64,000 bases of DNA, taken from contig CAJWBH010000008.1 of assembly GCA_913019975.1 (NCBI GenBank), forward strand, positions 1-64,000, written 5' to 3'. Under the pieces are notes generated by a model. That model did no database searches and was not told the origin of the DNA. It saw only the letters and a program-made list of their open reading frames with translations. The translations under genes were made by a program, and so were the position numbers. The stretch is from Thalassolituus maritimus (GTDB taxonomy: Bacteria > Pseudomonadota > Gammaproteobacteria > Pseudomonadales > Oceanobacteraceae). Positions 1-64,000 of the stretch are shown in pieces. Each line of letters begins with the position of its first letter. The first letter of the stretch is position 1.

Positions 1-21
1 TCGGAGTCAGGCTTTTTCATT

Positions 22-47
22 TGCTGTCCCAAAACTGTGGGACAGCA
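22..47. repeat. Inverted repeat, 10-bp perfect stem
   Basis: TGCTGTCCCA is followed after six bases by its exact complement. The hairpin lies downstream of the small minus-strand gene that ends at 101. It has no T-run on either side, so it is not a classical intrinsic terminator. It could still act as a 3' stabilising hairpin or as the terminator of a gene outside the window. Confidence 0.5.
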
Positions 48-100
48 GTGGCCGGAGGGCTGCTTTCTGGTGCTGCGGCATGGCCAACTTAACCCCGGCA

Positions 101-430
101 TCATGCCATTGGGGTGATGTTCTTTACGTTCTTCGCGGTGAAGTAAGCGAACCCACCGTCGATATCCCCCACCTCGACCCGATTAGGCGCCAGAGGTGAG
201 CTTTTAATCGCTGCAATATACAGCCCCTTGCTCGCGACGAGGTTCTTGTCGACGTCGTTAAAGTGGGGCTGAGAGAATGCAAACGTCTTACGTTCACAAC
301 CTCGTTCTAATGTGAGAATCAGCTGAGCATCTGCAAGATCCGATGCACGTGAAAAGTTTACGTAACTCACCTGATAACTCTGATCGAATTCAAAAAGGTA
401 CTGATCGAGTGTCTGACGGCTGATGCTCAT
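101..430 (-). CDS. Hypothetical protein, 109 aa
   Basis: I do not recognise this protein. It is small, soluble-looking and of mixed composition, with no signal peptide, membrane segment or metal motif. The ATG is preceded on the minus strand by an AGGTAATAAGC stretch that gives a plausible ribosome site. The reading frame has normal amino-acid balance and nothing competes with it on the other strand, which supports a real gene. It stands alone: the next minus-strand gene upstream starts more than 1 kb away, across a 227-base spacer. Function cannot be assigned. Confidence 0.55.
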   Translation of the reverse strand: MSISRQTLDQYLFEFDQSYQVSYVNFSRASDLADAQLILTLERGCERKTFAFSQPHFNDVDKNLVASKGLYIAAIKSSPLAPNRVEVGDIDGGFAYFTAKNVKNITPMA

Positions 431-657
431 GATGCTTATTACCTGTAGCAGTTCTGTCTGTGTACAGTCTTAGGTTTAGCTGGCGCTGAGCGCCTTTTCC
501 ATCGCGGATAACAGAAAACTACACGAAACTTCCGGGTGTCATTTTTCCGTGTTTTCAACATGAATGAAGAGAACAAATGGGAAAGTAAAGGTAGGAATGC
601 TACCAATGACAGGTGTCAAATATCCGTTCTGATTCACACCCTGTTACGCGGCTGAGA

Positions 658-1563
658 TTACCACTCCGCCGCGATGACCTCTAATGCCTGACTTAAATTG
701 GGGTACTGAAAGGTAAATCCACTGGTTAACAGTGCCGTTGGTAAGACTTTTTGCCCCTGCAACAACAACTCAGACATTTCACCGAACACCATGCCCGCTG
801 CAAAGGCTGGCATGGGAAATAGCGTCGGGCGATGCAAGGCGTTGCCGAGCGTGCGAGTGAATTCGCGATTGGTCGCGGGATATGGAGCCGTCATATTCAC
901 TGCACCACTCAAAGAATGCTTAGTGATGAAATCCAGTGCACGGATGTAGTCATCCCTGTGAATCCAGGAGATCACCTGATCACCGGACCCGATAACACCG
1001 CCCAACCCCAGACTGAAGGGCAACCACATCCTTTTCAGCATGCCGCCGTGCTGACCGAGCACGATGCCTGTGCGTAACCAAACGATCCGTTCAGCAATTT
1101 CCTGCAAAGGCTCGACGGCCTGCTCCCAGTCGATGCAGAGATTGGCTGAGAACCCGGTACCAGGCGCAGATGACTCGTTAAACGACGGTGTGGAGCCCGG
1201 AACGCTGCCGTAGTAACCAACCGCAGAACCGGACAACACCAACTCGAAATGTTGCCCGGAAGACTTCGCCCAGCGCACGAGGCTTTCGGTTAAGGTCACA
1301 CGGCTGGCCCTCAGCTCAGCTTTGCGTGAATCACTCCAGCGCTTATCGGCAATGCCCTCCCCGGCAAGATTAACAACCCAGTCGATTTTGTCAGTCACCT
1401 CAGAGAAGTCTTTAACAAAATTAACTTCATTGCCGAGCAGTCTTGCACCTCTGGCCGGGTTACGGGTCAGAACGGTAATTCTGTGTCCGTACGATAGCCA
1501 GTGGGGTACCAGCTTTGAACCAATAAACCCGGTGCCGCCTGTGATCAGGATGTGTTTGCTCAT
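658..1563 (-). CDS. TIGR01777-family NAD(P)-dependent epimerase-like protein (YfcH type)
   Basis: The N-terminus carries the Rossmann dinucleotide motif GGTGFIG (residues 9-15). The protein follows the TIGR01777/YfcH pattern, with a nucleotide-binding domain and a short C-terminal DUF1731-like segment (the last 50 or so residues, with LGNALHRPTLFPMP). Its 301 aa are the usual family length. The start is well supported by AGGAGG about nine bases upstream of the ATG. Substrate and pathway are not established for this family. The gene is 50 bases downstream of the acyl-CoA dehydrogenase on the same strand and may be cotranscribed with it. Confidence 0.85.
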   Translation of the reverse strand: MSKHILITGGTGFIGSKLVPHWLSYGHRITVLTRNPARGARLLGNEVNFVKDFSEVTDKIDWVVNLAGEGIADKRWSDSRKAELRASRVTLTESLVRWAKSSGQHFELVLSGSAVGYYGSVPGSTPSFNESSAPGTGFSANLCIDWEQAVEPLQEIAERIVWLRTGIVLGQHGGMLKRMWLPFSLGLGGVIGSGDQVISWIHRDDYIRALDFITKHSLSGAVNMTAPYPATNREFTRTLGNALHRPTLFPMPAFAAGMVFGEMSELLLQGQKVLPTALLTSGFTFQYPNLSQALEVIAAEW

Positions 1564-1613
1564 GGCTGTATCCTCCTGGCCGCAGTGGCCACCTGGTTTA
1601 CCGTTTCCGCCAA

Positions 1614-3383
1614 TCAGAATTGATCAGCGGTCATGCCCATCAGACTGTCTTTACCCGTTTCGATTTCAGCCAGCAATGACAAAGTCTGCGGTAGTAGCTT
1701 ATGCATGTAGAAAGCAGCAGTCTCTTTCTTAGCGCCATAGAAATCGGTCTCGGTCGACCCGTCTGCCAGTGCCTGCTCTGCGGTTGCCACCATACGGCTC
1801 CAGAAATAAGCAATCGCCGTGAGTGCAAACAGGCGCAGGTATGGCGTTGCAGCAGAGCCTGCCTGCTCGCGGTCACCCATACCGTTCTGCATCAGCCACA
1901 TTGTTGCTTTCTGCAGGCGACCCGTTGCTGCTTTCAGCTCTTCACCGAAAGGTACACCCCCTTCTGTCTTAATGTAGCTATCCAGCATAGCGAAGAAGCT
2001 CTTCACTGCACGGCCACCGGCATGACCCAGCTTACGGCCTACAAGGTCGAGTGCCTGAATACCATTGGTGCCCTCGTAGATACGGGTAATGCGCGAATCA
2101 CGCACGAACTGCTCTACCGGCCAATCCTGAGTAAAACCAGAGCCACCCATGAGCTGAAGACCGTCGTTTGCGCAGAAGAAGCCCTCGTCAGTCAGGAATG
2201 CCTTAACGATAGGTGTGAGCAGCTGCACCATATCATCGGCCTGCTGGCGCTCTTCCTCAGTCGCTGCTTTGTGTGCAATATCGAGCTGCATCGACGTGAA
2301 ATAGGCCAGTGCACGGCCACCCTCGATGGTTGCTTTCTGACGCAGCAACATGCGACGCACATCCGGATGAACGATAATCGGGTCAGCCGCTTTCTCGGGC
2401 GCCTGTGGGCCAGCTAACGAGCGCGATTGCAGACGCTCTTTGGCGAAATCACGAGACACCTGATAAGCCGCTTCAGCAATGCCAAGTCCCTGCAGACCAA
2501 CCATCAGGCGCGCACTGTTCATCATCACGAACATCGCCTGCAGGCCTTTGTGTGGCTCGCCGATCAGCCAACCTTTAGCATCTTCAAAGTTCATCACACA
2601 GGTAGCCGATGCTTTGATACCCATCTTATGCTCAAGACCACCGCAGAACGCCGGGTTACGTGAACCGTCATCCAGGAATTTAGGCACCAGGAACAAAGAA
2701 ATACCTTTAGACCCACCCGGAGCATCGGGCAATTTCGCCAGCACCAGATGCACTATGTTATCCACGAGGTCGTGCTCGCCGCCGGTGATCCAGATTTTGT
2801 TGCCTGTGATGGAATAAGAACCATCCGCTTGCGGTTCAGCTTTGGTACGAATCAGACCAAGGTCAGTACCGCACTGAGGCTCAGTCAGACACATGGTGCC
2901 CGACCATTCGCCGCTGATCAGCTTCGGCAGGTACTTTTCTTTAAGCTCGTCTGAACCATAAGATGTCAGGGCATTAACGGCGCCGTGAGTCAGGCCCGGA
3001 TACATGCCCAAAGATAGGTTGGCAGAGCACACCATCTCTTCAGCCAGAGTATTCAGTGTGTGTGGTAGGCCCTGGCCGCCGTACTCTACCGGGCCGGCAA
3101 GCGCTGTCCAACCAGCTTCAGCGAACTGGCGATAAGCATCGGGGAAGCCCTCTGGGGTTTTGACCGCTTTGGTTTCGGTATCGTAGTGGCAGCCCTCGCG
3201 ATCACCAGACGTATTCAGCGGAGCTAACACGTTCTCAGCCAGTTTGGCCCCCTCAGTCAGCATCGCATCCATAATTTCTCGCGTTGCATCCTCGCATCCC
3301 GGAAGTTCAGGCAAGACAGTGTCGCCGTTCAGTACCTCGTAGAGTACAAACTGCATTTCACGGAGTGGAGCACGATAAGTCAT
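1614..3383 (-). CDS. Acyl-CoA dehydrogenase (AcdA/DmdC-like, long form)
   Basis: This 589-residue protein is a long-form acyl-CoA dehydrogenase. It has an extra N-terminal segment, the flavin-binding motif CLTEPQCGTDLG in the middle domain, and the C-terminal signature RITRIYEGTNGIQ, which carries the catalytic glutamate region. Long forms of this kind include 3-methylmercaptopropionyl-CoA dehydrogenase (DmdC) and general fatty-acyl enzymes, and the substrate cannot be told from sequence. GAGGAA lies before the ATG. The putative promoter (TTGTAC, 17 bp, TATAAC on the minus strand) overlaps the TTRTACAA sites in the divergent intergenic region, so its expression may be tied to the light regulator described at 56-58 kb. 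Confidence 0.9.
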   Translation of the reverse strand: MTYRAPLREMQFVLYEVLNGDTVLPELPGCEDATREIMDAMLTEGAKLAENVLAPLNTSGDREGCHYDTETKAVKTPEGFPDAYRQFAEAGWTALAGPVEYGGQGLPHTLNTLAEEMVCSANLSLGMYPGLTHGAVNALTSYGSDELKEKYLPKLISGEWSGTMCLTEPQCGTDLGLIRTKAEPQADGSYSITGNKIWITGGEHDLVDNIVHLVLAKLPDAPGGSKGISLFLVPKFLDDGSRNPAFCGGLEHKMGIKASATCVMNFEDAKGWLIGEPHKGLQAMFVMMNSARLMVGLQGLGIAEAAYQVSRDFAKERLQSRSLAGPQAPEKAADPIIVHPDVRRMLLRQKATIEGGRALAYFTSMQLDIAHKAATEEERQQADDMVQLLTPIVKAFLTDEGFFCANDGLQLMGGSGFTQDWPVEQFVRDSRITRIYEGTNGIQALDLVGRKLGHAGGRAVKSFFAMLDSYIKTEGGVPFGEELKAATGRLQKATMWLMQNGMGDREQAGSAATPYLRLFALTAIAYFWSRMVATAEQALADGSTETDFYGAKKETAAFYMHKLLPQTLSLLAEIETGKDSLMGMTADQF

Positions 3384-3406
3384 GGTATTTCCTCAATATT
3401 CAATAG

Positions 3407-3500
3407 TTATACGTCAGTTATACACAATAGAATAAATTTGTACAACAGATAAAATACCGCCACAATAACCGAGTGCTTAACCCAGATTGCTTTGTACAAC
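3407..3500. promoter_or_regulatory. Putative LitR-type operator cluster (four TTRTACAA-like sites)
   Basis: Between the divergent acyl-CoA dehydrogenase and FAD-oxidoreductase genes lie TTATACG (3407), TTATACA (3418), TTGTACAA (3438) and TTGTACAA (3492). The hexamers start at 3408, 3419, 3439 and 3493. The motif matches the array before the photolyase operon and the sites before the LitR gene at 57 kb. A minus-strand promoter, GTACAA at 3440-3445 (read TTGTAC) and GTTATA at 3417-3422 (read TATAAC) with 17 bp between, overlaps two sites. A plus-strand -10-like TAAAAT lies at 3450-3455. The regulator assignment is inferred from motif sharing. Confidence 0.55.
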
Positions 3501-3576
3501 TTACGAGCTGCGGGTTAAGAGCTGCGGGGTTACACCTTCAGATCACAGATTAAATGGGCTACCCAGGATCAGAGTT

Positions 3577-4563
3577 ATGAAGAAGATCGCCATTATAGGC
3601 GCAGGCGTTGCTGGACTGACCGCACTCCAGGCACTGAAGCAGCAAGACTGCTCCGTGACTGTTTTTGACAAGTCGAGAGGTTCAGGCGGCCGTCTCTCGA
3701 GCAAAAAATCCGGAGCATCCAGTTGGGACATGGGCGCTCAGTTCATGCGCGCGCACACTAAAGAGTTTAAGGCTCAGCTGAAGGCGTGGGAAACCGACGG
3801 CTGGATCGCACACTGGGATGTTACTCCCTGGTCTATCAACGGTACGCAAAGAACGGCCTCGCCGGATGATGTTGACCGCTATGTCGGCATGCCCCGTATG
3901 ACGGGTCTCAGCCGGAAGCTGCTAGAATCGGCGGATGATTTCATCACGCAAACACGCATTGTCGAGTCCCGGTTTAATAGCGACCAACTCAACTGGTCAC
4001 TGGTCGCTGAAGATGGTTCAGAATTTGGACTGTTCGATGAGCTCATTATCAACACGCCACCACAACAGGCCCTGCCACTCCTGCCAGCAGAATCACCGCT
4101 CATTGAGCAGGTAGACAGTATTCATATGCTGCCTTGCTGGACACTCCTGTACGGATTCGACGAACCACTGGCTTGTGCTTTCGATGCTGCCTTTGTGAAG
4201 TCAGGTCCTATTTCATGGATAGCCAGAAACAACAGCAAACCCGGGCGCGACGCCCGCGAGGCCTGGGTTATTCAAGCAAATCATGAATGGAGCGAACGTA
4301 AAAAAGATGCTCCACGCGAGGAAGTTCAGAAAGAACTGGAAGAAGCCTTCGCTATCGCGACAGGCTGCACTGTAACTCCTACGGATATCTGGCTACATCG
4401 CTGGCTATATTCATTACCCAGCAATGCGCCGGGGCTTGGCGCCCTGCGTGACGAACGACATAATCTCACGTTATGTGGCGACTGGTGTCACAAACCTTCT
4501 GTCGAAGGCGCTTGGCTGAGCGGTCGCGCCGCCGCAAACATTCTCACGGGAAACAAATCATGA
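3577..4563 (+). CDS. FAD-dependent oxidoreductase, renalase-like (COG3380 type)
   Basis: The protein opens with a Rossmann FAD motif, GAGVAG at residues 8-13, followed by an acidic residue at the end of strand two and a GGRLSS flavin-contact motif. It ends with the amine-oxidase-type segment LTLCGDW ... SVEGAWLSGRAAA. Length (328 aa) and layout fit renalase-like bacterial flavoproteins of unknown substrate. I chose the ATG at 3577 because the dinucleotide motif then falls at the usual position; an upstream in-frame start at 3487 would add a 30-residue tail that does not look like protein. It overlaps cbiX by four bases, and the operator cluster at 3407-3500 lies just upstream. Confidence 0.85.
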   Translation: MKKIAIIGAGVAGLTALQALKQQDCSVTVFDKSRGSGGRLSSKKSGASSWDMGAQFMRAHTKEFKAQLKAWETDGWIAHWDVTPWSINGTQRTASPDDVDRYVGMPRMTGLSRKLLESADDFITQTRIVESRFNSDQLNWSLVAEDGSEFGLFDELIINTPPQQALPLLPAESPLIEQVDSIHMLPCWTLLYGFDEPLACAFDAAFVKSGPISWIARNNSKPGRDAREAWVIQANHEWSERKKDAPREEVQKELEEAFAIATGCTVTPTDIWLHRWLYSLPSNAPGLGALRDERHNLTLCGDWCHKPSVEGAWLSGRAAANILTGNKS

Positions 4564-4970
4564 CGGACTCTAGAACCGCCACTCTGTTACTGGCTCATGG
4601 CAGTAGCGACGCTAACTGGCTCGCGCCTTTCTCTAACCTTCTGGCGAATATACGCAAAGGCCTGCAAGGTGAACGGGTAGAGCTTTCTTACATGGAGCTC
4701 GCAGAACCCTCCATGGAAGGACAGATCATCAAGCTTGCTGAAGAAGGCTTCGGCCACATTGATATCATGCCGTTATTTTTCGCTGCCGGACGCCACCTTA
4801 GAAAGGACGTGCCCGGCCAGATCGAAGCTCTGCAGACCACCCTCACCGAACAAGGACTGAAGGTCACCATTGAGCTGCACCCTCCCGTTGGTCTGGAGCC
4901 AGAAGTGACAGATGCTCTGCGTAACATCGTAATAAGGCAGGTCAACTCAGATCCGGCCTCTTCTGAATGA
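4560..4970 (+). CDS. cbiX: CbiX-type sirohydrochlorin chelatase, short form
   Basis: The sequence LLLAHGSSDANW near the N-terminus holds the chelatase histidine, and a second histidine region, PLFFAAGRHLRKDVP, follows in the middle. The 136 aa fit a single-domain CbiX (CbiXS), which inserts cobalt, or iron in siroheme pathways, into sirohydrochlorin. The start at 4560 shares ATGA with the stop of the FAD oxidoreductase, showing translational coupling. An in-frame upstream start at 4473 lies inside the preceding gene and is unlikely. Its placement beside LitR-type operators suggests light- or porphyrin-linked control, but this is inference. Confidence 0.85.
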   Translation: MTDSRTATLLLAHGSSDANWLAPFSNLLANIRKGLQGERVELSYMELAEPSMEGQIIKLAEEGFGHIDIMPLFFAAGRHLRKDVPGQIEALQTTLTEQGLKVTIELHPPVGLEPEVTDALRNIVIRQVNSDPASSE

Positions 4971-4995
4971 TCCTCTACCTGTAATTGCGTATATG

Positions 4996-5017
4996 TTGCA
5001 GCGCTATAGCGCTGCAA
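4996..5017. repeat. Perfect 22-bp palindrome between cbiX and the photolyase operon
   Basis: TTGCAGCGC, TATA and GCGCTGCAA form a perfect palindrome starting 25 bases after the cbiX stop codon. As RNA it would be a 9-bp hairpin with a four-base loop. There is no following T-run, so it is either a non-canonical terminator, a processing hairpin or a protein-binding site. Confidence 0.6.
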
Positions 5018-5050
5018 TACACCACGCCGCTGACCTCTCTGCAGTTCAAG

Positions 5051-5148
5051 TTATACAAAAAATAGATTTCCTGTACAATTTTTATTGACTTGTACAAGAA
5101 ACCCAGCGCAGAATGAACTTATACAAATAACTCCCAGGAGTTGTACAT
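5051..5148 (+). promoter_or_regulatory. Putative LitR-type operator array and promoter of the photolyase operon
   Basis: Five copies of TTRTACAA-like sequence are seen here, with hexamers starting at 5052 (TATACA), 5072 (TGTACA), 5091 (TGTACA), 5120 (TATACA) and 5142 (TGTACA). The distances are 20, 19, 29 and 22 bp, close to whole numbers of helical turns. A candidate promoter is TTGACT at 5085-5090 and CAGAAT at 5109-5114, 18 bp apart, with one operator copy in the spacer. The last copy overlaps the start codon region of the first gene. This is the architecture expected for a cooperative MerR/LitR repressor; binding is inferred. Confidence 0.7.
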
Positions 5149-6118
5149 GGTTTATTCATCCGACGATAAAATCCCTGTAGGCATCAGTGCCTGCCTCACT
5201 GGTCAAGCTGTGCGCTTTAATGGTAGCCACAAGCGATCACGCTTCTGCACCGACGTTCTCAGCGAATACTTCAACCTCCGCCCGATGTGCCCTGAAGTGG
5301 CGATCGGCATGGGCACGCCTCGCGAGCCTATTCGTCTGGTCAGTGACACGCCTGCAGACGAGAGTGTCCGGGCTGTGGGCGTTGACTCACCTGACATCGA
5401 TGTCACTGACGACCTCCGTTCGGAGGCCGTGAAGGTCAGCGATCTCAATCAAGATCTCTGCGGCTTTATATTTATGCAGAAGAGTCCGAGCTGCGGGTTG
5501 TTCGGTGTAAAGCGCTACCTGAAAAATGGTCACCCTGAAGGTAAAGCGTCAGGTATTTTTGCCAGCGAGTTTGCGCGCTTGAATCCACTTCTGCCAATCG
5601 AGGAAGCTGGGCGCTTAAACGATGCAGCGTTACGTGAGAACTTTATGGTCCGCGTGTTCACCTATCGCGATTGGCAGCTGTTCACACAAACGACGGTTAC
5701 CCCCGCGCGACTGATCGATTTCCACTCTCGGTATAAGTACCTGATTATGGCGCACAGCACCGTTCTGTATAAGGATGCGGGCCGTCTGCTCAGTGATTTA
5801 TCCGGTGATATTAATCAGATTGCCGACGAGTACTTCGCGCTCCTGATGACGGCTCTCGCCAAGCCCGCCAGTCGCAAAACGCACACCAATACACTGATGC
5901 ACTTGCAGGGGTATCTGAAAAATCTCATCAGTGCAGCAGATAAAGAAGAGCTGGCGCGGATTATTCTGGAATACCGTCGCGGGATTATTCCTCTCGTCGT
6001 CCCGCTTACTTTGCTGAAGCATCATCTGAACCACCACCAGGAAGCGAACGCCTACGCACGGCAGCAGGTTTATCTGAATCCGCATCCTTATGAACTGGGT
6101 TTGAGGAACACGCTGTGA
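5147..6118 (+). CDS. DUF523 (TudS-like) and DUF1722 fusion protein
   Basis: The N-terminal half (residues about 9-160) is DUF523. It has conserved cysteines in SACLTG (C16), PMCPE (C48) and PSCG (C116), the three positions that hold a [4Fe-4S] cluster in the thiouracil desulfurase TudS. The C-terminal half is DUF1722 (YbgA-like), with the motif SRYKYLIMAHS. The 323-residue fusion is the common form in gammaproteobacteria and often sits beside photolyase genes. I chose ATG 5147 because CCAGGAG ends six bases before it, whereas the in-frame TTG at 5141 directly abuts the ribosome site. It overlaps the LitR gene by GTGA. A thio-nucleobase role is inferred from TudS. Confidence 0.85.
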   Translation: MVYSSDDKIPVGISACLTGQAVRFNGSHKRSRFCTDVLSEYFNLRPMCPEVAIGMGTPREPIRLVSDTPADESVRAVGVDSPDIDVTDDLRSEAVKVSDLNQDLCGFIFMQKSPSCGLFGVKRYLKNGHPEGKASGIFASEFARLNPLLPIEEAGRLNDAALRENFMVRVFTYRDWQLFTQTTVTPARLIDFHSRYKYLIMAHSTVLYKDAGRLLSDLSGDINQIADEYFALLMTALAKPASRKTHTNTLMHLQGYLKNLISAADKEELARIILEYRRGIIPLVVPLTLLKHHLNHHQEANAYARQQVYLNPHPYELGLRNTL

Positions 6119-6972
6119 ATATTGCAGAGTGTGTGGGCTACCCAATACGTGAGTTTGCACGCCTGACCGGGGTCAACCCAGTCACCCTCAGGGCATGGGA
6201 GCGCCGCTACGGCATCATTCAGCCTTTGCGGACGGCTAAAGGTCACCGCTATTACACCGACGATCATGTCACTCAGGTGAAGTCGATCCTGTACTGGCTT
6301 GATCAGGGTTACCCAATTCGTCAGGTAAAGCTATTACTCAACGAGCCGCCGGCCCATCCATCGTCGCCATCTGATGAGTGGGACGACATTAAAAAACGGC
6401 AGCTGGCCGCTGCCCGTGATCTTAATTCCCGGGCGCTGGATGATGAATGGAGTAACGGTCTGGCAAGTTATCCGATGGCCGTTTATTACGAACGCTGTCT
6501 AGTCCCTGTTATTACTGAACTTCAACAAGACAGCAACGGCACTCTGATCCTCAACGCCTATACCCATTTGCTGCAGCGCAAACTCGCACAACTGATACAG
6601 CTCCAACAAAAGCATGCGGAAGGCCCGGGGCTGCTTATGTGCACTAACCACGAACAGGCAGAACTCCATCTTCTTGCCGCATCTTATGCCCTGGGAGCCG
6701 CCGGATTCCGACTTGAGTACTTTGGCGTGAATCTGAATCCGGATGACATACGTATAGTGTCAGACATGCTGGATTTCTCCTGGGTGTGGGCACACGTTCA
6801 CCCGACGGGTCATGACGAACAGGCTTTATGGCAAAGCCTTTCAGAGAAATGCCGGATTCCGGTTTACTTTTCGGGCGCCATCCCCGACGACACAGACGAA
6901 GCACAGGCACTGCAACAACCCATGAGTAAGCAGATACAGACATTCATCCAACACGCCGGAGGCCGCTCATGA
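6115..6972 (+). CDS. MerR/LitR-family regulator, photolyase operon copy
   Basis: Residues 10-75 form a MerR-type winged helix with the LitR/CarH signature (NPVTLRAWERRYG, then RTAKGHRYY). The rest resembles the cobalamin-binding half of LitR/CarH proteins. At 183-188 it reads ELHLLA, so the E and H of the E/DxHxxG cobalamin motif are present but the glycine is replaced by alanine. I see no Wx9EH photolysis motif. It is therefore either a degenerate B12 sensor or a class II LitR that relies on a separate photoreceptor. GTG start, coupled to the preceding gene by GTGA and to phrB by ATGA. The operator array at 5051-5148 suggests autorepression. Confidence 0.85.
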   Translation: MNIAECVGYPIREFARLTGVNPVTLRAWERRYGIIQPLRTAKGHRYYTDDHVTQVKSILYWLDQGYPIRQVKLLLNEPPAHPSSPSDEWDDIKKRQLAAARDLNSRALDDEWSNGLASYPMAVYYERCLVPVITELQQDSNGTLILNAYTHLLQRKLAQLIQLQQKHAEGPGLLMCTNHEQAELHLLAASYALGAAGFRLEYFGVNLNPDDIRIVSDMLDFSWVWAHVHPTGHDEQALWQSLSEKCRIPVYFSGAIPDDTDEAQALQQPMSKQIQTFIQHAGGRS

Positions 6973-8390
6973 CCCGCCTCATGTGGTTCAGAACCGACTT
7001 ACGTGTGCTCGACAATCCGGCACTGATGCACAGCCGCCGAGATGACGAGGAAGCAACGCTGGCTATTTACTTTGCGACAGAAAAGCAGTGGCAGCAGCAC
7101 GATCTGGGAGATCGCAGAACGAACCTGATGAAACAGGCTGCCTGTAACCTCCGGGAATCGCTTGATGGACTTGGAATCCCTTTACTCATCCTGAACAAAG
7201 AAACGTTCAAGGACAGCAGCGAAGCACTGCTGGAGATAATGGAGCGTTTTGATATCTCAGAGCTCAACTACAACCTCGAGTACGAGATAAATGAGCGCCA
7301 TCGGGATATAGAGCTAGGCCAGTGGTGCAAAGCGAATGATGTGCAGGTCAATAAATTCCACGATCAGTGCATCGTCCCGCCGGGTGATCTGAAAACCCAG
7401 AATGATGATCCATATCGTGTGTATTCGCCTTTCCGCAAAGCCTGGCTGCGCCTGAAGAAAGACTACATGGAATCACCTTCGGCCGCTCCGTCGCAGCAGG
7501 ACATGCGCACCATTTCGCATGACATACGCGATTACTGGGCGGAGAAAAGCTGGACGCCGGACTACAACAATGACGCTCTCTGGGACCCAAGTGAAGACGC
7601 CGCACACGAACAACTCAAAGAGTTTCTGGATAAAGATGGCCTTCAGTATCACGAACAGCGCGATATTCCAGAATTAGATGCGACCAGTCGCCTTTCTTTT
7701 TATCTTGCCCTTGGGGTGCTATCGCCACGTCAGTGTATTTACACCGCCTGGCAACAGAACGGGTGTTTACTCAGTGGTGGAGAAACTGGCCTGGACAATT
7801 GGATTAATGAACTCGTCTGGCGTGAATTCTACCGTCACCTGATCGTGGCCTATCCTGAACTATGCAAGCACCGTGCTTTCCGCCCGGATTACGAGAATAT
7901 TCCATGGAGAGACAGCGCTGGAGATTTCGAGCGCTGGTGCAAAGGTGAGACGGGCTACCCTATCGTGGATGCAGCGATGAAGCAGCTGCTGGATCAGGGC
8001 TGGATGCACAACCGTCTACGTATGGTGACAGCAATGTTCCTGACTAAGCACCTGCTGATTGACTGGCACAGAGGCGAGAAATTTTTCAGCCAGCATCTGG
8101 TCGACGCTGATCTTGCTTCAAACAACGGTGGCTGGCAGTGGAGTGCGTCAACAGGCGCAGACGGTGCACCTTACTTCCGCATATTCAATCCTGTGACGCA
8201 ATCTGAACGGTTTGATGAACAAGGGCACTTTATTGCCCGCTACCTGCCAGAACTGAACAGTCTGTCGCCCAAAGCCCGACACTTTCCGGATGAAAAGGCC
8301 CGGAAAGCCAGTGGTTATCCTGAGGCAATCGTAGAGCACAAAGCAGCGCGGCAACGCGCGCTGGACACATTCAAAAGCATGGAGAACTGA
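6969..8390 (+). CDS. phrB: Deoxyribodipyrimidine photolyase (class I CPD photolyase)
   Basis: The enzyme repairs cyclobutane pyrimidine dimers using blue light and FADH-. The N-terminal alpha/beta domain (MWFRTDLRVLDNPAL) binds the antenna cofactor. The C-terminal half carries the FAD/DNA-binding signature: NELVWREFYRHL, TGYPIVDAAMKQL, GWMHNRLRM and NNGGWQWSASTG with the conserved tryptophans, then PYFRIFNP. Its 473 aa match the E. coli enzyme. It starts with ATGA overlap after the LitR-like gene, so repair is coregulated with its own regulator. Confidence 0.97.
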   Translation: MTRLMWFRTDLRVLDNPALMHSRRDDEEATLAIYFATEKQWQQHDLGDRRTNLMKQAACNLRESLDGLGIPLLILNKETFKDSSEALLEIMERFDISELNYNLEYEINERHRDIELGQWCKANDVQVNKFHDQCIVPPGDLKTQNDDPYRVYSPFRKAWLRLKKDYMESPSAAPSQQDMRTISHDIRDYWAEKSWTPDYNNDALWDPSEDAAHEQLKEFLDKDGLQYHEQRDIPELDATSRLSFYLALGVLSPRQCIYTAWQQNGCLLSGGETGLDNWINELVWREFYRHLIVAYPELCKHRAFRPDYENIPWRDSAGDFERWCKGETGYPIVDAAMKQLLDQGWMHNRLRMVTAMFLTKHLLIDWHRGEKFFSQHLVDADLASNNGGWQWSASTGADGAPYFRIFNPVTQSERFDEQGHFIARYLPELNSLSPKARHFPDEKARKASGYPEAIVEHKAARQRALDTFKSMEN

Positions 8391-8402
8391 GGCAAACGCC
8401 CG

Positions 8403-9377
8403 GTGAAAACAGGTATGACGAGCATTCGCAAAAAATCCTGGTTACTGAACATCGCCCGCTGGTTCGATTCCTACGCAGGCAGCGATGCGCCCATGACCAG
8501 TACGCAATTTAACTGGGTTCGGGTCATTCCGTTTCTGATCCTTCACCTGGCTTGTTTTGCTGCATTCTGGACTGGCGTGAGCACCGTCGCTCTGGTGACC
8601 TGCCTCGGCCTGTTCTGGCTGAGGATGTTTGCTATTACGGCGTTTTATCATCGCTACTTTGCCCATCGCAGCTACAAAACAAACCGCTTCTGGCAGTTTA
8701 TATTTGCTTTGCTCGGCAATATGTCAGCACAGCGCGGGCCACTCTGGTGGGCAGCACATCATCGTGCGCACCATCAGCACTCGGATACGGAAGAAGACCT
8801 GCACTCGCCTGTTCAGCGCGGGTTCTGGTGGAGTCACATGGGTTGGTTCACCTGCGATGCAAGCTTCAAAACTCAATTGCATAGAATCAAAGATTTCGCG
8901 CGCTTCCCTGAGCTTAAATTTCTCGACCGCTATGACGGCTTCGCGCCATTACTGCTGATCGTGATTCTATATGTCTCAGGAGAGCTGATGGCGGCCTTCG
9001 CTCCCGGCCTCAATACCAATGGCGCCCAGATGGTCGTCTGGGGCTTTGTTATCTCCACCGTCATTCTTTTTCACTCGACAGTGACCATTAATTCGCTCGG
9101 CCATATCTGGGGCTCTCGTCGCTTCAAGACCAAAGACGACAGCCGCAATAACGGTGTCCTCGCCTTGCTGACGTTGGGCGAAGGCTGGCACAACAACCAC
9201 CACCGCTGGGCAGTATCGGCCCGCCAGGGATTCTACTGGTGGGAGATCGATATCACCTACATGATACTCAAAGCAATGAGTTGGGTCGGGATCGTTCACA
9301 GCCTCAATCCTGTTCCTGCTCATGTTCTGAAGGAGGGGCGTAATGGACAACAAGCGCATTCCAGCCACAACGAGTAA
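8403..9377 (+). CDS. Membrane fatty-acid desaturase (delta-9 acyl-CoA type)
   Basis: Three histidine boxes mark a di-iron membrane desaturase: HRYFAH (83-88), HHRAHHQH (119-126) and HNNHH (263-267). Hydrophobic segments lie around residues 43-80 and 180-225. Bacterial proteins of this type introduce a delta-9 double bond into saturated acyl chains. The first possible start is GTG 8403; an ATG at 8415 would shorten it by four residues and both are acceptable. Its position between photolyase and a cyclopropane-synthase-type methyltransferase suggests it supplies unsaturated chains for later modification. It overlaps the next gene by 35 bases. Confidence 0.9.
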   Translation: MKTGMTSIRKKSWLLNIARWFDSYAGSDAPMTSTQFNWVRVIPFLILHLACFAAFWTGVSTVALVTCLGLFWLRMFAITAFYHRYFAHRSYKTNRFWQFIFALLGNMSAQRGPLWWAAHHRAHHQHSDTEEDLHSPVQRGFWWSHMGWFTCDASFKTQLHRIKDFARFPELKFLDRYDGFAPLLLIVILYVSGELMAAFAPGLNTNGAQMVVWGFVISTVILFHSTVTINSLGHIWGSRRFKTKDDSRNNGVLALLTLGEGWHNNHHRWAVSARQGFYWWEIDITYMILKAMSWVGIVHSLNPVPAHVLKEGRNGQQAHSSHNE

Positions 9378-9840
9378 GACAGCAGGGGCACATACAACAG
9401 ACTCCCGGCTAGCTGCTTTTTACAAGCTCTATAACACACTCGGCCCAGAAACCGCGGGGACACAGAAGCTACGGCGTTGCCTGGCGGAGGTCTACCACCC
9501 GGATATCATTTTCAGTGACCCGATGCACCGCATACTGGGCATTGATGCGCTGGAAAAATACTTTGAAGGCCTGTACGAAAATATCACGTACATCGATTTT
9601 CAGTTTCACAAAGCCTGGGTCGACTCTGATGAAGGCTCAGTGCACTGGACGATGCGTTATCGTCACCCACGACTGAAAGCCGGCAAACACGATATTAAGG
9701 TCGATGGCGTCTCTCTGCTGCGCTGGAAAGATAACCTGGTGATCCAGCATCAGGACATTTTCGACGCAGGCAGCCTGCTTTACGAACATCTGCCAGTGCT
9801 CGGCTGGCTAATCCACAAACTGAAGGAGCGCATGGCATGA
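9343..9840 (+). CDS. NTF2/SnoaL-like protein
   Basis: The 165-residue protein has the cone-shaped NTF2 fold pattern: an N-terminal helix with LAAFYKLYNTLG, then YHPDIIFSDPMHRILGIDAL, and beta strands ending in WKDNLVIQHQDIFD. Members bind small hydrophobic ligands or act as isomerases or cyclases, and no specific substrate can be given. AGGAGG lies seven bases before the ATG. The gene starts inside the end of the desaturase and overlaps the following SDR gene by ATGA. Its presence in photolyase/lipid operons of other proteobacteria supports a shared pathway. Confidence 0.75.
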   Translation: MDNKRIPATTSKTAGAHTTDSRLAAFYKLYNTLGPETAGTQKLRRCLAEVYHPDIIFSDPMHRILGIDALEKYFEGLYENITYIDFQFHKAWVDSDEGSVHWTMRYRHPRLKAGKHDIKVDGVSLLRWKDNLVIQHQDIFDAGSLLYEHLPVLGWLIHKLKERMA

Positions 9841-10658
9841 CACAGGCACCTCCACTCAGTCAGCAGGTGATATGGCTGACAGGCGCATCCTCGGGTATCG
9901 GAGAAGCGTTGACGGATGAACTCGCACCGCGTTGCAAAGCGCTTTTCATCAGCGCCCGCTCTGAAGAAAAGCTGCGCCCTCTGGCGGCAAAGCATTCCAA
10001 TGTGACCGTTATTACCGCTGATATCACAGACGAAAGCAGCCTTCATGAAGCAGCGTCTACCATTGAAAAAGCGCATGGGCATCTGGACACCCTGATCGCA
10101 AATGCTGGGACTTGCGAATACGTCGACGTCACTGATTTTGATACGCAATTGTTTCGACGGGTTTTTGAAACCAATGTGATGGGACTGGTCAACACCACCG
10201 CTGCCGCTTTACCACTGCTTCAGAAAAGCCAACGAGGCTATCTGGTCGGCGTTGGTAGCAGCGTCTCTATGCTTGCCATGCCACGCGCACAAGCTTATGG
10301 CGCGAGCAAAGCAGCAGTCGCACATTTTCTGGAAAGTATGAAAGCCGATCTCAAGGCCATGGATATCGACGTGTCTCTGGTCAGCCCGGGCTTCGTCAAA
10401 ACACCACTGACAGACGCAAACGACTTTCCTATGCCAATGCGCATCAGCGCTGAGCAAGCAGCAGAAGAGATCGTAAAAGGCGTTGAGAAGCGCCAATGGC
10501 ACATACACTTTCCGAAAGGGTTTACCCGTATTCTTTGGTTTATCGGGCAATTGCCCGCTTTTCTTCGCCACAGGATCACGGCTCAGATGTCCCGTACTGA
10601 TGAAGCGCTGCTGCAACAGGGAAAACGACAGATAAAACAACAGGAATCTGATTCATGA
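9837..10658 (+). CDS. Short-chain dehydrogenase/reductase
   Basis: This is a classical SDR with the NAD(P) motif TGASSGIG (15-22), NAG at 89-91, catalytic serine around 141-142, and YGASK with Tyr154 and Lys158. Arg at position 41 (SARSEEK) favours NADPH. Members of this operon type are thought to act on modified membrane acyl chains, but the substrate here is unknown. It is coupled on both sides by ATGA overlaps. Confidence 0.88.
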   Translation: MTQAPPLSQQVIWLTGASSGIGEALTDELAPRCKALFISARSEEKLRPLAAKHSNVTVITADITDESSLHEAASTIEKAHGHLDTLIANAGTCEYVDVTDFDTQLFRRVFETNVMGLVNTTAAALPLLQKSQRGYLVGVGSSVSMLAMPRAQAYGASKAAVAHFLESMKADLKAMDIDVSLVSPGFVKTPLTDANDFPMPMRISAEQAAEEIVKGVEKRQWHIHFPKGFTRILWFIGQLPAFLRHRITAQMSRTDEALLQQGKRQIKQQESDS

Positions 10659-11917
10659 ATAAACGCGTCGCAATCATTGGTTCAGGTATCGCAGGATTAA
10701 CCTGTGCCTGGTTATTAAGAGAGAAGTACGATGTCTCTCTTTATGAAGCAAATGACTATGCCGGTGGTCATACTCAAACGACAGACGTTGAGGTTAACGG
10801 CACCAGCTGGCCAGTAAACACCGGGTTTATCGTATACAACGACTGGACGTACCCGAACTTTATCCGCCTTATGGATTTGCTCGGTGTTAAAAGTGAAGAG
10901 TCGGACATGAGTTTCAGCGTAAAGTGCGAGCAGTCAGGGCTTGAGTACAATGGCCATACCCTTAATACATTGTTCGCTCAACGCAGAAATATTTTAAAGC
11001 CTTCATTCTGGGGCATGATCCGCGACATTCTGAAATTCAATAAAGAAACCCGGGAAGAGCTCGCTAATAACAGAGTCGATCAGTCTGAAACGCTCGGCGG
11101 TTACCTGCAGCGGAAAGGCTACGGCGAAGCTTTCAGAACAAAATACATCATTCCTATGGGGGCCGCAGTCTGGTCAGCCAGTGAAGAAATGATGATGCAA
11201 TTCCCGGTCTATTTTTTCCTTCGCTTTTTCAATAACCATGGCATGTTGAGTGTTGATGAACGCCCGCAGTGGCGGGTCATTTCGAACGGCTCGCGCAGTT
11301 ATGTGACACGCATACTCGAAGATCTGCCCGAAGATCAGGTTCATCTGAATACGCCAATTGACGGCGTCAGCCGCTCTGCAGACGGTGTCATCGTCAGCAG
11401 TCACCGGGGGCATGAGCACTTTGATGAGGTGATTTTTGCCTGCCACAGTGATCAGGCACTGGGAATGCTGAAAGACGCGACCAGCGATGAGAAGGATATT
11501 CTCGGTGCTATTCCCTACAAGATGAACGATGTCGTTCTGCACACAGATAAAACCATTCTGCCCCAGCGTCGATTGGCATGGGCCTCCTGGAATTATCATA
11601 TTGGAGAGGAAAGTCAGGATTCGGTCGCCGTCACCTACTACATGAATCGCTTACAGAATTTCGATGACGCACCGGTCGATTTTTGTGTCACGCTGAATAA
11701 AACAGAAGCGATTGATCCCGATAAAATTATTCGACAGTTCCGCTACGCACATCCGGTGTTTACTCTCGAGGGTATGGCCGCACAACACAGACATAGTGAA
11801 ATCAGCGGCAAAAATCACTCTCATTTTTGTGGCGCTTACTGGTTTAACGGTTTCCACGAGGACGGTGTGAAAAGTGCTCTGCGTGTGACGGAAGCGTTGG
11901 GAGTTCCTCTGCCATGA
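10655..11917 (+). CDS. FAD-dependent amine-oxidase-like oxidoreductase (COG2907)
   Basis: The FAD-binding motif GSGIAG is at residues 9-14, followed by YEANDYAGGHTQTT, the GGH form typical of COG2907 proteins that accompany cyclopropane-synthase-like methyltransferases. Its 420 aa are normal. The family is required for methylated or furan fatty-acid formation in some alphaproteobacteria, where it acts as a desaturase/oxidase on acyl chains. I infer a similar role here from its neighbours. ATGA overlaps occur with both adjoining genes. Confidence 0.85.
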   Translation: MNKRVAIIGSGIAGLTCAWLLREKYDVSLYEANDYAGGHTQTTDVEVNGTSWPVNTGFIVYNDWTYPNFIRLMDLLGVKSEESDMSFSVKCEQSGLEYNGHTLNTLFAQRRNILKPSFWGMIRDILKFNKETREELANNRVDQSETLGGYLQRKGYGEAFRTKYIIPMGAAVWSASEEMMMQFPVYFFLRFFNNHGMLSVDERPQWRVISNGSRSYVTRILEDLPEDQVHLNTPIDGVSRSADGVIVSSHRGHEHFDEVIFACHSDQALGMLKDATSDEKDILGAIPYKMNDVVLHTDKTILPQRRLAWASWNYHIGEESQDSVAVTYYMNRLQNFDDAPVDFCVTLNKTEAIDPDKIIRQFRYAHPVFTLEGMAAQHRHSEISGKNHSHFCGAYWFNGFHEDGVKSALRVTEALGVPLP

Positions 11918-12816
11918 GCATGACCCAGAGTGCAATATTTACCGGCACAGTTCGTCACAGGCGTTTTCATCCAGTTAAACACGCCCTGAATTACCGCGCT
12001 TTTATGGTGTGGCTGAATCTGGATGAGGCGGACGATGTGCTCCACCGCTCTGCACTCTGGGGGCAATCCCGCTTTTCTCTTGCGCGCTTTCGTCGCGAGG
12101 ACTACTTTTCACTGCCTGACCTACCACATCAATCAACAGCGGATAACCTTAAGCTGCACGTCTGTGAAGCCTTCCGGCGCGAAACAGGTATGGAGCCGGA
12201 GCAGATCTGTATGATGACCAATCTGCGCTATTTCGGTTATCTGATTAACCCAGTGACCTTCTATTACGCCTACGATGCTGATGGCAAACATCTGGGTATT
12301 CTTTCTGAGATTACCAATACTCCATGGGATGAGCGGTTTCACTACACACTGCTCAGCCAGCAGGCGGCCAGTCATGCAACCGCCACGCATGCCACCCCGG
12401 AAGAGAAATTTCGCGGAATAAAGCCAGAACATACTCAACAACATGCAGATGGCCACCAGCGCCATCGTTATCGGTTCAATAAAGTTTTTCATGTATCGCC
12501 ATTTAATCCGCTGGATATGACGTATATCTGGAGCATGCCAGAAGTGACGGACGACTGCCTGATTCATATGCAGACGATGAATCAGGGCAGGCTCGACTTC
12601 GATGCCACGATGACTATAAACAGACAGCCCATGACATCGAAAACGATGCGCAGAACCTTGCTTCAGTACCCCTTTATGACCATGAAGGTGGTTTGGGGAA
12701 TTTACAGCAATGCGTTGCGTCTCTGGCTGAAGAAAAGCCCTTTTTACGATCACCCTGAAAATGATCCCGAGCAGGACCATAAAAAATCTATCGCCCCACG
12801 ACAGGAGCACTTATGA
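11914..12816 (+). CDS. DUF1365 protein
   Basis: The protein contains the DUF1365 landmarks: GTVRHRRFHPVKHALNYRAF at the N-terminus, FGYLINPVTFYYAYD in the middle and KVFHVSPFNPLDMTY, followed by a C-terminal TLLQYPFMTMKVVWGIY segment. No enzymatic role has been shown for the family. It almost always lies between a COG2907 oxidoreductase and a cyclopropane-synthase-like methyltransferase, exactly as here. ATGA overlaps join it to both neighbours. A role in membrane-lipid modification is inferred from that linkage. Confidence 0.9.
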   Translation: MSMTQSAIFTGTVRHRRFHPVKHALNYRAFMVWLNLDEADDVLHRSALWGQSRFSLARFRREDYFSLPDLPHQSTADNLKLHVCEAFRRETGMEPEQICMMTNLRYFGYLINPVTFYYAYDADGKHLGILSEITNTPWDERFHYTLLSQQAASHATATHATPEEKFRGIKPEHTQQHADGHQRHRYRFNKVFHVSPFNPLDMTYIWSMPEVTDDCLIHMQTMNQGRLDFDATMTINRQPMTSKTMRRTLLQYPFMTMKVVWGIYSNALRLWLKKSPFYDHPENDPEQDHKKSIAPRQEHL

Positions 12817-14063
12817 AAACACTGACAGTGACCGCCGAAAATATGCCCTGGATTGATCGTTTCTGCCGTAATGGGCTGATCGATACGCTTCAGAAACTTC
12901 ACACTGGATCTCTGGAAATTGTCGAGGGTGATAACACGTTGCAGTTCGGTAAAGCCGGATCAGACATGCACTCACGCATCGAGATTCTGGACAGCGAGGC
13001 CTACCGCAGCATTGCACTGAACGGCAGCGTCGGCGCTGGTGAATCCTACATGACCGGTGACTGGACCTGCTCAGATCTCCCGATGCTGATCCGGATTCTG
13101 TCCCGTAATAAAGACGTCGTTGATCAGATAGACAGTGGCTTGGCGAACCTGGGTAAGTTTGCCCTTAAATGGCTGCACTCACTCAACCGCAACACTGAAA
13201 AAGGTTCACGACGCAATATCGCGGCACACTATGATCTCGGCAACGATATGTTTGAACTCTTCCTTGATCCGACCATGATGTATTCCAGTGGTATATTCCC
13301 GAGTGCAGATGCCACTATGGAAGAAGCGTCAGTGTATAAACTGGACCGTATCTGCAAAAAGCTCGACCTGCAGCCAACAGATCACCTGGTGGAAATTGGT
13401 ACCGGCTGGGGAAGCATGGCCATCCACGCGGCGAAACATTACGGCTGTAAGGTAACCACAACGACTATTTCCGAACAGCAATACGCCTGGGCCGAGAAGA
13501 AGGTCAAAGCGGAAGGCCTGGAAGACAAAATTACCCTACTCAAAAAAGACTACCGTGCACTCGAAGGTGAATACGACAAGCTTGTTTCTATCGAGATGAT
13601 TGAAGCCGTGGGCTGGGAATATCTGGATACCTACACAGCGACTATAAGCCGACTTCTGAAGCCTGAAGGTATCGCCCTGATTCAGGCGATCACAATTGAA
13701 GATCAACGTTACGAGCAAGCGAAAAAAGACGTCGATTTTATTAAGCGTTACATCTTCCCTGGCAGTTTTATTCCTTGTGTGACCGCTATTCAGAATTCAT
13801 TCACACAGTGTACCGATATGAAAATGGCACACATGGAGGATATTACGCCCCACTATGCCCGCACACTTGATGCCTGGAGAAAGCGCTTCCTCGCCAACAA
13901 GAAAGCCATCATGGCTAAGGGATATGGCGAAGACTTTATTCGCCTCTGGGATTTCTACTTCGCGTACTGTGAGGGAGGGTTCGCTGAGCGGGTTATTGGT
14001 GATGTGCATCTGATGTTCGCCAAACCACTCAATCGCAGTGAACCGGTACTTGGTAACCTCTGA
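12813..14063 (+). CDS. Cyclopropane-fatty-acyl-phospholipid synthase family methyltransferase
   Basis: The SAM-binding motif VEIGTGWG spans 193-200, preceded by the family segment AAHYDLGNDMF (137-147), which packs against the acyl chain. Enzymes of this family transfer a methyl group to the double bond of phospholipid acyl chains, giving cyclopropane, methyl-branched or furan precursors. The 416 aa are slightly longer than E. coli Cfa. With the desaturase and two oxidoreductases upstream it could form a complete path for photo-protective lipid modification. It is coupled to DUF2878 by TGATG. Confidence 0.92.
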   Translation: MKTLTVTAENMPWIDRFCRNGLIDTLQKLHTGSLEIVEGDNTLQFGKAGSDMHSRIEILDSEAYRSIALNGSVGAGESYMTGDWTCSDLPMLIRILSRNKDVVDQIDSGLANLGKFALKWLHSLNRNTEKGSRRNIAAHYDLGNDMFELFLDPTMMYSSGIFPSADATMEEASVYKLDRICKKLDLQPTDHLVEIGTGWGSMAIHAAKHYGCKVTTTTISEQQYAWAEKKVKAEGLEDKITLLKKDYRALEGEYDKLVSIEMIEAVGWEYLDTYTATISRLLKPEGIALIQAITIEDQRYEQAKKDVDFIKRYIFPGSFIPCVTAIQNSFTQCTDMKMAHMEDITPHYARTLDAWRKRFLANKKAIMAKGYGEDFIRLWDFYFAYCEGGFAERVIGDVHLMFAKPLNRSEPVLGNL

Positions 14064-14590
14064 TGTCTGCGTCTCAGCTGAAGATCATTAATGCCGTGGC
14101 GTTCCAGCTTTGCTGGTTTGCGTGTGTACTGGGAGGCAGCCTGTGGGCGCTCCCTGCTGTACTGGCATTTATGATCTGGCACCGACAGATCGCGACCAGA
14201 GCAGAATGGCTGTTTATCTCGATACTCAGTCTCTGTGGTATTGCTTTGGACACAGTCTGGTATCAACTCGGGATCTTCAGCTTTGATAACTACTCCATGC
14301 CGGTTATTCCAGCCTGGCTCGCGCTGCTATGGCTCGCCTTTGCTTCGACGCTATTCCATTCGCTATACGTAATCTTCTCCAGAATCTGGCTCATTGTGCC
14401 TCTGGCTGCGATATCCGCCCCGATCAGCTACTACGCAGGTCAGGAGTTCGGAGCCATCGTCCTTGGCAGCAACGCCCTTTGGGTCATTTCAGCGTCCTGG
14501 GGCAGCCTGATGCTGATTGCCTCACTTGCACATTCGCATCAGTTTCCTTCAGAAATATCATCCACGACTCAGAGGAAAAGCCGTGATTAA
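14063..14590 (+). CDS. DUF2878 integral membrane protein
   Basis: A 175-residue protein with about five hydrophobic segments. The run QLCWFACVLGG near residue 12 and LDTVWYQLGIFSF near 70 match the DUF2878 pattern. The function of the family is unknown; it is often the gene after a cyclopropane-synthase-like methyltransferase. Its start codon shares a base with the stop of that gene, and it overlaps the next by eight bases. Confidence 0.8.
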   Translation: MSASQLKIINAVAFQLCWFACVLGGSLWALPAVLAFMIWHRQIATRAEWLFISILSLCGIALDTVWYQLGIFSFDNYSMPVIPAWLALLWLAFASTLFHSLYVIFSRIWLIVPLAAISAPISYYAGQEFGAIVLGSNALWVISASWGSLMLIASLAHSHQFPSEISSTTQRKSRD

Positions 14591-15281
14591 GTATCTTACG
14601 ACGGCCTTATTAGTTTCTTTATCCAGCCTGCTGACCGCGGAAGAATCGGTTCTATCTTACCGAGGTGATGCATTCAGTCTGGAGGGCGGCGAACTTCTTT
14701 ATACGGAATATCACGAGTTAACCACTAAAGACGGCCGGCCTGTTGCCCGTGAGACCCGCTATCAGACACCAAACACTGAAGAGTTCGCACAAAAACAGAA
14801 TCAATACGGTGAAAATCCGGCCACACCCAACTTTAACCTCAACGACACACGCTATGACTACTCTGAAGAGGTAACCTACAGCAATGGTAAGTGGCGTGTC
14901 AGTTACAGTGAACCTGATGAGTCAGATAAAGGGACACTCGGGTCACCAGATTACACTCCGGTCATTGATGCAGGCTTCGATGAGTTTGTACGCTCGGAGT
15001 GGCCAAAGTTGCTGGAGGACAAAACCGTCCGGTTTTCGTTCGCGGTACCTTCAAGGCTGGAGTGGGTTAATTTCCGTCTGATTCCTCTGCAGCGTGAAGA
15101 GGGAAAGCTCACAGTCGAAATGCGGTTGAGCTCCAGGCTCCTGTCCTGGCTTCTTGAGCCAGTTGAGCTGACTTATGATGAAAAAACTCAGCGACTCCTG
15201 ACCTACCGTGGCCTTACGAATATCAGAGATAAGGACGGCGAGGGCATCAAAGCTGAAATCCGATACACTTACCCGGATTAA
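14583..15281 (+). CDS. Exported hypothetical protein of the photolyase operon
   Basis: I choose the GTG at 14583: it follows an AGAGGAAAAG ribosome site and gives a clean signal peptide (MIKYLTTALLVSLSSLLTAEE). A longer in-frame start inside DUF2878 gives no sensible N-terminus. The mature part (about 215 aa) is rich in beta strands and acidic and tyrosine residues, like a periplasmic or outer-membrane lipid-handling protein. I do not recognise the family. It sits between the membrane protein DUF2878 and a TonB receptor, so a cell-envelope role is likely. Confidence 0.7.
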   Translation: MIKYLTTALLVSLSSLLTAEESVLSYRGDAFSLEGGELLYTEYHELTTKDGRPVARETRYQTPNTEEFAQKQNQYGENPATPNFNLNDTRYDYSEEVTYSNGKWRVSYSEPDESDKGTLGSPDYTPVIDAGFDEFVRSEWPKLLEDKTVRFSFAVPSRLEWVNFRLIPLQREEGKLTVEMRLSSRLLSWLLEPVELTYDEKTQRLLTYRGLTNIRDKDGEGIKAEIRYTYPD

Positions 15282-15304
15282 ACGACGACTAAAAGGAAAG
15301 GAAG

Positions 15305-17329
15305 ATGCGTCCGTTTGCAGTTCCACTGATCATTGCCATCAGCGCTCAGGCCGTACAGCTTCACGCAGAGGTCACGCTGGATAAAGTGACCACCACCGGA
15401 GAGGAAGTCGAATCTCCGCGACCTACCACAGAAAAATTATTAAAAATCCCGGGCGCCGGTAATGATCCGCTCAGAGCTTTGGAGGCGCTTCCGGGTGTCG
15501 TCTTTGGCAATGGACGCGAAGCCGCACCCGCCGTGCGCGGATCATCGCCCGACGATAACGCCTACTACCTCGATTTTCTGCCAGTCGGTTATCTCTTTCA
15601 TAACGACGGCTCAAGCATCGTCAATGACGCTCTGGTCGAAGGTTTTGAGCTCTACCCTGCGGCCTTTGGCCCGGAATTTAATAATGCCACCGGCGCAGTG
15701 ATCACCGCAGATTCCCGCTCGCCCTATTTTGACGACCAGCAGACCATCGTCGACTTAAGCTTGTTACGCGCTGGGGTTCTGTTTGATGTTCCCGTCAATG
15801 AATCCAATGCCGCATTTCTGAGCGCTCGCATGAGCCTGTTTCAGTACTATCTCGAAAACCTGGTCGATGACGAGGATTTCGAATTCACTACGGTGCCTGA
15901 ATTTTACGACTATCAGGGCGCATGGGAATACCGACCGGATTCCGTGTCTGCGCTTCGTTTCCAGGCCATTGGTGCCCGGGATAAAGCCGGCTTCGATTTC
16001 CCCGAAGACTCTGATTTTGTTCAGCAGGACCCCGCACTCAGCGGTGGGCTGGAGGCCGAACAATACTTTAATAGTCAGGGCGTTGTTTACGAGCGCTTTT
16101 TTTCTTCGGGTCTGAGCATGAAAACCGGTATATCTCAACTTGAGGAGAGCTTCGAGTTCAGTATCGGGCAAGGCAATTTTATTGATGCCAAAAGCAATCG
16201 TTACGGTCTGCGCTCGCAGTTTATTTATCCGGTTTCCCTTTCTCATGAACTTCAGTTCGGTGCTGAATATTCGGAACAGAACATCAACTACAAAGGTCGC
16301 TTTTCCGCACCACCCTGTGATGAGTTCTCCAGCGATTGCCGTCTTGTTACGGCGACGGAGGAATTAACGGGCTCCGGAAATTTTGTAATACGCGAATTCA
16401 ACGCCAATCTGGCTGACCAGTGGAACATTCTTCCCTGGTGGCAGCTGACCCCCGGCGTGCTCGCCTCCTATAATGAATTTACCGAAAACACGTACGCAGA
16501 GCCGCGACTGGAAAGCCGCATTCAGGTTGCACTGCCACTGACATGGACGCTTGGCTTTGGCGAGTACCATGCTTTGTCGGGCAACCCCGGGCAGTACACG
16601 CCGGAATTCGGAAACCCAGACATCAACGAAACCCGTTCGACACACTACGAAACAGGCCTCGAGTATCAGATCAGAGGCGGCCTCAACCTGACGTCCGAAC
16701 TCTACTACAAAGACATTACAGACATTGTCGTGTCACGCGCCCCGCAAAATAACTACCCCGGCCTGACGACTGAGGAATATAACGCTCTGCCGCGCTATAC
16801 CAATGACGGCAGTGGCGAGTCCTGGGGAGTGGAAACTCTCCTCAACGCGGACTACAGCGACCGCTGGTATGGCTGGGTCTCTCTCACTCTCTCACGCACT
16901 GAGCGGAGTAATGACATCACCGATGAGAACTTCCGCTACTCCTACGATAAACCCATCGTAATAAACGCCGTCGGCAATTATCGCTGGAATGACCGCTGGA
17001 CCTTCGGCCTGAAGTGGCGCTACGAGAGCGGACAACTCGTGACTCCACTTGAGGGCGTTGAAGAAGACGATGACACCCCCGGCCTGTTCAATCCGATTTA
17101 TGGCGACCCATTCTCAGAGCGGCTTCCGGCTTACCACCGCCTCGACTTCAGAGCAGACCGTGCCTACCAGTTCAGTCGCTGGAGTATGGACCTCTACTTT
17201 GAGGTGATTAACCTTTATGCCCGGGAAAACGTCGTAGGCTACCGTTACCTGAATGCCGACTACAGCGAGCGTGAGGAGGTCAACGACCTGCCTCCGATTG
17301 CTTCCTTTGGTGTTCGTATGGTCTTCTGA
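15305..17329 (+). CDS. TonB-dependent outer-membrane receptor, last gene of the photolyase operon
   Basis: The protein has a signal peptide (MRPFAVPLIIAISAQAVQLHAE), a plug domain at about 30-150 with LLKIPGAGNDPLRALEALPGVV, and a beta-barrel that ends with an aromatic residue (RMVF). The AGGAAAGGAAG ribosome site and 23-base gap place it in the same transcript. At 674 aa it is compact for this class. The ligand is unknown. A receptor at the end of a light/lipid operon is unusual and suggests uptake of a light-related cofactor or export/scavenging of an altered lipid; this is speculation. Confidence 0.88.
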   Translation: MRPFAVPLIIAISAQAVQLHAEVTLDKVTTTGEEVESPRPTTEKLLKIPGAGNDPLRALEALPGVVFGNGREAAPAVRGSSPDDNAYYLDFLPVGYLFHNDGSSIVNDALVEGFELYPAAFGPEFNNATGAVITADSRSPYFDDQQTIVDLSLLRAGVLFDVPVNESNAAFLSARMSLFQYYLENLVDDEDFEFTTVPEFYDYQGAWEYRPDSVSALRFQAIGARDKAGFDFPEDSDFVQQDPALSGGLEAEQYFNSQGVVYERFFSSGLSMKTGISQLEESFEFSIGQGNFIDAKSNRYGLRSQFIYPVSLSHELQFGAEYSEQNINYKGRFSAPPCDEFSSDCRLVTATEELTGSGNFVIREFNANLADQWNILPWWQLTPGVLASYNEFTENTYAEPRLESRIQVALPLTWTLGFGEYHALSGNPGQYTPEFGNPDINETRSTHYETGLEYQIRGGLNLTSELYYKDITDIVVSRAPQNNYPGLTTEEYNALPRYTNDGSGESWGVETLLNADYSDRWYGWVSLTLSRTERSNDITDENFRYSYDKPIVINAVGNYRWNDRWTFGLKWRYESGQLVTPLEGVEEDDDTPGLFNPIYGDPFSERLPAYHRLDFRADRAYQFSRWSMDLYFEVINLYARENVVGYRYLNADYSEREEVNDLPPIASFGVRMVF

Positions 17330-17435
17330 GCATGCAAATTGGATACAAAATGCAGTCAATTGTCTCATATATCTTTTCAATTGCTGTTTTTATGGCCATA
17401 CTGTCCAAAGCTAAAACTCAAGGAACACTCAGCCC

Positions 17436-18377
17436 ATGCAGATAGGTAAACGCGAAGAATTCGACCTTAACGAAATGGCTATCTTCGTTCATGTTGTGGA
17501 GGCGGGCAGTTTTACTGGCGCTGCGCGCCACCTGGGTCTACCCAAGTCGACTGTCAGCCGCAAGATTACTCAACTCGAAGAACGTCTCGGTGTACGCCTG
17601 ATTCAGCGCACAACGCGGAGTCTGCGGCTTACTGACACAGGTAATGCTTATTACAACCAGTGCGCACGCATCCTGGGCGAAATTGAAGAAGCCAACATCG
17701 CGGTCACGCGTATGCAGAGCACGCCAACGGGCACTCTTCGTATTACGGCGCCTGTTCTGTTCGGCTCAACTGTACTTTCCGGACTAATTGCAGATTACTG
17801 TGACCAGCATCCTCAGGTGACTGTGGATATGGTGCTCAGCGACCAGAAGCTCGATCTGGTTCAGGACGGTATTGATGTTGCCTTCCGGGTCGGTACCCTC
17901 GAAGACTCTTCGCTGATTGGCAGACACCTTGGTGATGTGCGTTCAATTCTTTGTGTCAGCAGTGATTATGTGAAGAAGCACGGCGAACCTAAACACCCGG
18001 ATACACTGGGTGAGCACGAGCTGATGACGCTTTCACAATGGCCGAGCTGGCAGCTCTGTGGGCCGTCTGGCCAGACGCACAGTCACAACGTACATGCCCG
18101 TATTCAGGTGAATGACTTTGCCAGCCTGTACACCCTGGCACTGTCGGGTGCAGGCATTGCTCCGCTGCCGACTTTAATTGCAGCGCCAGCAATTCGCGCA
18201 GGCTCACTCGTTCAGGTATTACCTGAATGGCCTTTCGAAGCCAGCCCGATTCATGCACTCTATCCAAGCAACCGCCACCTTTCTGCGAAGGTGCGCAGTT
18301 TCGTAGAATTCGTTATTGAATCCGTCCGCCCTACCCCACCGTGGGAAGTCGGACACGACATTGCACGCTCCGAATAG
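17436..18377 (+). CDS. LysR-family transcriptional regulator
   Basis: An N-terminal winged helix is clear (MAIFVHVVEAGSFTGAARHLGLPKSTVSRKITQLEERLGVRLIQRTTR), followed by the two-lobed effector domain with PTGTLRITAPVLFGS. This is the CrgA/DsdC-like subgroup common in proteobacteria. Its target is not evident: it is on the same strand as the receptor upstream and there is no divergent gene. AAGGAAC lies upstream of the ATG. Confidence 0.92.
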   Translation: MQIGKREEFDLNEMAIFVHVVEAGSFTGAARHLGLPKSTVSRKITQLEERLGVRLIQRTTRSLRLTDTGNAYYNQCARILGEIEEANIAVTRMQSTPTGTLRITAPVLFGSTVLSGLIADYCDQHPQVTVDMVLSDQKLDLVQDGIDVAFRVGTLEDSSLIGRHLGDVRSILCVSSDYVKKHGEPKHPDTLGEHELMTLSQWPSWQLCGPSGQTHSHNVHARIQVNDFASLYTLALSGAGIAPLPTLIAAPAIRAGSLVQVLPEWPFEASPIHALYPSNRHLSAKVRSFVEFVIESVRPTPPWEVGHDIARSE

Positions 18378-18395
18378 TAATTACGAGGTTCAGGG

Positions 18396-19265
18396 ATGAA
18401 AACTGTTCTGCTGAGTAAGACCGCAACCATCATCACAGCCGCCCTGCTGGCGGCGTGCTCACCAGAGGCTACCGAGACGGAAGAGGCCGACAAGGCGAAG
18501 GTACTGACCAAGCAGACCACGACTTCTGCCGATACCGATGCAAAACCTAAGGTTGCGCCGACGCGCTCCGCCGCAGATCTCGCTCGGGATCAGTACAGAC
18601 ACCCTGCTGAAACCCTAATGTTCTTTGAGGTTGAGCCTTCTCACACCGTTGTTGAGTTATGGCCGGGTGGCGGCTGGTATACGGCCATACTGGCACCGTA
18701 TCTTAAACAGAACGGTCAGTTGATTGCAGCGCATTTCCCGGCTGACAGTGAAATCAGTTTTTTCCAGAAAAGCCGTGCCGCATTTAATAAGCGCTTCCTG
18801 CTGCAACCTGAGCTTTATGGCAATATTTATGTCACTGAACTGGCGCCGCCGCAGAAGCTTACAATTGCCCAAGCCGGAGAAGCAGATCGTGTGCTGACGT
18901 TCCGTAACGTGCATAACTGGATGCGTAACCGCCAGGAACAGGCGGTTTTCGATGAAGCCTACCGGGTGTTGAAACAAGGTGGAATTTTAGGGGTTGTCGA
19001 GCACCGCGCTCCAGACTCATTTTCCCGCGAAGAGATGGTAGAAACCGGATATGTCACTGAATCCTATGTGACTCAACTCGCGATTAACGCAGGTTTTGTT
19101 CCAGATGGTCATTCTGAAATCAACGCCAATCCGAAGGACACCCGGAATCATGCTCATGGCGTATGGTCTTTGCCGCCGACATTACGGGGTGGCGACATTA
19201 ACCGGGCTGAATTTCTCGCCATTGGCGAAAGCGATCGTATGACGCTTAAGTTCAGAAAACCCTGA
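18396..19265 (+). CDS. Predicted lipoprotein methyltransferase (COG4798-like)
   Basis: A signal sequence ends in the lipobox LLAAC (Cys22), followed by an acidic linker. The folded part contains VVELWPGGGWYTAILAPYL, a variant of SAM-binding motif I, and LTFRNVHNWMRN. This matches COG4798 'predicted methyltransferase' proteins, which are exported, so whether SAM is ever available to them is unclear. It lies 18 bases behind the LysR gene and is probably cotranscribed. The 289 aa are normal for the family. Confidence 0.8.
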   Translation: MKTVLLSKTATIITAALLAACSPEATETEEADKAKVLTKQTTTSADTDAKPKVAPTRSAADLARDQYRHPAETLMFFEVEPSHTVVELWPGGGWYTAILAPYLKQNGQLIAAHFPADSEISFFQKSRAAFNKRFLLQPELYGNIYVTELAPPQKLTIAQAGEADRVLTFRNVHNWMRNRQEQAVFDEAYRVLKQGGILGVVEHRAPDSFSREEMVETGYVTESYVTQLAINAGFVPDGHSEINANPKDTRNHAHGVWSLPPTLRGGDINRAEFLAIGESDRMTLKFRKP

Positions 19266-19279
19266 ACCGAAAAGCAGGC

Positions 19280-19897
19280 TCATAGCTCGACGCCGTCCAT
19301 GCCGATCATGGTCACCCAATGTTTGTTGTCGTGGTCGGTGTCCACGCGCAAGCGCAACATACCTGCGTATGGAATGCCAAGCCGGTTCATCGCTTCCGGT
19401 GCCAGAGACAAGAGGTGCTGAGCCAGTACCCGCATCACACCACCGTGCGTCACGATCAATATTTGCTGGCCAGCATGTTGTTCAAGAACATGTTGCCATC
19501 CTTCCAGTACCCGCGATTGCAACTTGCCTACAGGCTCCCCTCCCGGGGCGCAGAAGTTCATCGGGTCTTCCCAGAGTTGGCGGACATGGGTCTGCTCAGC
19601 TGACATGATCTCTTTAATGGGAACATTCTCCCACGCTCCATAATCAATCTCAGCCCAGCGCTCATCGATGTGCAAAGTTAAACCGGATTGCCCAGCGACC
19701 CGCTCTGCGCTTTCACTGCAGCGACTCAACGGAGAGGACACCACGCGCTGCCAGTCACCGGGATTTCGCTCCAGCCTTTGCTGAAACTGACGACGGCCGT
19801 TGTCTGTCAGGCGGTGATCGGTGCGGCCACGAAATACCTCGCCACCCTCGGGCTCACCGTGACGAATAACGTCAAGGAACGTGACTATACTGCTCAT
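19280..19897 (-). CDS. Histidine phosphatase family protein (CobC/phosphoglycerate mutase-like)
   Basis: The RHGE motif (VIRHGEPEGG) supplies the phosphorylated histidine, and VSSPLSRCSESA and VTHGGVMRVL complete the active site. The pattern resembles alpha-ribazole phosphatase (CobC), but no cobalamin genes lie adjacent, so substrate is uncertain. The 205 aa are normal. It converges with the methyltransferase upstream of it on the plus strand, with only 14 bases between the stops. Confidence 0.85.
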   Translation of the reverse strand: MSSIVTFLDVIRHGEPEGGEVFRGRTDHRLTDNGRRQFQQRLERNPGDWQRVVSSPLSRCSESAERVAGQSGLTLHIDERWAEIDYGAWENVPIKEIMSAEQTHVRQLWEDPMNFCAPGGEPVGKLQSRVLEGWQHVLEQHAGQQILIVTHGGVMRVLAQHLLSLAPEAMNRLGIPYAGMLRLRVDTDHDNKHWVTMIGMDGVEL

Positions 19898-19983
19898 TCT
19901 TTATCGGGCTCCGGCGAAGACGCTGTCAGTGTCTAGACTTATGACCACATGGTAACAAATTTACCCGAATCATCTTCAGGAGT

Positions 19984-20331
19984 ATGAACATGAGCGCGCA
20001 ATCATTTGCAGAAATGCGTATGGAGCCACGCTGGCAACTGAAAAGCACCGTCAGCGTGTTCCGCAAAGGAGGCAGCGACTGCCTCGGGTTACTGGTCAAC
20101 TGGTCAAAGAGTGGCTTAATGATATCCAGCTACCAGGCGTTAAAAGAAGGCGAGACGCTTGATGTCGACCTGGTCGACATCCTTCAGGACAACGAACGTC
20201 GTACCGCGCCCTGCCGCATTGAGATCGCCTGGAGTAGAGAACTGAACCCCAGTCTTTACGGCAGCGGCTGTCGTCTGGTCGAAGGGTCCGCAATGTTCGA
20301 CGCAATGATGCAGGACTATTGCGACGACTGA
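19984..20331 (+). CDS. PilZ-domain cyclic-di-GMP-binding protein
   Basis: A single PilZ domain of 115 aa. The RxxxR motif is at residues 12-16 (RMEPR) and the NxSxxG motif at 38-43 (NWSKSG), so both c-di-GMP contact motifs are intact. Single-domain PilZ proteins adjust motility, pili or secretion through partner proteins. It is not next to the pilus genes, which start 5.5 kb further on. An alternative start is the second Met at 19990. Confidence 0.85.
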   Translation: MNMSAQSFAEMRMEPRWQLKSTVSVFRKGGSDCLGLLVNWSKSGLMISSYQALKEGETLDVDLVDILQDNERRTAPCRIEIAWSRELNPSLYGSGCRLVEGSAMFDAMMQDYCDD

Positions 20332-20376
20332 GCAGCATCGTACACTGTCCTGACATTCTCACTCGACAGGACAGCC

Positions 20377-21294
20377 ATGCTGCAGTTTGGCATAGATCTC
20401 GGTGGTACCAAGACAGAAATCATCGCTTTAGATCCGAGCGGTAAAGAACTCCTGCGCCGCCGTAAACCTACCCCCCGCGATTGCTACGATGCAATCCTTA
20501 ACAACATCCTGAGCCTGGTGAATGATGCTGCATCTGAACTTGCTCAACCCTACACTCTTGGGCTGGGTATCCCCGGCGCGCTTTCGTATCAGACTGGACT
20601 GGTAAAGAATGCCAATACCACCTGCTTGATTGGCAAAGATCTCAAAGGCGATTTAGAACGCGCCCTTGAGCAGCCTGTCGTTATCGCCAACGATGCCGAT
20701 TGCCTGGCCCTGTCGGAAGCTACCGATGGCGCAGGTGCCGGCTTCCCTACTGTATTTGCTGTGATTGTGGGTACTGGATGCGGCGGAGGCTGGGTTGTCA
20801 GAGGCAGCCTGGTATCCGGGCCAAATGCGATTTCTGGAGAATGGGGGCACAACCCTCTCCCGTGGCGCGAAGATTCAGATGCGGTGCTGAACTGCTACTG
20901 CGGTTTATCCGGCTGTCAGGAGACAATCCTCTCGGGCACCGGCATTCGCTTACAGGCCAGAGAAGAAACCGGTAAAGACCAACCTGCAGAAGTCTGGGTG
21001 GCAGCCGCAGAAGCTGGTGACGAAGAAGCTAAGGGCGTGTTGTTCAGACATCATCGACGGCTGGCGAAAGCACTCGCCGCCGTAATTAACCTGATGGACC
21101 CTCACGTTATCGTGCTTGGTGGTGGCGTCTCGAACATTGCCAGTGTTTACGACGTGGTACCGCAGCTCTGGCAGGAGTGGGTATTCTCTGATTCGGTGGT
21201 CACACCGTTGAGAAAATCGGTTCATGGCGACTCCAGCGGAGTACGCGGTGCCGCCTGGCTGGGCGCTCAGGCGGTACAATCAAGTACAGGCTAA
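20377..21294 (+). CDS. ROK-family sugar kinase (fructokinase Mak/NagK-like)
   Basis: GIDLGGTKTEI at the N-terminus is the ATP-binding phosphate-1 motif, GIPGALS and ANDADCLAL hold the catalytic aspartate, and CYCGLSGCQETILSG is the ROK zinc-binding motif. The EWGHNPLPW segment is typical of Mak and NagK kinases, which act on fructose, mannose or N-acetylglucosamine. No sugar operon is adjacent, so the sugar cannot be chosen. The dispersed repeat at 21310 follows directly. Confidence 0.9.
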   Translation: MLQFGIDLGGTKTEIIALDPSGKELLRRRKPTPRDCYDAILNNILSLVNDAASELAQPYTLGLGIPGALSYQTGLVKNANTTCLIGKDLKGDLERALEQPVVIANDADCLALSEATDGAGAGFPTVFAVIVGTGCGGGWVVRGSLVSGPNAISGEWGHNPLPWREDSDAVLNCYCGLSGCQETILSGTGIRLQAREETGKDQPAEVWVAAAEAGDEEAKGVLFRHHRRLAKALAAVINLMDPHVIVLGGGVSNIASVYDVVPQLWQEWVFSDSVVTPLRKSVHGDSSGVRGAAWLGAQAVQSSTG

Positions 21295-21309
21295 CCGGCT
21301 AAGCGGCTG

Positions 21310-21456
21310 TTAACAGGCCGTTGAAACACGTTTTCGAGGCAGTCAGTGCAAGGCAAAAACAGGCGAAAAGCGGAGTTTATAAGTCATAAATGAGCATTAT
21401 GAGCCTGTTTTTAACGAAGCAATGACAACGCAGATAGTTTTTCAGCAGCCTGTTAG
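21310..21456. repeat. Dispersed intergenic repeat with terminal and internal inverted repeats, copy 1
   Basis: The ends are inverted imperfect copies (TAACAGGCCGTTGAAA left, TTTTTCAGCAGCCTGTTA right). An inner perfect 10-bp pair (AAAAACAGGC at 21355-21364, GCCTGTTTTT at 21403-21412) encloses a core reading AGTTTATAAGTCATAAATGA. The same core recurs inverted at 39.4 kb with a different but again complementary stem. The right end includes the ampE stop codon (21453-21455). It looks like a MITE or structured RNA repeat; no coding capacity is seen. Confidence 0.75.
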
Positions 21457-22325
21457 AGCAGATACCCGCCCACAGTCGCGGCGCCAATAATAACCATCCA
21501 CACCGACAACGAGCGGATATGCAGGCGCTGCCAACGATCAAGTTCGGCAGCGGCCTCTTCAGCACTCTCATCAACCGGGCACGACATAGTAACTGACTGC
21601 CCGGCCAGAGATTCATTTGCTACACGGTAGAGAACATCGGCACTGTGCGTCGTGCGATCCCAAAGGTAAGAATGAAGCACAGGAAATGCGCGCAGAAAGT
21701 CTCCGGCAAGCGCATAGGTTAACCCCAGAAGCCGAACGGGAATCCACTCAATCCAGTGCAGGTAACGCCAGCCCTGTGCATCGCAATGCGTTGCCCGCGC
21801 ATATTGGAGAGAAAACCACGCCAACAGAATCCCGGCAATATCCGCAACCATGTACCAGAAAACCATCAGGAAAAAGAACTCAAACCAACGGTGCAGAAGT
21901 GCCCGGATCACCTGATGATTCATGGTGGTCAGGTCATCGCTGACACGTACTTCCGGCACTGCAAGGTACTGGTCAGCGCAATGATAGGCCCCTTGTGTAT
22001 CGCCCTTTTTTAAGTCACTGCGATAGGCTTCGAGGTGCTTGCCGATACTGATATGCGACAGCACGTATAGCAAGACAAGAATCTTCAGTAACACACTGAG
22101 CAGACCAAAGGCATAGGGATCAGCCAGCAACATCGCCGCCGTAATAGTGACAACCGGAAGAACCACAACAACCGAGTACCTGAAATGGCGATGCCAGTTC
22201 ATAAAGCGTGGCAGCCTTTCTACCTGCTTCAGCCACCAGGCGAAGGTGCGGCTACTGGTGCTGCGATGCGGTAAAGGGAAGCGCTGCTGCCATAATAAGA
22301 CGACAAACAGAACGAGAAACTTCAT
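21453..22325 (-). CDS. ampE: AmpE-family inner-membrane protein
   Basis: The protein matches AmpE in position (directly after ampD) and pattern: several membrane segments, with RSTSSRTFAWWLKQVERLP at the N-terminus, a central acidic DKGA-like helix region and a final hydrophobic segment ending GGYLL. AmpE was linked to beta-lactamase regulation together with AmpD, but its biochemical role is not settled. It starts two bases after the end of ampD. Its stop codon lies within the terminal repeat of the dispersed element at 21310-21456, so the native C-terminus may have been altered slightly. Confidence 0.82.
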   Translation of the reverse strand: MKFLVLFVVLLWQQRFPLPHRSTSSRTFAWWLKQVERLPRFMNWHRHFRYSVVVVLPVVTITAAMLLADPYAFGLLSVLLKILVLLYVLSHISIGKHLEAYRSDLKKGDTQGAYHCADQYLAVPEVRVSDDLTTMNHQVIRALLHRWFEFFFLMVFWYMVADIAGILLAWFSLQYARATHCDAQGWRYLHWIEWIPVRLLGLTYALAGDFLRAFPVLHSYLWDRTTHSADVLYRVANESLAGQSVTMSCPVDESAEEAAAELDRWQRLHIRSLSVWMVIIGAATVGGYLL

Positions 22326-22327
22326 TT

Positions 22328-22894
22328 CTACTCCTCAGGACACCCGTCACCCGTGACCAGCGAGGCACGGTAACGCGTCCAGTCAAAGGCAGGCCCGGGG
22401 TCCGTCTTCCTGCCAGAGGCAATGTCTTCATGCCCGGTTATCCGCTCATCCGTGATCATGCGGTAATGCCGCTTAAGACACTCAGTCACCGCCGTAAGCT
22501 GCTCATACTGAGCATCGCTGTACGGAGCAGTGTCGGTTCCTTCCAGTTCTATTCCTATAGAATAGTCGTTGCAATTATCGCGGCCAGAAAATTGCGACTG
22601 CCCCGCATGCCAGGCGCGATCATCAAAACTTACAAACTGAGTGATCGCCCCGTCGCGCTCGATAAACAGGTGACTCGAGACCTGCAAGTCTGCGATGGTC
22701 TCAAAATAGGGATGTTGCCCCGCATCAAGTTGATTGCAGAAAAAACGTTGCACACAGCCGCTGCCGAATTGCCCAGGTGGCAAACTGATGTTGTGAATCA
22801 CAAGCAGGGAGATATCTCCGACGTCCGGGCGAGGACCAAAATTCGGGGATGGAATCCATTGGGCAGAATCCAGGCGACCATTCGTTATCTTCAT
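22328..22894 (-). CDS. ampD: 1,6-anhydro-N-acetylmuramyl-L-alanine amidase
   Basis: AmpD cleaves the stem peptide from anhydro-muropeptides in the cytoplasm during cell-wall recycling. Its zinc histidines are seen in LLVIHNISLPPG, DRAWHAGQS and ITGHEDIASGRKTDPGPAF, with SIGIELEG as the amidase_2 core. I chose ATG 22894, preceded by TTTGGAAAATA, over the TTG five codons upstream. The resulting 188 aa match the family. It precedes ampE on the same transcript. Confidence 0.95.
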   Translation of the reverse strand: MKITNGRLDSAQWIPSPNFGPRPDVGDISLLVIHNISLPPGQFGSGCVQRFFCNQLDAGQHPYFETIADLQVSSHLFIERDGAITQFVSFDDRAWHAGQSQFSGRDNCNDYSIGIELEGTDTAPYSDAQYEQLTAVTECLKRHYRMITDERITGHEDIASGRKTDPGPAFDWTRYRASLVTGDGCPEE

Positions 22895-22997
22895 TATTTT
22901 CCAAAGCAATCAATGTTGTTCTTCAGCTCTTCAAGTTTGGCATAAACACAGCGGGCCGATATAGTCCGGGGACCAGCGAATATGACAGGAATATAAA

Positions 22998-24350
22998 ATG
23001 GAGTTTCTGAATACTCTCAATGGCATTGTCTGGGGCTGGCCAATGCTGGCTTTAATTGCGCTTACAGGCCTGTTTTTAACTATCGGCCTGAAGGCTTACC
23101 CTATCCGGCATCTGAAAACCGGATTCGTCGAATTATGGCAAGGCAGACATAAACACGGTGAGGGAGAAATCTCTGGCTTCAATGCCCTGATGACCTCACT
23201 CTCGGCAACGATCGGCACAGGCAACATTGCCGGGGTCGCAACGGCTGTCGCTATGGGAGGCCCTGGCGCCATTTTCTGGATGTGGATCATCGCTCTTGTT
23301 GGTATGGCCACGAAGTATTCTGAAGCCGTACTGGCTGTGCGTTTTCGCGAACAGAATGAACAAGGGCACTTTGTCGGTGGGCCCATGTACTACATCCGCA
23401 ACGGCCTTGGGCCTAAGTTCAAGTGGCTTGCGGTCGCCTTTGCTTTCTTCGGTATGCTCGCGGGATTCGGCATTGGTAACGGTGTACAGGCCAACTCGGT
23501 GGCCGACGCCATGTCGCATATCTCACCAGGCGGCACTGGCATTCCTGAATGGGTAACGGGTCTGGTGGTTGCTGCTTTGGTGGGTCTGGTCCTTATCGGA
23601 GGCATCCGCAGAATCTCAGACGTCGCGGGCAAGCTGGTTCCGTTTATGGCGATTACTTACGTGATCGCCGGCGTCGTTCTACTGGGAATCTATGCCAATG
23701 AAATTCCGGCAGCGCTGGAGCTGATCGTTACACACGCCTTCACACCTATTTCGGCCGCGGGAGGCTTCGCAGGCGCCACCGTCTGGGCTGCGATTCGCTT
23801 CGGTGTCGCACGTGGAGTCTTCTCAAACGAAGCTGGCCTTGGTAGCGCTCCTATTGCACACGCTACAGCAACCACAGACAGCCCCGTGCGTCAGGGTACA
23901 ATCGCGATGCTGGGCACCTTTATCGATACTATCATCATATGCACCATTACTGGCCTGGTGATCGTTGCATCCGGTGCCTGGCAAACCGGCGCCTCAGGCG
24001 CTAGCCTGACCGCATCTGCCTTTGACGCCGGGCTCCCGGTGATTGGCCAGTACATAGTCACGCTGGGGCTGGCAGTGTTTGCTTTCACCACCATTATCGG
24101 GTGGTCATTTTATGGCGAACGCTGTACCGAGTACTTATTTGGTATCAAAGCCGTTCCGGTATTCCGGCTTATCTGGGTTGCAGCCATCCCCATTGGTGCG
24201 ACACAAGAGCTGAATGTCGCCTGGCTCATCGCGGATACTCTGAACGCCATGATGGCCCTGCCTAACCTGGTCGCACTGATTCTGCTCAGCCCTGTCGTGT
24301 TCGGCCTTACCCGGGAGTATCTACAAAAAGGTTCCCAGAAAGACCTGTAG
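22998..24350 (+). CDS. Sodium:alanine symporter family protein (AGCS)
   Basis: A 450-residue protein with about eleven membrane segments. The AGCS signature is clear: GTGNIAGVATAVAMGGPGA near residue 75 and ARGVFSNEAGLGSAPIAHA near 275. It imports alanine or glycine with sodium. AGGA is eight bases before the ATG, and the gene is divergent from ampD. Substrate choice between alanine, glycine and related amino acids cannot be made. Confidence 0.93.
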   Translation: MEFLNTLNGIVWGWPMLALIALTGLFLTIGLKAYPIRHLKTGFVELWQGRHKHGEGEISGFNALMTSLSATIGTGNIAGVATAVAMGGPGAIFWMWIIALVGMATKYSEAVLAVRFREQNEQGHFVGGPMYYIRNGLGPKFKWLAVAFAFFGMLAGFGIGNGVQANSVADAMSHISPGGTGIPEWVTGLVVAALVGLVLIGGIRRISDVAGKLVPFMAITYVIAGVVLLGIYANEIPAALELIVTHAFTPISAAGGFAGATVWAAIRFGVARGVFSNEAGLGSAPIAHATATTDSPVRQGTIAMLGTFIDTIIICTITGLVIVASGAWQTGASGASLTASAFDAGLPVIGQYIVTLGLAVFAFTTIIGWSFYGERCTEYLFGIKAVPVFRLIWVAAIPIGATQELNVAWLIADTLNAMMALPNLVALILLSPVVFGLTREYLQKGSQKDL

Positions 24351-24440
24351 TAAACCAGTCGGGCAGTATCAGTTGGGGCGCGACTTCGTGTAGAATCGCG
24401 CCCTCATGATATGAACCCACTCATAGAACGAAGCCCCGCC

Positions 24441-25292
24441 ATGGACCTCACTCAGCATCAGACAGACATCCGCAATGCAGTTACCCGCGCCATTGAAGAA
24501 GACATCGGCACTGGTGATATTACCGCGCAGTTAATACCGGCAGAGCAGAAAAGCCATGCACGTATCATCTCCCGGGAACATGCAGTGATTGCTGGGCAAG
24601 CCTGGGTGACTGAAGTGTTCAGGCAAGTTGATCCAACAGTCGAGGTCGACTGGAAAGTCAAAGACGGCGACGTGGTCGAAGCTGACCAGGTACTGTTTGA
24701 ACTGAAAGGCTCGTCACGCTCACTGTTGAGTGGAGAGCGCTGCGCTCTGAACTTCCTGCAGAGCCTGTCTGGTACGGCAACACTGTGTGAACACTACGCC
24801 TCTCTTGTCGAAGGTACTGGTGTAAAACTACTGGATACCCGTAAAACCATTCCTGGCCTTCGTATCGCACAGAAGTACGCCGTATCCGTTGGCGGATGCT
24901 TTAATCACCGCATTGGTCTCTATGATGCGTTTCTGATCAAAGAAAACCACATCATGGCAGCAGGCAGCATTTCAGACGCTGTACGTCAGGCGCATGACAT
25001 TGCTCCGGGCAAACCAGTGGAAGTTGAAGTGGAAACCATGGCCCAACTGGAAGAAGCGATCGACGCTGGTGCCGACATCATCATGCTGGATAACTTCAGC
25101 CCAGCCGATATGAAAGTCGCTGTCGCTTTCACACGAGAAAAAAGCGCAGGCAATATCAAACTTGAAGCCTCAGGTGGCATCACTAAAGACACTTTGCGCC
25201 ACTATGCAGAAACCGGCGTAGATTATATTTCGATTGGTGCACTCACCAAAGACTGTAAGGCGATTGACCTGTCGATGAGGATGGTTGGCTAA
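24441..25292 (+). CDS. nadC: Nicotinate-nucleotide pyrophosphorylase (carboxylating), quinolinate phosphoribosyltransferase
   Basis: NadC converts quinolinate and PRPP into nicotinate mononucleotide in NAD synthesis. [41 protein letters not shown], and [13 protein letters not shown] followed by LEASGGI are all hallmark segments. I chose the ATG at 24441 (283 aa) because homologues begin close to there; an in-frame ATG at 24411 would add ten residues. Proximity to ampD-ampE and the pilus genes is the order seen in pseudomonads. Confidence 0.95.
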
Positions 25293-25581
25293 GCCATTAC
25301 GCCTCTGTCATTTTGCGCCGCACCTCCCGTAAATGCCCACCAGAGTGACGATAATTGTCACTCTTTGCCAACTTTTTGCGCGTTTTTCGAACAGATATTT
25401 TTATGACGCCAAAAAATGTGACTTAAGCCCGAAAACAGGGCTTGCTGGTCTCAGAGAAGCTTGGCAAACTCCATCCCACAGTCATGATTAATGACAGGTA
25501 AGACCGCCGGAAGGGCCAACCCAAAAAGGACCGGAAAGCAGTCACCCAATAACAAATCTCGAAAGAGAGTGGAGAAGCCCT
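25293..25581 (+). promoter_or_regulatory. Long leader between nadC and the pilin gene
   Basis: The 289-base region has no gene. It holds several inverted repeats: GCCC-GAAAACA-GGGC around 25428-25442, and GTCAT-GATTA-ATGAC around 25481-25495. A weak sigma-54-like GG-N10-GC occurs at 25447-25460, but its flanks match the consensus poorly. GAGAGTGGAGAAG provides the pilA ribosome site. A structured 5' untranslated region is plausible. Confidence 0.4.
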
Positions 25582-26040
25582 ATGAAAAACATGAAAGCAC
25601 AACAAGGTTTTACCTTGATTGAATTGATGATCGTTGTTGCGATCATCGGTATTCTGGCGTCAGTTGCACTGCCTGCGTATCAAGACTATACAAAACGCGC
25701 TCGCTATACAGAAGTGATCAACATGTCTAACGGCGTAAAAACAGCTGTCGAGCTTTGCGCACAAGAGGCTGGAAATGTACTCACAAACTGCGACTCAGCT
25801 TCAGGTGGTGAGGCTGGTGTAGTAGCCGCTGCAACTACAGCAGCTGACAACGCATCTGTTACATCTGTAGGTGTAGTTGACGGCGTAATTACTGTCACCC
25901 CTGTTGCAGGTAATGGCATCCTTGCCACAGACACATTTATTCTTACCCCAGATATTAGTACCAACGGACAGCTTAGCTGGACCAACAATGGCTCTACACC
26001 ATCTGGATGTATAGCGACGGGCGTCTGTAAAGCTAACTAA
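25582..26040 (+). CDS. pilA: Type IV major pilin
   Basis: The class III leader MKNMKAQQG is cut before the phenylalanine of [27 protein letters not shown], a textbook type IVa prepilin with Glu5. The globular part has four cysteines, two in the middle (ELCAQ, TNCDS) and two near the C-terminus (SGC, GVC), so a D-loop disulphide is likely. The central region is rich in Ala, Val and Thr. It is 152 aa. It is followed by a strong terminator and by pilBCD on the same strand. Codon use is more AT-rich than in nadC upstream. Confidence 0.95.
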
Positions 26041-26057
26041 TCATTCTTCTATAAGAG

Positions 26058-26082
26058 AACCCGCCACGTGCGGGTTTTTTTT
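26058..26082 (+). terminator. Rho-independent terminator after pilA
   Basis: AACCCGC and GCGGGTT form a 7-bp stem around a five-base loop, followed by a run of T. It separates the highly expressed pilin gene from pilBCD, so pilB probably has its own promoter within 26083-26172. Confidence 0.9.
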
Positions 26083-26172
26083 CGCTTGTGAACAAGCACA
26101 CATTTTGATTTGTAGTTTACCAATACTTCATCTGGTATCTTGGATAGCTAGCATTCGATAACAGGGTTCTCT

Positions 26173-27882
26173 ATGAGCAAAACTCTCTCTGGTTTATCAA
26201 GACGTATTGTCGAGAAAGGGCTGATCGCTCAAGAAACTGCCTCAGAACTAGCTGAAAAGGCAAAAGAAGCGAAAATTTCATTCATTACTCAAGCGGTAAC
26301 TTCTGGCGCGATCAACTCTAAAATAGTAGCCCTGATCGCATCTGAGGAATTTGGCCTTCCACTGCTAGACCTCGCTTCCTTTGATACGGAGCTAATCCCA
26401 CAAGATTTGATCGGCGCCAGCCTAATCGAAAAACACCGAATCATCCCATTATTTACAAGAGGTAACCGCCTATTTGTAGGTCAGAGCGATCCTTCTCATA
26501 TACTTGGCATTGATGAAGTTAAATTCAGCACGGGAATGGCAGTTGAAGCTATAGTAGTAGAGGAAGATAAACTCGCTGTAACACTCGATAAAATTGTCAA
26601 TGCCTCTGATAACAGCTTGGAAGAAGCATTTGGAGACCTGGATGGTACCCTAGACGAAGTAGACCTTGAGGATCCTGAAGCCAAAGCGAAAGAACAGGAA
26701 ACAGATGTTACACCGGGCGATGATGCTCCTATTGTTCGTTTCGTAAATAAAATGCTGTTGGATGCCGTGCGTATTGGTGCATCCGATATTCATTTTGAAC
26801 CTTATGAGAAAAGATATCGCATTCGCTACCGCACAGATGGTGTGCTAAAGGAAGTTTCCCAACCACCGATTAACTTAGCAGGTAAGATCGCCGCTCGCCT
26901 GAAAGTAATGTCGCAGATGGATATCTCTGAACGACGCATTCCTCAGGATGGTCGTATTAAGATGAAGATATCTAAAAATAAAGCCATCGATTTTCGTGTT
27001 AATACGCTTCCTACCCTCTGGGGCGAGAAGATTGTATTGCGTATCCTCGATCCCTCGTCTGCGAAACTGGGGATCGATGCCCTAGGCTATGAAGAAGACC
27101 AAAAGCAGCTCTACCTTGAAGCTCTATCAAACCCTCAGGGTATGATTCTGGTAACAGGCCCGACGGGATCCGGTAAAACAGTTTCCCTCTATACAGGACT
27201 GAATATTCTCAACGTAGAAGGTACAAACATTTCTACAGCTGAGGACCCGGTAGAGATCAATCTTGAGGGCATTAACCAGGTCAACGTGAATAATAAGGTA
27301 GGCCTCGATTTTGCCTCGGCACTGCGCTCATTCCTGCGCCAGGATCCGGATGTTGTCATGGTGGGTGAGATTCGGGATCTTGAAACCGCTCAGATTGCGA
27401 TTAAAGCGGCCCAAACAGGCCACCTTGTTTTATCCACACTGCACACCAACAGCGCGGCAGAAACACTCACGCGACTTGCTAACATGGGAGTTCCCGCATT
27501 TAATATTGCCACCTCTGTTTCCTTGATTATTGCTCAGCGTCTCGCACGTCGCTTGTGCTCCAGTTGCAAAACTCCTGCAGAGATTCCGCCTGAGACCCTG
27601 CAAGAAGAGGGGTTTACTGAAGAGCAAATTTCTCACGGAGACTTCTTCTCACCGGTGGGCTGCCCCCACTGCAATGGTGGATACAAGGGCCGAGTGGGCA
27701 TCTATGAAGTCGTAAAGGTTACAGATGCGGTCTCGCGTATTATTATGTCTGGCGGGAATTCAATTGAAATATCTGATGCGGCACGCCGAGAAGGGTTTGC
27801 AAACCTTAGAACTTCAGCGCTTAAAAAAGTAGCTATGGGTACAACAAGCCTCGAAGAAGCAAACCGAGTGACCATGGATTAA
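26173..27882 (+). CDS. pilB: Type IV pilus assembly ATPase
   Basis: PilB powers pilus extension at the inner membrane. An N-terminal MshEN/GspE-N domain (about 1-150) is followed by the secretion ATPase core: Walker A GPTGSGKT, Walker B DPDVVMVGEIRDLETA and the His box TGHLVLSTLHTN. A tetracysteine zinc motif (CSSCK ... CPHCNGG) lies near the C-terminus. The 569 aa are the usual length. Codon use is AT-richer than that of pilD and coaE. Confidence 0.97.
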   Translation: MSKTLSGLSRRIVEKGLIAQETASELAEKAKEAKISFITQAVTSGAINSKIVALIASEEFGLPLLDLASFDTELIPQDLIGASLIEKHRIIPLFTRGNRLFVGQSDPSHILGIDEVKFSTGMAVEAIVVEEDKLAVTLDKIVNASDNSLEEAFGDLDGTLDEVDLEDPEAKAKEQETDVTPGDDAPIVRFVNKMLLDAVRIGASDIHFEPYEKRYRIRYRTDGVLKEVSQPPINLAGKIAARLKVMSQMDISERRIPQDGRIKMKISKNKAIDFRVNTLPTLWGEKIVLRILDPSSAKLGIDALGYEEDQKQLYLEALSNPQGMILVTGPTGSGKTVSLYTGLNILNVEGTNISTAEDPVEINLEGINQVNVNNKVGLDFASALRSFLRQDPDVVMVGEIRDLETAQIAIKAAQTGHLVLSTLHTNSAAETLTRLANMGVPAFNIATSVSLIIAQRLARRLCSSCKTPAEIPPETLQEEGFTEEQISHGDFFSPVGCPHCNGGYKGRVGIYEVVKVTDAVSRIIMSGGNSIEISDAARREGFANLRTSALKKVAMGTTSLEEANRVTMD

Positions 27883-27922
27883 CCTTCTATCGGGAAGGTC
27901 AGTGCAAAAGAGTTAAAAAACA

Positions 27923-29155
27923 ATGGCAAAACAAGAAAAAACAAGCACTTTCGCCTGGGAAGGCGTTAATCGCCGCGGGCAGTCTGTAAAAGGTGAGATA
28001 ATCGCTTTGAGTTCAGCATACGCAAAAGCTCAGCTTCGCAAGCAAGGTATCGAGCCGCGTAAAGTTAGAAAAGCAGCAGAGCCACTTTTCGGTATAGGTG
28101 GCCCTGGGGCAGGTAAAAAGGTTAAGCCAGCAGATATAACATTTTTTACGCGACAAATGGCTACGATGGTTAAATCGGGCGTTCCGCTTGTTCAAGCCTT
28201 CGATATCGTCAGTGACGGCGTAGATAACCAGAAGATGAAGAATATCATCAGTGATGTCAGGGATTCAGTTTCTTCTGGTAATGACTTTGCCGCAGCTCTA
28301 AGGAAGTATCCAGAGCACTTTGACGACCTTACATGTAACTTGATTGAGTCCGGCGAGCAGGCAGGTACACTGCAGACGATGCTAGAGAAGGTTGCAATAT
28401 ACAAGGAAAAAACGGAAGCGCTCAAGGCAAAGATCAAGAAAGCCCTGATGTACCCAGCAATTACTCTATCGGTAGCTTTTGGGGTCACACTTATTCTATT
28501 GATTAAAGTAGTGCCGTCATTTCAGGATATGTTCAATAACTTTGGTGCAGACCTCCCAGCCCCAACTCAGATGGTAGTCTCAATCTCAGAAGTAACCCAA
28601 GATTACTATCTGTATATATTATCAGCATTGGTCATTATTGGTGTCGTTTTCGTACAAAGCTTGCGTCGCTCAAAGCATTTCAGAGACCGCTTCGAAGCAT
28701 TCCTTCTAGGCGTACCAGTATTTGGTGATTTGATTCAGAAAGCTGCGATAGCTCGATATTCAAGGGTTTTATCGACCACCTTCGCGGCCGGGGTTCCCCT
28801 CGTTGATGCTCTCGACTCTGTTGCCGGCGCGGTAGGTAACTCCGTGTATAGAGATGCAGTACACAAGGTTAAAGACGAGGTCGCGTCCGGGCAGCAAATG
28901 CATCTAGCGATGCGCTCCACTAAAGTATTTCCAAATATGGTCGTTCAGATGGCGAGTATAGGTGAAGAGTCAGGTGCGCTTGACGATATGCTTTCGAAAG
29001 CTGCCGATTACTACGAAGAGGAAGTAGATAACGCTGTCGACAACCTCACTGCCATGATTGAGCCGGCAATGATGATCTTCCTTGGTGTCGTTATTGGTGG
29101 TTTGATTGTAGCTATGTACTTACCAATCTTTGAGATGGGCAGCGTCATCGGATGA
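27923..29155 (+). CDS. pilC: Type IV pilus inner-membrane platform protein
   Basis: PilC is the membrane platform on which PilB works. It has two T2SS-F domains (roughly 70-195 and 275-395): FFTRQMATMVKSGVPLVQAF in the first, YSRVLSTTFAAGVPLVDAL in the second. Three membrane segments are near 175, 225 and 380. The 410 aa are normal. It overlaps the pilD start by four bases. Confidence 0.97.
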   Translation: MAKQEKTSTFAWEGVNRRGQSVKGEIIALSSAYAKAQLRKQGIEPRKVRKAAEPLFGIGGPGAGKKVKPADITFFTRQMATMVKSGVPLVQAFDIVSDGVDNQKMKNIISDVRDSVSSGNDFAAALRKYPEHFDDLTCNLIESGEQAGTLQTMLEKVAIYKEKTEALKAKIKKALMYPAITLSVAFGVTLILLIKVVPSFQDMFNNFGADLPAPTQMVVSISEVTQDYYLYILSALVIIGVVFVQSLRRSKHFRDRFEAFLLGVPVFGDLIQKAAIARYSRVLSTTFAAGVPLVDALDSVAGAVGNSVYRDAVHKVKDEVASGQQMHLAMRSTKVFPNMVVQMASIGEESGALDDMLSKAADYYEEEVDNAVDNLTAMIEPAMMIFLGVVIGGLIVAMYLPIFEMGSVIG

Positions 29156-30033
29156 TGTCTGTCCTCGAATACTTATCAGGGAGCTTTGATGCTCTACTAT
29201 TAGCAGTTCTAACTCTATCACTTCTTATCGGCAGTTTCCTGAACGTCGTGATTCTGCGTATGCCGATCATGATGTTCAGAGGCTGGAAGCAAGAATGCCA
29301 GGGGATGGAAGGTGAACTTCCGGACCACCCGGCCATTAACGACCTGAGCAAACCCTATAACCTCGTTACCCCAGCTTCGCACTGCCCTTCTTGTTCAGCA
29401 CCGGTTAAACCGTGGATGAATATCCCGGTGATCAGCTGGATTTTCCTTCGTGGTAAATGTGCGTCATGTGGCACTCGGATTGGTCTGCGTTATCCCTTGG
29501 TCGAGATAGCTACGGCGTTAATGAGCGGCCTCTTACTGCTCAAGTTTGAATGGGGTTGGCCACTACTGGCGATGCTGGTGTTCACCTGGCTTCTGATTAC
29601 GATGTCGGTTATCGATATTGATCATAAGATCCTGCCGGACACATTAACACTCGGCTTGCTCTGGCTCGGCCTTCTGCTGAATACCCAGGGAATGTTTACT
29701 GACCTTCAGTCGGCTGTTCTTGGGGCGGCACTGGGCTATGGTGTGCTTTGGGGATTCTTCTGGGTCTTCAAATTGCTCACGGGCAAAGATGGTATGGGCT
29801 ACGGTGACTTCAAGCTTCTCGCCGCACTTGGCGCGTGGTTCGGCTTTCAGTCGCTGTTGACCATTATCATTATGTCGAGCGTTGTCGGTGCCGTCGTTGG
29901 TATCGCAGGCGTGATTGTACTTGGACGTGATCGTCAGGTTCCCATTCCTTTCGGCCCCTATCTCGCTATGGCAGGTTGGATCGTAGCCATGTGGGGTAAT
30001 GAAATCACGCAGTGGTACTTCTCGGTCATATAA
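29152..30033 (+). CDS. pilD: Prepilin peptidase / N-methyltransferase
   Basis: PilD cleaves prepilin leaders and methylates the new N-terminus. The cytoplasmic zinc motif has two CxxC pairs (CPSCSAPV, CASCG), and the aspartyl-protease aspartates are in DIDHKILPD and GMGYGDFKLLAALGAW. Membrane segments surround these. The 293 aa are normal. Start overlaps pilC with ATGATG; either ATG (29152 or 29155) is possible. Confidence 0.96.
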   Translation: MMSVLEYLSGSFDALLLAVLTLSLLIGSFLNVVILRMPIMMFRGWKQECQGMEGELPDHPAINDLSKPYNLVTPASHCPSCSAPVKPWMNIPVISWIFLRGKCASCGTRIGLRYPLVEIATALMSGLLLLKFEWGWPLLAMLVFTWLLITMSVIDIDHKILPDTLTLGLLWLGLLLNTQGMFTDLQSAVLGAALGYGVLWGFFWVFKLLTGKDGMGYGDFKLLAALGAWFGFQSLLTIIIMSSVVGAVVGIAGVIVLGRDRQVPIPFGPYLAMAGWIVAMWGNEITQWYFSVI

Positions 30034-30149
30034 GCGGCTCTTCGAATAGCTCTTACGGGGTGCCGTTGCAAGTCGCTTTTACAGGTCGAAGGTTCAGGCC
30101 TGTTCGTTCTTTTCTTTTTAGTATTTTTTGAAGCAGGCTCTCAATCAGT

Positions 30150-30740
30150 ATGTTTATTCTCGGCCTTACCGGCGGCATAGGCAGTGGTAAAAGCGCTGCC
30201 AGCGCGTATTTCAGAAACCAGGGGATTGTCGTCGTCGACGCCGATATTGTCGCCCGTGAAGTGGTTGAGCCAGGCCAACCTGCCTTGCTCGCCATCAAAC
30301 AGCGATATGGGTCTGAAGCCCTTCATGATGATGGTACGCTTAACCGTGCCTGGCTACGCGCAAAAGTCTTTGCAGAACCTGATGAACGCAAATGGCTGGA
30401 GAGCCAGACCCACCCGCGAATACGGGATAGCATTATTGCGCAATTAAAAGCAGCGACTTCCCCCTACGCCATTCTGGAATCTCCACTTTTGTTTGAGAGC
30501 GGTCAGAGCGAGCTGGTCGCCCGCACCCTGGTGATCGATGTTCCAGAAGAGATTCAGGTTGAAAGAGCCTCTTCACGTGATGGCAACGAGGAAGAACAGA
30601 TTCGCCGTATTATTGCAGCACAGATACCTCGCTCAGAGCGGTTGCAGAGAGCAGACGATGCGGTGGATAATTCAGGCAATCTTGAAGCCCTGTACAGTCA
30701 GCTTGAACCGCTTCATCAGTCGTACCTGCAATTAACCTGA
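30150..30740 (+). CDS. coaE: Dephospho-CoA kinase
   Basis: CoaE performs the last step of coenzyme A synthesis. The P-loop [12 protein letters not shown] is at 5-16, DADIVAREV follows, and HPRIRDSI and ESPLLFESG complete the substrate site. The 196 aa are standard. It follows pilD and precedes yacG by one base, the usual gammaproteobacterial order. Confidence 0.95.
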
Positions 30741-30741
30741 G

Positions 30742-30975
30742 GTGTTCGTGGAAGTTAAGTGTCCAACGTGCGAAAAAACGGTCCAATGGACCCCAGAAGA
30801 GAAGTACCGCCCTTTTTGCAGTGAGCGCTGCAAGCTGATCGACCTTGGCGAGTGGGCAAGCGAGGGACACGCGATTCCAGGGAAACCCATGACTGATGAG
30901 CTTATGTCTGGTGATATCTCAGACGACATGTTTGCCGCCGACGAAACCCTGAGTGACCACCTTAAACGTCATTGA
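30742..30975 (+). CDS. yacG: DNA gyrase inhibitor YacG
   Basis: A 77-residue zinc protein with CPTC and CSERC (four cysteines), then [10 protein letters not shown], which matches YacG. YacG binds GyrB and blocks DNA binding. Two GTG starts are possible, at 30742 and 30748; the second gives [10 protein letters not shown], closer to known homologues. The acidic tail (SDDMFAADE) is typical. Confidence 0.9.
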
Positions 30976-30991
30976 TAGGTGATTGAAGAAG

Positions 30992-31013
30992 GGTTGATCC
31001 GAGCGGATCAACC
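30992..31013. repeat. Hairpin between yacG and the convergent receiver-like gene
   Basis: GGTTGATCC-GAGC-GGATCAACC is a perfect 9-bp stem between convergent genes; it includes the stop codon of the minus-strand gene. No T-run follows on either strand. It may limit read-through from both sides. Confidence 0.5.
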
Positions 31014-32183
31014 GCTCGCCGGTATCTTTTCGACCAGAGCCATTAATTCCTCGGTCTTCACTTTATCTGAAGCGAAAACCCGGCCGACTTCGGTGAGGTA
31101 GCCTGTCAGACTCTTGTCCATCTTCAGGCCCTCGTTGAAAACCCGGTTGGTCTCGAGGATCCCCTTCTCAAGAACCTTCTGAATTACCCGCTCCTGTTGC
31201 TCGTCCATGCCCAGGAACTGGATTTCCTGCTCAATGCCATCGGCAATGTCTTCCACCGCATCGGCAATGCGAACCATAACATCGTGATACCCTTTGTCGA
31301 TGCCTTCCATAATGCTGGTCATCCGTGAGGTCAGCTTAACTACAAGCTGACTTTCGAGTTTCAGCGACTCAACATTATCCAAAGCGCCGACTCTGGCATC
31401 CAAACCCTGTAGCAGTGAAAAGACATTGTCCTTGATCGCACCGTATTTATTCGGGTCATCTACTGGCATGTTCCTGACCAGTAAGGAAACACGCCCGTAA
31501 TTCATTATGGAGCGCTTCCCGAAGTCGACATAGCGTCCCATCTCACTGCATTCCCGCAGTAAGGTCGACTCCAGGTCCTTCGCCATCCCATTCGCTTCCA
31601 TGTTCTTTTCACCGAAACGACTGCGAATCTGCAGGGAACTACTGATATTGTAACTTTTGAGTGCCTGAAACAGTCGCATCCCCGCCTGATCGAGGTTCTC
31701 ACATTGATTGATATCCAGCAGAAACTGAATATTTACTCCCAGATCAGAGGTGTCTGACATGGCAATAAAGGCCATCTCATTAGCCTTATCCAGCTGCTGT
31801 TTTAACTGCTCGTTAGCGATGCGGTTAAAGATGGCTTTCATCAGGCGAACCTGTAACTCTGCGCCGTTACCAAACTGGATATGATCATCACAACCGGCAT
31901 CATAGAAACCCAGCCGGGAATCCAGATCGCGCTCTTCTGTTGCCAGTACAACCACGGGTAATGGTGAAATTACCGGGTGATGTTTGAGTGCCCGAACCTG
32001 TGCCTGAGCGCCTGTTCCGTCAGCCTCTTTGTCAAGCACGATAGCAAGCTTGTATTCTTCGAGGTCAGGCAGGTGAAATGTTTCCTGCGCAGTCGCAACA
32101 GCCAACAGCGAGAACTGATTTCCGAGGTTTTCCCCGAGCTTTTTTATATCGTTGCAGCCAACAACGAGGACCTTGTATTCCAT
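31008..32183 (-). CDS. Response-regulator-like protein with degenerate receiver domain
   Basis: Residues 1-120 have the fold pattern of a receiver domain (MEYKVLVVGCND, YKLAIVLD with Asp51, LPVVVLAT, YDAGCDDHI). The usual double acidic pocket is reduced to CND and the conserved lysine is missing, so phosphorylation is doubtful. The remaining 270 residues are largely helical and match no family I know. It is a single gene, convergent to yacG. It might bind partner proteins in a signalling cluster, but the function is unknown. Confidence 0.65.
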   Translation of the reverse strand: MEYKVLVVGCNDIKKLGENLGNQFSLLAVATAQETFHLPDLEEYKLAIVLDKEADGTGAQAQVRALKHHPVISPLPVVVLATEERDLDSRLGFYDAGCDDHIQFGNGAELQVRLMKAIFNRIANEQLKQQLDKANEMAFIAMSDTSDLGVNIQFLLDINQCENLDQAGMRLFQALKSYNISSSLQIRSRFGEKNMEANGMAKDLESTLLRECSEMGRYVDFGKRSIMNYGRVSLLVRNMPVDDPNKYGAIKDNVFSLLQGLDARVGALDNVESLKLESQLVVKLTSRMTSIMEGIDKGYHDVMVRIADAVEDIADGIEQEIQFLGMDEQQERVIQKVLEKGILETNRVFNEGLKMDKSLTGYLTEVGRVFASDKVKTEELMALVEKIPASG

Positions 32184-32382
32184 AGGCGTTAAGGCATCTA
32201 GTGAGACGTATTACAAGGTTTAGTCCAGTTAACGCAAATTTACCAACGCGATTCACGATTGGATTACAAAAGCTATCCTATTGATATCTATATCAAATTA
32301 ATAGTTACATTCGCTGTTAGGCGTATTCAGAAAATCCAAGCCACTATCAAGCACACCGAAAGGCTGGAGATAGTGTCAGAAA

Positions 32383-34947
32383 TCAGATTAACATCAGCTC
32401 TTTGGCTTTATGAATCGCCTGAGTCCGGCTAGCAGTGCCAAGTTTCACGTTTATCTTACGAGCATGTGTTTTCACGGTATGCAGCGAAATGTAGAGCTGA
32501 TCTGCAATCGCTTGATTCGACAATCCCTGAGCCATAAGGTTGAGGACATCACGCTCGCGCTCACTGAGCGCAGACCCTGGCTCATGAGCCGGATTCAGTT
32601 CTACCTTTGGCAAATCAAGAAAAGCCACCAGCCCGGGCAGCCAGCTTTGTAATTGCTGGTTTACGCCTTCTGCACGAAATGTCTTCTTCACAACGTCGAT
32701 CTGGCGCATGGCTTCAGCCGGTTGTTGCAGCGTCATCAAGGCCCCAGCGCGAATCATGCGGATAAACACAGACATAAAACCGTCCGGAGTATGACGCAAC
32801 CAGCGATCAGTCAGCTCCAGGCATACCTCTGGGCGCCCAGCCATCAGGTGAAGTCTTGAGAGCGTCAAGGTGCTGAACCCCGGTAGCAACGCGCTGTATT
32901 CACAACGCGCAACGCCCGCACTGTCAGCATCCGCCAGTAACGCCTCAAGGCAATCATGAGCCCGGCGGAATTTTTTCTGTGAGATCCAGATATTCGAACG
33001 CACTGTATGCAACCAGGCATACGCAACAAAATCGACTTGCTGTTCCTGTAAGCGACGCTCGCCATCATCAAGAACATTCAGAGCCAGGGAGTACTGCCCC
33101 TGCCCCATCAGATTAAGCGCCCGGATTGCATACCCATAGGCTGCTGCCGGGTCAGAACGCTCTTCACATAGCAGCAATGCCTGAGTAAGAGCGGTATCCG
33201 TTGGCTCATCACTGTAACCCGTAATCCAGCCAACGGTTGCTTTCAGTATCTGCAGCCTCGCATACGCCAGACTGTTACCGCCATGCGGACTTGCTTCCAA
33301 CACCTCATGGCCCTGAGTCAGAACAGATAAGCAGCGCGACGCGTGACCGCGGTTAAACTCAATACGCGCATGATCCAGATGTGCCATACCCTCGAGTGCA
33401 CTCTGGCGGGATTTACGGGCGATATCGAGTGCAAAACGATTCCAGATACGTGAGCCATCAAGATCCCTATGCGCCAGCGATACCAGAGCCAGCATAGAGG
33501 CGGTAAGAAATCTCAGACTAAAACGTTCCGCGGGTAACATCTCCAGCGCCTGACGGCATTGCCGTTCCGCCCGGGTTAACTCGCCTCGCGAACCTGCCAT
33601 GTACCCTTTCAAAGCAATCAGGCCAGCTTCATCTATGCCCGGAATCAGTGACAGACGCTCGATCAAGCTCTGAGCAGCATCCAGTCGGTTCGTCAAAAGG
33701 TGCGTCCAGCACGCAATCTGCATCAGATCGGGAGACGTGTATAGCTGGTCTTCGTTCAGTTGATCAAACCAGACAGTAAGCCCTTGGGTATCCAGACTAG
33801 CGAGGATACTGTCAGACTGTTGCGCCATCCAACCGGCGTCGATCGCATCATGATCGGACTGCCCAGCATGAAATAACGCTGCAATCGCATCGTTACGATC
33901 CCGAAACCAGTTAAACGCGCGCAGGTGAATATCTCTTCGCCAATCGGCTGGGCGTAGCCGCGATAGACACTGGGCTACAATCGGATCCATTCTGAACCAC
34001 TCAGGACGGCCGGGAACCTCCTGTAAGTACAGACCCAGCGCCAGTAATCCCTGCATATCACCCGCTGCATAAAGGTCAGGAGCGACAGCTTTAACCAGAT
34101 CATCATGAAAGGTGCCAAGCACTGCACATAAACACATGAGATCCCTCAGCGGCACAGCCAGATTTGGGATGACTTCGCCACGAAGATAATCAGACACCTC
34201 ATACAGACCCAGATCACTGCTCCAGCGCTCTGGCATGCCAGCACAACGCCAGGCCATGAGCCAGAGAGCCAGGCCCGCAGGCCAACCCTGCATTTTTCGC
34301 AATAACGACGGCACCTCCGCCGAGGGAAGAGTCAGTTGTTGACACTCTAACAGCGCGTTGAATTCAGATATCGAGAAGCTGAGTTGTTGAGTGGTGAGCC
34401 AGGCAATATCAGGCAATAATCCAATACTGCCGCGGGCAAACGGTAAATGACGTCCGCTGAATACGAGTTTCAGGTTCGCTGGTCGATACCGTAAAAGGAG
34501 AGTCGTAATCGCCCGGCTTTCTTCAAAATCGAGATATTCGACGTTGTCGATGATAAATACATACTGAGTGTCTTGCTGTCGCACATGCTCCAGCAAAGTT
34601 GCCACCGCTTCCATGTCGGAAAGTGACGACGAAACACCGCTACTGGTCAGGCCCAGCTCTTTCTCACACGCTCGGACCATCAACCGCGACGACTCGTCAA
34701 AACGGTCACACTGATAATATACGACCGTGTGGTCCATCTGCAGTAAAGAGATAGACGAGGATATCACCGACGTTTTCCCATAGCCCGCCGGCGCCAATAG
34801 CATTGCCACAGGCGAAGATGCCAAGGCCGCCATGAGAATATCAGAACGGTCGATATGGCTGGCAGGCACCTCAGGACGGGTTGTCTTAACCGCGATAACG
34901 CGCGCCTCTACATCGCTTTCGTTATTGCTGGCGGGGTGTACAAACAC
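32383..34947 (-). CDS. MalT-like LuxR-family transcriptional regulator (LAL type)
   Basis: The 854-residue protein has an N-terminal NTPase with Walker A (APAGYGKTS, about 53-61) and a Walker B-like VFIIDNVEYL, a long TPR-like helical middle, and a C-terminal LuxR HTH (LSERERDVLNLMAQGLSNQAIADQL, about 785-845). MalT-type regulators are ATP-dependent activators responding to a small ligand. No obvious target operon adjoins it; the nearest minus-strand genes are the FMN/PepSY group upstream. Confidence 0.88.
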   Translation of the reverse strand: MFVHPASNNESDVEARVIAVKTTRPEVPASHIDRSDILMAALASSPVAMLLAPAGYGKTSVISSSISLLQMDHTVVYYQCDRFDESSRLMVRACEKELGLTSSGVSSSLSDMEAVATLLEHVRQQDTQYVFIIDNVEYLDFEESRAITTLLLRYRPANLKLVFSGRHLPFARGSIGLLPDIAWLTTQQLSFSISEFNALLECQQLTLPSAEVPSLLRKMQGWPAGLALWLMAWRCAGMPERWSSDLGLYEVSDYLRGEVIPNLAVPLRDLMCLCAVLGTFHDDLVKAVAPDLYAAGDMQGLLALGLYLQEVPGRPEWFRMDPIVAQCLSRLRPADWRRDIHLRAFNWFRDRNDAIAALFHAGQSDHDAIDAGWMAQQSDSILASLDTQGLTVWFDQLNEDQLYTSPDLMQIACWTHLLTNRLDAAQSLIERLSLIPGIDEAGLIALKGYMAGSRGELTRAERQCRQALEMLPAERFSLRFLTASMLALVSLAHRDLDGSRIWNRFALDIARKSRQSALEGMAHLDHARIEFNRGHASRCLSVLTQGHEVLEASPHGGNSLAYARLQILKATVGWITGYSDEPTDTALTQALLLCEERSDPAAAYGYAIRALNLMGQGQYSLALNVLDDGERRLQEQQVDFVAYAWLHTVRSNIWISQKKFRRAHDCLEALLADADSAGVARCEYSALLPGFSTLTLSRLHLMAGRPEVCLELTDRWLRHTPDGFMSVFIRMIRAGALMTLQQPAEAMRQIDVVKKTFRAEGVNQQLQSWLPGLVAFLDLPKVELNPAHEPGSALSERERDVLNLMAQGLSNQAIADQLYISLHTVKTHARKINVKLGTASRTQAIHKAKELMLI

Positions 34948-35027
34948 AGTGTCAGAATCCGTGACGCAAAATTAGTTATTGGGGCCTATAGAAACAAATC
35001 GGACGAGCTGCGGCAACGTTGCTCTGG

Positions 35028-35753
35028 TTACCTTCTGTTACCAGGACGCGACCACCACATCCAGATACCGCTGAATGCCAGAAGAAGCATTGCAAAAGCG
35101 GCGGCATCGACTATCCATATCCCCCCACGACCAAACCAGCGCCCACTGTGCATATCCTGCATCACACGCTGCCAGCTAATGGACTGGTTGACGGAAGGAA
35201 GCACCTCATACGAGGCAATTCGGGCATGAGGCATAATTTCTTCAAGAGTGAGCGCATCAGTATTCAGCCTCTGCCAATGATCAGGCGATCCAGCAACCAG
35301 CTGCCCCTCTGAAATCGCCGGCCTGGCGTCGTCGGCCAGACTAAGAAAAGCAGGATCAAAAGACTCGATCAGCTGATAATCGCCCGTCAGCAAGTGCCAG
35401 CCAGAAAGGCAGCTGACGAGCACATAATCCAGAGCCTCTGCAGCCCCCGTCAATCGGTCACAATCTGCTATGACCTCCTCGTCTAGCATCAGCATGCCGT
35501 TAGCAGAGTACAGCAACCCGTAGCGGCCGCGGTAGCCAATGTTATCCGGCAATACCGACTGATATGGCCAGAGCAGGACACGGCTCTGAGGGTAATGATT
35601 GTCCAGCTCAAGTTGCCCAGTATGATTCAACGCAACACCGGTAATCACGAGAAGAATAAGTAGGATAGATACCAGCAGTCCCAGGCGGCGATGCCAGCGG
35701 TGCAGAAAAAAGCGGATTCTTCGTCTTAGCTGCGGTCTAAGGTTCGACTGCAT
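35028..35753 (-). CDS. PepSY-associated membrane protein
   Basis: A first membrane segment (LGLLVSILLILLVITGVALNHTG, about 23-45) is followed by a periplasmic region and a second segment near the C-terminus (AFAMLLLAFSGIWMWW), the pattern of PepSY_TM proteins. They pair with flavinylated FMN-binding domains in periplasmic electron transfer, such as iron or flavin reduction. It overlaps the FMN-binding gene upstream by 17 bases, which indicates one transcript. Confidence 0.8.
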   Translation of the reverse strand: MQSNLRPQLRRRIRFFLHRWHRRLGLLVSILLILLVITGVALNHTGQLELDNHYPQSRVLLWPYQSVLPDNIGYRGRYGLLYSANGMLMLDEEVIADCDRLTGAAEALDYVLVSCLSGWHLLTGDYQLIESFDPAFLSLADDARPAISEGQLVAGSPDHWQRLNTDALTLEEIMPHARIASYEVLPSVNQSISWQRVMQDMHSGRWFGRGGIWIVDAAAFAMLLLAFSGIWMWWSRPGNRR

Positions 35754-36261
35754 TATCCTCGTTCGCCCAGCGATCTAATAGAAGCGCCAGTTTAGCGACT
35801 TTCTTCATTGTGCGCACTGAATAGGTCGCACCTGATATGCCATCAATATGCTGAGAAAGATCTCCACTGTCTGTCAGTGAAATATCTTTATATTGGCGGG
35901 TGTACTGTGGAAGACGAATTTCGTCACCACGTACTTCTCTGAATACCATAACCTCTATACGCTCTATGCGCCCAGACGAGGTGACGATGCCGAAGGTAAT
36001 GGGCTTCTCTTTGCCGATCTCACTCAGCGTCCAGAGGTACCGCCCTCCAGCCGATAGATAGCGAAGCCGAGCCTGGCGAGGCGCGTCTCCTAGCAAAGCC
36101 TCAGCTTGCTGTCGGCGCTCTGGCGTCATCCAGAGCGCCGATTTTTCCGGTTCAGACTCGCTGAATACTTCAGCACTGATCTGCGCTGGCGTGTAATACG
36201 TTGTTCCGGCCGACACCGGCAAACCTATTATTAGCAAGAAAGTAAAAAGCGAGCGTAACAA
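35737..36261 (-). CDS. Periplasmic FMN-binding domain protein (flavinylation target)
   Basis: After a signal peptide (MLRSLFTFLLIIGLPVSAG) the protein has an FMN-binding domain with DGISGATYS near the C-terminus, which matches the motif whose threonine receives FMN from ApbE. It should be a periplasmic one-electron carrier working with the PepSY protein. The start is TTG at 36261, with GAGGT about nine bases before it; no ATG fits. It follows the porin remnant by 11 bases. Confidence 0.8.
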   Translation of the reverse strand: MLRSLFTFLLIIGLPVSAGTTYYTPAQISAEVFSESEPEKSALWMTPERRQQAEALLGDAPRQARLRYLSAGGRYLWTLSEIGKEKPITFGIVTSSGRIERIEVMVFREVRGDEIRLPQYTRQYKDISLTDSGDLSQHIDGISGATYSVRTMKKVAKLALLLDRWANEDNAVEP

Positions 36262-36272
36262 ACCGGTCTACC

Positions 36273-36500
36273 TCAGAAGCTGAAACCTACACCAAGATTG
36301 TAACCAGTGGCGCTCAATTCACCAGCGGTTTCCTGACGGAAGTAATCAGCTTTCAGAACTGCAGTATCAGCCAGCCAGTAGTTCACACCGATGTCATTCT
36401 GAGTTTTCAGTTCATCAATCTGAGCTTGTGTTGCAGCATCCGCCGCATAGGTCATGTTAGACAGAGCGATAGCGGTGCCAAGCACAGCGAGCTTTTTCAT
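36273..36500 (-). pseudogene. Porin remnant: signal peptide fused to last beta strands
   Basis: The 75-residue product starts with an export signal (MKKLAVLGTAIALSNMTYAADAA) and a short coiled segment (ATQAQIDELKTQ) typical of the N-terminus of OprP/O-like porins. It then moves directly into what looks like the last two beta strands of a barrel (NDIGVNYWLADTAVLKADYF ... YNLGVGFSF), ending in Phe. The several hundred residues of barrel expected between are missing and the frame is open, so I read it as an in-frame internal deletion. The alternative is a genuine tiny outer-membrane protein. ATG at 36500 is preferred over an upstream start that lacks a signal peptide. Confidence 0.65.
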
Positions 36501-36797
36501 CTGGGATCTCCAAATTAAGGTCATCAATTTCATCAGGTTGTTCGATTGCGACAGGAAAGATACCCGAATGCACAATACAAAAGCAAATGCTACAGATTAC
36601 TATTAACAAGAGTATTTCATTACTGTATACAATCGCATTTGTCGGTTTTATACAGTCACCGTACTGCACTACCCCAAGCAACGAAGGTTGAGCCTTACTC
36701 TTCAGACGGCAGAACTCCCATCGACCGGTTCAATCAGGTAAACTCCTGAGTCATAGAATTTGCGAATCCACGCCACGAATCAGGCCTAATACAGCAC
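36501..36797. promoter_or_regulatory. Divergent intergenic region between porin remnant and leuS
   Basis: The 297-base spacer must hold promoters for both directions. Two TATACA sequences occur at 36626 and 36649, 23 bp apart, resembling the LitR-type sites elsewhere in the window but with T rather than G inside and with weaker flanks. I see no strong terminator or other gene. Confidence 0.3.
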
Positions 36798-39383
36798 ATG
36801 ACCATGCAAGAGACTTATCAGCCCCAAACCATTGAATCTGCCGTTCAGAGTCACTGGGAAGAAAATCAGGTATTTAAAGCCGTAGTCGACAGCAACAAAG
36901 AAAAATTCTACTGCCTGTCGATGTTCCCTTATCCAAGCGGACGGCTACACATGGGGCATGTGCGTAATTACACCATCGGTGATGTGATCTCGCGCTATCA
37001 GCGCATGCAAGGCAAAAACGTGATGCAGCCAATGGGTTGGGATGCGTTCGGTCTGCCCGCTGAAAATGCCGCGATCAAACATCAGGTCGCGCCAGCAAAA
37101 TGGACCAAAGAAAACATCGCCTACATGAAAGGTCAGCTGAAATCGCTGGGTTTTGGTTACGACTGGGACCGTGAACTGGCCACCTGCGACCCTGAATACT
37201 ACCGCTGGGAACAGTGGTTCTTCACCACTCTGATCGACAAGGGTCTGGCGTACAAGAAAGTTTCTGCCGTGAACTGGTGTCCGAACGATCAGACCGTACT
37301 GGCGAACGAACAGGTCATCGATGGCTGCTGCTGGCGCTGTGACACCGTGGTTGAGCGCAAAGAAATTCCGCAGTGGTTTATCCGCATTACCGATTATGCG
37401 GAAGAGCTCCTGAACGATCTGGACCAGCTGGATGGCTGGCCAGATCAGGTGAAGGCCATGCAACGCAACTGGATCGGCAAATCCCGTGGCATCCAGATGA
37501 CATTTGGTCTTAAAGATCGAGCAGACAGCCTTGAGATCTACACTACCCGTCCGGACACCCTGATGGGCGTGAGCTACGTTGCCGTCGCGGCGGGCCACCC
37601 TCTGGCGAAAGAAGCCGCCGAGAACAATCCTGAGCTCGCGGCGTTCATCGACGAGTGCAGCAAGTCCGGTACCGCTGAAGCCGACGTTGCCACCGCCGAG
37701 AAGAAAGGTCTGGCCACCGGTTTCACTGCCATTCACCCAATTTCCGGCAAAGAAGTCCCTGTCTGGGTCGCGAACTTCGTACTGATGGAATTCGGCACCG
37801 GTGCCGTAATGGCCGTGCCCGCGCACGACCAGCGCGACTGGGAGTTTGCAACCAAATACGGTATTGAGATCCAACAAGTCATCGAACCTGCCAACGGTGA
37901 AGAGATTGATCTGAGCAAAGAAGCCTTTACCGAAAAAGGCACCCTGGTCAATTCTGGTGAATTCGACGGTCTGAGTTTTGAATCAGCCTTTGATGCCATT
38001 GCAGAGAAACTCAAAAGCGAAGGCAAAGGCGAAATCAAAGTTAATTACCGCCTGCGCGACTGGGGGGTCAGCCGTCAGCGCTACTGGGGTGCGCCAATTC
38101 CAGTGATCCGTACACAGGACGGCGACACTGTTCCAGCGCCGGAGAGCCACCAGCCGGTGATTCTGCCGACCGACGTAGTGATGGACGGCGTGAATTCGCC
38201 GATCAAGAACAATCCTGAATTCGAGAACATCGAACTCGACGGTCAACCGGCATTCCGCGAAACCGACACCTTCGATACCTTTATGGAATCGTCCTGGTAC
38301 TACGCGCGTTACTGCTCACCGCAGGACGACACCCAGATGCTGGACCCGAAAGAAGCCAACTACTGGCTCCCGGTTGACCAGTACATTGGTGGTATTGAGC
38401 ACGCGATTCTGCACCTGCTGTACGCGCGTTTCTTTCACAAGCTGCTGCGCGATGCGGGTCTGGTGAACTGCGACGAGCCGTTCAAAAACCTGCTGACCCA
38501 AGGCATGGTACTGGCCGAAGCCTTCTCCTACACCACGGAAAACGGCGCCAAAGAATGGGTTAACCCACTCGACGTGACCGTTGAGCGTGACGAGAAAGGC
38601 CGCGTTACCGGTGCCAAACGTACCGAAGACGGTCTGGAGCTGACGGCAGCGGGCATGAGCAAAATGTCCAAGTCGAAAAACAACGGCGTTGACCCTCAGG
38701 AAGCCATTAAGCAGTACGGTGCCGACACCGTGCGCCTGTACACCATGTTTGCCGCGCCGCCGGAACAAACACTCGAGTGGTCTGACTCTGGCGTTCAGGG
38801 CGCCCAGCGCTTCCTGCAGCGTGTATGGCGCTTAAGCTATGAGCTGTTGCAACAAGCAGATCGTGGCGACATCGCTCAACTGAACAAAGATGAAAAAGAC
38901 GCACGCCGCAAAGTGCATGAAACCATTCAGAAAGTGAGCGACGATGTAGGCCGTCGTTACAGCTTCAATACTGGCATTGCTGCAGTGATGGAATTGATCA
39001 ACACCCTGCAGAAGCAGAAACTCGATAGCGCTGGTGCTCGTGCTGTCGTCACCGAAGGTCTGGACGCCGTGGTGCGCATGCTGTCACCGATTGCTCCGCA
39101 CATTGCCCAGTCTTTGTGGGAGGCCTTTGGCAATGACGGTCTGGTTCTGGATGCGCCGTGGCCGGTAGTCGATAAAAAAGCACTGGAAAAAGACAGTATC
39201 CTGCTGATCGTTCAGGTGAACGGTAAAGTGCGTGCCAAACTGGAAGCGCCCGCTACCGCGAGCAAAGACGAACTCGAAGCCATGGCGATGGCAGACGACA
39301 GCGTTAAAGCCCAGATTGACGGTAAAACCGTACGAAAAGTTATCGTTGTGCCAGGAAAATTAGTCAACATCGTTGCTAATTAA
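36798..39383 (+). CDS. leuS: Leucyl-tRNA synthetase
   Basis: LeuRS charges tRNA-Leu. The class I HIGH motif appears as [16 protein letters not shown] and the KMSKS loop as [14 protein letters not shown]. The CP1 editing domain lies between about 225 and 420 ([21 protein letters not shown]). Its 861 aa match the E. coli enzyme. It begins the leuS-lptE-holA group, but a dispersed repeat lies between leuS and lptE. Codon use is highly regular, as expected for a highly expressed gene. Confidence 0.98.
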
Positions 39384-39386
39384 TGG

Positions 39387-39491
39387 AGCTAGCTGCGTTG
39401 CTCTGGCGGTGTTAAAAACCAGATTAAAATGCTCATTTATGACGTATAAACTGCGCTTTCAATCTGGTTTTTGCCTTGCCATAGCGGCCTC
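39387..39491. repeat. Dispersed intergenic repeat, copy 2 (inverted relative to copy 1)
   Basis: Read on the minus strand this region matches the element at 21310-21456 over the core (AGTTTATACGTCATAAATGA) and flanks (GGCAAGGCAAAAAC, CAACGCAGCTAG). The inner stem AAAAACCAGATT (39414-39425) pairs perfectly with AATCTGGTTTTT (39461-39472) over 12 bp. Copy 1 has a different but equally perfect pair, so the stem is kept by compensating change. It separates leuS from lptE. The outer terminal repeats of copy 1 are not seen here. Confidence 0.75.
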
Positions 39492-39561
39492 GCTGACGCT
39501 CCCGAAGCACTGAGTCCGGTTAAAAACATAGCCTTCAGGGTTTCTATTTTTCGGAATTAAT

Positions 39562-40026
39562 ATGCGCCACCTGATTTTCTTATTGTCACTCACTCTGATC
39601 GCCAGCTGCGGCTGGCAACTCAGGGGTGTTTCGGAGCTGCCAGAAGGCTTCCGTATTATTCACGTAAGTGGTGGCCCTCAGGGCATTCGTGAACAGCTAG
39701 TGCAGCGCCTTCGCTTTAATGACGTTGTTGTACCCGAACGAGCACTCGACGCACCTGCTCAGATTGAAATTAACGAATACTCCGTAGAGCGGCGTACTCT
39801 GACAGTAAATAGCGTTGGCCAGATTGCTGAATACGAGTTCAACGCATTACTTGATGTGACCGTAATCCGTGGAGAAGAGACGTATCAATTTGTCACAGAA
39901 TCCCGGCGCACTCTGAGTAATGACGTCAACAACGTCGTTGCCACACAGCAAGAAGAACGACAGTTGCGCGATGCGCTGGATTCAGACTTGCTCAGTCGCT
40001 TGATGCGCCGTCTGGAACGCCTGTAA
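39562..40026 (+). CDS. lptE: LPS-assembly lipoprotein LptE
   Basis: The lipobox LIASC (Cys16) marks an outer-membrane lipoprotein, followed by GWQLRG, the common start of mature LptE. LptE plugs the LptD barrel and helps deliver LPS to the surface. The 154 aa are typical. It overlaps holA by one base (TAATG). Confidence 0.92.
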   Translation: MRHLIFLLSLTLIASCGWQLRGVSELPEGFRIIHVSGGPQGIREQLVQRLRFNDVVVPERALDAPAQIEINEYSVERRTLTVNSVGQIAEYEFNALLDVTVIRGEETYQFVTESRRTLSNDVNNVVATQQEERQLRDALDSDLLSRLMRRLERL

Positions 40027-41042
40027 TGAAATTACGTCAGGATCAGTTAGGGCCGCATCTCGCCAAAGAACTGGCTCCCTGCTACCTGATTTCAGGCGAT
40101 GACCCGTTACTGGTCATGGAGGCTTGCGACGATATACGCAAAGCCGTCAAACAACAGGGCATTGATGAGCGCGAACTGTTTCATGCGGAAGCCGGTTTCG
40201 AATGGCGCACTCTGAGAGAAGAAGCGTCAGCCATGTCTCTGTTCTCCAGTCGTCGCCTGCTGGAACTACGCATCCCCAATGGTAAGCCTTCCGACAAAGG
40301 GGAGACGATTAAGGATCTTGCCGAGCATCCGTCGCCCGACAATATTGTGCTGATCATCTGCCCAAGACTCGATGCTAAGACGCAGAAAACCGCCTGGTAT
40401 AAAGCGATTGAGAAACATGGTGTTGTACTGCCCATCTGGCCCATCGAGCGAAATCAGTACCCTGGCTGGCTGAAACGTCGCTTCCAGATGGCAGGGCTCC
40501 AGGCTGACCAGGCTGCCGTTTCTGCACTTGCTCACCAGACAGAGGGCAACTTACTGGCCGCAGTTCAGGAAATCGAAAAACTGCGGATGCTGGGCGAAAC
40601 TAACGTCAGCGAAGAGCTTATTATGCAGAGTGCGGGCGACAGCTCCCGCTTCGATGCGTTCGGGCTGGCAGATGCCTGCCTGATGGGAAAGCTGGGCGAG
40701 GCAAACCGTATGCTGGGTCACCTGCGTTCTGAGGGGCACGAGCCGATTATGGTGTTGGGCGCCCTGACCCGGAAGATCAGGCAACTGATTGCATTAAAGC
40801 CCTGTCAGGGGGCACAAGCACTCTCCGAGGGTTTCCGGTCTCAGGGCGTCTGGCCAAGACAGCAGGCCCCTTATAAAGCAGCCCTTCAACGTCTGTCGAT
40901 GAAAGATCTCCACAGAGCACTGAGCACTGCGGCAGAAGCAGACCTGGCCGCCAAAGGCAGCGGCGACGACGCTTGGCTCAAAATGGGGCAAATAGTCATT
41001 ATCCTATCAGGTCAGGCAGACAAACTCTTTACATTGACCTGA
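40026..41042 (+). CDS. holA: DNA polymerase III subunit delta
   Basis: HolA opens the beta clamp in the clamp loader. The N-terminus reads CYLISGDDPLLVMEACDDIRK, and the middle has EGNLLAAVQEIEKL and SRFDAFGLADACLMG, standard for the delta subunit. The 338 aa are normal. It is translationally coupled to lptE, as in most gammaproteobacteria. Confidence 0.95.
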   Translation: MKLRQDQLGPHLAKELAPCYLISGDDPLLVMEACDDIRKAVKQQGIDERELFHAEAGFEWRTLREEASAMSLFSSRRLLELRIPNGKPSDKGETIKDLAEHPSPDNIVLIICPRLDAKTQKTAWYKAIEKHGVVLPIWPIERNQYPGWLKRRFQMAGLQADQAAVSALAHQTEGNLLAAVQEIEKLRMLGETNVSEELIMQSAGDSSRFDAFGLADACLMGKLGEANRMLGHLRSEGHEPIMVLGALTRKIRQLIALKPCQGAQALSEGFRSQGVWPRQQAPYKAALQRLSMKDLHRALSTAAEADLAAKGSGDDAWLKMGQIVIILSGQADKLFTLT

Positions 41043-41219
41043 AAAGAACCGTTAGCTCAGTCACACTTTTTTCCGATTGCCGCTGCCATACTCTCCTGAG
41101 TGATCCAATCAGCCTGAATTTGTACTCTGCCAGTCATATGGCTCACGACGACTAATCACGCGTCATGATATCGACAGAATTTGGCAATTAAGATTTCGGA
41201 AGTGTAGCCAGTGCCGTCA

Positions 41220-41264
41220 TACCGGATTCATAATCCGGTAAAAAATAAGCGGTTTCAAAACCGC
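41220..41264 (+). promoter_or_regulatory. Two consecutive hairpins in the leader of the 41284 gene
   Basis: TACCGGATT-CAT-AATCCGGTA (41220-41240) and GCGGTT-TCAA-AACCGC (41249-41264) lie just before the ribosome site of the next gene. Neither is followed by a T-run. Together they could be an attenuator-like leader or binding sites; they do not form a complete tRNA. Confidence 0.45.
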
Positions 41265-41283
41265 GTGTCTGATGGAGATTAAA

Positions 41284-41880
41284 ATGAACACAGTAGCCCA
41301 GCAGCAGAACAGCGATCTCGTATGGGATCTTGAGAAACTCAATCAGCACAAACGTGCGATGAATTTCGTAAAGCAGTTCGAAAACCGCTTCTGTGTATTC
41401 TCAACTTCCGTACGTCAGCTTTACACCAATTACAGTATTTTCTTCCCGGAAGAAGCACACCGCCAGATGGTGATTCTTCCAGATCCTTACGCCTTTCACG
41501 ATACCTTCAGCCACCTGAACCCTGATGCTGTCAGTGCCACAGGCCTGCATGTCATTCCGGGTAACCTGATAGGCAAGCAAGGCTTGTATCTGGTGATTTC
41601 TCACAAGGATAAGAAGGTTCGCTCGGTGCCTATTCCGTTCCAGGAAGGTATGCGTCAGATTCTTCGCCGAACAAACAGCGACGATCCTTTCCTGCCCGTA
41701 TTGATGAAAGGTGACCTACGTGAGTTCAACGACAAACTGCCGTGCCTGCACTTGCATCGTCTGCGTCTGAGCGAACTGTCTGGGCTGTCATCTCTGGAGC
41801 GTGAAAGTATCCGCAGCCTGATCACAGATAAGCTGATGGATCTCTACCAGAAGTCTGCGACTTTCAACACCGGCAGCTGA
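41284..41880 (+). CDS. Conserved hypothetical protein, 198 aa
   Basis: I do not recognise this protein. It has no signal peptide or membrane segment. The sequence is mixed alpha/beta with a well-ordered look (YSIFFPEEAHRQMVILPD, LRLSELSGLSSLERESIRSLITDKLMDLYQK). The ATG at 41284 has TGGAGA at good spacing; an upstream in-frame ATG at 41272 overlaps that ribosome site. It stands alone after holA and is preceded by two hairpins. Confidence 0.65.
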   Translation: MNTVAQQQNSDLVWDLEKLNQHKRAMNFVKQFENRFCVFSTSVRQLYTNYSIFFPEEAHRQMVILPDPYAFHDTFSHLNPDAVSATGLHVIPGNLIGKQGLYLVISHKDKKVRSVPIPFQEGMRQILRRTNSDDPFLPVLMKGDLREFNDKLPCLHLHRLRLSELSGLSSLERESIRSLITDKLMDLYQKSATFNTGS

Positions 41881-41897
41881 CCCAAAAGTCTGAAATC

Positions 41898-42734
41898 TCA
41901 GGCGGTTTCTTTCGATGGGTCGTGGTAATAGGCCCGAACCAGACGCGCTAACCCTTGTCGCCACGCCTTATTCTTAATCCCAAACGTGTGGAACAGAGAC
42001 GTGTGATCAGCAATAGGTACCCACACCTCCGGTGTCATACCCCCCTCCTGAGTAGTCAGTTCTACGGCCGTCAAATCCTCAAACTGACGCGCCTCTGCCA
42101 GCAAGGCTTCTGCAAAGGTGTATGATGAAACCGGCTCAACGCCAGAAAAATGATAAGTTCCCCAGAGATCCTCTGCGAGATGAATCTGACGAAGCATCGC
42201 CAACACCACGATCGCAACATCGTCGACGGGGGTCGGTTCAAACTCACGCTGCATATCTAACGCCAGCGACGGCTCTGAGCGGATGACGCTGAGAATACGA
42301 CTGGCAAAGTCGCTGCCATCGAGCGTTAGCAACTGCCCAACTCGAAGAATAATATGCTGAGGGTTCTCGGCCACCAGTATTTCCAGCTCAGCAAAAGCTG
42401 AGCTCAATTCACTGGTATTGTCGGCAGGTGACTGCTCCTTCACTGTTTCTTTGCTGCCCAGGTATCGATGCAAGGTGGAGAGCAACACCACCAGAGCACC
42501 CTCTTCCTGGGCCCGGCCAATCCAGAATTTAGCAGACTCAAAATCGGTAGTTTCATTCAGCGCTGGCGAAATTACGTACACCGGTCGGGCACTGGACTGC
42601 AACATCGGACGCTCAGTACTGGCAATAGACACGCCGCGATGAATGAGATTCTGTTCTGCCAGATAGCGACAGAGATAACGACCTATTGGGCGGTCTGCAC
42701 CAATGACGTGGGTGTGAAAACTACTGATAGCCAA
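41898..42734 (-). CDS. NAD(P)-dependent epimerase/RmlD-like protein
   Basis: The protein resembles RmlD-type sugar-nucleotide reductases: HVIGADRPIGRYLCRYL stands where the dinucleotide motif occurs, and ILRVGQLLTLDGSDFASRIL with FEPTPVDDVAIVVLAML fits the substrate domain. The glycine-rich motif is altered (GADRPIG), so cofactor binding is uncertain. The 278 aa are usual. No polysaccharide genes are adjacent. Confidence 0.6.
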   Translation of the reverse strand: MAISSFHTHVIGADRPIGRYLCRYLAEQNLIHRGVSIASTERPMLQSSARPVYVISPALNETTDFESAKFWIGRAQEEGALVVLLSTLHRYLGSKETVKEQSPADNTSELSSAFAELEILVAENPQHIILRVGQLLTLDGSDFASRILSVIRSEPSLALDMQREFEPTPVDDVAIVVLAMLRQIHLAEDLWGTYHFSGVEPVSSYTFAEALLAEARQFEDLTAVELTTQEGGMTPEVWVPIADHTSLFHTFGIKNKAWRQGLARLVRAYYHDPSKETA

Positions 42735-42803
42735 GTGCGTATTCCGAGTATGGAGTTCAAAAAAGCAAGGTTACCACTGCAATCCTTAGACAGCACGCGG
42801 GAT

Positions 42804-43175
42804 TTAATCGACGGCCAGTGACAATTCACAGATCACATTCTGATTCCGTAATGCATCATTTCTGTTGGGATACATGCGAACGTCGTTGAGGCCGATAAGT
42901 AGAGCGAGACCTCCAGTAAGGCCGACAAACCCGGCTCTGTGCTCTTCAATAAACGGGGAATGTAACGCTAGTCCTTGTGCAAGCGCTTCATTGCGTACCA
43001 TGCCTCCAGCCAAGGGATCTACGCAATCTCCCGGGCGACGAAATAGAGCGATCGACTGTGGACTGATGACAAGAGCATTGCCATTGACCAGCTCAGCCTC
43101 AGCCACAGGCGTACCATCTACCAGGGTCAGAAGCTTCCAGGCACGGATCAGATCAGATGAATTTTCAATAATCAT
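42804..43175 (-). CDS. Hypothetical protein, 123 aa
   Basis: I do not recognise a family. The ATG at 43175 is chosen over the TTG two codons upstream. The sequence has no signal peptide; hydrophobic residues are clustered around FVGLTGGLALLIGLNDV. Adjacent genes in the same direction are a small zinc protein upstream and the RmlD-like gene downstream, with no clear shared pathway. Confidence 0.55.
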   Translation of the reverse strand: MIIENSSDLIRAWKLLTLVDGTPVAEAELVNGNALVISPQSIALFRRPGDCVDPLAGGMVRNEALAQGLALHSPFIEEHRAGFVGLTGGLALLIGLNDVRMYPNRNDALRNQNVICELSLAVD

Positions 43176-43226
43176 AGACAAAAATGGCGACTTAAAAGTC
43201 GCCAGTGTACCCCACCCGAAAGCCCC

Positions 43227-43478
43227 TCAGAAGAGCTCAATTTCGCTGTCACCGCCGCCCTCGTCTCTGCGGCGCCGATCGTTGACTTCAGCAAGCACCA
43301 TATCCTGCAGGTCCAGAAGCTCATCATCGGTAAGCTGACTGATATCCAGAGCCTGAAACGTACGCGCTAATGCCGCCTGCGCCTGATAACAATGCTGGTG
43401 GGCTGGGCCGCTACCCGGGACCGTAACACCACTGGTGCCGAATACGGGCTTTTTGCAATACACACAATTGAGTGACAT
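43227..43478 (-). CDS. Small zinc-ribbon protein (CxxC...HxHC)
   Basis: Cys5-x2-Cys8 and His27-x-His29-Cys30 form a likely zinc site resembling short LIM/DUF2175-like ribbons. The C-terminal half is a charged helix (LTDDELLDLQDMVLAEVNDRR) that may bind a partner. A GGAGA ribosome site lies in a 5-bp hairpin (43482-43495, TCTCC-TTCG-GGAGA), which could lower translation. No known function. Confidence 0.65.
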   Translation of the reverse strand: MSLNCVYCKKPVFGTSGVTVPGSGPAHQHCYQAQAALARTFQALDISQLTDDELLDLQDMVLAEVNDRRRRDEGGGDSEIELF

Positions 43479-43584
43479 AACTCTCCTTCGGGAGAAGTTG
43501 TTGACCTTCTTTGTGTGAGTATAGCCAGTGATCCCGGTTTCGCCTGCGAGGTGAGGTCAACCCCCGACCTTTACACAGTTGCAA

Positions 43585-46047
43585 CTACTCGAAATTCACC
43601 GACTTCTCAGCACGGTTGCCAAACTTATCTTCGACAACCAGCGTCCAGCGAGTACTGTTGCCAATGATCTGGCATGGCACCATAACGTGGCCAGGGTAAG
43701 ACACAAAACCATCGCAACGGTCCCCCATAACACTTTCAAGCCAGACTGACTCAATGCCGCGGCCATCATCATACGCCATGCCTGACAGCCTCTTCGTCTC
43801 ATCGAGCCATTCTATGTCACCAATCACGGGAGCATCATAATCGGGGTAATCCGATTTATCCCATGGGTCCGTACCATCCCGCGCTTCAATATCGTTACTG
43901 AAGCCATCACCATCGAGATCAGTGTCTGTATTATCTCCAATGCCGTCGCCATCAAAGTCTGCCCACTCCGTTGGGTCAGATGGAAAGGCGTCCACGTCAT
44001 TGCTGTAACCGTCATTGTCTCGGTCATCATCCAGCTCATCCGGAATACCATCACCATCGGAGTCCGGCGGTGTACTGGTGTTGTCGTATGGATCATACGA
44101 TAGTTCGCGCTCATAGCGATTAATGATGCCATCACCATCAATATCCGGGTCACTGTTATCGCCAGTGCCATCACCGTCCGTGTCGCTCCATTCCTTGCGA
44201 TTCAGCGGGAATACATCGCTGCCGTTCGGGACTTCATCACCATCAATGTCTTTGTCCAGGGCATCTGGAATACCGTCCCTGTCCATGTCTGAAGGGACAC
44301 TTAATGGGTCTTTTGGATCTGTACCCAGCCGTACCTCATATTCATTGCTGATACCGTCGCCATCGATGTCGAGATCGATATTGTCGCCTTCGCCGTCTCC
44401 GTCAAGATCAGACCACTCAAGGGGATTATCAGGAAAAACGTCTTCCTCGTTCAGGTAGCCGTCACCATCTCTGTCCTGGTCAACAACGTCGGGGATTCCG
44501 TCGCCATCAGCATCACGAGGTACGGAGCTGGCATCTGCAGGATTCGTCCCTGCCTGTTCCTCATAGACGTTATCGATGCCATCACCGTCGCGGTCTCTGT
44601 CGCGATTATCGCCGATGCCGTCACCATCCAGATCAAACCACTCGGACGGGTCACGCGGAAAGAGATCAATATCATTGCCAATGGTGTCACCGTCGAGGTC
44701 GGTATCCAGCTCGTCCGGAATACCGTCCCCATCAAAGTCGTTCGGGACGCTGTCAGCATTGTAAGGGTCAAAGCTCAGGGTAAGCTCAAACTCGTTATTG
44801 ATGCCGTCGTTGTCGATGTCTTCATCTGAGTTGTCGCCAAGGCCATCGCCATCAAAGTCCGCCCACTCAGAGGCGTCCTCAGGGAAGGCATCGTCTTTAT
44901 TCAGATAGCTGTCACCATCAATGTCATCATCCAGTACATCAACAATGCCGTCTTTATCCAGATCACGTGGTTTACTTTCAGGATCTGAGTCATCTGAACC
45001 CGCGATCCGCTCGACTTCATTACTGAAGCCATCATTATCCCTGTCAGGGTCGCGGTTATCACCGATACCGTCACCGTCAGTGTCTACCCACTCTTCGCCA
45101 TCCGACGGGAATACATCGACACTGTTATCGACGCCGTCACCATCGAGGTCAGAGTCGAAGTAATCTGGCATGCCATCACCATCGACATCCGACGGCTTGC
45201 TATCCGGATCAAGAACGCCGGTGCCAAGATGCATTTCGAAAACGTTCGGAATACCGTCGTTATCAGCATCCGGATCTTCGTTGTCCGGGATACCATCGCC
45301 GTCGGTATCCGCCCACGCCGCACTGTTGTCCGGGTAGAGATCGACATCATTAGCAAAACCATCGCCATCACGGTCATCATCAAGGGTGTCAGGAATGCCG
45401 TCACGATCCGTATCGGCTGGCGCTGAAAAACGGTCATCCGGATCAGTACCCGCCTCCTCTTCGAAGCTATTGGCTACGCCATCACCATCACGGTCGGAGT
45501 CTGTATTGTCACCCGTTCCGTCGCGGTCAAGGTCTGACCACTCGTTTTTATCCAGCGGGAAGGCGTCGTCGACGTTAGGGACACCATCGTTATCCATATC
45601 AGGGTCAAGCAGATCTGGTATACCATCTCTGTCGCGGTCTTTCGGACGGGAGCTGGCACGCGTTGGGTCAAAGCCAAGCTTTTCCTCGTACTCGTTGCCA
45701 ACACCATCACCGTCGAGGTCCTGATCCGTATTGTCGCCTACACCATCGGCGTCCGTATCCTTCCAGTCGTTCAGGTCCTGCGGAAAGGCGTCTTTCTGAT
45801 TGGGCACTCCATCATTGTCCATATCATCATCAATGGAATCAGGAATACCATCACCATCGATGTCTGTCTGGTCAGGGACATCAGGGTCAAAACCGGCAGC
45901 CGCCTCGAGAAAGTTCGGGAGTCCATCACCATCACGGTCCGGGTCCTGAGCATCTGCGATGCCATCATTATCGAGATCATCAAGGGCCGAATGGGCAGGC
46001 AGTGACAGCGCCGCTAATATCGCCAGCGCAAGTGGTGTACGCCACAT
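43585..46047 (-). CDS. Secreted acidic thrombospondin type-3 repeat protein
   Basis: After a signal peptide (MWRTPLALAILAALSLPAHSA) comes a very acidic body built of nine supra-repeats of about 75 residues (roughly 20-735). Each contains DGDGIPD, DxDGDG..N and FP.D..EW.DxDGDG.GDN, the calcium-binding DxDxDG pattern of thrombospondin type-3 repeats. The last 85 residues form a separate domain with two cysteines (DRCDGF, VPCQI), probably an Ig-like cap. It should be a calcium-stabilised rod at the cell surface or outside the cell. No secretion system gene adjoins it. Confidence 0.88.
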   Translation of the reverse strand: MWRTPLALAILAALSLPAHSALDDLDNDGIADAQDPDRDGDGLPNFLEAAAGFDPDVPDQTDIDGDGIPDSIDDDMDNDGVPNQKDAFPQDLNDWKDTDADGVGDNTDQDLDGDGVGNEYEEKLGFDPTRASSRPKDRDRDGIPDLLDPDMDNDGVPNVDDAFPLDKNEWSDLDRDGTGDNTDSDRDGDGVANSFEEEAGTDPDDRFSAPADTDRDGIPDTLDDDRDGDGFANDVDLYPDNSAAWADTDGDGIPDNEDPDADNDGIPNVFEMHLGTGVLDPDSKPSDVDGDGMPDYFDSDLDGDGVDNSVDVFPSDGEEWVDTDGDGIGDNRDPDRDNDGFSNEVERIAGSDDSDPESKPRDLDKDGIVDVLDDDIDGDSYLNKDDAFPEDASEWADFDGDGLGDNSDEDIDNDGINNEFELTLSFDPYNADSVPNDFDGDGIPDELDTDLDGDTIGNDIDLFPRDPSEWFDLDGDGIGDNRDRDRDGDGIDNVYEEQAGTNPADASSVPRDADGDGIPDVVDQDRDGDGYLNEEDVFPDNPLEWSDLDGDGEGDNIDLDIDGDGISNEYEVRLGTDPKDPLSVPSDMDRDGIPDALDKDIDGDEVPNGSDVFPLNRKEWSDTDGDGTGDNSDPDIDGDGIINRYERELSYDPYDNTSTPPDSDGDGIPDELDDDRDNDGYSNDVDAFPSDPTEWADFDGDGIGDNTDTDLDGDGFSNDIEARDGTDPWDKSDYPDYDAPVIGDIEWLDETKRLSGMAYDDGRGIESVWLESVMGDRCDGFVSYPGHVMVPCQIIGNSTRWTLVVEDKFGNRAEKSVNFE

Positions 46048-46061
46048 AGTTCTTTTTATTC

Positions 46062-46409
46062 CTAAGGCTGTGTTCTGGCCAGATCAGGCTGGCATTCAAC
46101 CGGACGATTTTTATCAGTCACCAGAATACCGGCAACGTCTTTATCATTCTGTGGTCTGAGTAACAGATAGCCACTCTCACAGAATGCTTCTTTGCCGGAA
46201 GACTTTTCGGATACTTTGACGGAATACTCGGGGCTCAGTGACAATAGCTTGAATTCAGCCACAGTAGCCCGGTCTTTCTCGTCAGGAAATTGAATATAAC
46301 CGTAATGTTTGAGGGCCAGTACAGTAACGATGACACCAACAATAAACCCGATAAAGCTCCACTTCGCTTTGTCCGGTTCGTTGTATTGCTCAGGTGTACT
46401 TTCAGTCAT
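46062..46409 (-). CDS. Membrane-anchored hypothetical protein, 115 aa
   Basis: One membrane segment (WSFIGFIVGVIVTVLALKHYGY) follows a charged cytoplasmic tail, leaving about 75 residues outside, with two cysteines (AFCESGY, VECQPD) that may form a disulphide. The ATG at 46409 has CCGGAGA upstream and lies two bases after ubiX stops, so it is probably cotranscribed with ubiX. Family unknown. Confidence 0.6.
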   Translation of the reverse strand: MTESTPEQYNEPDKAKWSFIGFIVGVIVTVLALKHYGYIQFPDEKDRATVAEFKLLSLSPEYSVKVSEKSSGKEAFCESGYLLLRPQNDKDVAGILVTDKNRPVECQPDLARTQP

Positions 46410-46411
46410 GC

Positions 46412-47032
46412 TTATTTCTCCGGAGATTCGCCCCACAAGGGCATCAGCTTGTGGTCAATGCCGAGTTGATTCAGTATACGCGCGACAATAAAGTCGATCA
46501 GATCATTGATGCTTTTCGGGTCATGGTAGAAGCCAGGGCATGCCGGCATGACCGTCGCTCCCATGCGGGTCAGGGTCAGCATATTCGTCAGGTGTATTTC
46601 AGAAAATGGCGTTTCGCGAGGCACAAGAATCAGTTTACGCCGCTCTTTAAGGGCAACATCCGCCGCTCGCTCGGTCAGATTGTTGCTTGCCCCGGTAGCC
46701 ACCGCTGACAAGGTACCCGTACTGCAAGGACAGATCACCACAGGGCCTGGCTGACCTGACCCCGATGCCCACGGCGCCATCCAGTCTTCCCGGCCGTATA
46801 CCCTGACATCATCCTCATCACAGCCGTAGTATTTCTGCAACTCACGAGCCTGAGCCTGAGGCTTGGCCGGTAGCGTCAGCTCAGTTTCAGTTGCCAAAAC
46901 CAGCAGCGCAGCTTTTGAAAAGATAAAATCAGCACCGACACCCGCAGCAATCAATGCCTGGCCAAGCCGCAACGCATAAGCAGAGCCAGAGGCTCCTGTC
47001 ACTGCAATAAGGATTCGGCCAGCATCAGCCAT
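46412..47032 (-). CDS. ubiX: Flavin prenyltransferase
   Basis: UbiX makes prenylated FMN, the cofactor of the UbiD decarboxylase in ubiquinone synthesis. VTGASGSAYALRLGQAL at the N-terminus is the flavin-binding signature; VICPCSTGTLSAVATGASNNLTERAADVALKERRKLILVPRETPFSEIHLTNML is divided here only for naming: the parts CSTGTLS, LTERAADV and PRETPFS are all diagnostic. The 206 aa are typical. It overlaps mpl by 8 bases, a common linkage. Confidence 0.95.
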   Translation of the reverse strand: MADAGRILIAVTGASGSAYALRLGQALIAAGVGADFIFSKAALLVLATETELTLPAKPQAQARELQKYYGCDEDDVRVYGREDWMAPWASGSGQPGPVVICPCSTGTLSAVATGASNNLTERAADVALKERRKLILVPRETPFSEIHLTNMLTLTRMGATVMPACPGFYHDPKSINDLIDFIVARILNQLGIDHKLMPLWGESPEK

Positions 47033-48392
47033 ACTTTTCCTCCAGAGCCTTGGCTAAACGTCGGGGCATATTATCAAAGCCTCCGTTGGACATCACAAGG
47101 ATACGGTCTCCCGGGCGCGCGTCATTGACGACCGCATCGACTATTTCCGCTGTCGATTGATAAGAATGTGCTGGGGCACGACACGCCCTCACGACATCCG
47201 ACAATGACCAGCTGATATTTTCAGGCTCAAACCAATACGTGCCGTCAGCATCGTTTACCGAGCCCGCCAGTGTCTCTTTGTGAACGCCCGCTTTCATTGT
47301 GTTAGAACGTGGCTCCAGAACCGCGAGCAGACGTCCGTCAGTGTTAGTCAGCTGAGCCTTCGCCCCCTGAAGCGTGGTCGCGATCGCGGTTGGATGGTGC
47401 GCAAAATCATCATATACAGGAATTGCGCCTTCGGGGTTCACAAGCTCCATGCGCCGTTTCACCGATTGGAACTCAGCAAGTGCCTCGGCCGCAACAGCCG
47501 GGCTGACGCCCACATGAAACGCTGCCGCCATCGCCGCCACGGCGTTACTGACGTTGTGAGCGCCAGACAAGCTCCAATGGATGGGATACGCCTCGTCACG
47601 GACAGTCACTTCAAACTGACTGCCATCGGGCGCACTCATCGTCCATTGCCAGTCAGCTCCGGCCGATGAAAAAGTCGTCTGACTACTCCAGCAGCCCATA
47701 GACATCACACGATCAATTGCCTCACAGTCGGCTGGGCGAATGACCTGCCCGCTTTGAGGAATAGTACGGATGACATGATGAAACTGGCGTTCAATCGCCG
47801 CCAGATCAGGGAAGATATCGGCGTGATCAAACTCAAGGTTATTGGCAATAAAGGTTCGCGGGCGGTAATGCACGAACTTTGACCGCTTATCGAAAAAAGC
47901 CGTATCGTACTCGTCTGCTTCGATAACAAAGAAAGGGCTATCTCCCAATGTTGCAGAAGATGTGAAGTTCTCAGGGACACCGCCAATAAGATACCCCGGA
48001 GACATCCCCGCGAACTCAAGAATCCACGCCAGCATACTGGCGGTCGTGGTTTTGCCGTGAGTCCCTGCAACCGCTAACACCCAGCGGCCTTGAAGCACGT
48101 GATCGCCTAACCATTGAGGGCCTGAGGTATAGGGAATACCCCGCTCCAGCACATACTCTACCGAAGCGTTGCCACGTCCCATAGCATTACCAATAACAAC
48201 AAGATCAACATCTTCAGGGATCCCCGCTGGATCAAACCCTTGCGTCAACGCAATGCCCGCCTGCTCCAGCTGATCGCTCATCGGCGGATAGACACCGTGA
48301 TCGGATCCAGACACATCGTGTCCCAAGGCTTTTGCCAGCTGTGCCAGCGACCCCATAAAGGTGCCGCAGATTCCCAGAATGTGAAGCTTCAT
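47025..48392 (-). CDS. mpl: UDP-N-acetylmuramate:L-alanyl-gamma-D-glutamyl-meso-diaminopimelate ligase
   Basis: Mpl reattaches the recycled tripeptide to UDP-MurNAc. The Mur-ligase pattern is clear: LGICGTFMGSLAQLAKALGH, the ATP motif GTHGKTTTASM, EADEYDTAFFDKRSKF and DDFAHHPTAI. I use ATG 48392 (455 aa), because known proteins start close to this point; an in-frame ATG at 48407 adds five residues. It works in the same recycling path as AmpD at 22 kb. Confidence 0.95.
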   Translation of the reverse strand: MKLHILGICGTFMGSLAQLAKALGHDVSGSDHGVYPPMSDQLEQAGIALTQGFDPAGIPEDVDLVVIGNAMGRGNASVEYVLERGIPYTSGPQWLGDHVLQGRWVLAVAGTHGKTTTASMLAWILEFAGMSPGYLIGGVPENFTSSATLGDSPFFVIEADEYDTAFFDKRSKFVHYRPRTFIANNLEFDHADIFPDLAAIERQFHHVIRTIPQSGQVIRPADCEAIDRVMSMGCWSSQTTFSSAGADWQWTMSAPDGSQFEVTVRDEAYPIHWSLSGAHNVSNAVAAMAAAFHVGVSPAVAAEALAEFQSVKRRMELVNPEGAIPVYDDFAHHPTAIATTLQGAKAQLTNTDGRLLAVLEPRSNTMKAGVHKETLAGSVNDADGTYWFEPENISWSLSDVVRACRAPAHSYQSTAEIVDAVVNDARPGDRILVMSNGGFDNMPRRLAKALEEKYG

Positions 48393-48523
48393 CCGTCGAC
48401 CAGTCATCTTACAAAGCGGTTAGTTTACACGGCCACTGCCGTCTCCCCAACAGCCACTGAATTTCCGCACAGATTAAGGTAGTATGCGCCCATTACTTAA
48501 ATCAGGACTATGAGGTTCGGAGC

Positions 48524-49492
48524 ATGCAGCGCCTGCGCACTTTTCTCGACAACCACTGTAAGGATTCAGACGTCGCCAACATTATTGAAGGTCTGACGGT
48601 TACCTGTAAGGATATTTCACATCGCCTGCACCTGGGTGCACTGGCAGGCGTACTTGGCAGCGCCGGACAGGAAAACGTGCAGGGAGAATCTCAGAAGTTG
48701 CTGGATGTGATCTCTAACGACCTCATCAAAGAGTGTCTCGCAGCGATGCCTGCGGTGCGCGGTCTCGCCAGTGAAGAGGAGCCAGATCCGGTTGCCTGTA
48801 ACCCAGAGGGTGATTATCTGGTTCTGTTCGACCCTCTCGACGGATCATCCAACATTGATGTGAATGTCACTGTCGGTACCATCTTTTCTGTACTGAAAGC
48901 AGCACCTGGGGCTGATGGTGGCGACGAAGCTACCTATCTGCAGGCTGGAAATAAGCAGGTTGCTGCAGGTTATGTACTGTACGGCCCTTCGACCCTGCTT
49001 GTGTTCAGCACTGGCGAAGGTGTCCACAGCTTCACCCTGGACCCTCGTATCGGTGAGTTCGTACTGCAACGTGACAACATTCAGGTACCTACTGAAACTC
49101 AGGAGTTCGCCATCAACATGTCGAACCAACGTTTCTGGTTACCGCAGATGCAGAACTATGTAGCCGACCTTCTCAAAGGCGAAGAAGGCCCTCTGGGTAA
49201 GCGATACAACATGCGTTGGATTGCGTCTATGGTGGCTGAGATACACAGAATTCTGACTCGTGGCGGTATATTCATGTACCCGTTCGATAATCGTGATCCT
49301 TCAAAGCCAGGCAAACTCCGCTTGATGTACGAAGGCAATCCGATGAGCATGTTGATCGAGCAGGCTGGCGGTAAAGCCAGCACCGCCTTTGAAGATATTA
49401 TGGACGTTGCCCCTGACGCGATCCACCAGCGTGTGTCTGTCGTTATGGGTTCAGCAGACGAAGTTGAGAAAGCCTGTTCCTACCATAAGTAA
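48524..49492 (+). CDS. fbp: Class I fructose-1,6-bisphosphatase
   Basis: This is the gluconeogenic phosphatase. The metal-binding segment DPLDGSSNIDVNVTVGTIF is intact, and SASMVAEIHRILTRGGIFMYP-like residues follow (here WIASMVAEIHR and GGIFMYPFD). The 322 aa are normal. It is divergent from mpl and stands alone. Confidence 0.96.
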   Translation: MQRLRTFLDNHCKDSDVANIIEGLTVTCKDISHRLHLGALAGVLGSAGQENVQGESQKLLDVISNDLIKECLAAMPAVRGLASEEEPDPVACNPEGDYLVLFDPLDGSSNIDVNVTVGTIFSVLKAAPGADGGDEATYLQAGNKQVAAGYVLYGPSTLLVFSTGEGVHSFTLDPRIGEFVLQRDNIQVPTETQEFAINMSNQRFWLPQMQNYVADLLKGEEGPLGKRYNMRWIASMVAEIHRILTRGGIFMYPFDNRDPSKPGKLRLMYEGNPMSMLIEQAGGKASTAFEDIMDVAPDAIHQRVSVVMGSADEVEKACSYHK

Positions 49493-49518
49493 GCAGCGTT
49501 CTCTCTTCGATGTCTGAC

Positions 49519-51477
49519 TCAGGTGGCTGTACTCTCCAGCCACCTTTCAGTCATCAGGATCAGCCCCTTAAGAGAAATCGGCTTGGCCATATAATCATTC
49601 ATACCACTGGCAAGACATCGCTCTTCAACCTGATCGGTTGTATTCGCGGTACAAGCGATAATAGCCCCACTAAACCCTGCCTCACGCAACTTCTGACTCG
49701 TCTCAAAGCCATCCATTCCCGGCATCTGGCAGTCCATCAACACCAATGAAACGGATTGTTCTTCGACGGCGACTAACGCGGCAGCCCCAGACATCACGGC
49801 GATCACGTCACGATCAGGATGAATCCGCGCTAACATTTTTTCAGCTACTTTGAGGTTCACCTCATTATCCTCAACAATCAGCAGCTTTCCTTTATTGCCC
49901 GACGGGGAGTCCTCACTACTCCCCTCAGCCCCAGAAAAAACCCGACGACCTCCAGAATATAGAGTGCCCGAGGAGTGATCAGGAATTGCGCCCGGCACTT
50001 GATTAACGGGTGCCAATATCACTTCCGGCAAGGTAACTTCGACAATACAGCCTCCACTTTCGTGCTGGCTGAAGGTCAGCTCACCCCCCAGTGCCTTAAC
50101 TACATGCGACGTTATCGTTAAGCCCAGCCCCGCGCCCTCGTATTGGCGGTTAAGATCTGACTCAAGCTGAGTGAAGGGCTCAAGAATGGATGCGTACTCC
50201 GATGCCGGGATGCCAATACCAGTATCAGAAACAGTAATACGTATCCCCGCCCCCTGTGGCGCGATACTGACGGACACAACCCCCTGCAGGGTAAACTTAA
50301 GGGCGTTATCAATCAGGTGCCTCAGTATCTGCCGCAAAAGGCCCGGATAAGTAAGAATAGGTTGCTCACGCAGCTCTCCCTGAATATCGGTGATAAACGA
50401 GAGACCTTGCGACATCGCCCGAGACCTCAGAACCTCAAAGAAAGAATCAAAGTAGTCGCTGAGCAGGCAGTACTCCGGCGCCGCAGCCACGGACTTCTGG
50501 TCGGTATCCGCAACGACCATAATGTCATCAAGAAGCTGACCGAGTTGAACCAGGCTCTGCTCCGCCTGCTCTTTATGCAGCGTAAAGTCGCTTTTCTGCA
50601 TCTCATGATGCATCAGCTCCAGCATTCCCAGAGCACCGTTCAGAGGGGTTCGCAGTTCATGACTCATCATCGCCAGAAACTGACTTTTGGATTCACTCGC
50701 GCTGCGAGCTTTTTTCTGTTCTTCCAGCAGCCTGGCGGTAAACACGCGTTGCTCACTCTGAGCCCGCTCAAGGGCTTCGGCGAGGCGATTACCGCTGTTC
50801 TGTACGCGCCCCAATTCAGCGCCATCCGACTCCTCAATGCGGTTCCAGTAGTCGCCTCCGGAAAGAGACGACAGAAAAGCCGCCGTGCGCTCCAGCGGCC
50901 GCACAATCATCAGAGCAATATATCGGCCAGTCAGCGCCGCCAGCAAGACCACCAGCACGCCAGCAACTACTGATTGATAGAGAATTTCCATCTCCCGGGC
51001 GTGCAGGTAGTGATCCGTCATCGCTATTTCAATCACTGCGAATGTCACGCTTCGCTCTGAGCTTTCTTCGTCCAGCAGCCCTCCCATATCAACCGGGTCC
51101 AGATCGATAACGGTGCGGTTAAGCTCTTTCTGAAAAACACGGAGATCATCGAATTCCAGCTCGTCATAACCTTCAACTGTTCGCTCGATCAGGGGCAGAC
51201 CGAGAGGATCCAGCACCCGAACCGCTGCTATCTCCGGCCTTCCCAGTGCAGCATCCATTAATGGCGCCAGCATCTCATAATTACCCGAGATCACGGGGTA
51301 CTCTGCAGAGGCACTGATACTCTCTACCATCAGACGCACAATCGATTCGCTGTTCTCACCTGCATCTGACCAGCGCTGAGACATGTGCATTGCCGTTAAC
51401 AGCAGTACAGTAATGAACGCCGGCACCGCAGCAAGCACAATAGCCCTACGACGAATAGACCAGTGACTGATCCTCAT
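49519..51477 (-). CDS. Hybrid sensor histidine kinase with receiver domain
   Basis: A membrane segment (about 10-28), a periplasmic sensor region (about 30-165), a second membrane segment (about 168-190) and a HAMP-like linker precede the kinase: H box MMSHELRTPLNG (about 275), N box HLIDNALKF and G boxes DTGIGIP and GAGLGLTI. A receiver follows at about 530-645 with LLIVEDNEVN and LVLMDCQMPGMDG. There is no HPt domain in the protein and no output regulator beside it. It overlaps the upstream binding-protein gene by ATGA, so signal and sensor are coupled. Confidence 0.93.
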   Translation of the reverse strand: MRISHWSIRRRAIVLAAVPAFITVLLLTAMHMSQRWSDAGENSESIVRLMVESISASAEYPVISGNYEMLAPLMDAALGRPEIAAVRVLDPLGLPLIERTVEGYDELEFDDLRVFQKELNRTVIDLDPVDMGGLLDEESSERSVTFAVIEIAMTDHYLHAREMEILYQSVVAGVLVVLLAALTGRYIALMIVRPLERTAAFLSSLSGGDYWNRIEESDGAELGRVQNSGNRLAEALERAQSEQRVFTARLLEEQKKARSASESKSQFLAMMSHELRTPLNGALGMLELMHHEMQKSDFTLHKEQAEQSLVQLGQLLDDIMVVADTDQKSVAAAPEYCLLSDYFDSFFEVLRSRAMSQGLSFITDIQGELREQPILTYPGLLRQILRHLIDNALKFTLQGVVSVSIAPQGAGIRITVSDTGIGIPASEYASILEPFTQLESDLNRQYEGAGLGLTITSHVVKALGGELTFSQHESGGCIVEVTLPEVILAPVNQVPGAIPDHSSGTLYSGGRRVFSGAEGSSEDSPSGNKGKLLIVEDNEVNLKVAEKMLARIHPDRDVIAVMSGAAALVAVEEQSVSLVLMDCQMPGMDGFETSQKLREAGFSGAIIACTANTTDQVEERCLASGMNDYMAKPISLKGLILMTERWLESTAT

Positions 51478-52358
51478 TGATCTGACTCCTGCGACCTTAG
51501 CCTTTTGGCCACGTCAACAGAATCAGGGAGCAACAGGTTAAGCGAACGCCCGACCTGACGATTGAATCCGACACTAAAATAAGGGTTGTAATCAGCCTCA
51601 GGAAAGGTCGCTGCCTCACTGAGACCTTCATTAACTATCTCGGTGAGCCGCTGCACAACATCTTCTGGCGTACTGTAAGTCGATGCCAGCGCTCCCGCCT
51701 TAAGATAGGCTTGCGTCGGGCCAATTAATGGCCGGTTGTGCCGGTAGGAGGTAATCAGAATACTTTTTATATTTTCAGCACTATAGAGATCAGGATCATA
51801 GACACCGATAAGCGCTCTGCTGGACCCAAGCAATTCAACCAACGCATGATTAAGACTGTCGTATTCAGATACAGGGTAAACACGAAGGTTGTCGGCCGAC
51901 ACAAGGCTACTGGCATCACTGGCAACCAAAGCGCCAAACACTTCCTTTTCACCGAATATGGCCTCGGCAAGCGCTAACTGACGCTGCAACGGAGCCTCAG
52001 AATACACGGCACTAGCAACATAAGAGCGGAATTCGCGGTGTTCTGCTCTGGAAAGGTAGGAGGCCACAACAGGGATATTGCCCGGAAGCCTGTCCTCGGC
52101 AATCAGTTGACGTAATGTACTACCGCTGAGAGTGACTATCAGACGGTATTTCTCAAGATTAACCTCTGAGTTCAGGTCAACCAATTCGACGCGTTCGGGG
52201 GTCGCTGTGTCTTTGAGGGAATCCTCCAGCATCTGGGCAAATTTCTGTGCCTGAGCCGTCGCCGAAGGTGCAATCATTGCAATATCAGCATGCGCGGCAA
52301 TCATGCTGCAATAAAGCAACAATGCCCAACATATCCTGATAACTGCTTCCATGCGCAT
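51474..52358 (-). CDS. Periplasmic binding protein, PF04392-like (copy 1)
   Basis: After a signal peptide (ICWALLLYCSMIAAHA) the protein shows the ABC_sub_bind (PF04392) pattern: LIVTLSGSTLRQL, SAENIKSILITSYRHNRPLIGPTQAYLKAGALASTYS, and the C-terminal NPYFSVGFNRQVGRSLNLLLPD. A paralogue lies 167 bases upstream. No permease or ATPase gene is present. It is coupled to the histidine kinase by ATGA, which favours a sensing role. Start at 52358 or 52352. Confidence 0.8.
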   Translation of the reverse strand: MRMEAVIRICWALLLYCSMIAAHADIAMIAPSATAQAQKFAQMLEDSLKDTATPERVELVDLNSEVNLEKYRLIVTLSGSTLRQLIAEDRLPGNIPVVASYLSRAEHREFRSYVASAVYSEAPLQRQLALAEAIFGEKEVFGALVASDASSLVSADNLRVYPVSEYDSLNHALVELLGSSRALIGVYDPDLYSAENIKSILITSYRHNRPLIGPTQAYLKAGALASTYSTPEDVVQRLTEIVNEGLSEAATFPEADYNPYFSVGFNRQVGRSLNLLLPDSVDVAKRLRSQESDQ

Positions 52359-52525
52359 ATCTCTGCCTTGATGATATCCTCAGCGCAGTATAGCGCTTCC
52401 TGATAACAAACGCTTTTATCTATACAAATGAATACTCAATGATATCGCTCACCTCTGACAGACCTGAAAACGCTGTGCCAGACCAGAGCATCGGAACAGA
52501 AAGCAGTTCAGATTATGAGGTGTGA

Positions 52526-53341
52526 CTACCGTAACCGCGAGGTAATTTCAGAAATGTCTTCGGGCAGGACAATATCGAGCGAACGCGCCACCTGCTCATT
52601 CACGGTGACCGAGAAGTAAGGGTTGTACCCCGGGGGAGGGAGCACGTCTGATTCGATGATTTCGACCAGTCGCTTAACGGTATCTGCGAGAGAACTATAA
52701 GTGGTGGCAATAGCACCCGCGCGGATATAGGCCTGATGAGGGCCAACCAGAGGGATGTTCTGGCGATAAGCCGTGATCAGAATATTTTTGATCGTTGATG
52801 GGTTGTACACCCCCCTGTCGAGGGTGCCCAGCAATACATCGTGCTCAGCCAGAGCTTCTTTTAAGGTCCGGTTCAGGCTGTCCTCTGGTTTCCTGGCAAA
52901 CACAGTAAAGTCATCGCCTTGCAGTAATCCAATTTCACGGCTGACCCAGTCAGGCGCTTCATCTGACAGGATCAGCGCCAGACGAGCGTCAGGAAACAGC
53001 AACCTCGTCAGATCAAGCTGGCGCTGCACAGGGGGCTCAGAAAATATCGCACTCTGAATCTTGCTACTGTTAGCCTCAATCGCCTCTCGACGGGTCCAGA
53101 CCACCACGCTTTTCTGCTTACCGCGCCAGCTTTTAGCGGTCGCGTCACCGGCAAGAATGACCAGGTCGTCCTCTCCCACCAGCTCTTCAGAATGAACCTG
53201 CCGTACGGGCTTTCCGATTGCAGAGGAAACTCCCTCGGCCAGTGCTAACAGCGCAGGCGAGTGGTTCTCAGACAATAGCAGAACATCAGCGCGGGCCAGA
53301 GCCGCGCCGAAAAGCAGGATGAAGAATCCCGCTACGCGCAT
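52526..53341 (-). CDS. Periplasmic binding protein, PF04392-like (copy 2)
   Basis: Paralogue of the preceding entry, sharing NIKNILITAYRQNIPLVGPHQAYIRAGAIATTYSS-like text (here divided: ILITAYRQNIPLVGPHQAY) and NPYFSVTVNEQVARSLDIVLPE. A signal peptide (MRVAGFFILLFGAALARA) is present. Its start overlaps the stop of the TonB receptor gene (TGATG), so it is translated right after it. Two close but diverged binding proteins may bind different ligands or form a pair. Confidence 0.8.
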   Translation of the reverse strand: MRVAGFFILLFGAALARADVLLLSENHSPALLALAEGVSSAIGKPVRQVHSEELVGEDDLVILAGDATAKSWRGKQKSVVVWTRREAIEANSSKIQSAIFSEPPVQRQLDLTRLLFPDARLALILSDEAPDWVSREIGLLQGDDFTVFARKPEDSLNRTLKEALAEHDVLLGTLDRGVYNPSTIKNILITAYRQNIPLVGPHQAYIRAGAIATTYSSLADTVKRLVEIIESDVLPPPGYNPYFSVTVNEQVARSLDIVLPEDISEITSRLR

Positions 53342-55632
53342 CAGAATTTAACACCTACCTGAAGGAATCCGAGATACTTATCTTCAATGCGGTTAGTGTT
53401 ATAAGCGATCGGTTCATCATCAATCAAGTGATGCAGAAATGCGCTGGTTTCGAGCTCAAAGCTGTTGAATGCCCACCCTTTTTTCAGATGCGCCTCATAA
53501 CGACGATATGGATTCAGCTCATCGTCATTACCACTGTCATAGCTACGGTGCCAGAAATAAGATTGCGTCAGACGCCAGCTACGGTATTCGAAACTCCAGC
53601 TAAGGTTATGACTAAATTCTGAGCTGAGGCGAGTTTCAACACGGAAAAGGTTTTCTACTTCTCTCACCGACAAAAGTGAAACATCCCCTAACCTGACATC
53701 AGCATCAACATAAGCTCCCGAGTACCAAAGCGAGTGTGCCCGTACCGGATTCCAGGTAAACTGCCAATCAACACCTGATAAATTCATTTCGGTATCTGAG
53801 CTGACATCAGGGGTATTCAAATTGATAGGTGCTGAAATCAGTTGATATAAGTGGTCTCGGTATAACTTGATGTCCATCTCAATGTTCTGAGAAGGCACTC
53901 GACCGTAATACCCCAATTCCCAACTGGTGATACGTTCATGATCAAGCTCTCCATAAGCGCCGTTTTGAGTCTCGAAATAAGTACCCTCTTCTAACCCGAG
54001 ATAGTTCTCCGTCAAATTATCAAGCGTGAGTCGGTAGTCCGGCTCCTGCTCGAGCAAGTCGGGTGAGCGTACCGCCGTTGAATACACCAGGCGCAAACTG
54101 TGCTGGGGAGCGATCAGGAAGTTAGCGGCAACACGAGGCGAAAAAACAGCACTATTCTTGTCTTCGTCCTCGTACATGCCACCAAGGTTGAAGATCAGTT
54201 TATCCAGTGGGCGTATCTCAGCATTCGCAAATACACGCATCAGATCATTACTCACAGTGCCATTAAAGTATGTTTCAGACGTTACTTCATCTCGGCGAAA
54301 GTTCACCCCGGCAACGGTGCGCAGAACATCATTCCACTGGACAGTATCCTGAAACTCTACATCAAACCGACTTTCGTCAAAATCCAACAAATAGTCCCCG
54401 CAAACGGTGGACGCTAGTGTTTGCGCCGCAGTTTGCGGATCCGCCCCACCTTCTGCCAGTAACGCCTGCGCTTCATCAAGATCAGATTGGGAAATGTCGA
54501 AACCACGTTCAAACACCCCCTCTATCTCGGCCTCAACCACTTCAGGGTCTGCAAGACCATAGAAAACCCGAGCGAGCTGCTCATCCGGGAACTTTGACGA
54601 TAGTAAAGCCGATGCCCAATACGGGTCCTGTTGATAAAGCGCCCGCAAAGTTGGAGATAAAGTAACAGCCGGACCGCACTTGCGGAAATCCGTGCGACGC
54701 TTCTCCCTCTGCCAATAAGTTCGCAATTGGGTGGTGTGGCTCGCGGAGAAATCATACTGCCACTGAGCCATCACGAAGCCGCTCTGATTGTCGTCGACCG
54801 GGGCAATCTCATCTTCCCCACGACGCTGGCGGATACGCTGTTTTCCATCTTTGTATGCCGCTTCGACAAGAAGCCGACTCTGATCGGAGAACTGAGTCGT
54901 TGCATTCAGGCTGATAAAGCTATCGCGGCTACCGTCATGTAGGTTGTCCCCTGGCTGAACAGTCTCCTGGCCGAGACGCTCACTACCATCGAAGCCATCA
55001 TCATGCTTACGGGACACGGTCGCGCGATACACCCACTCGCCAAGTTCAGCCGAATGACTGACCTCGTAGTCACGTACTCCCTGGTAACCAGAGCGGGCAA
55101 ACGCGCGAGAGCCCAATGTGTCCGCAGGGTGGAAGGTCACAATGTTGATCACCGCCATAAAGGCATTGGCACCGTATGAAGAGGCGTTTGGCCCACGGAA
55201 CACTTCAATGCGTTGAATGTCTTCAAGCGCAACCGGGATATCTTCCCAGACCACAGAAGCGATACCTGCGCGATATACTGAGCGACCGTCGATCAAAACC
55301 TGCATACGACGCATCAGGTTAGGATTGGACGCGTGATAGGCAATAGAGTCCTGATCACCATGCTTAACGAACATGCCCGGGACAAACCTGAACAGTTCAG
55401 GAACAGTACGCACCCCCCACTGTTCGATATTCTCTGCTGTGATCACAGTCATGCTACCCGGTACCTCCGACCTGGGCTGCTTCAGCCGTGTCGCAGTCAG
55501 TACTTCCGGTACCACAGTGAAGCCGGACAGTTCCGCATCCAGACCCGCATCAGGCAGAAATAAGTCTTCTGCAACTGCTGCATTCATTGCCGTGGCCAGA
55601 ATTGCGACCATTGAGCCCAAATAGCCCTTCAT
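53341..55632 (-). CDS. TonB-dependent outer-membrane receptor, linked to binding proteins and kinase
   Basis: From ATG 55632 a signal peptide (MKGYLGSMVAILATAMNAAVA) is followed by LSGFTVVPEVLTATRLKQPRSEVPGSMTVITAENI-type plug sequence (divided: EVLTATRLKQP, GSMTVITAENI) and a long barrel ending LQVGVKF. The ribosome site AGAGAGG supports this start rather than the one 19 codons upstream. It has FRGPNASSYGANAFMAVINI, typical of TonB receptors. Ligand unknown. First gene of the receptor/SBP/kinase module. Confidence 0.9.
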   Translation of the reverse strand: MKGYLGSMVAILATAMNAAVAEDLFLPDAGLDAELSGFTVVPEVLTATRLKQPRSEVPGSMTVITAENIEQWGVRTVPELFRFVPGMFVKHGDQDSIAYHASNPNLMRRMQVLIDGRSVYRAGIASVVWEDIPVALEDIQRIEVFRGPNASSYGANAFMAVINIVTFHPADTLGSRAFARSGYQGVRDYEVSHSAELGEWVYRATVSRKHDDGFDGSERLGQETVQPGDNLHDGSRDSFISLNATTQFSDQSRLLVEAAYKDGKQRIRQRRGEDEIAPVDDNQSGFVMAQWQYDFSASHTTQLRTYWQREKRRTDFRKCGPAVTLSPTLRALYQQDPYWASALLSSKFPDEQLARVFYGLADPEVVEAEIEGVFERGFDISQSDLDEAQALLAEGGADPQTAAQTLASTVCGDYLLDFDESRFDVEFQDTVQWNDVLRTVAGVNFRRDEVTSETYFNGTVSNDLMRVFANAEIRPLDKLIFNLGGMYEDEDKNSAVFSPRVAANFLIAPQHSLRLVYSTAVRSPDLLEQEPDYRLTLDNLTENYLGLEEGTYFETQNGAYGELDHERITSWELGYYGRVPSQNIEMDIKLYRDHLYQLISAPINLNTPDVSSDTEMNLSGVDWQFTWNPVRAHSLWYSGAYVDADVRLGDVSLLSVREVENLFRVETRLSSEFSHNLSWSFEYRSWRLTQSYFWHRSYDSGNDDELNPYRRYEAHLKKGWAFNSFELETSAFLHHLIDDEPIAYNTNRIEDKYLGFLQVGVKF

Positions 55633-55768
55633 TGCACCCTCTCTGTTATTCTCGTTTTCTACTGTCCCGATTATAGAGTCTTTCTCCATTGGTGGAACTG
55701 ACAGGACACATTAGATAGGTCTATAATCCGCGCCATCTGTTAAAAACTCTCACGTTACAGGAAATACC

Positions 55769-56299
55769 ATGAGCTATAACGCGATTACTGCTGGCAAAGA
55801 CCTGCCAAATGACGTTTACGTTGTGATTGAAATCCCGGCGAACCACGCCCCAATCAAATACGAAATCGACAAAGACATGGACTGCCTGATGGTAGACCGT
55901 TTCATGGCGACGCCGATGTTCTACCCAGCGAACTACGGTTACATCTCAAACACCCTGGCTGACGATGGCGACCCACTGGATGTGCTCGTCGTAACTCCTT
56001 ACCCAGTGGCTCCTGGCTCAGTGATCCGTGCACGTCCAGTTGGCGTTCTGAACATGGAAGACGAAGCTGGTGAAGATGCAAAACTGGTCGCTGTTCCACA
56101 CGAGAAGCTGACCCAGCTGTATAACGATGTAAAAGACATCGACGACGTTCCGCAGCTGCTGCGCGATCAGATCGGTCACTTCTTCGAGAACTACAAAGAC
56201 CTCGAGAAAGGTAAATGGGTGAAAGTGAAAGGCTGGGGTAACGCTGACGAAGCTCGTCAGATGATCCTGGACTCTGCCGAAGCCTATAAAAACGCCTGA
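55769..56299 (+). CDS. ppa: Inorganic pyrophosphatase
   Basis: Soluble family I pyrophosphatase. [24 protein letters not shown] is recognisable through the pieces YPANYGYI and [10 protein letters not shown]; the catalytic aspartates are in place, and [15 protein letters not shown] follows. The 176 aa equal E. coli Ppa. A strong terminator follows at 56314. Confidence 0.97.
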
Positions 56300-56313
56300 T
56301 TCTGGCGTGAACA

Positions 56314-56340
56314 AAAAAGGGAGCTGTCAGCTCCCTTTTT
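56314..56340. terminator. Bidirectional terminator between ppa and the LOV gene
   Basis: AAAAAGGGAGCT-GTC-AGCTCCCTTTTT is a 12-bp perfect stem with T-runs on both strands. It ends ppa (plus) and the LOV gene (minus). Confidence 0.93.
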
Positions 56341-56361
56341 GTTGCCTGATTATAAGTACTG

Positions 56362-56826
56362 TCAGGCTTTGCTGGCCTTCAGCGCAGCAAGTTCTTCCTC
56401 CGCCGCACGGGCGCGGGCTTCGGCTTCGATCTGTGCGGTGACATCTTTCTGGATGCCGATGTAATACGTCAGCTGATCCTGATCATTGCGTATAGGAGAC
56501 AAGCTCAGCTCATTCCAGAACATTGTGCCGTCTTTATGATAATTTCTCAGAACTACCCGGGTACTGCGCCCTTCTTTGATGGCCGCACGTACTTCCTGCA
56601 ATCCCTCCTGCTCACGGTCACCGGTTTGCAGAAAGCGACAATCCTGATAGAGGATCTCGTCAGCGGTATAGCCTGTCAGGCGCTCAAACGCCTTGTTGAC
56701 GTAAATCAGAATGTTATCGTCACCTTCCTGCTCGGCAATCACGATGCCGTCGTTTGAGGCATCAACTGCCTTCTTCAGAAGTTCAAGATTGATAGGGCCC
56801 TGCTCATCATTCAGGTCTGTGACCAT
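56362..56826 (-). CDS. Short LOV-domain blue-light photoreceptor
   Basis: The 154-residue protein is essentially one LOV domain. DCRFLQ (residues 62-67) contains photoactive Cys63, which forms the adduct with FMN. Conserved flavin contacts are seen: Arg64 and Gln67, Asn95 and Asn105 (NYHKDGTMFWNEL), and Gln126 (YYIGIQKDV). The N-cap and C-terminal helix (131-154) look like those of the short LOV proteins of Pseudomonas putida (PpSB1-LOV), with YQDCRFLQ replacing the plant GxNCRFLQ. In that organism such a protein frees class II LitR repressors from DNA in blue light. It is divergent from a LitR-like gene, 171 bases apart. Confidence 0.93.
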   Translation of the reverse strand: MVTDLNDEQGPINLELLKKAVDASNDGIVIAEQEGDDNILIYVNKAFERLTGYTADEILYQDCRFLQTGDREQEGLQEVRAAIKEGRSTRVVLRNYHKDGTMFWNELSLSPIRNDQDQLTYYIGIQKDVTAQIEAEARARAAEEELAALKASKA

Positions 56827-56931
56827 CGATCGTCTCCGCTGTTACTCTCTGTCGCCGACTCTCTGACTGTGATCAGAGTCGCTTTTCATATCATTCAGAT
56901 CAAGACTGAGCGTATCAGCCTTTTGGTTTCT

Positions 56932-56978
56932 TTTACATTATGTACAACTACTTATAGAATTTGGACTGCTTTGTATAG
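56932..56978 (+). promoter_or_regulatory. Promoter and LitR-type operators between LOV and LitR genes
   Basis: TTTACA (56932-56937), 17 bp and TAGAAT (56955-56960) form a good sigma-70 promoter for the LitR-like gene. TGTACA (56941-56946) sits in the spacer, as in the photolyase promoter, and TGTATA (56972-56977) lies 31 bp further on, close to three helical turns. Autoregulation and joint control of the LOV gene are inferred. Confidence 0.65.
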
Positions 56979-56997
56979 TTCTGGAAATAAATTCGTC

Positions 56998-57909
56998 ATG
57001 TCCGCCCCCTCTGAATCTCAGGCTGCCTACTATCCGATACGGGTAGTCTCGAACGAAACCGGTGTTAACGCGATTACTCTGCGTGCGTGGGAGCGACGTT
57101 ACGGCCTCATTACCCCGAAACGTACCGCCAAGGGACATCGTCTGTATACCGAAGCAGACATACAACTTATACGCAAAGTTGTATCACTTTTGCAGCGCGG
57201 CATTCCCATTTCTCAAGCTAAGGCGATGCTGGAAAATGGTGAGCCTGAGCCCGATATTAATGTGCAGACCAGTCAACCGTCACAATGGTCACAGTACAGA
57301 GCCCGCCTCGCTAGCGCGATACGGGACTTCGACGACGTTGAAATTACGCGGGTCATGGACGAGGTAACCGGCTTCTTTCCAGTCGACATCGCCCTACGCT
57401 TTTTGCTGCTTCCACTTCATCAGCAGCTACGGGAGCAGATAACCGAACCCCTGGGCCCCGCCCGGTTACAGTTCTTCGCAGGCTTCCTGCAGGGCCGGCT
57501 ATGCATGCGGCTCAGCGAATCTTCTGAGCATTCACTCAACGCCACTCTGGTATTGGCTAATACGGTATACAGTGATGATCTGGAGCTGCTTCTGCTGGGC
57601 ATACTGCTGAAACAGTTTGGTATTCGGGTTATCCGCCTCGCCGGTCTTTCGACACCGCAGGAAATTTCCGAACTCATCCGCACGCAGAAGCTTCAGGGCG
57701 CAGTCGTTGGCGTTGCTGATACGCCGGAGCCGGGCCAGTTACAGAGTCTCAGAAACCTTGCTGCCGAAACGGGTCAGCTGATCTTCTGCAGTGGGCAGAA
57801 TGTCTCTCAGGCGAGTACGTTACGGGAGCGCGGCCTCGTGGCACTGAACCGCGACCCACAACAGGATGCTCTCACAGTAAGAGATGTACTGACCGGCGTT
57901 AACGAATGA
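56998..57909 (+). CDS. MerR/LitR-family regulator, LOV-linked (PplR-like)
   Basis: The N-terminal MerR domain has the LitR signature (NAITLRAWERRYG, then RTAKGHRLYTEAD). The remaining 220 residues align by pattern to the cobalamin-binding half of LitR, but the region that should read E/DxHxxG is DDLELLLLG (193-201): the histidine ligand is gone. That identifies a class II LitR, which does not use B12 and in pseudomonads is controlled by a LOV partner. The ATG at 56998 gives 303 aa; an upstream in-frame start at 56869 would run through its own promoter. It overlaps rsmC by ATGA. Confidence 0.88.
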   Translation: MSAPSESQAAYYPIRVVSNETGVNAITLRAWERRYGLITPKRTAKGHRLYTEADIQLIRKVVSLLQRGIPISQAKAMLENGEPEPDINVQTSQPSQWSQYRARLASAIRDFDDVEITRVMDEVTGFFPVDIALRFLLLPLHQQLREQITEPLGPARLQFFAGFLQGRLCMRLSESSEHSLNATLVLANTVYSDDLELLLLGILLKQFGIRVIRLAGLSTPQEISELIRTQKLQGAVVGVADTPEPGQLQSLRNLAAETGQLIFCSGQNVSQASTLRERGLVALNRDPQQDALTVRDVLTGVNE

Positions 57910-58913
57910 GCAACGTATACGAACTGCTACAGCGCCACCCGATGCTGCTGACGGCCAACACCACGATTATTGGTTCAGAAGCACGCTTACCATCAGGCTG
58001 GGCTGAACACATAAACGAACACAAGGTTCAGATTATCACCGCCGACTGGCTGACCGCTCAGGCCTACCACGCTGACAAAGAGAATCCACAGGTACAGTTC
58101 GGCGTTCCCGATGTTTCTGAGCTCTCAGGTCGACTGGTGATTGTGCTCTGGCCAAAAGCCAAAGCCGCGGGGCAGGCTCTGATCAGTATGCTCAGCCAGC
58201 AGCTCGACAGCTGCTACGTTGTCGCCGCCAATGATGCGGGTGGTAAAAGTATCGGAAACGCCCTGAAAGATCACGCCAGCGAAAGTTCAAAAATGGACAG
58301 TGCCCGACACTGCTCACTCTGGAATGTGCGTCTGAATAAATCTGATGCGCCAGCTAACTGGTTACGCTTCGCCAGCTCATTTCAGGCGGGCGACCTCAGT
58401 TTTATGACGCTGCCGGGCGTATTTGGCCATGGCAAACTCGACCAGGGAACAGCCTTGTTGCTGGAACATGTACCCGCTCCGGCCCACGGCAAGATATTGG
58501 ATCTGGGATGCGGCTCTGGAGTCATTGGGCTAACCATGAAATCACGTAGCCCTGCTCTCGACATAACACTGAGTGACGTCGATGCCATGGCACTGAGAAG
58601 CGCAGAACTGAACTCCGCCCGTCTCGGACTGAGTGCAGAAACAATAGCCAGCGATGGGTTAATGAGTGTCGAAGGGCGTTTCGATTACATATTCAGTAAC
58701 CCGCCTTTTCATCAGGGAAAGCGTACCGATTACGAGTTCGCCTTACGACTTTTCCGTGATGCCAGACAACACATGACACGCGACGGACAGTTGTGGATTG
58801 TGGCCAACCGGCACCTGGCCTATGAAGAGTGGGCCTCTGAAGCATTCAGAAGTGCTGAGGTGATGGTTCAGAGAAACGGCTTTAAGCTGATTTGCGCATC
58901 TGACCCAAAATAA
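57906..58913 (+). CDS. rsmC: 16S rRNA guanine-N2 methyltransferase RsmC
   Basis: The C-terminal catalytic domain has LDLGCGSGVIGL (SAM site) and SNPPFHQG, the target-base motif of m2G methyltransferases; a degenerate N-terminal copy fills the first half. The 335 aa and these motifs fit RsmC, which modifies G1207 of 16S rRNA. It is translationally coupled to the LitR-like regulator, so this rRNA modification may vary with light. RlmG is a less likely alternative. Confidence 0.88.
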   Translation: MSNVYELLQRHPMLLTANTTIIGSEARLPSGWAEHINEHKVQIITADWLTAQAYHADKENPQVQFGVPDVSELSGRLVIVLWPKAKAAGQALISMLSQQLDSCYVVAANDAGGKSIGNALKDHASESSKMDSARHCSLWNVRLNKSDAPANWLRFASSFQAGDLSFMTLPGVFGHGKLDQGTALLLEHVPAPAHGKILDLGCGSGVIGLTMKSRSPALDITLSDVDAMALRSAELNSARLGLSAETIASDGLMSVEGRFDYIFSNPPFHQGKRTDYEFALRLFRDARQHMTRDGQLWIVANRHLAYEEWASEAFRSAEVMVQRNGFKLICASDPK

Positions 58914-59072
58914 CCAATCAGACGTAGTTTTTACGATCGCTACTTCCTATGAAGTAGCTTTCCCGGCCTTATCCATGGTTTCACGCCCTTGGCTGAAAGA
59001 GCTACTCGCATAATCCACTGAAGCAGCTACTCTGAAACAGACACTGACCATAAGGACCAGGAGACGTTTCCG

Positions 59073-59198
59073 ATGTTGTTTACCTACGCCGTTCTCAGCG
59101 GAGTGATTATTGTGGGCGGATTGCTCACCTGTGCATTACGCCAGTCTAAGGATTCCCGTGGGCGTATTCTCGCCGTTTACCCCATACGAAAACGCTGA
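59073..59198 (+). CDS. Small membrane protein, 41 aa
   Basis: The ORF reads MLFTYAVLSGVIIVGGLLTC, then a basic tail ending YPIRKR. One membrane segment (about 3-22) and a positive cytosolic end are clear. AGGAG lies nine bases before the ATG, and a strong terminator starts at its stop codon. It fills much of the 327-base gap between rsmC and speD. The function is unknown. Confidence 0.65.
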   Translation: MLFTYAVLSGVIIVGGLLTCALRQSKDSRGRILAVYPIRKR

Positions 59199-59215
59199 GC
59201 ATAGCTCAGCGTTTT
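59189..59215. terminator. Bidirectional terminator between the small membrane ORF and speD
   Basis: AAAACGCTGAGC-ATA-GCTCAGCGTTTT is a 12-bp perfect stem with T-tails both ways. It overlaps the stop codon of the small ORF and ends the convergent speD transcript. Confidence 0.9.
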
Positions 59216-59240
59216 ACATTGACGGCCAACAACCTCAAGG

Positions 59241-60032
59241 TTACGGCATATTTCTTGAGTAAAAGATTTCGAGCATTTCTTTACGCACCTTAGCCTCTAC
59301 TTCAGCACGCTCTTCGGCGCTCATATTTTTGGAGCGCTCTCCAAACAGATAATTATCCAACTCAAAATCTTTCAGGATCATCTTGGTGTGGAAAAGATTC
59401 TCCTGATACACGTTAACATCAATCATCTCGTAGGCATTACGAGTGTCTTCGGTCATGTAGTTCTGAATCGAGTTGATGTCGTGATCGATGTAATGCTTCA
59501 CACCGTCCTCGTCACGGGTAAAGCCACGGACGCGGTAGTCAACGGTCACTATGTCCGAATCCAGTGAGTGGATCAGATAGTTCAACGCCTTCAGCGGTGA
59601 AATAAGCCCACACGTAGACACATCAATGTCTGCCCGGAAAGTCGAAATACCGCCATGCGGGTGACTTTCAGGATAGGTATGCACGGTGACATGAGACTTA
59701 TCCAGGTGAGCGACTACGGAGTCACGCAGAGGGCCTGGCTTCTCTTCAACCATATCCTCCGGTGGTGGTACCTCATGCTCAGCAATCAGCATGGTGACAC
59801 TGGCACCCTCTGGCTCGTAGTCCTGACGCGCAATATTCAGAATATGAGCACCAATAATGTCGACAACTTCCGTCAGAATCTTGGTCAATCGGTCGGCACT
59901 ATAGAGCTCATCGATGTACTCAATGTACTCAAGACGCTCTTTCTCTGTCTTGGTATAGCAGACATCATAGATGTTAAAGCTCAGCGTCTTCGTCAGATTG
60001 TTAAAGCCATGCAGGCGCAGCTTATTATTCAA
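59241..60032 (-). CDS. speD: S-adenosylmethionine decarboxylase proenzyme
   Basis: SpeD makes decarboxylated SAM for spermidine. The class 1A form is recognised by [17 protein letters not shown] and [14 protein letters not shown], and by [18 protein letters not shown], where Ser113 should become the pyruvoyl group. The 263 aa match E. coli. The start is TTG at 60032, with TTGAGGT upstream; this gives the N-terminus MNNKLRLHG, as in homologues. No speE is adjacent. Confidence 0.95.
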
Positions 60033-60061
60033 ATCGGTAACCTCAAATGCCTAGCCAGAAT

Positions 60062-60484
60062 TTATTCAGCTTCGGCGACAGTATAGCTATGAGTAATTTC
60101 AACACCGCCTTGTTCCAGCATAATGGAAGCAGAACAGTATTTTTCGGCGGACAGCTTCACTGCCCGCTCCACAGCCGATTCCTTCAGGCTTCTCCCCGTC
60201 ACAGTGAAGTGGACGTGGATTTTAGTAAATACAGCAGGAACGGCATCTGCGCGCTCAGCGTCGATATCGGCAACACAGTCCGTCACATCCAGACGCTGCT
60301 TACGCAGAATGCTCATGACGTCAAAACTCGTGCAACCACCCAGCCCCAGCAGCAACATCTCCATCGGGCGCACACCGAGGTTACGGCCGCCGTGATCTTC
60401 AGGCCCATCCATCACCACCGAGTGACCGCTGCCTGACTCCCCGAGAAACATAGCGTTATCGACCCATTTAACCCGCGTTTTCAT
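60062..60484 (-). CDS. OsmC-family protein (YhfA-like)
   Basis: The 140-residue protein matches the OsmC/YhfA group: RPMEMLLLGLGGCTSFDVMSIL and GRSLKESAVERAVKLSAEKYCSASIML hold the two redox cysteines (GGCTS, KYCSA). YhfA-type members lie beside crp, as here. A role in peroxide or organic hydroperoxide handling is known for the wider family; it is not proven for YhfA. Confidence 0.9.
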   Translation of the reverse strand: MKTRVKWVDNAMFLGESGSGHSVVMDGPEDHGGRNLGVRPMEMLLLGLGGCTSFDVMSILRKQRLDVTDCVADIDAERADAVPAVFTKIHVHFTVTGRSLKESAVERAVKLSAEKYCSASIMLEQGGVEITHSYTVAEAE

Positions 60485-60673
60485 CTGCGTTCACTCCGGC
60501 TGGTAAAAACGCGGAGCTTAACACAGACGGGCCAGACCGATAATATGACAGCGAGAAAAATCAATAAAAGCCTGAAAAACAAAGGCAAACGGCATAAATG
60601 GCCCCAATGCCGGGTTCAACTCACGCCGGCGATGCGTAATAATCAAAAGAGATTCGATTAAGGACAATAACAA

Positions 60674-61312
60674 ATGATCATCCCTCGTATTCCATCAATG
60701 CACGCGCCGCTGGAACACTTCCTGACGCACTGTCATAAGAAGCGCTATCCGGCCCGGACCACCATCATCCATGCAGGTGAAGAAAGCGACACCCTGTATT
60801 ACCTGATGAAAGGGTCTGTGAGCGTCACCATTGAGGACGACGAAGGCCGTGAGATGATCATGGCTTATCTCAACGAAGGCGACTTCTTTGGAGAAATGGG
60901 CCTGTTTGACGACGAAAACAGCCCGCGCACAGCGTGCGTCCGCGCCAAAACCCCCTGCGAAGTCGCTGAAATTTCATATGCCCGCTTCCGTGAACTGGCA
61001 GACTCCGATACTGAACTCGTATTCCGTATCTTCCGCCAGATGGCCGAGCGCCTGACCCGTACCACCCGCAAAGCTGGCGACCTCGCCTTCCTTGACGTAA
61101 CCGGTCGTGTCGCAGGCACCCTGCTGGATCTTTGCAAACAGCCAGACGCCATGACCCACCCAGACGGCATGCAGATCAAAATCACCCGTCAGGAAATCGG
61201 CCGCATCGTTGGTTGTTCCCGCGAGATGGCGGGCCGCGTACTCAAATCTCTGGAAGAACAGGGGCTGATCAGTGTGTCTGGTAAAACCATTGTGGTGTTT
61301 GGTACTCGCTGA
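60674..61312 (+). CDS. crp: cAMP receptor protein (Crp/Vfr)
   Basis: The cyclic-nucleotide domain has [19 protein letters not shown], with Glu and Arg of the phosphate-binding cassette. The HTH is [27 protein letters not shown]. The 212 aa and neighbours (OsmC-like, trp genes) fit pseudomonad Vfr. It is a global regulator of carbon use, pili and virulence genes. A terminator follows at 61332. Confidence 0.95.
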
Positions 61313-61331
61313 GTACCGCAGCTGCTGAAAG

Positions 61332-61356
61332 CGCCCGGTTTTGACCGGGCGTTTTT
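61332..61356 (+). terminator. Rho-independent terminator after crp
   Basis: CGCCCGGT-TTTG-ACCGGGCG is an 8-bp stem directly followed by TTTTT, 19 bases after the crp stop. Confidence 0.93.
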
Positions 61357-61370
61357 GTATGTGAGGTTTA

Positions 61371-61489
61371 TAGCTGCCTTCGGCAGAGAGGTTCTTTTGG
61401 CTGCCGCCGGGTTCCATTGCCCTTGTTAGCAGTAGCTGCCTTCGGCAGAGAGGCGCTTTTGGCTGCCGCCAGGTTCCTATGCCCTTGTT
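61371..61489 (+). repeat. Tandem structured repeat downstream of crp (two 57-base copies, period 62)
   Basis: Copies at 61371-61427 and 61433-61489 differ at a few bases. Each starts with TAGCTGCCTTCGGCAGAGAG, which forms a C(TTCG)G tetraloop hairpin, and ends GCCCTTGTT. The same element occurs twice in the opposite direction at 61959-62138, downstream of trpC, with an altered but still paired stem. Confidence 0.8.
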
Positions 61490-61958
61490 GGGGGATTGCA
61501 TCCCCCGGGCGGGCGGCCCATCCCCCTGCTTTCGCGCTTTCTGGGCCGTGAATCCGATATTTACTGGCTTTTCCGGCAACCGGCTCCGGCGGGCATCCAT
61601 GCCCGTATGGAGCCTCGTTCGGCATCCTGCCTCACGTTGCCTGCAAAGCTGGCGTAAATCCCGGCGACCCCAGAGGCGCATTTGAATCCGCGAAACCGTG
61701 CTCTTCTCATGGTGCGCAATACCCCCCCCCTACCGTAGGGTGGGTACTACCCACCAAAAGGCCTACATAAATATTATTCAACCTCGCCGCGAAGCGCTGA
61801 TGAAGCCCGGCTTGTGATGACCCCGCAGGATCGCAGATAACGATGGGTGCTAACCGGCAGGACGCCGGTTAAGCCTGCCCGCGGCCATGGATGGCCGCTG
61901 CAGGCGTGCCCCAATCGGTATCAAGAGACAAGGATTAGGGCATCGCGCCGGAAAAGGG
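61490..61958. other. Palindrome-rich non-coding island between repeat pairs
   Basis: This 470-base stretch has no convincing gene. It holds GGGGGAT-TGC-ATCCCCC (61490-61506), CGGGCAT-CC-ATGCCCG near 61600, a run of ten C at 61722, GGTGGGTA-C-TACCCACC (61739-61755), ACCGGC-AGGAC-GCCGGT near 61855, and GCGGCCA-TGGA-TGGCCGC near 61885. The density of hairpins suggests a mosaic repeat cluster rather than a promoter. Short ORFs crossing it are low-complexity and dominated by Arg, Pro and Gly. Confidence 0.6.
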
Positions 61959-62138
61959 GATCGGAAGGGGCCTGCCCCTTGCAGAAAAAACAAAGGCCCG
62001 GCGGCAGCCAAAAAAGCCTGTCCACCGAAGATGGCTATAAACTCTGAGGACCGAAAGAGACTTGCCCCTTGCAGAAAAAACAAAGGCCCGGCGGCAGCCA
62101 AAGAAGCCCACCCACCGAAGGTGGCTATAAACCGACCG
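61959..62138 (-). repeat. Tandem structured repeat downstream of trpC (two copies, period 90)
   Basis: The two copies (from about 61959 and 62049) share CCCCTTGCAGAAAAAACAAA, then GGCCCGGCGGCAGCCAAA and CCGAAG-TGGCTATAAAC. On the minus strand they read CCACCTTCGGTGG, a cTTCGg hairpin in sense to trpC. Compared with the crp-side copies, the stem bases differ on both sides (CTGCC/GGCAG against CCACC/GGTGG), a compensating change. In the left copy (61959) one stem pair is broken. Confidence 0.8.
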
Positions 62139-62143
62139 TCAGG

Positions 62144-62944
62144 TCAGAAAAACAGCTTGGCGAGCTCCTCGCCCGGATCATCCGCCCGCATAAAGGCTTC
62201 ACCAACCAGAAACGCATGAACATCCCGCTCACGCATGGCTGCAACGTCTTCTGGCCCAAGAATACCGCTCTCAGTAACCAGCAGGCGATCAGATGGTACT
62301 TTGTCCAGCAGGCCGAAGGTGGTTTCAAGTGTCAGGTCGAAGGTATGCAGGTTACGGTTGTTAATGCCAACCAGAGGTGTCTGCATAGTCAGCGCAGTTT
62401 CAAGCTCTTCGCCGTCGTGAACTTCAACCAGTACATCCATACCCAGTTCGTGGGCAATGCCTTCAAGGTCCTGAAGCTGCATTTTGCTCAGAGCAGAAAC
62501 GATCAACAGCACGCAATCGGCATTAATCGCGCGAGCTTCGTAGATCTGGTAAGGGTCAACGAGAAAGTCTTTACGGATCACCGGCAAGCTGCAGGCTTTG
62601 CGTGCCGCCTTCAGGAAGTCTTCGTGGCCCTGAAAATAATCGCGGTCAGTCAGTACAGACAAACACGCAGCGCCGGCTTTCTCGTAGGATTCTGCGATTT
62701 CCTGCGGAATAAAGTTTTCGCGCAGTACGCCTTTCGATGGCGATGCTTTCTTGATCTCGGCGATCACTGCTGGCAGGCCAGCGTCGACTTTCGCCTTCAT
62801 TGAGCGGTAAAAACCACGCAGTGCGTCTTTGTCCATATCGAGTGCCTGAGCTTTGAGCTCATTCAATGGAAGGTTCGCACTGCGCTGAGCCACTTCTACG
62901 GCTTTGGTATCGATGATTTTTTTCAGAATGGTCGGAGTATTCAT
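62144..62944 (-). CDS. trpC: Indole-3-glycerol-phosphate synthase
   Basis: TrpC closes the indole ring in tryptophan synthesis. [63 protein letters not shown] and [10 protein letters not shown] are the family landmarks. I use ATG 62944 (266 aa); the longer frame runs into trpD. It follows trpD with 19 bases between. Confidence 0.96.
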
Positions 62945-62963
62945 AGCAATTCTTTCGTGCCGC

Positions 62964-64000
62964 TCAGCGGTCGTTGTCTTCCGCCAGCAGTCCGGAGAAG
63001 CTGACCAGTTCATTGAGTTTGCCCAGCGCAAGGCCAGAACAAATAGCATCATCTGCCATGGCGACGCCCTCTTTCAGGCTTGTCGCAAGACCAGCCACGT
63101 AGATCGCGGCGCCTGCATTTAATGCGAGCATATCTGCAGCACGTTGGCCTTCGGCTGTTTCACGCTTTCCTAAGGCATCCTTAATTAAGGTCAGGGACGC
63201 CTCAGCACTTTCAACGTCCAGTCCTTTTAGTGGCTGAGACTCAATACCGAGCTCATCTGGAGTAATAACAAACTCACGCAACTCGCCATTCTTTAATTCA
63301 CAGGCGTATGTCTCAGTGGCCAGACTGATTTCATCAAGTCCGTCTTTTGAGTGCACGACTAATACATGACCACCGCCCATTCTCTGTAATACTTCGGCAA
63401 CAGGGCGCACAAGCGCCTGTGAGAAAACACCAATGACCTGATTCGCAACACCCGCTGGGTTGGTCATTGGCCCAAGGATATTAAAAATGGTACGCATGCC
63501 CAGCGACTTTCTTGGGCCGATGGCGTGCTTCATTGCACTGTGGTGTGATGGCGCAAACATGAAGCCAACACCCAGCTCATCAATGCAACGCGCAACCTGC
63601 TCTGCAGTAAGCGTCAGGTTGACCCCTGCGGCTTCAAGCAGATCCGCACTGCCGGATTTTGAAGAAACCCCGCGGTTACCGTGTTTTGCAACTGTGCCAC
63701 CAGCCGCCGCGACAACAAACGATGACGCCGTTGATACGTTAAAAAGGTTCGCACCATCACCGCCGGTACCCACGATATCAACCGCATTTTCAGCCTTAAC
63801 AGAAACGCCCGTAGCCAGTTCGCGCATGACGGTAACAGCACCCACGATTTCATCGATACTTTCGCTTTTCATACGCAGCGCAACCAGAAAAGCACCGATC
63901 TGAGCATCGTCACACTGACCCGTCATAATCTGACGCATGACGTCGATCATTTCGTTAGTAGCCAGGTCCTGACGCTCAACAACGCGAGCCAGTGCCTCTT
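62964..64000 (-). CDS. trpD: Anthranilate phosphoribosyltransferase (5' end outside window)
   Basis: TrpD joins anthranilate to [29 protein letters not shown] is present as pieces VGTGGDG and [26 protein letters not shown] and [14 protein letters not shown] complete the site. The internal ATG at 63950 is not the start: the frame stays open to the window edge and codes 16 more residues that fit the N-terminal helix. The gene is therefore truncated by the window, not broken. Confidence 0.95.

Follow-up and report, generated by a model that had tools for sequence, protein, structure and literature searches.

A short LOV protein and a B12-less LitR regulator as a probable blue-light switch in a Thalassolituus-like genome

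Gene content of the locus

The window, meaning the whole 64,000-nucleotide stretch of DNA analysed here, belongs to a Thalassolituus-like genome of 3.49 Mb in 34 contigs. The nearest named genome is Thalassolituus maritimus (99% for the LOV protein and 97% for LitR), which bears out the suggestion of a first-pass annotation that the host is a marine bacterium. As that annotation described, two open reading frames stand back to back. The minus-strand frame (56362–56826) encodes a short LOV blue-light photoreceptor of 154 aa, assigned from the reading frame, PDB matches and a residue alignment, and the plus-strand frame (56998–57909) encodes LitR2, a MerR regulator of the LitR/CarH family with 303 aa, assigned from Pfam, an alignment with a CarH profile and a structure model.

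Judged by its residues, the photoreceptor is a short LOV protein of the PpSB/PmSB type that keeps the photoactive cysteine and nearly all FMN contacts. Its PDB matches, obtained by sequence only, are PpSB-type short LOV structures (7r5n, 2.9e-60; 7a6p, 1.8e-56; 3sw1, 3.8e-53) and cover residues 12–152 of the 154. The alignment with PpSB1-LOV that had been proposed as a check gives 66% identity over 127 residues and makes Cys63 the equivalent of C53, so the photoactive cysteine claimed earlier is indeed kept. Among 21 checked positions, whose roles in PpSB1-LOV are described in PMC5314338 and PMC4589677, 17 are the same (V19, A21, D52, C53, R54, Q57, R61, R70, N85, N95, E96, L97, S98, I113, G114, Q116 and K117 in PpSB1-LOV numbering) and four differ (R66 to Leu, I69 to Val, I99 to Leu and F112 to Tyr); the statement that all flavin contacts are present was thus nearly right. 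The notable change is R66 to Leu, at a residue that contacts the FMN phosphate. In PpSB1-LOV, the R66I exchange is reported to speed up recovery from 2471 to 23 min (PMC6047819), the published values being in disagreement, since PMC9758184 gives 109 min for PpSB1-LOV. The latter source puts the full recovery of PmSB-LOV at 56 min. Because of the R66I and PmSB-LOV values, our guess for the adduct decay of the window protein would be tens of minutes.

The first 10 residues of the LOV protein form a conserved N-terminal extension (DEQGP-like) ahead of the usual short-LOV start, which is present in the Thalassolituus group and absent from the aligned Pseudomonas LOV proteins, with starts set by us. 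A related locus, L133 of genome G043, has a LOV match reported with one TGA within the aligned part.

Comparison with the start sites of related proteins makes ATG 56998 the most likely start of LitR2, GTG 56869 being only the mechanical start of the frame. It carries a MerR helix-turn-helix (HTH; PF13411, 6.8e-18), and no Pfam match to a B12 domain, PF02607 included, was found in it at E 0.001. A profile built from 30 homologs matches CarH 3whp (2.4e-28), with positions 10–241 corresponding to chain residues 9–228, and the model shows the CarH fold of HTH, four-helix bundle (helices 96–173) and Rossmann domain. In terms of this model, LitR2 joins a MerR HTH to CarH-like C-terminal domains, as expected of the LitR/CarH family, and keeps the four-helix bundle (B12-binding_2-like) of a class II LitR. 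The alignment further places I148, T149, L157, Q158 and D193 at CarH W131, H132, E141, H142 and H177. The B12 ligand and cap residues are gone from the aligned sequence, as is characteristic of class II, and the residues expected of a class I B12 photoreceptor (W131, E141, H142 and H177) are not there; the earlier observation of a regulator without the B12 histidine is upheld by T149, Q158 and D193 at the places of H132, H142 and H177. The score on the NCBIfam CarH model is 55 bits, the cut-off being 400. An ordinary B12-sensing CarH was rejected on account of the replacement of all five checked residues. The model, a single one, suggests that a B12-less LitR retains a degenerate B12-type Rossmann fold; for PmlR, the corresponding C-terminal part was reported to be without similarity to known functional domains (PMC9758184).

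Elsewhere in the window, minus-strand frames at 51474–52358 and 52526–53341 encode two proteins that look alike by eye and have no Pfam match at E 0.001; they are flanked by a TonB-type receptor on one side and a sensor kinase/response regulator on the other. The minus-strand frame 43585–46047 encodes an 820-aa protein of Asp-rich DxDGDG-like repeats. At about 60970–62220, reading frames on both strands have short peptides in common (PLCRRQL, GPAAAK), suggesting a DNA repeat cluster.

Control regions and feedback

The likely litR2 promoter (56932–56960, plus strand) consists of a −35 element TTTACA (56932–56937), a 17-nt spacer and a −10 element TAGAAT (56955–56960). It is the sole sigma-70-like promoter found between LOV and LitR2 in a scan that by itself proves nothing, as shuffled sequences lead one to expect 0.6, and its block is kept in most of 20 aligned intergenic regions. 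A predicted array of LitR boxes lies on this promoter (56941–56977, plus strand), with TGTACA at 56941, TTATAG at 56952, TGGACT at 56962 and TGTATA at 56972, in steps of 11, 10 and 10 bp. TTATAG and TGGACT are degenerate units by our own reading, made so because CarH operators are reported to contain an 11-bp repeat with TnnACA (PMC9304148). The shared operators proposed in the first-pass annotation are represented by the two exact half-sites, TGTACA within the promoter spacer and TGTATA just beyond the expected start point. In the Oceanobacter-like loci L016, L029, L041 and L070, no spacer box is left, and TGTACA-N4-TGTAYA comes after the −10 element.

The case for these predicted boxes is made by conservation and clustering, not by the window scan. 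Half-sites are not enriched across the whole window (37 found, about 41 expected), where no T(G/A)TACA-N12-TGTA(C/T)A operator of the class II LitR type occurs without mismatch, and the seven matches to the PplR1 operator at up to two mismatches (mean 4.1 expected) are not significant, 12 of 100 shuffles reaching seven. By contrast, 37 half-sites were counted in the LOV–LitR2 intergenic region here together with its 19 orthologs, sequences that are related and not independent; 200 shuffles averaged 4.2 and never went above 11.

A second predicted array forms the operator/promoter region of the rudS-litR1-phrB operon (5052–5147, plus strand), with half-sites at 5052, 5072, 5091, 5120 and 5142 and a −35-like TTGACT between boxes 2 and 3. 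Each of the 26 family loci, our own included, has three to five half-sites at this promoter (114 in total; shuffle mean 5.0), and in the Pseudomonas-type loci L072 and L076 it carries a pair of boxes spaced by 11 bp and a third close to the start codon. The exact litR2 boxes stand 31 bp apart and the rudS boxes in steps of 20, 19, 29 and 22 bp, spacings that do not point to a single operator rule. Paired boxes with a gap of 12–16 occur at eight sites genome-wide, and the window accounts for four of these, in the promoters of rudS and the FAD oxidoreductase; control patterns gave 0 and 1 sites. The other pairs are not claimed as targets: 25687 is inside a pilin frame, C8:68240 is around the start of a TetR-like frame, C1:241508 is between lexA and a TetR-like gene, and the last is C11:69694.

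Feedback on both genes had been suggested from the divergent layout, and the part concerning LitR is well supported as a prediction, since boxes lie on LitR promoters: a half-site within 150 bp is found at 19 of 19 Thalassolituus-group loci and 34 of 43 Pseudomonas-type loci. The part concerning LOV is not supported, since boxes are scarce at LOV genes elsewhere (1 of 61 loci outside the Thalassolituus group, with 3.6 half-sites expected). Within the group, 18 of 19 loci do have half-sites within 150 bp upstream of LOV, mostly 86–148 bp from its start, because the intergenic region is shared with LitR2. In P. mendocina, qRT-PCR gave 0.9–1.1-fold for LOV, which is described as constitutive, and 1.4–1.5-fold for pmlR2 (PMC9758184); on that example, even LitR feedback may be weak. 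The absence of intergenic boxes from four of four Pseudomonas-type head-to-head pairs (L056, L065, L072 and L076) first prompted the idea that boxes on LOV-adjacent LitR promoters are special to the family. It was dropped in view of the 34 of 43 Pseudomonas-type promoters with at least one half-site within that distance, and of another head-to-head pair, L180 of genome G202, which has one.

Candidate targets

About 45 kilobases from the pair, the same window holds a predicted light operon on the plus strand. Its first gene (5147–6118) encodes a RudS-type TudS-DUF1722 protein of the tRNA 4-thiouridine desulfidase family (Pfam; naming after PMC11417400), followed by LitR1 (6115–6972), another LitR paralog that shares 30% identity with LitR2 and has the same operon place as in Pseudomonas-type clusters, and by the DNA photolyase PhrB (6969–8390). 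The rest (8403–15281), read from Pfam, comprises in order a fatty acid desaturase, a SnoaL-like protein, an SDR, an FAD oxidoreductase, DUF1365, a CMAS/UfaM-like methyltransferase, DUF2878 and a final frame without a Pfam match. Within the extent of their flanks, the Pseudomonas-type loci L065, L072 and L076 show this order too, as does L180 on visual inspection. Of the 26 genomes with LitR1, 16 have it at a distance of 31–58 kb from the pair, three more than 2 Mb away (contig coordinates) and seven on another contig.

The window operon fits the pmlR1 cluster of P. mendocina as the text of PMC9758184 describes it, with a desaturase added, and from gene order PME6650 would be the rudS-like gene of that species. 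RudS has been noted in light-responsive LitR operons (PMC11417400); the same source calls class II LitR B12-dependent, which PMC9758184 contradicts. The putative rudS-litR1-phrB-...-ufaM operon is likely the target of the LOV/LitR switch, and the first-pass annotation had missed it.

Genes for an FAD-dependent oxidoreductase and a CbiX-like protein (3577–4970, plus strand; Pfam) form a candidate second target and are probably under LitR control. Before them lie predicted half-sites at 3419, 3439 and 3493 (3419–3498, plus strand), the first two at the 20-bp step seen in the rudS promoter. Outside the window, G000:C6:6523-11147 (L186) contains three frames in a row, two with PF03441 (photolyase/cryptochrome) and one photolyase-related by eye; TTATACATTAGTTATACC and TGTATA stand just ahead of the first start codon, and these frames may be further LitR targets.

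Distribution and kinship

The LOV–LitR2 pair is real and well conserved. The best 80 of 432 loci with LOV relatives were examined, and 19 of these come from Thalassolituus, Oceanobacter and Bacterioplanes (named genomes and MAGs). All 19 have rsmC–LitR2 head to head with LOV and ppa past LOV (1.9 kb farther in L018), and 18 also have the TonB receptor, L015 being the exception. A LitR was found in the examined flank of 44 of the remaining 61 loci, head to head in four (L056, L065, L072 and L076), in line in one (L050) and on the far side of LOV in 39. Of the 17 loci without a flank LitR, 13 were followed (L021, L031, L034 and L054 were left out), and a LitR was present in all 14 genomes of these loci and L050 (E 1.6e-42 or better).

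Within the family, a short LOV protein occurs in 28 of 44 genomes, our own included (E 1.4e-63 or better), and weaker LOV/PAS matches alone (1e-10) in 11 more. LitR2 is present in the same 28, always adjacent to LOV and on the opposite strand; LitR1 is present in 26, with no LitR1-grade match in G019 and G029. Of the 16 genomes in which short LOV is absent, a single one, G012, shows an isolated LitR-like match (3.6e-27). This co-occurrence of LOV and LitR2 rests on few independent gains or losses. A class sample of 232 genomes, again including our own, has LOV in 8, LitR in 35 and both in 7, with LOV without LitR at the cut-off in G198 and LitR only in 28. As the G161 match is a 469-aa frame and not a short LOV, its exclusion gives 6 of 7 (p 5e-5, uncorrected for kinship).

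Trees of the LitRs, which run from HTH to C-terminus and include no reference members of classes III–V, separate four groups: family LitR2, family LitR1, Pseudomonas LOV-adjacent LitRs and Pseudomonas operon LitRs. Mean identity between groups is 24–35%, and LitR2 stands at 24–27% from each of the others, hardly closer to the LOV-adjacent Pseudomonas LitRs (27%) than to LitR1 (24.5%). Because very long branches meet with the CarH outgroup, the tree was rebuilt without CarH, L050 and 15 near-duplicate rows (78 of 95 rows kept). The best tree unites LitR1 and LitR2 of the Thalassolituus family, but its support is poor (59); in AU tests, placing LitR2 with one or the other Pseudomonas group was not rejected (p 0.55 and 0.65). 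LitR2 would thus work like a class II LitR; the trees leave the order of the four deep clades open and do not mark it as an ortholog of PmlR2.

A putative light switch and its alternatives

With the genes, residues, predicted fold, conserved boxes and conserved pairing observed here, the pair is probably an anti-repressor switch driven by blue light, like PmSB-LOV/PmlR2. For it we infer a light response, LOV–LitR binding, repression, an operon structure and a decay time. In the dark, LitR2 (with LitR1) would sit on TRTACA boxes and block the sigma-70 promoters of the rudS-litR1-phrB-...-ufaM operon, probably of the FAD oxidoreductase-cbiX genes, and of litR2 itself. Blue light would produce a Cys63–FMN adduct in the short LOV protein, which would then bind the HTH domain of a LitR (LitR2, LitR1 or both) and remove it from DNA, so that photolyase, tRNA 4-thiouridine desulfidase and the furan fatty acid genes would be made. 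Light would also raise LitR1 and LitR2, a negative feedback on the repressor, with LOV itself probably constitutive. Back in the dark, the adduct would decay over tens of minutes and repression would resume.

The earlier suggestion that this is the same LOV/LitR switch as in Pseudomonas is supported by homology. Against such a switch count the low identity of LitR2 to the Pseudomonas LOV-adjacent LitRs and its poorly supported place in the tree, the unequal box spacings, the lack of half-site enrichment across the window, the few independent gains or losses behind the family co-occurrence, and G198 with its LOV but no LitR at the cut-off. Its precedent needs correction: the biochemical proof of a LOV anti-repressor of class II LitR comes from P. 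mendocina PmSB-LOV/PmlR2, and the P. putida evidence is genetic (PMC9758184). There, lit PmSB-LOV is reported to bind the PmlR2 HTH and lift repression; in gel shifts, lit LOV and PmlR2 together are still on DNA, and the two-hybrid signal is alike in dark and light. The assays of that study thus do not all agree, and the authors of PMC9758184 base their case on SPR, gel filtration and run-off transcription.

How LOV would divide its action between the paralogs is less certain. It may act mainly on LitR1, the operon repressor, or equally on both, with LitR2 as a second layer, a possibility that we hold as a minority view and whose odds overlap with those of the main reading. In P. mendocina, LOV targets the HTH, the part best shared between paralogs; LitR1 accompanies LOV in 26 of 28 family genomes, and its first 30 HTH residues look, by eye, more like those of the Pseudomonas LOV-adjacent LitRs than LitR2 does. 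LitR2, however, neighbours LOV in all 28, and both genes persist in G019 and G029, which have no LitR1-grade match. Somewhat bolder, and in our judgement unlikely, is a nested circuit in which the short LOV commands two LitR repressors, the auto-repressed LitR2 beside it and LitR1 in the light operon, with LitR2 drawn from a LitR lineage other than that of PmlR2, so that LOV changed its repressor partner in evolution.

Readings that uncouple LOV from LitR fare worse. As short LOV proteins have no effector domain, the partner must be guessed, and in some genomes LOV is not beside its LitR; LOV could work through another partner, such as the sensor kinase at 49519–51477, or as a redox/oxygen sensor, with the LitR2 linkage accidental. 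We consider this improbable, as LOV and LitR are paired again and again in the family and, with a different gene order, in Pseudomonas, and LOV presence accompanies LitR presence across the class sample. Least credible is that LitR2 itself senses light through B12 or another chromophore, like class I LitR/CarH, beside an incidental LOV neighbour: although its model keeps the CarH Rossmann fold, the replaced B12 residues, the lack of a B12-domain Pfam match and the low CarH score all stand against it.

Comparison with known systems

The anti-repressor switch is known in kind; what is new is its occurrence in this family, the anatomy of the head-to-head promoter region, the presence of the likely target operon in the same window and the question of LOV's LitR partner. 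The marine family of Thalassolituus includes oil degraders, and a light switch proved in Pseudomonas would be extended to it. Searches of open-licence PMC full texts gave no paper with Thalassolituus and a LOV domain together, and four that mention class II LitR. LOV, LitR2 and LitR1 are all present in 26 of 44 family genomes, a natural set in which sensor, repressors, operators and targets can be read together.

The closest known system is PmSB-LOV/PmlR2 with the pmlR1-phrB-ufaM cluster of Pseudomonas mendocina NBRC 14162 (PMC9758184). As reported there, it likewise has a short LOV with a photoactive cysteine near a B12-less LitR, a second LitR that shares an operon with photolyase, SDR, FAD oxidoreductase and UfaM, and TGTACA-type boxes in two places at the target operon, namely the −35 region and the stretch from start site to ATG. 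Unlike that system, the window has LOV and LitR2 head to head over one intergenic region (the P. mendocina cluster also has PME15565), a LitR2 averaging 27% identity to the Pseudomonas-type LOV-adjacent LitRs compared, the 10-residue LOV extension, a desaturase after phrB, and exact-box steps of 19–31 bp where P. mendocina has 18. PplR1-3 with PpSB1-LOV and PpSB2-LOV of Pseudomonas putida KT2440 share the two protein families and some targets (phrB, ufaM and a litR; PMC9758184). That species has three LitRs and two short LOVs, whereas two LitRs and one short LOV are found here, and the window LOV has Leu for the R66 of PpSB1-LOV. Class I CarH/LitR of Thermus thermophilus (PDB 5c8d, 3whp) resembles LitR2 in domain order and predicted fold but differs in W131, H132, E141, H142 and H177, all replaced in LitR2.
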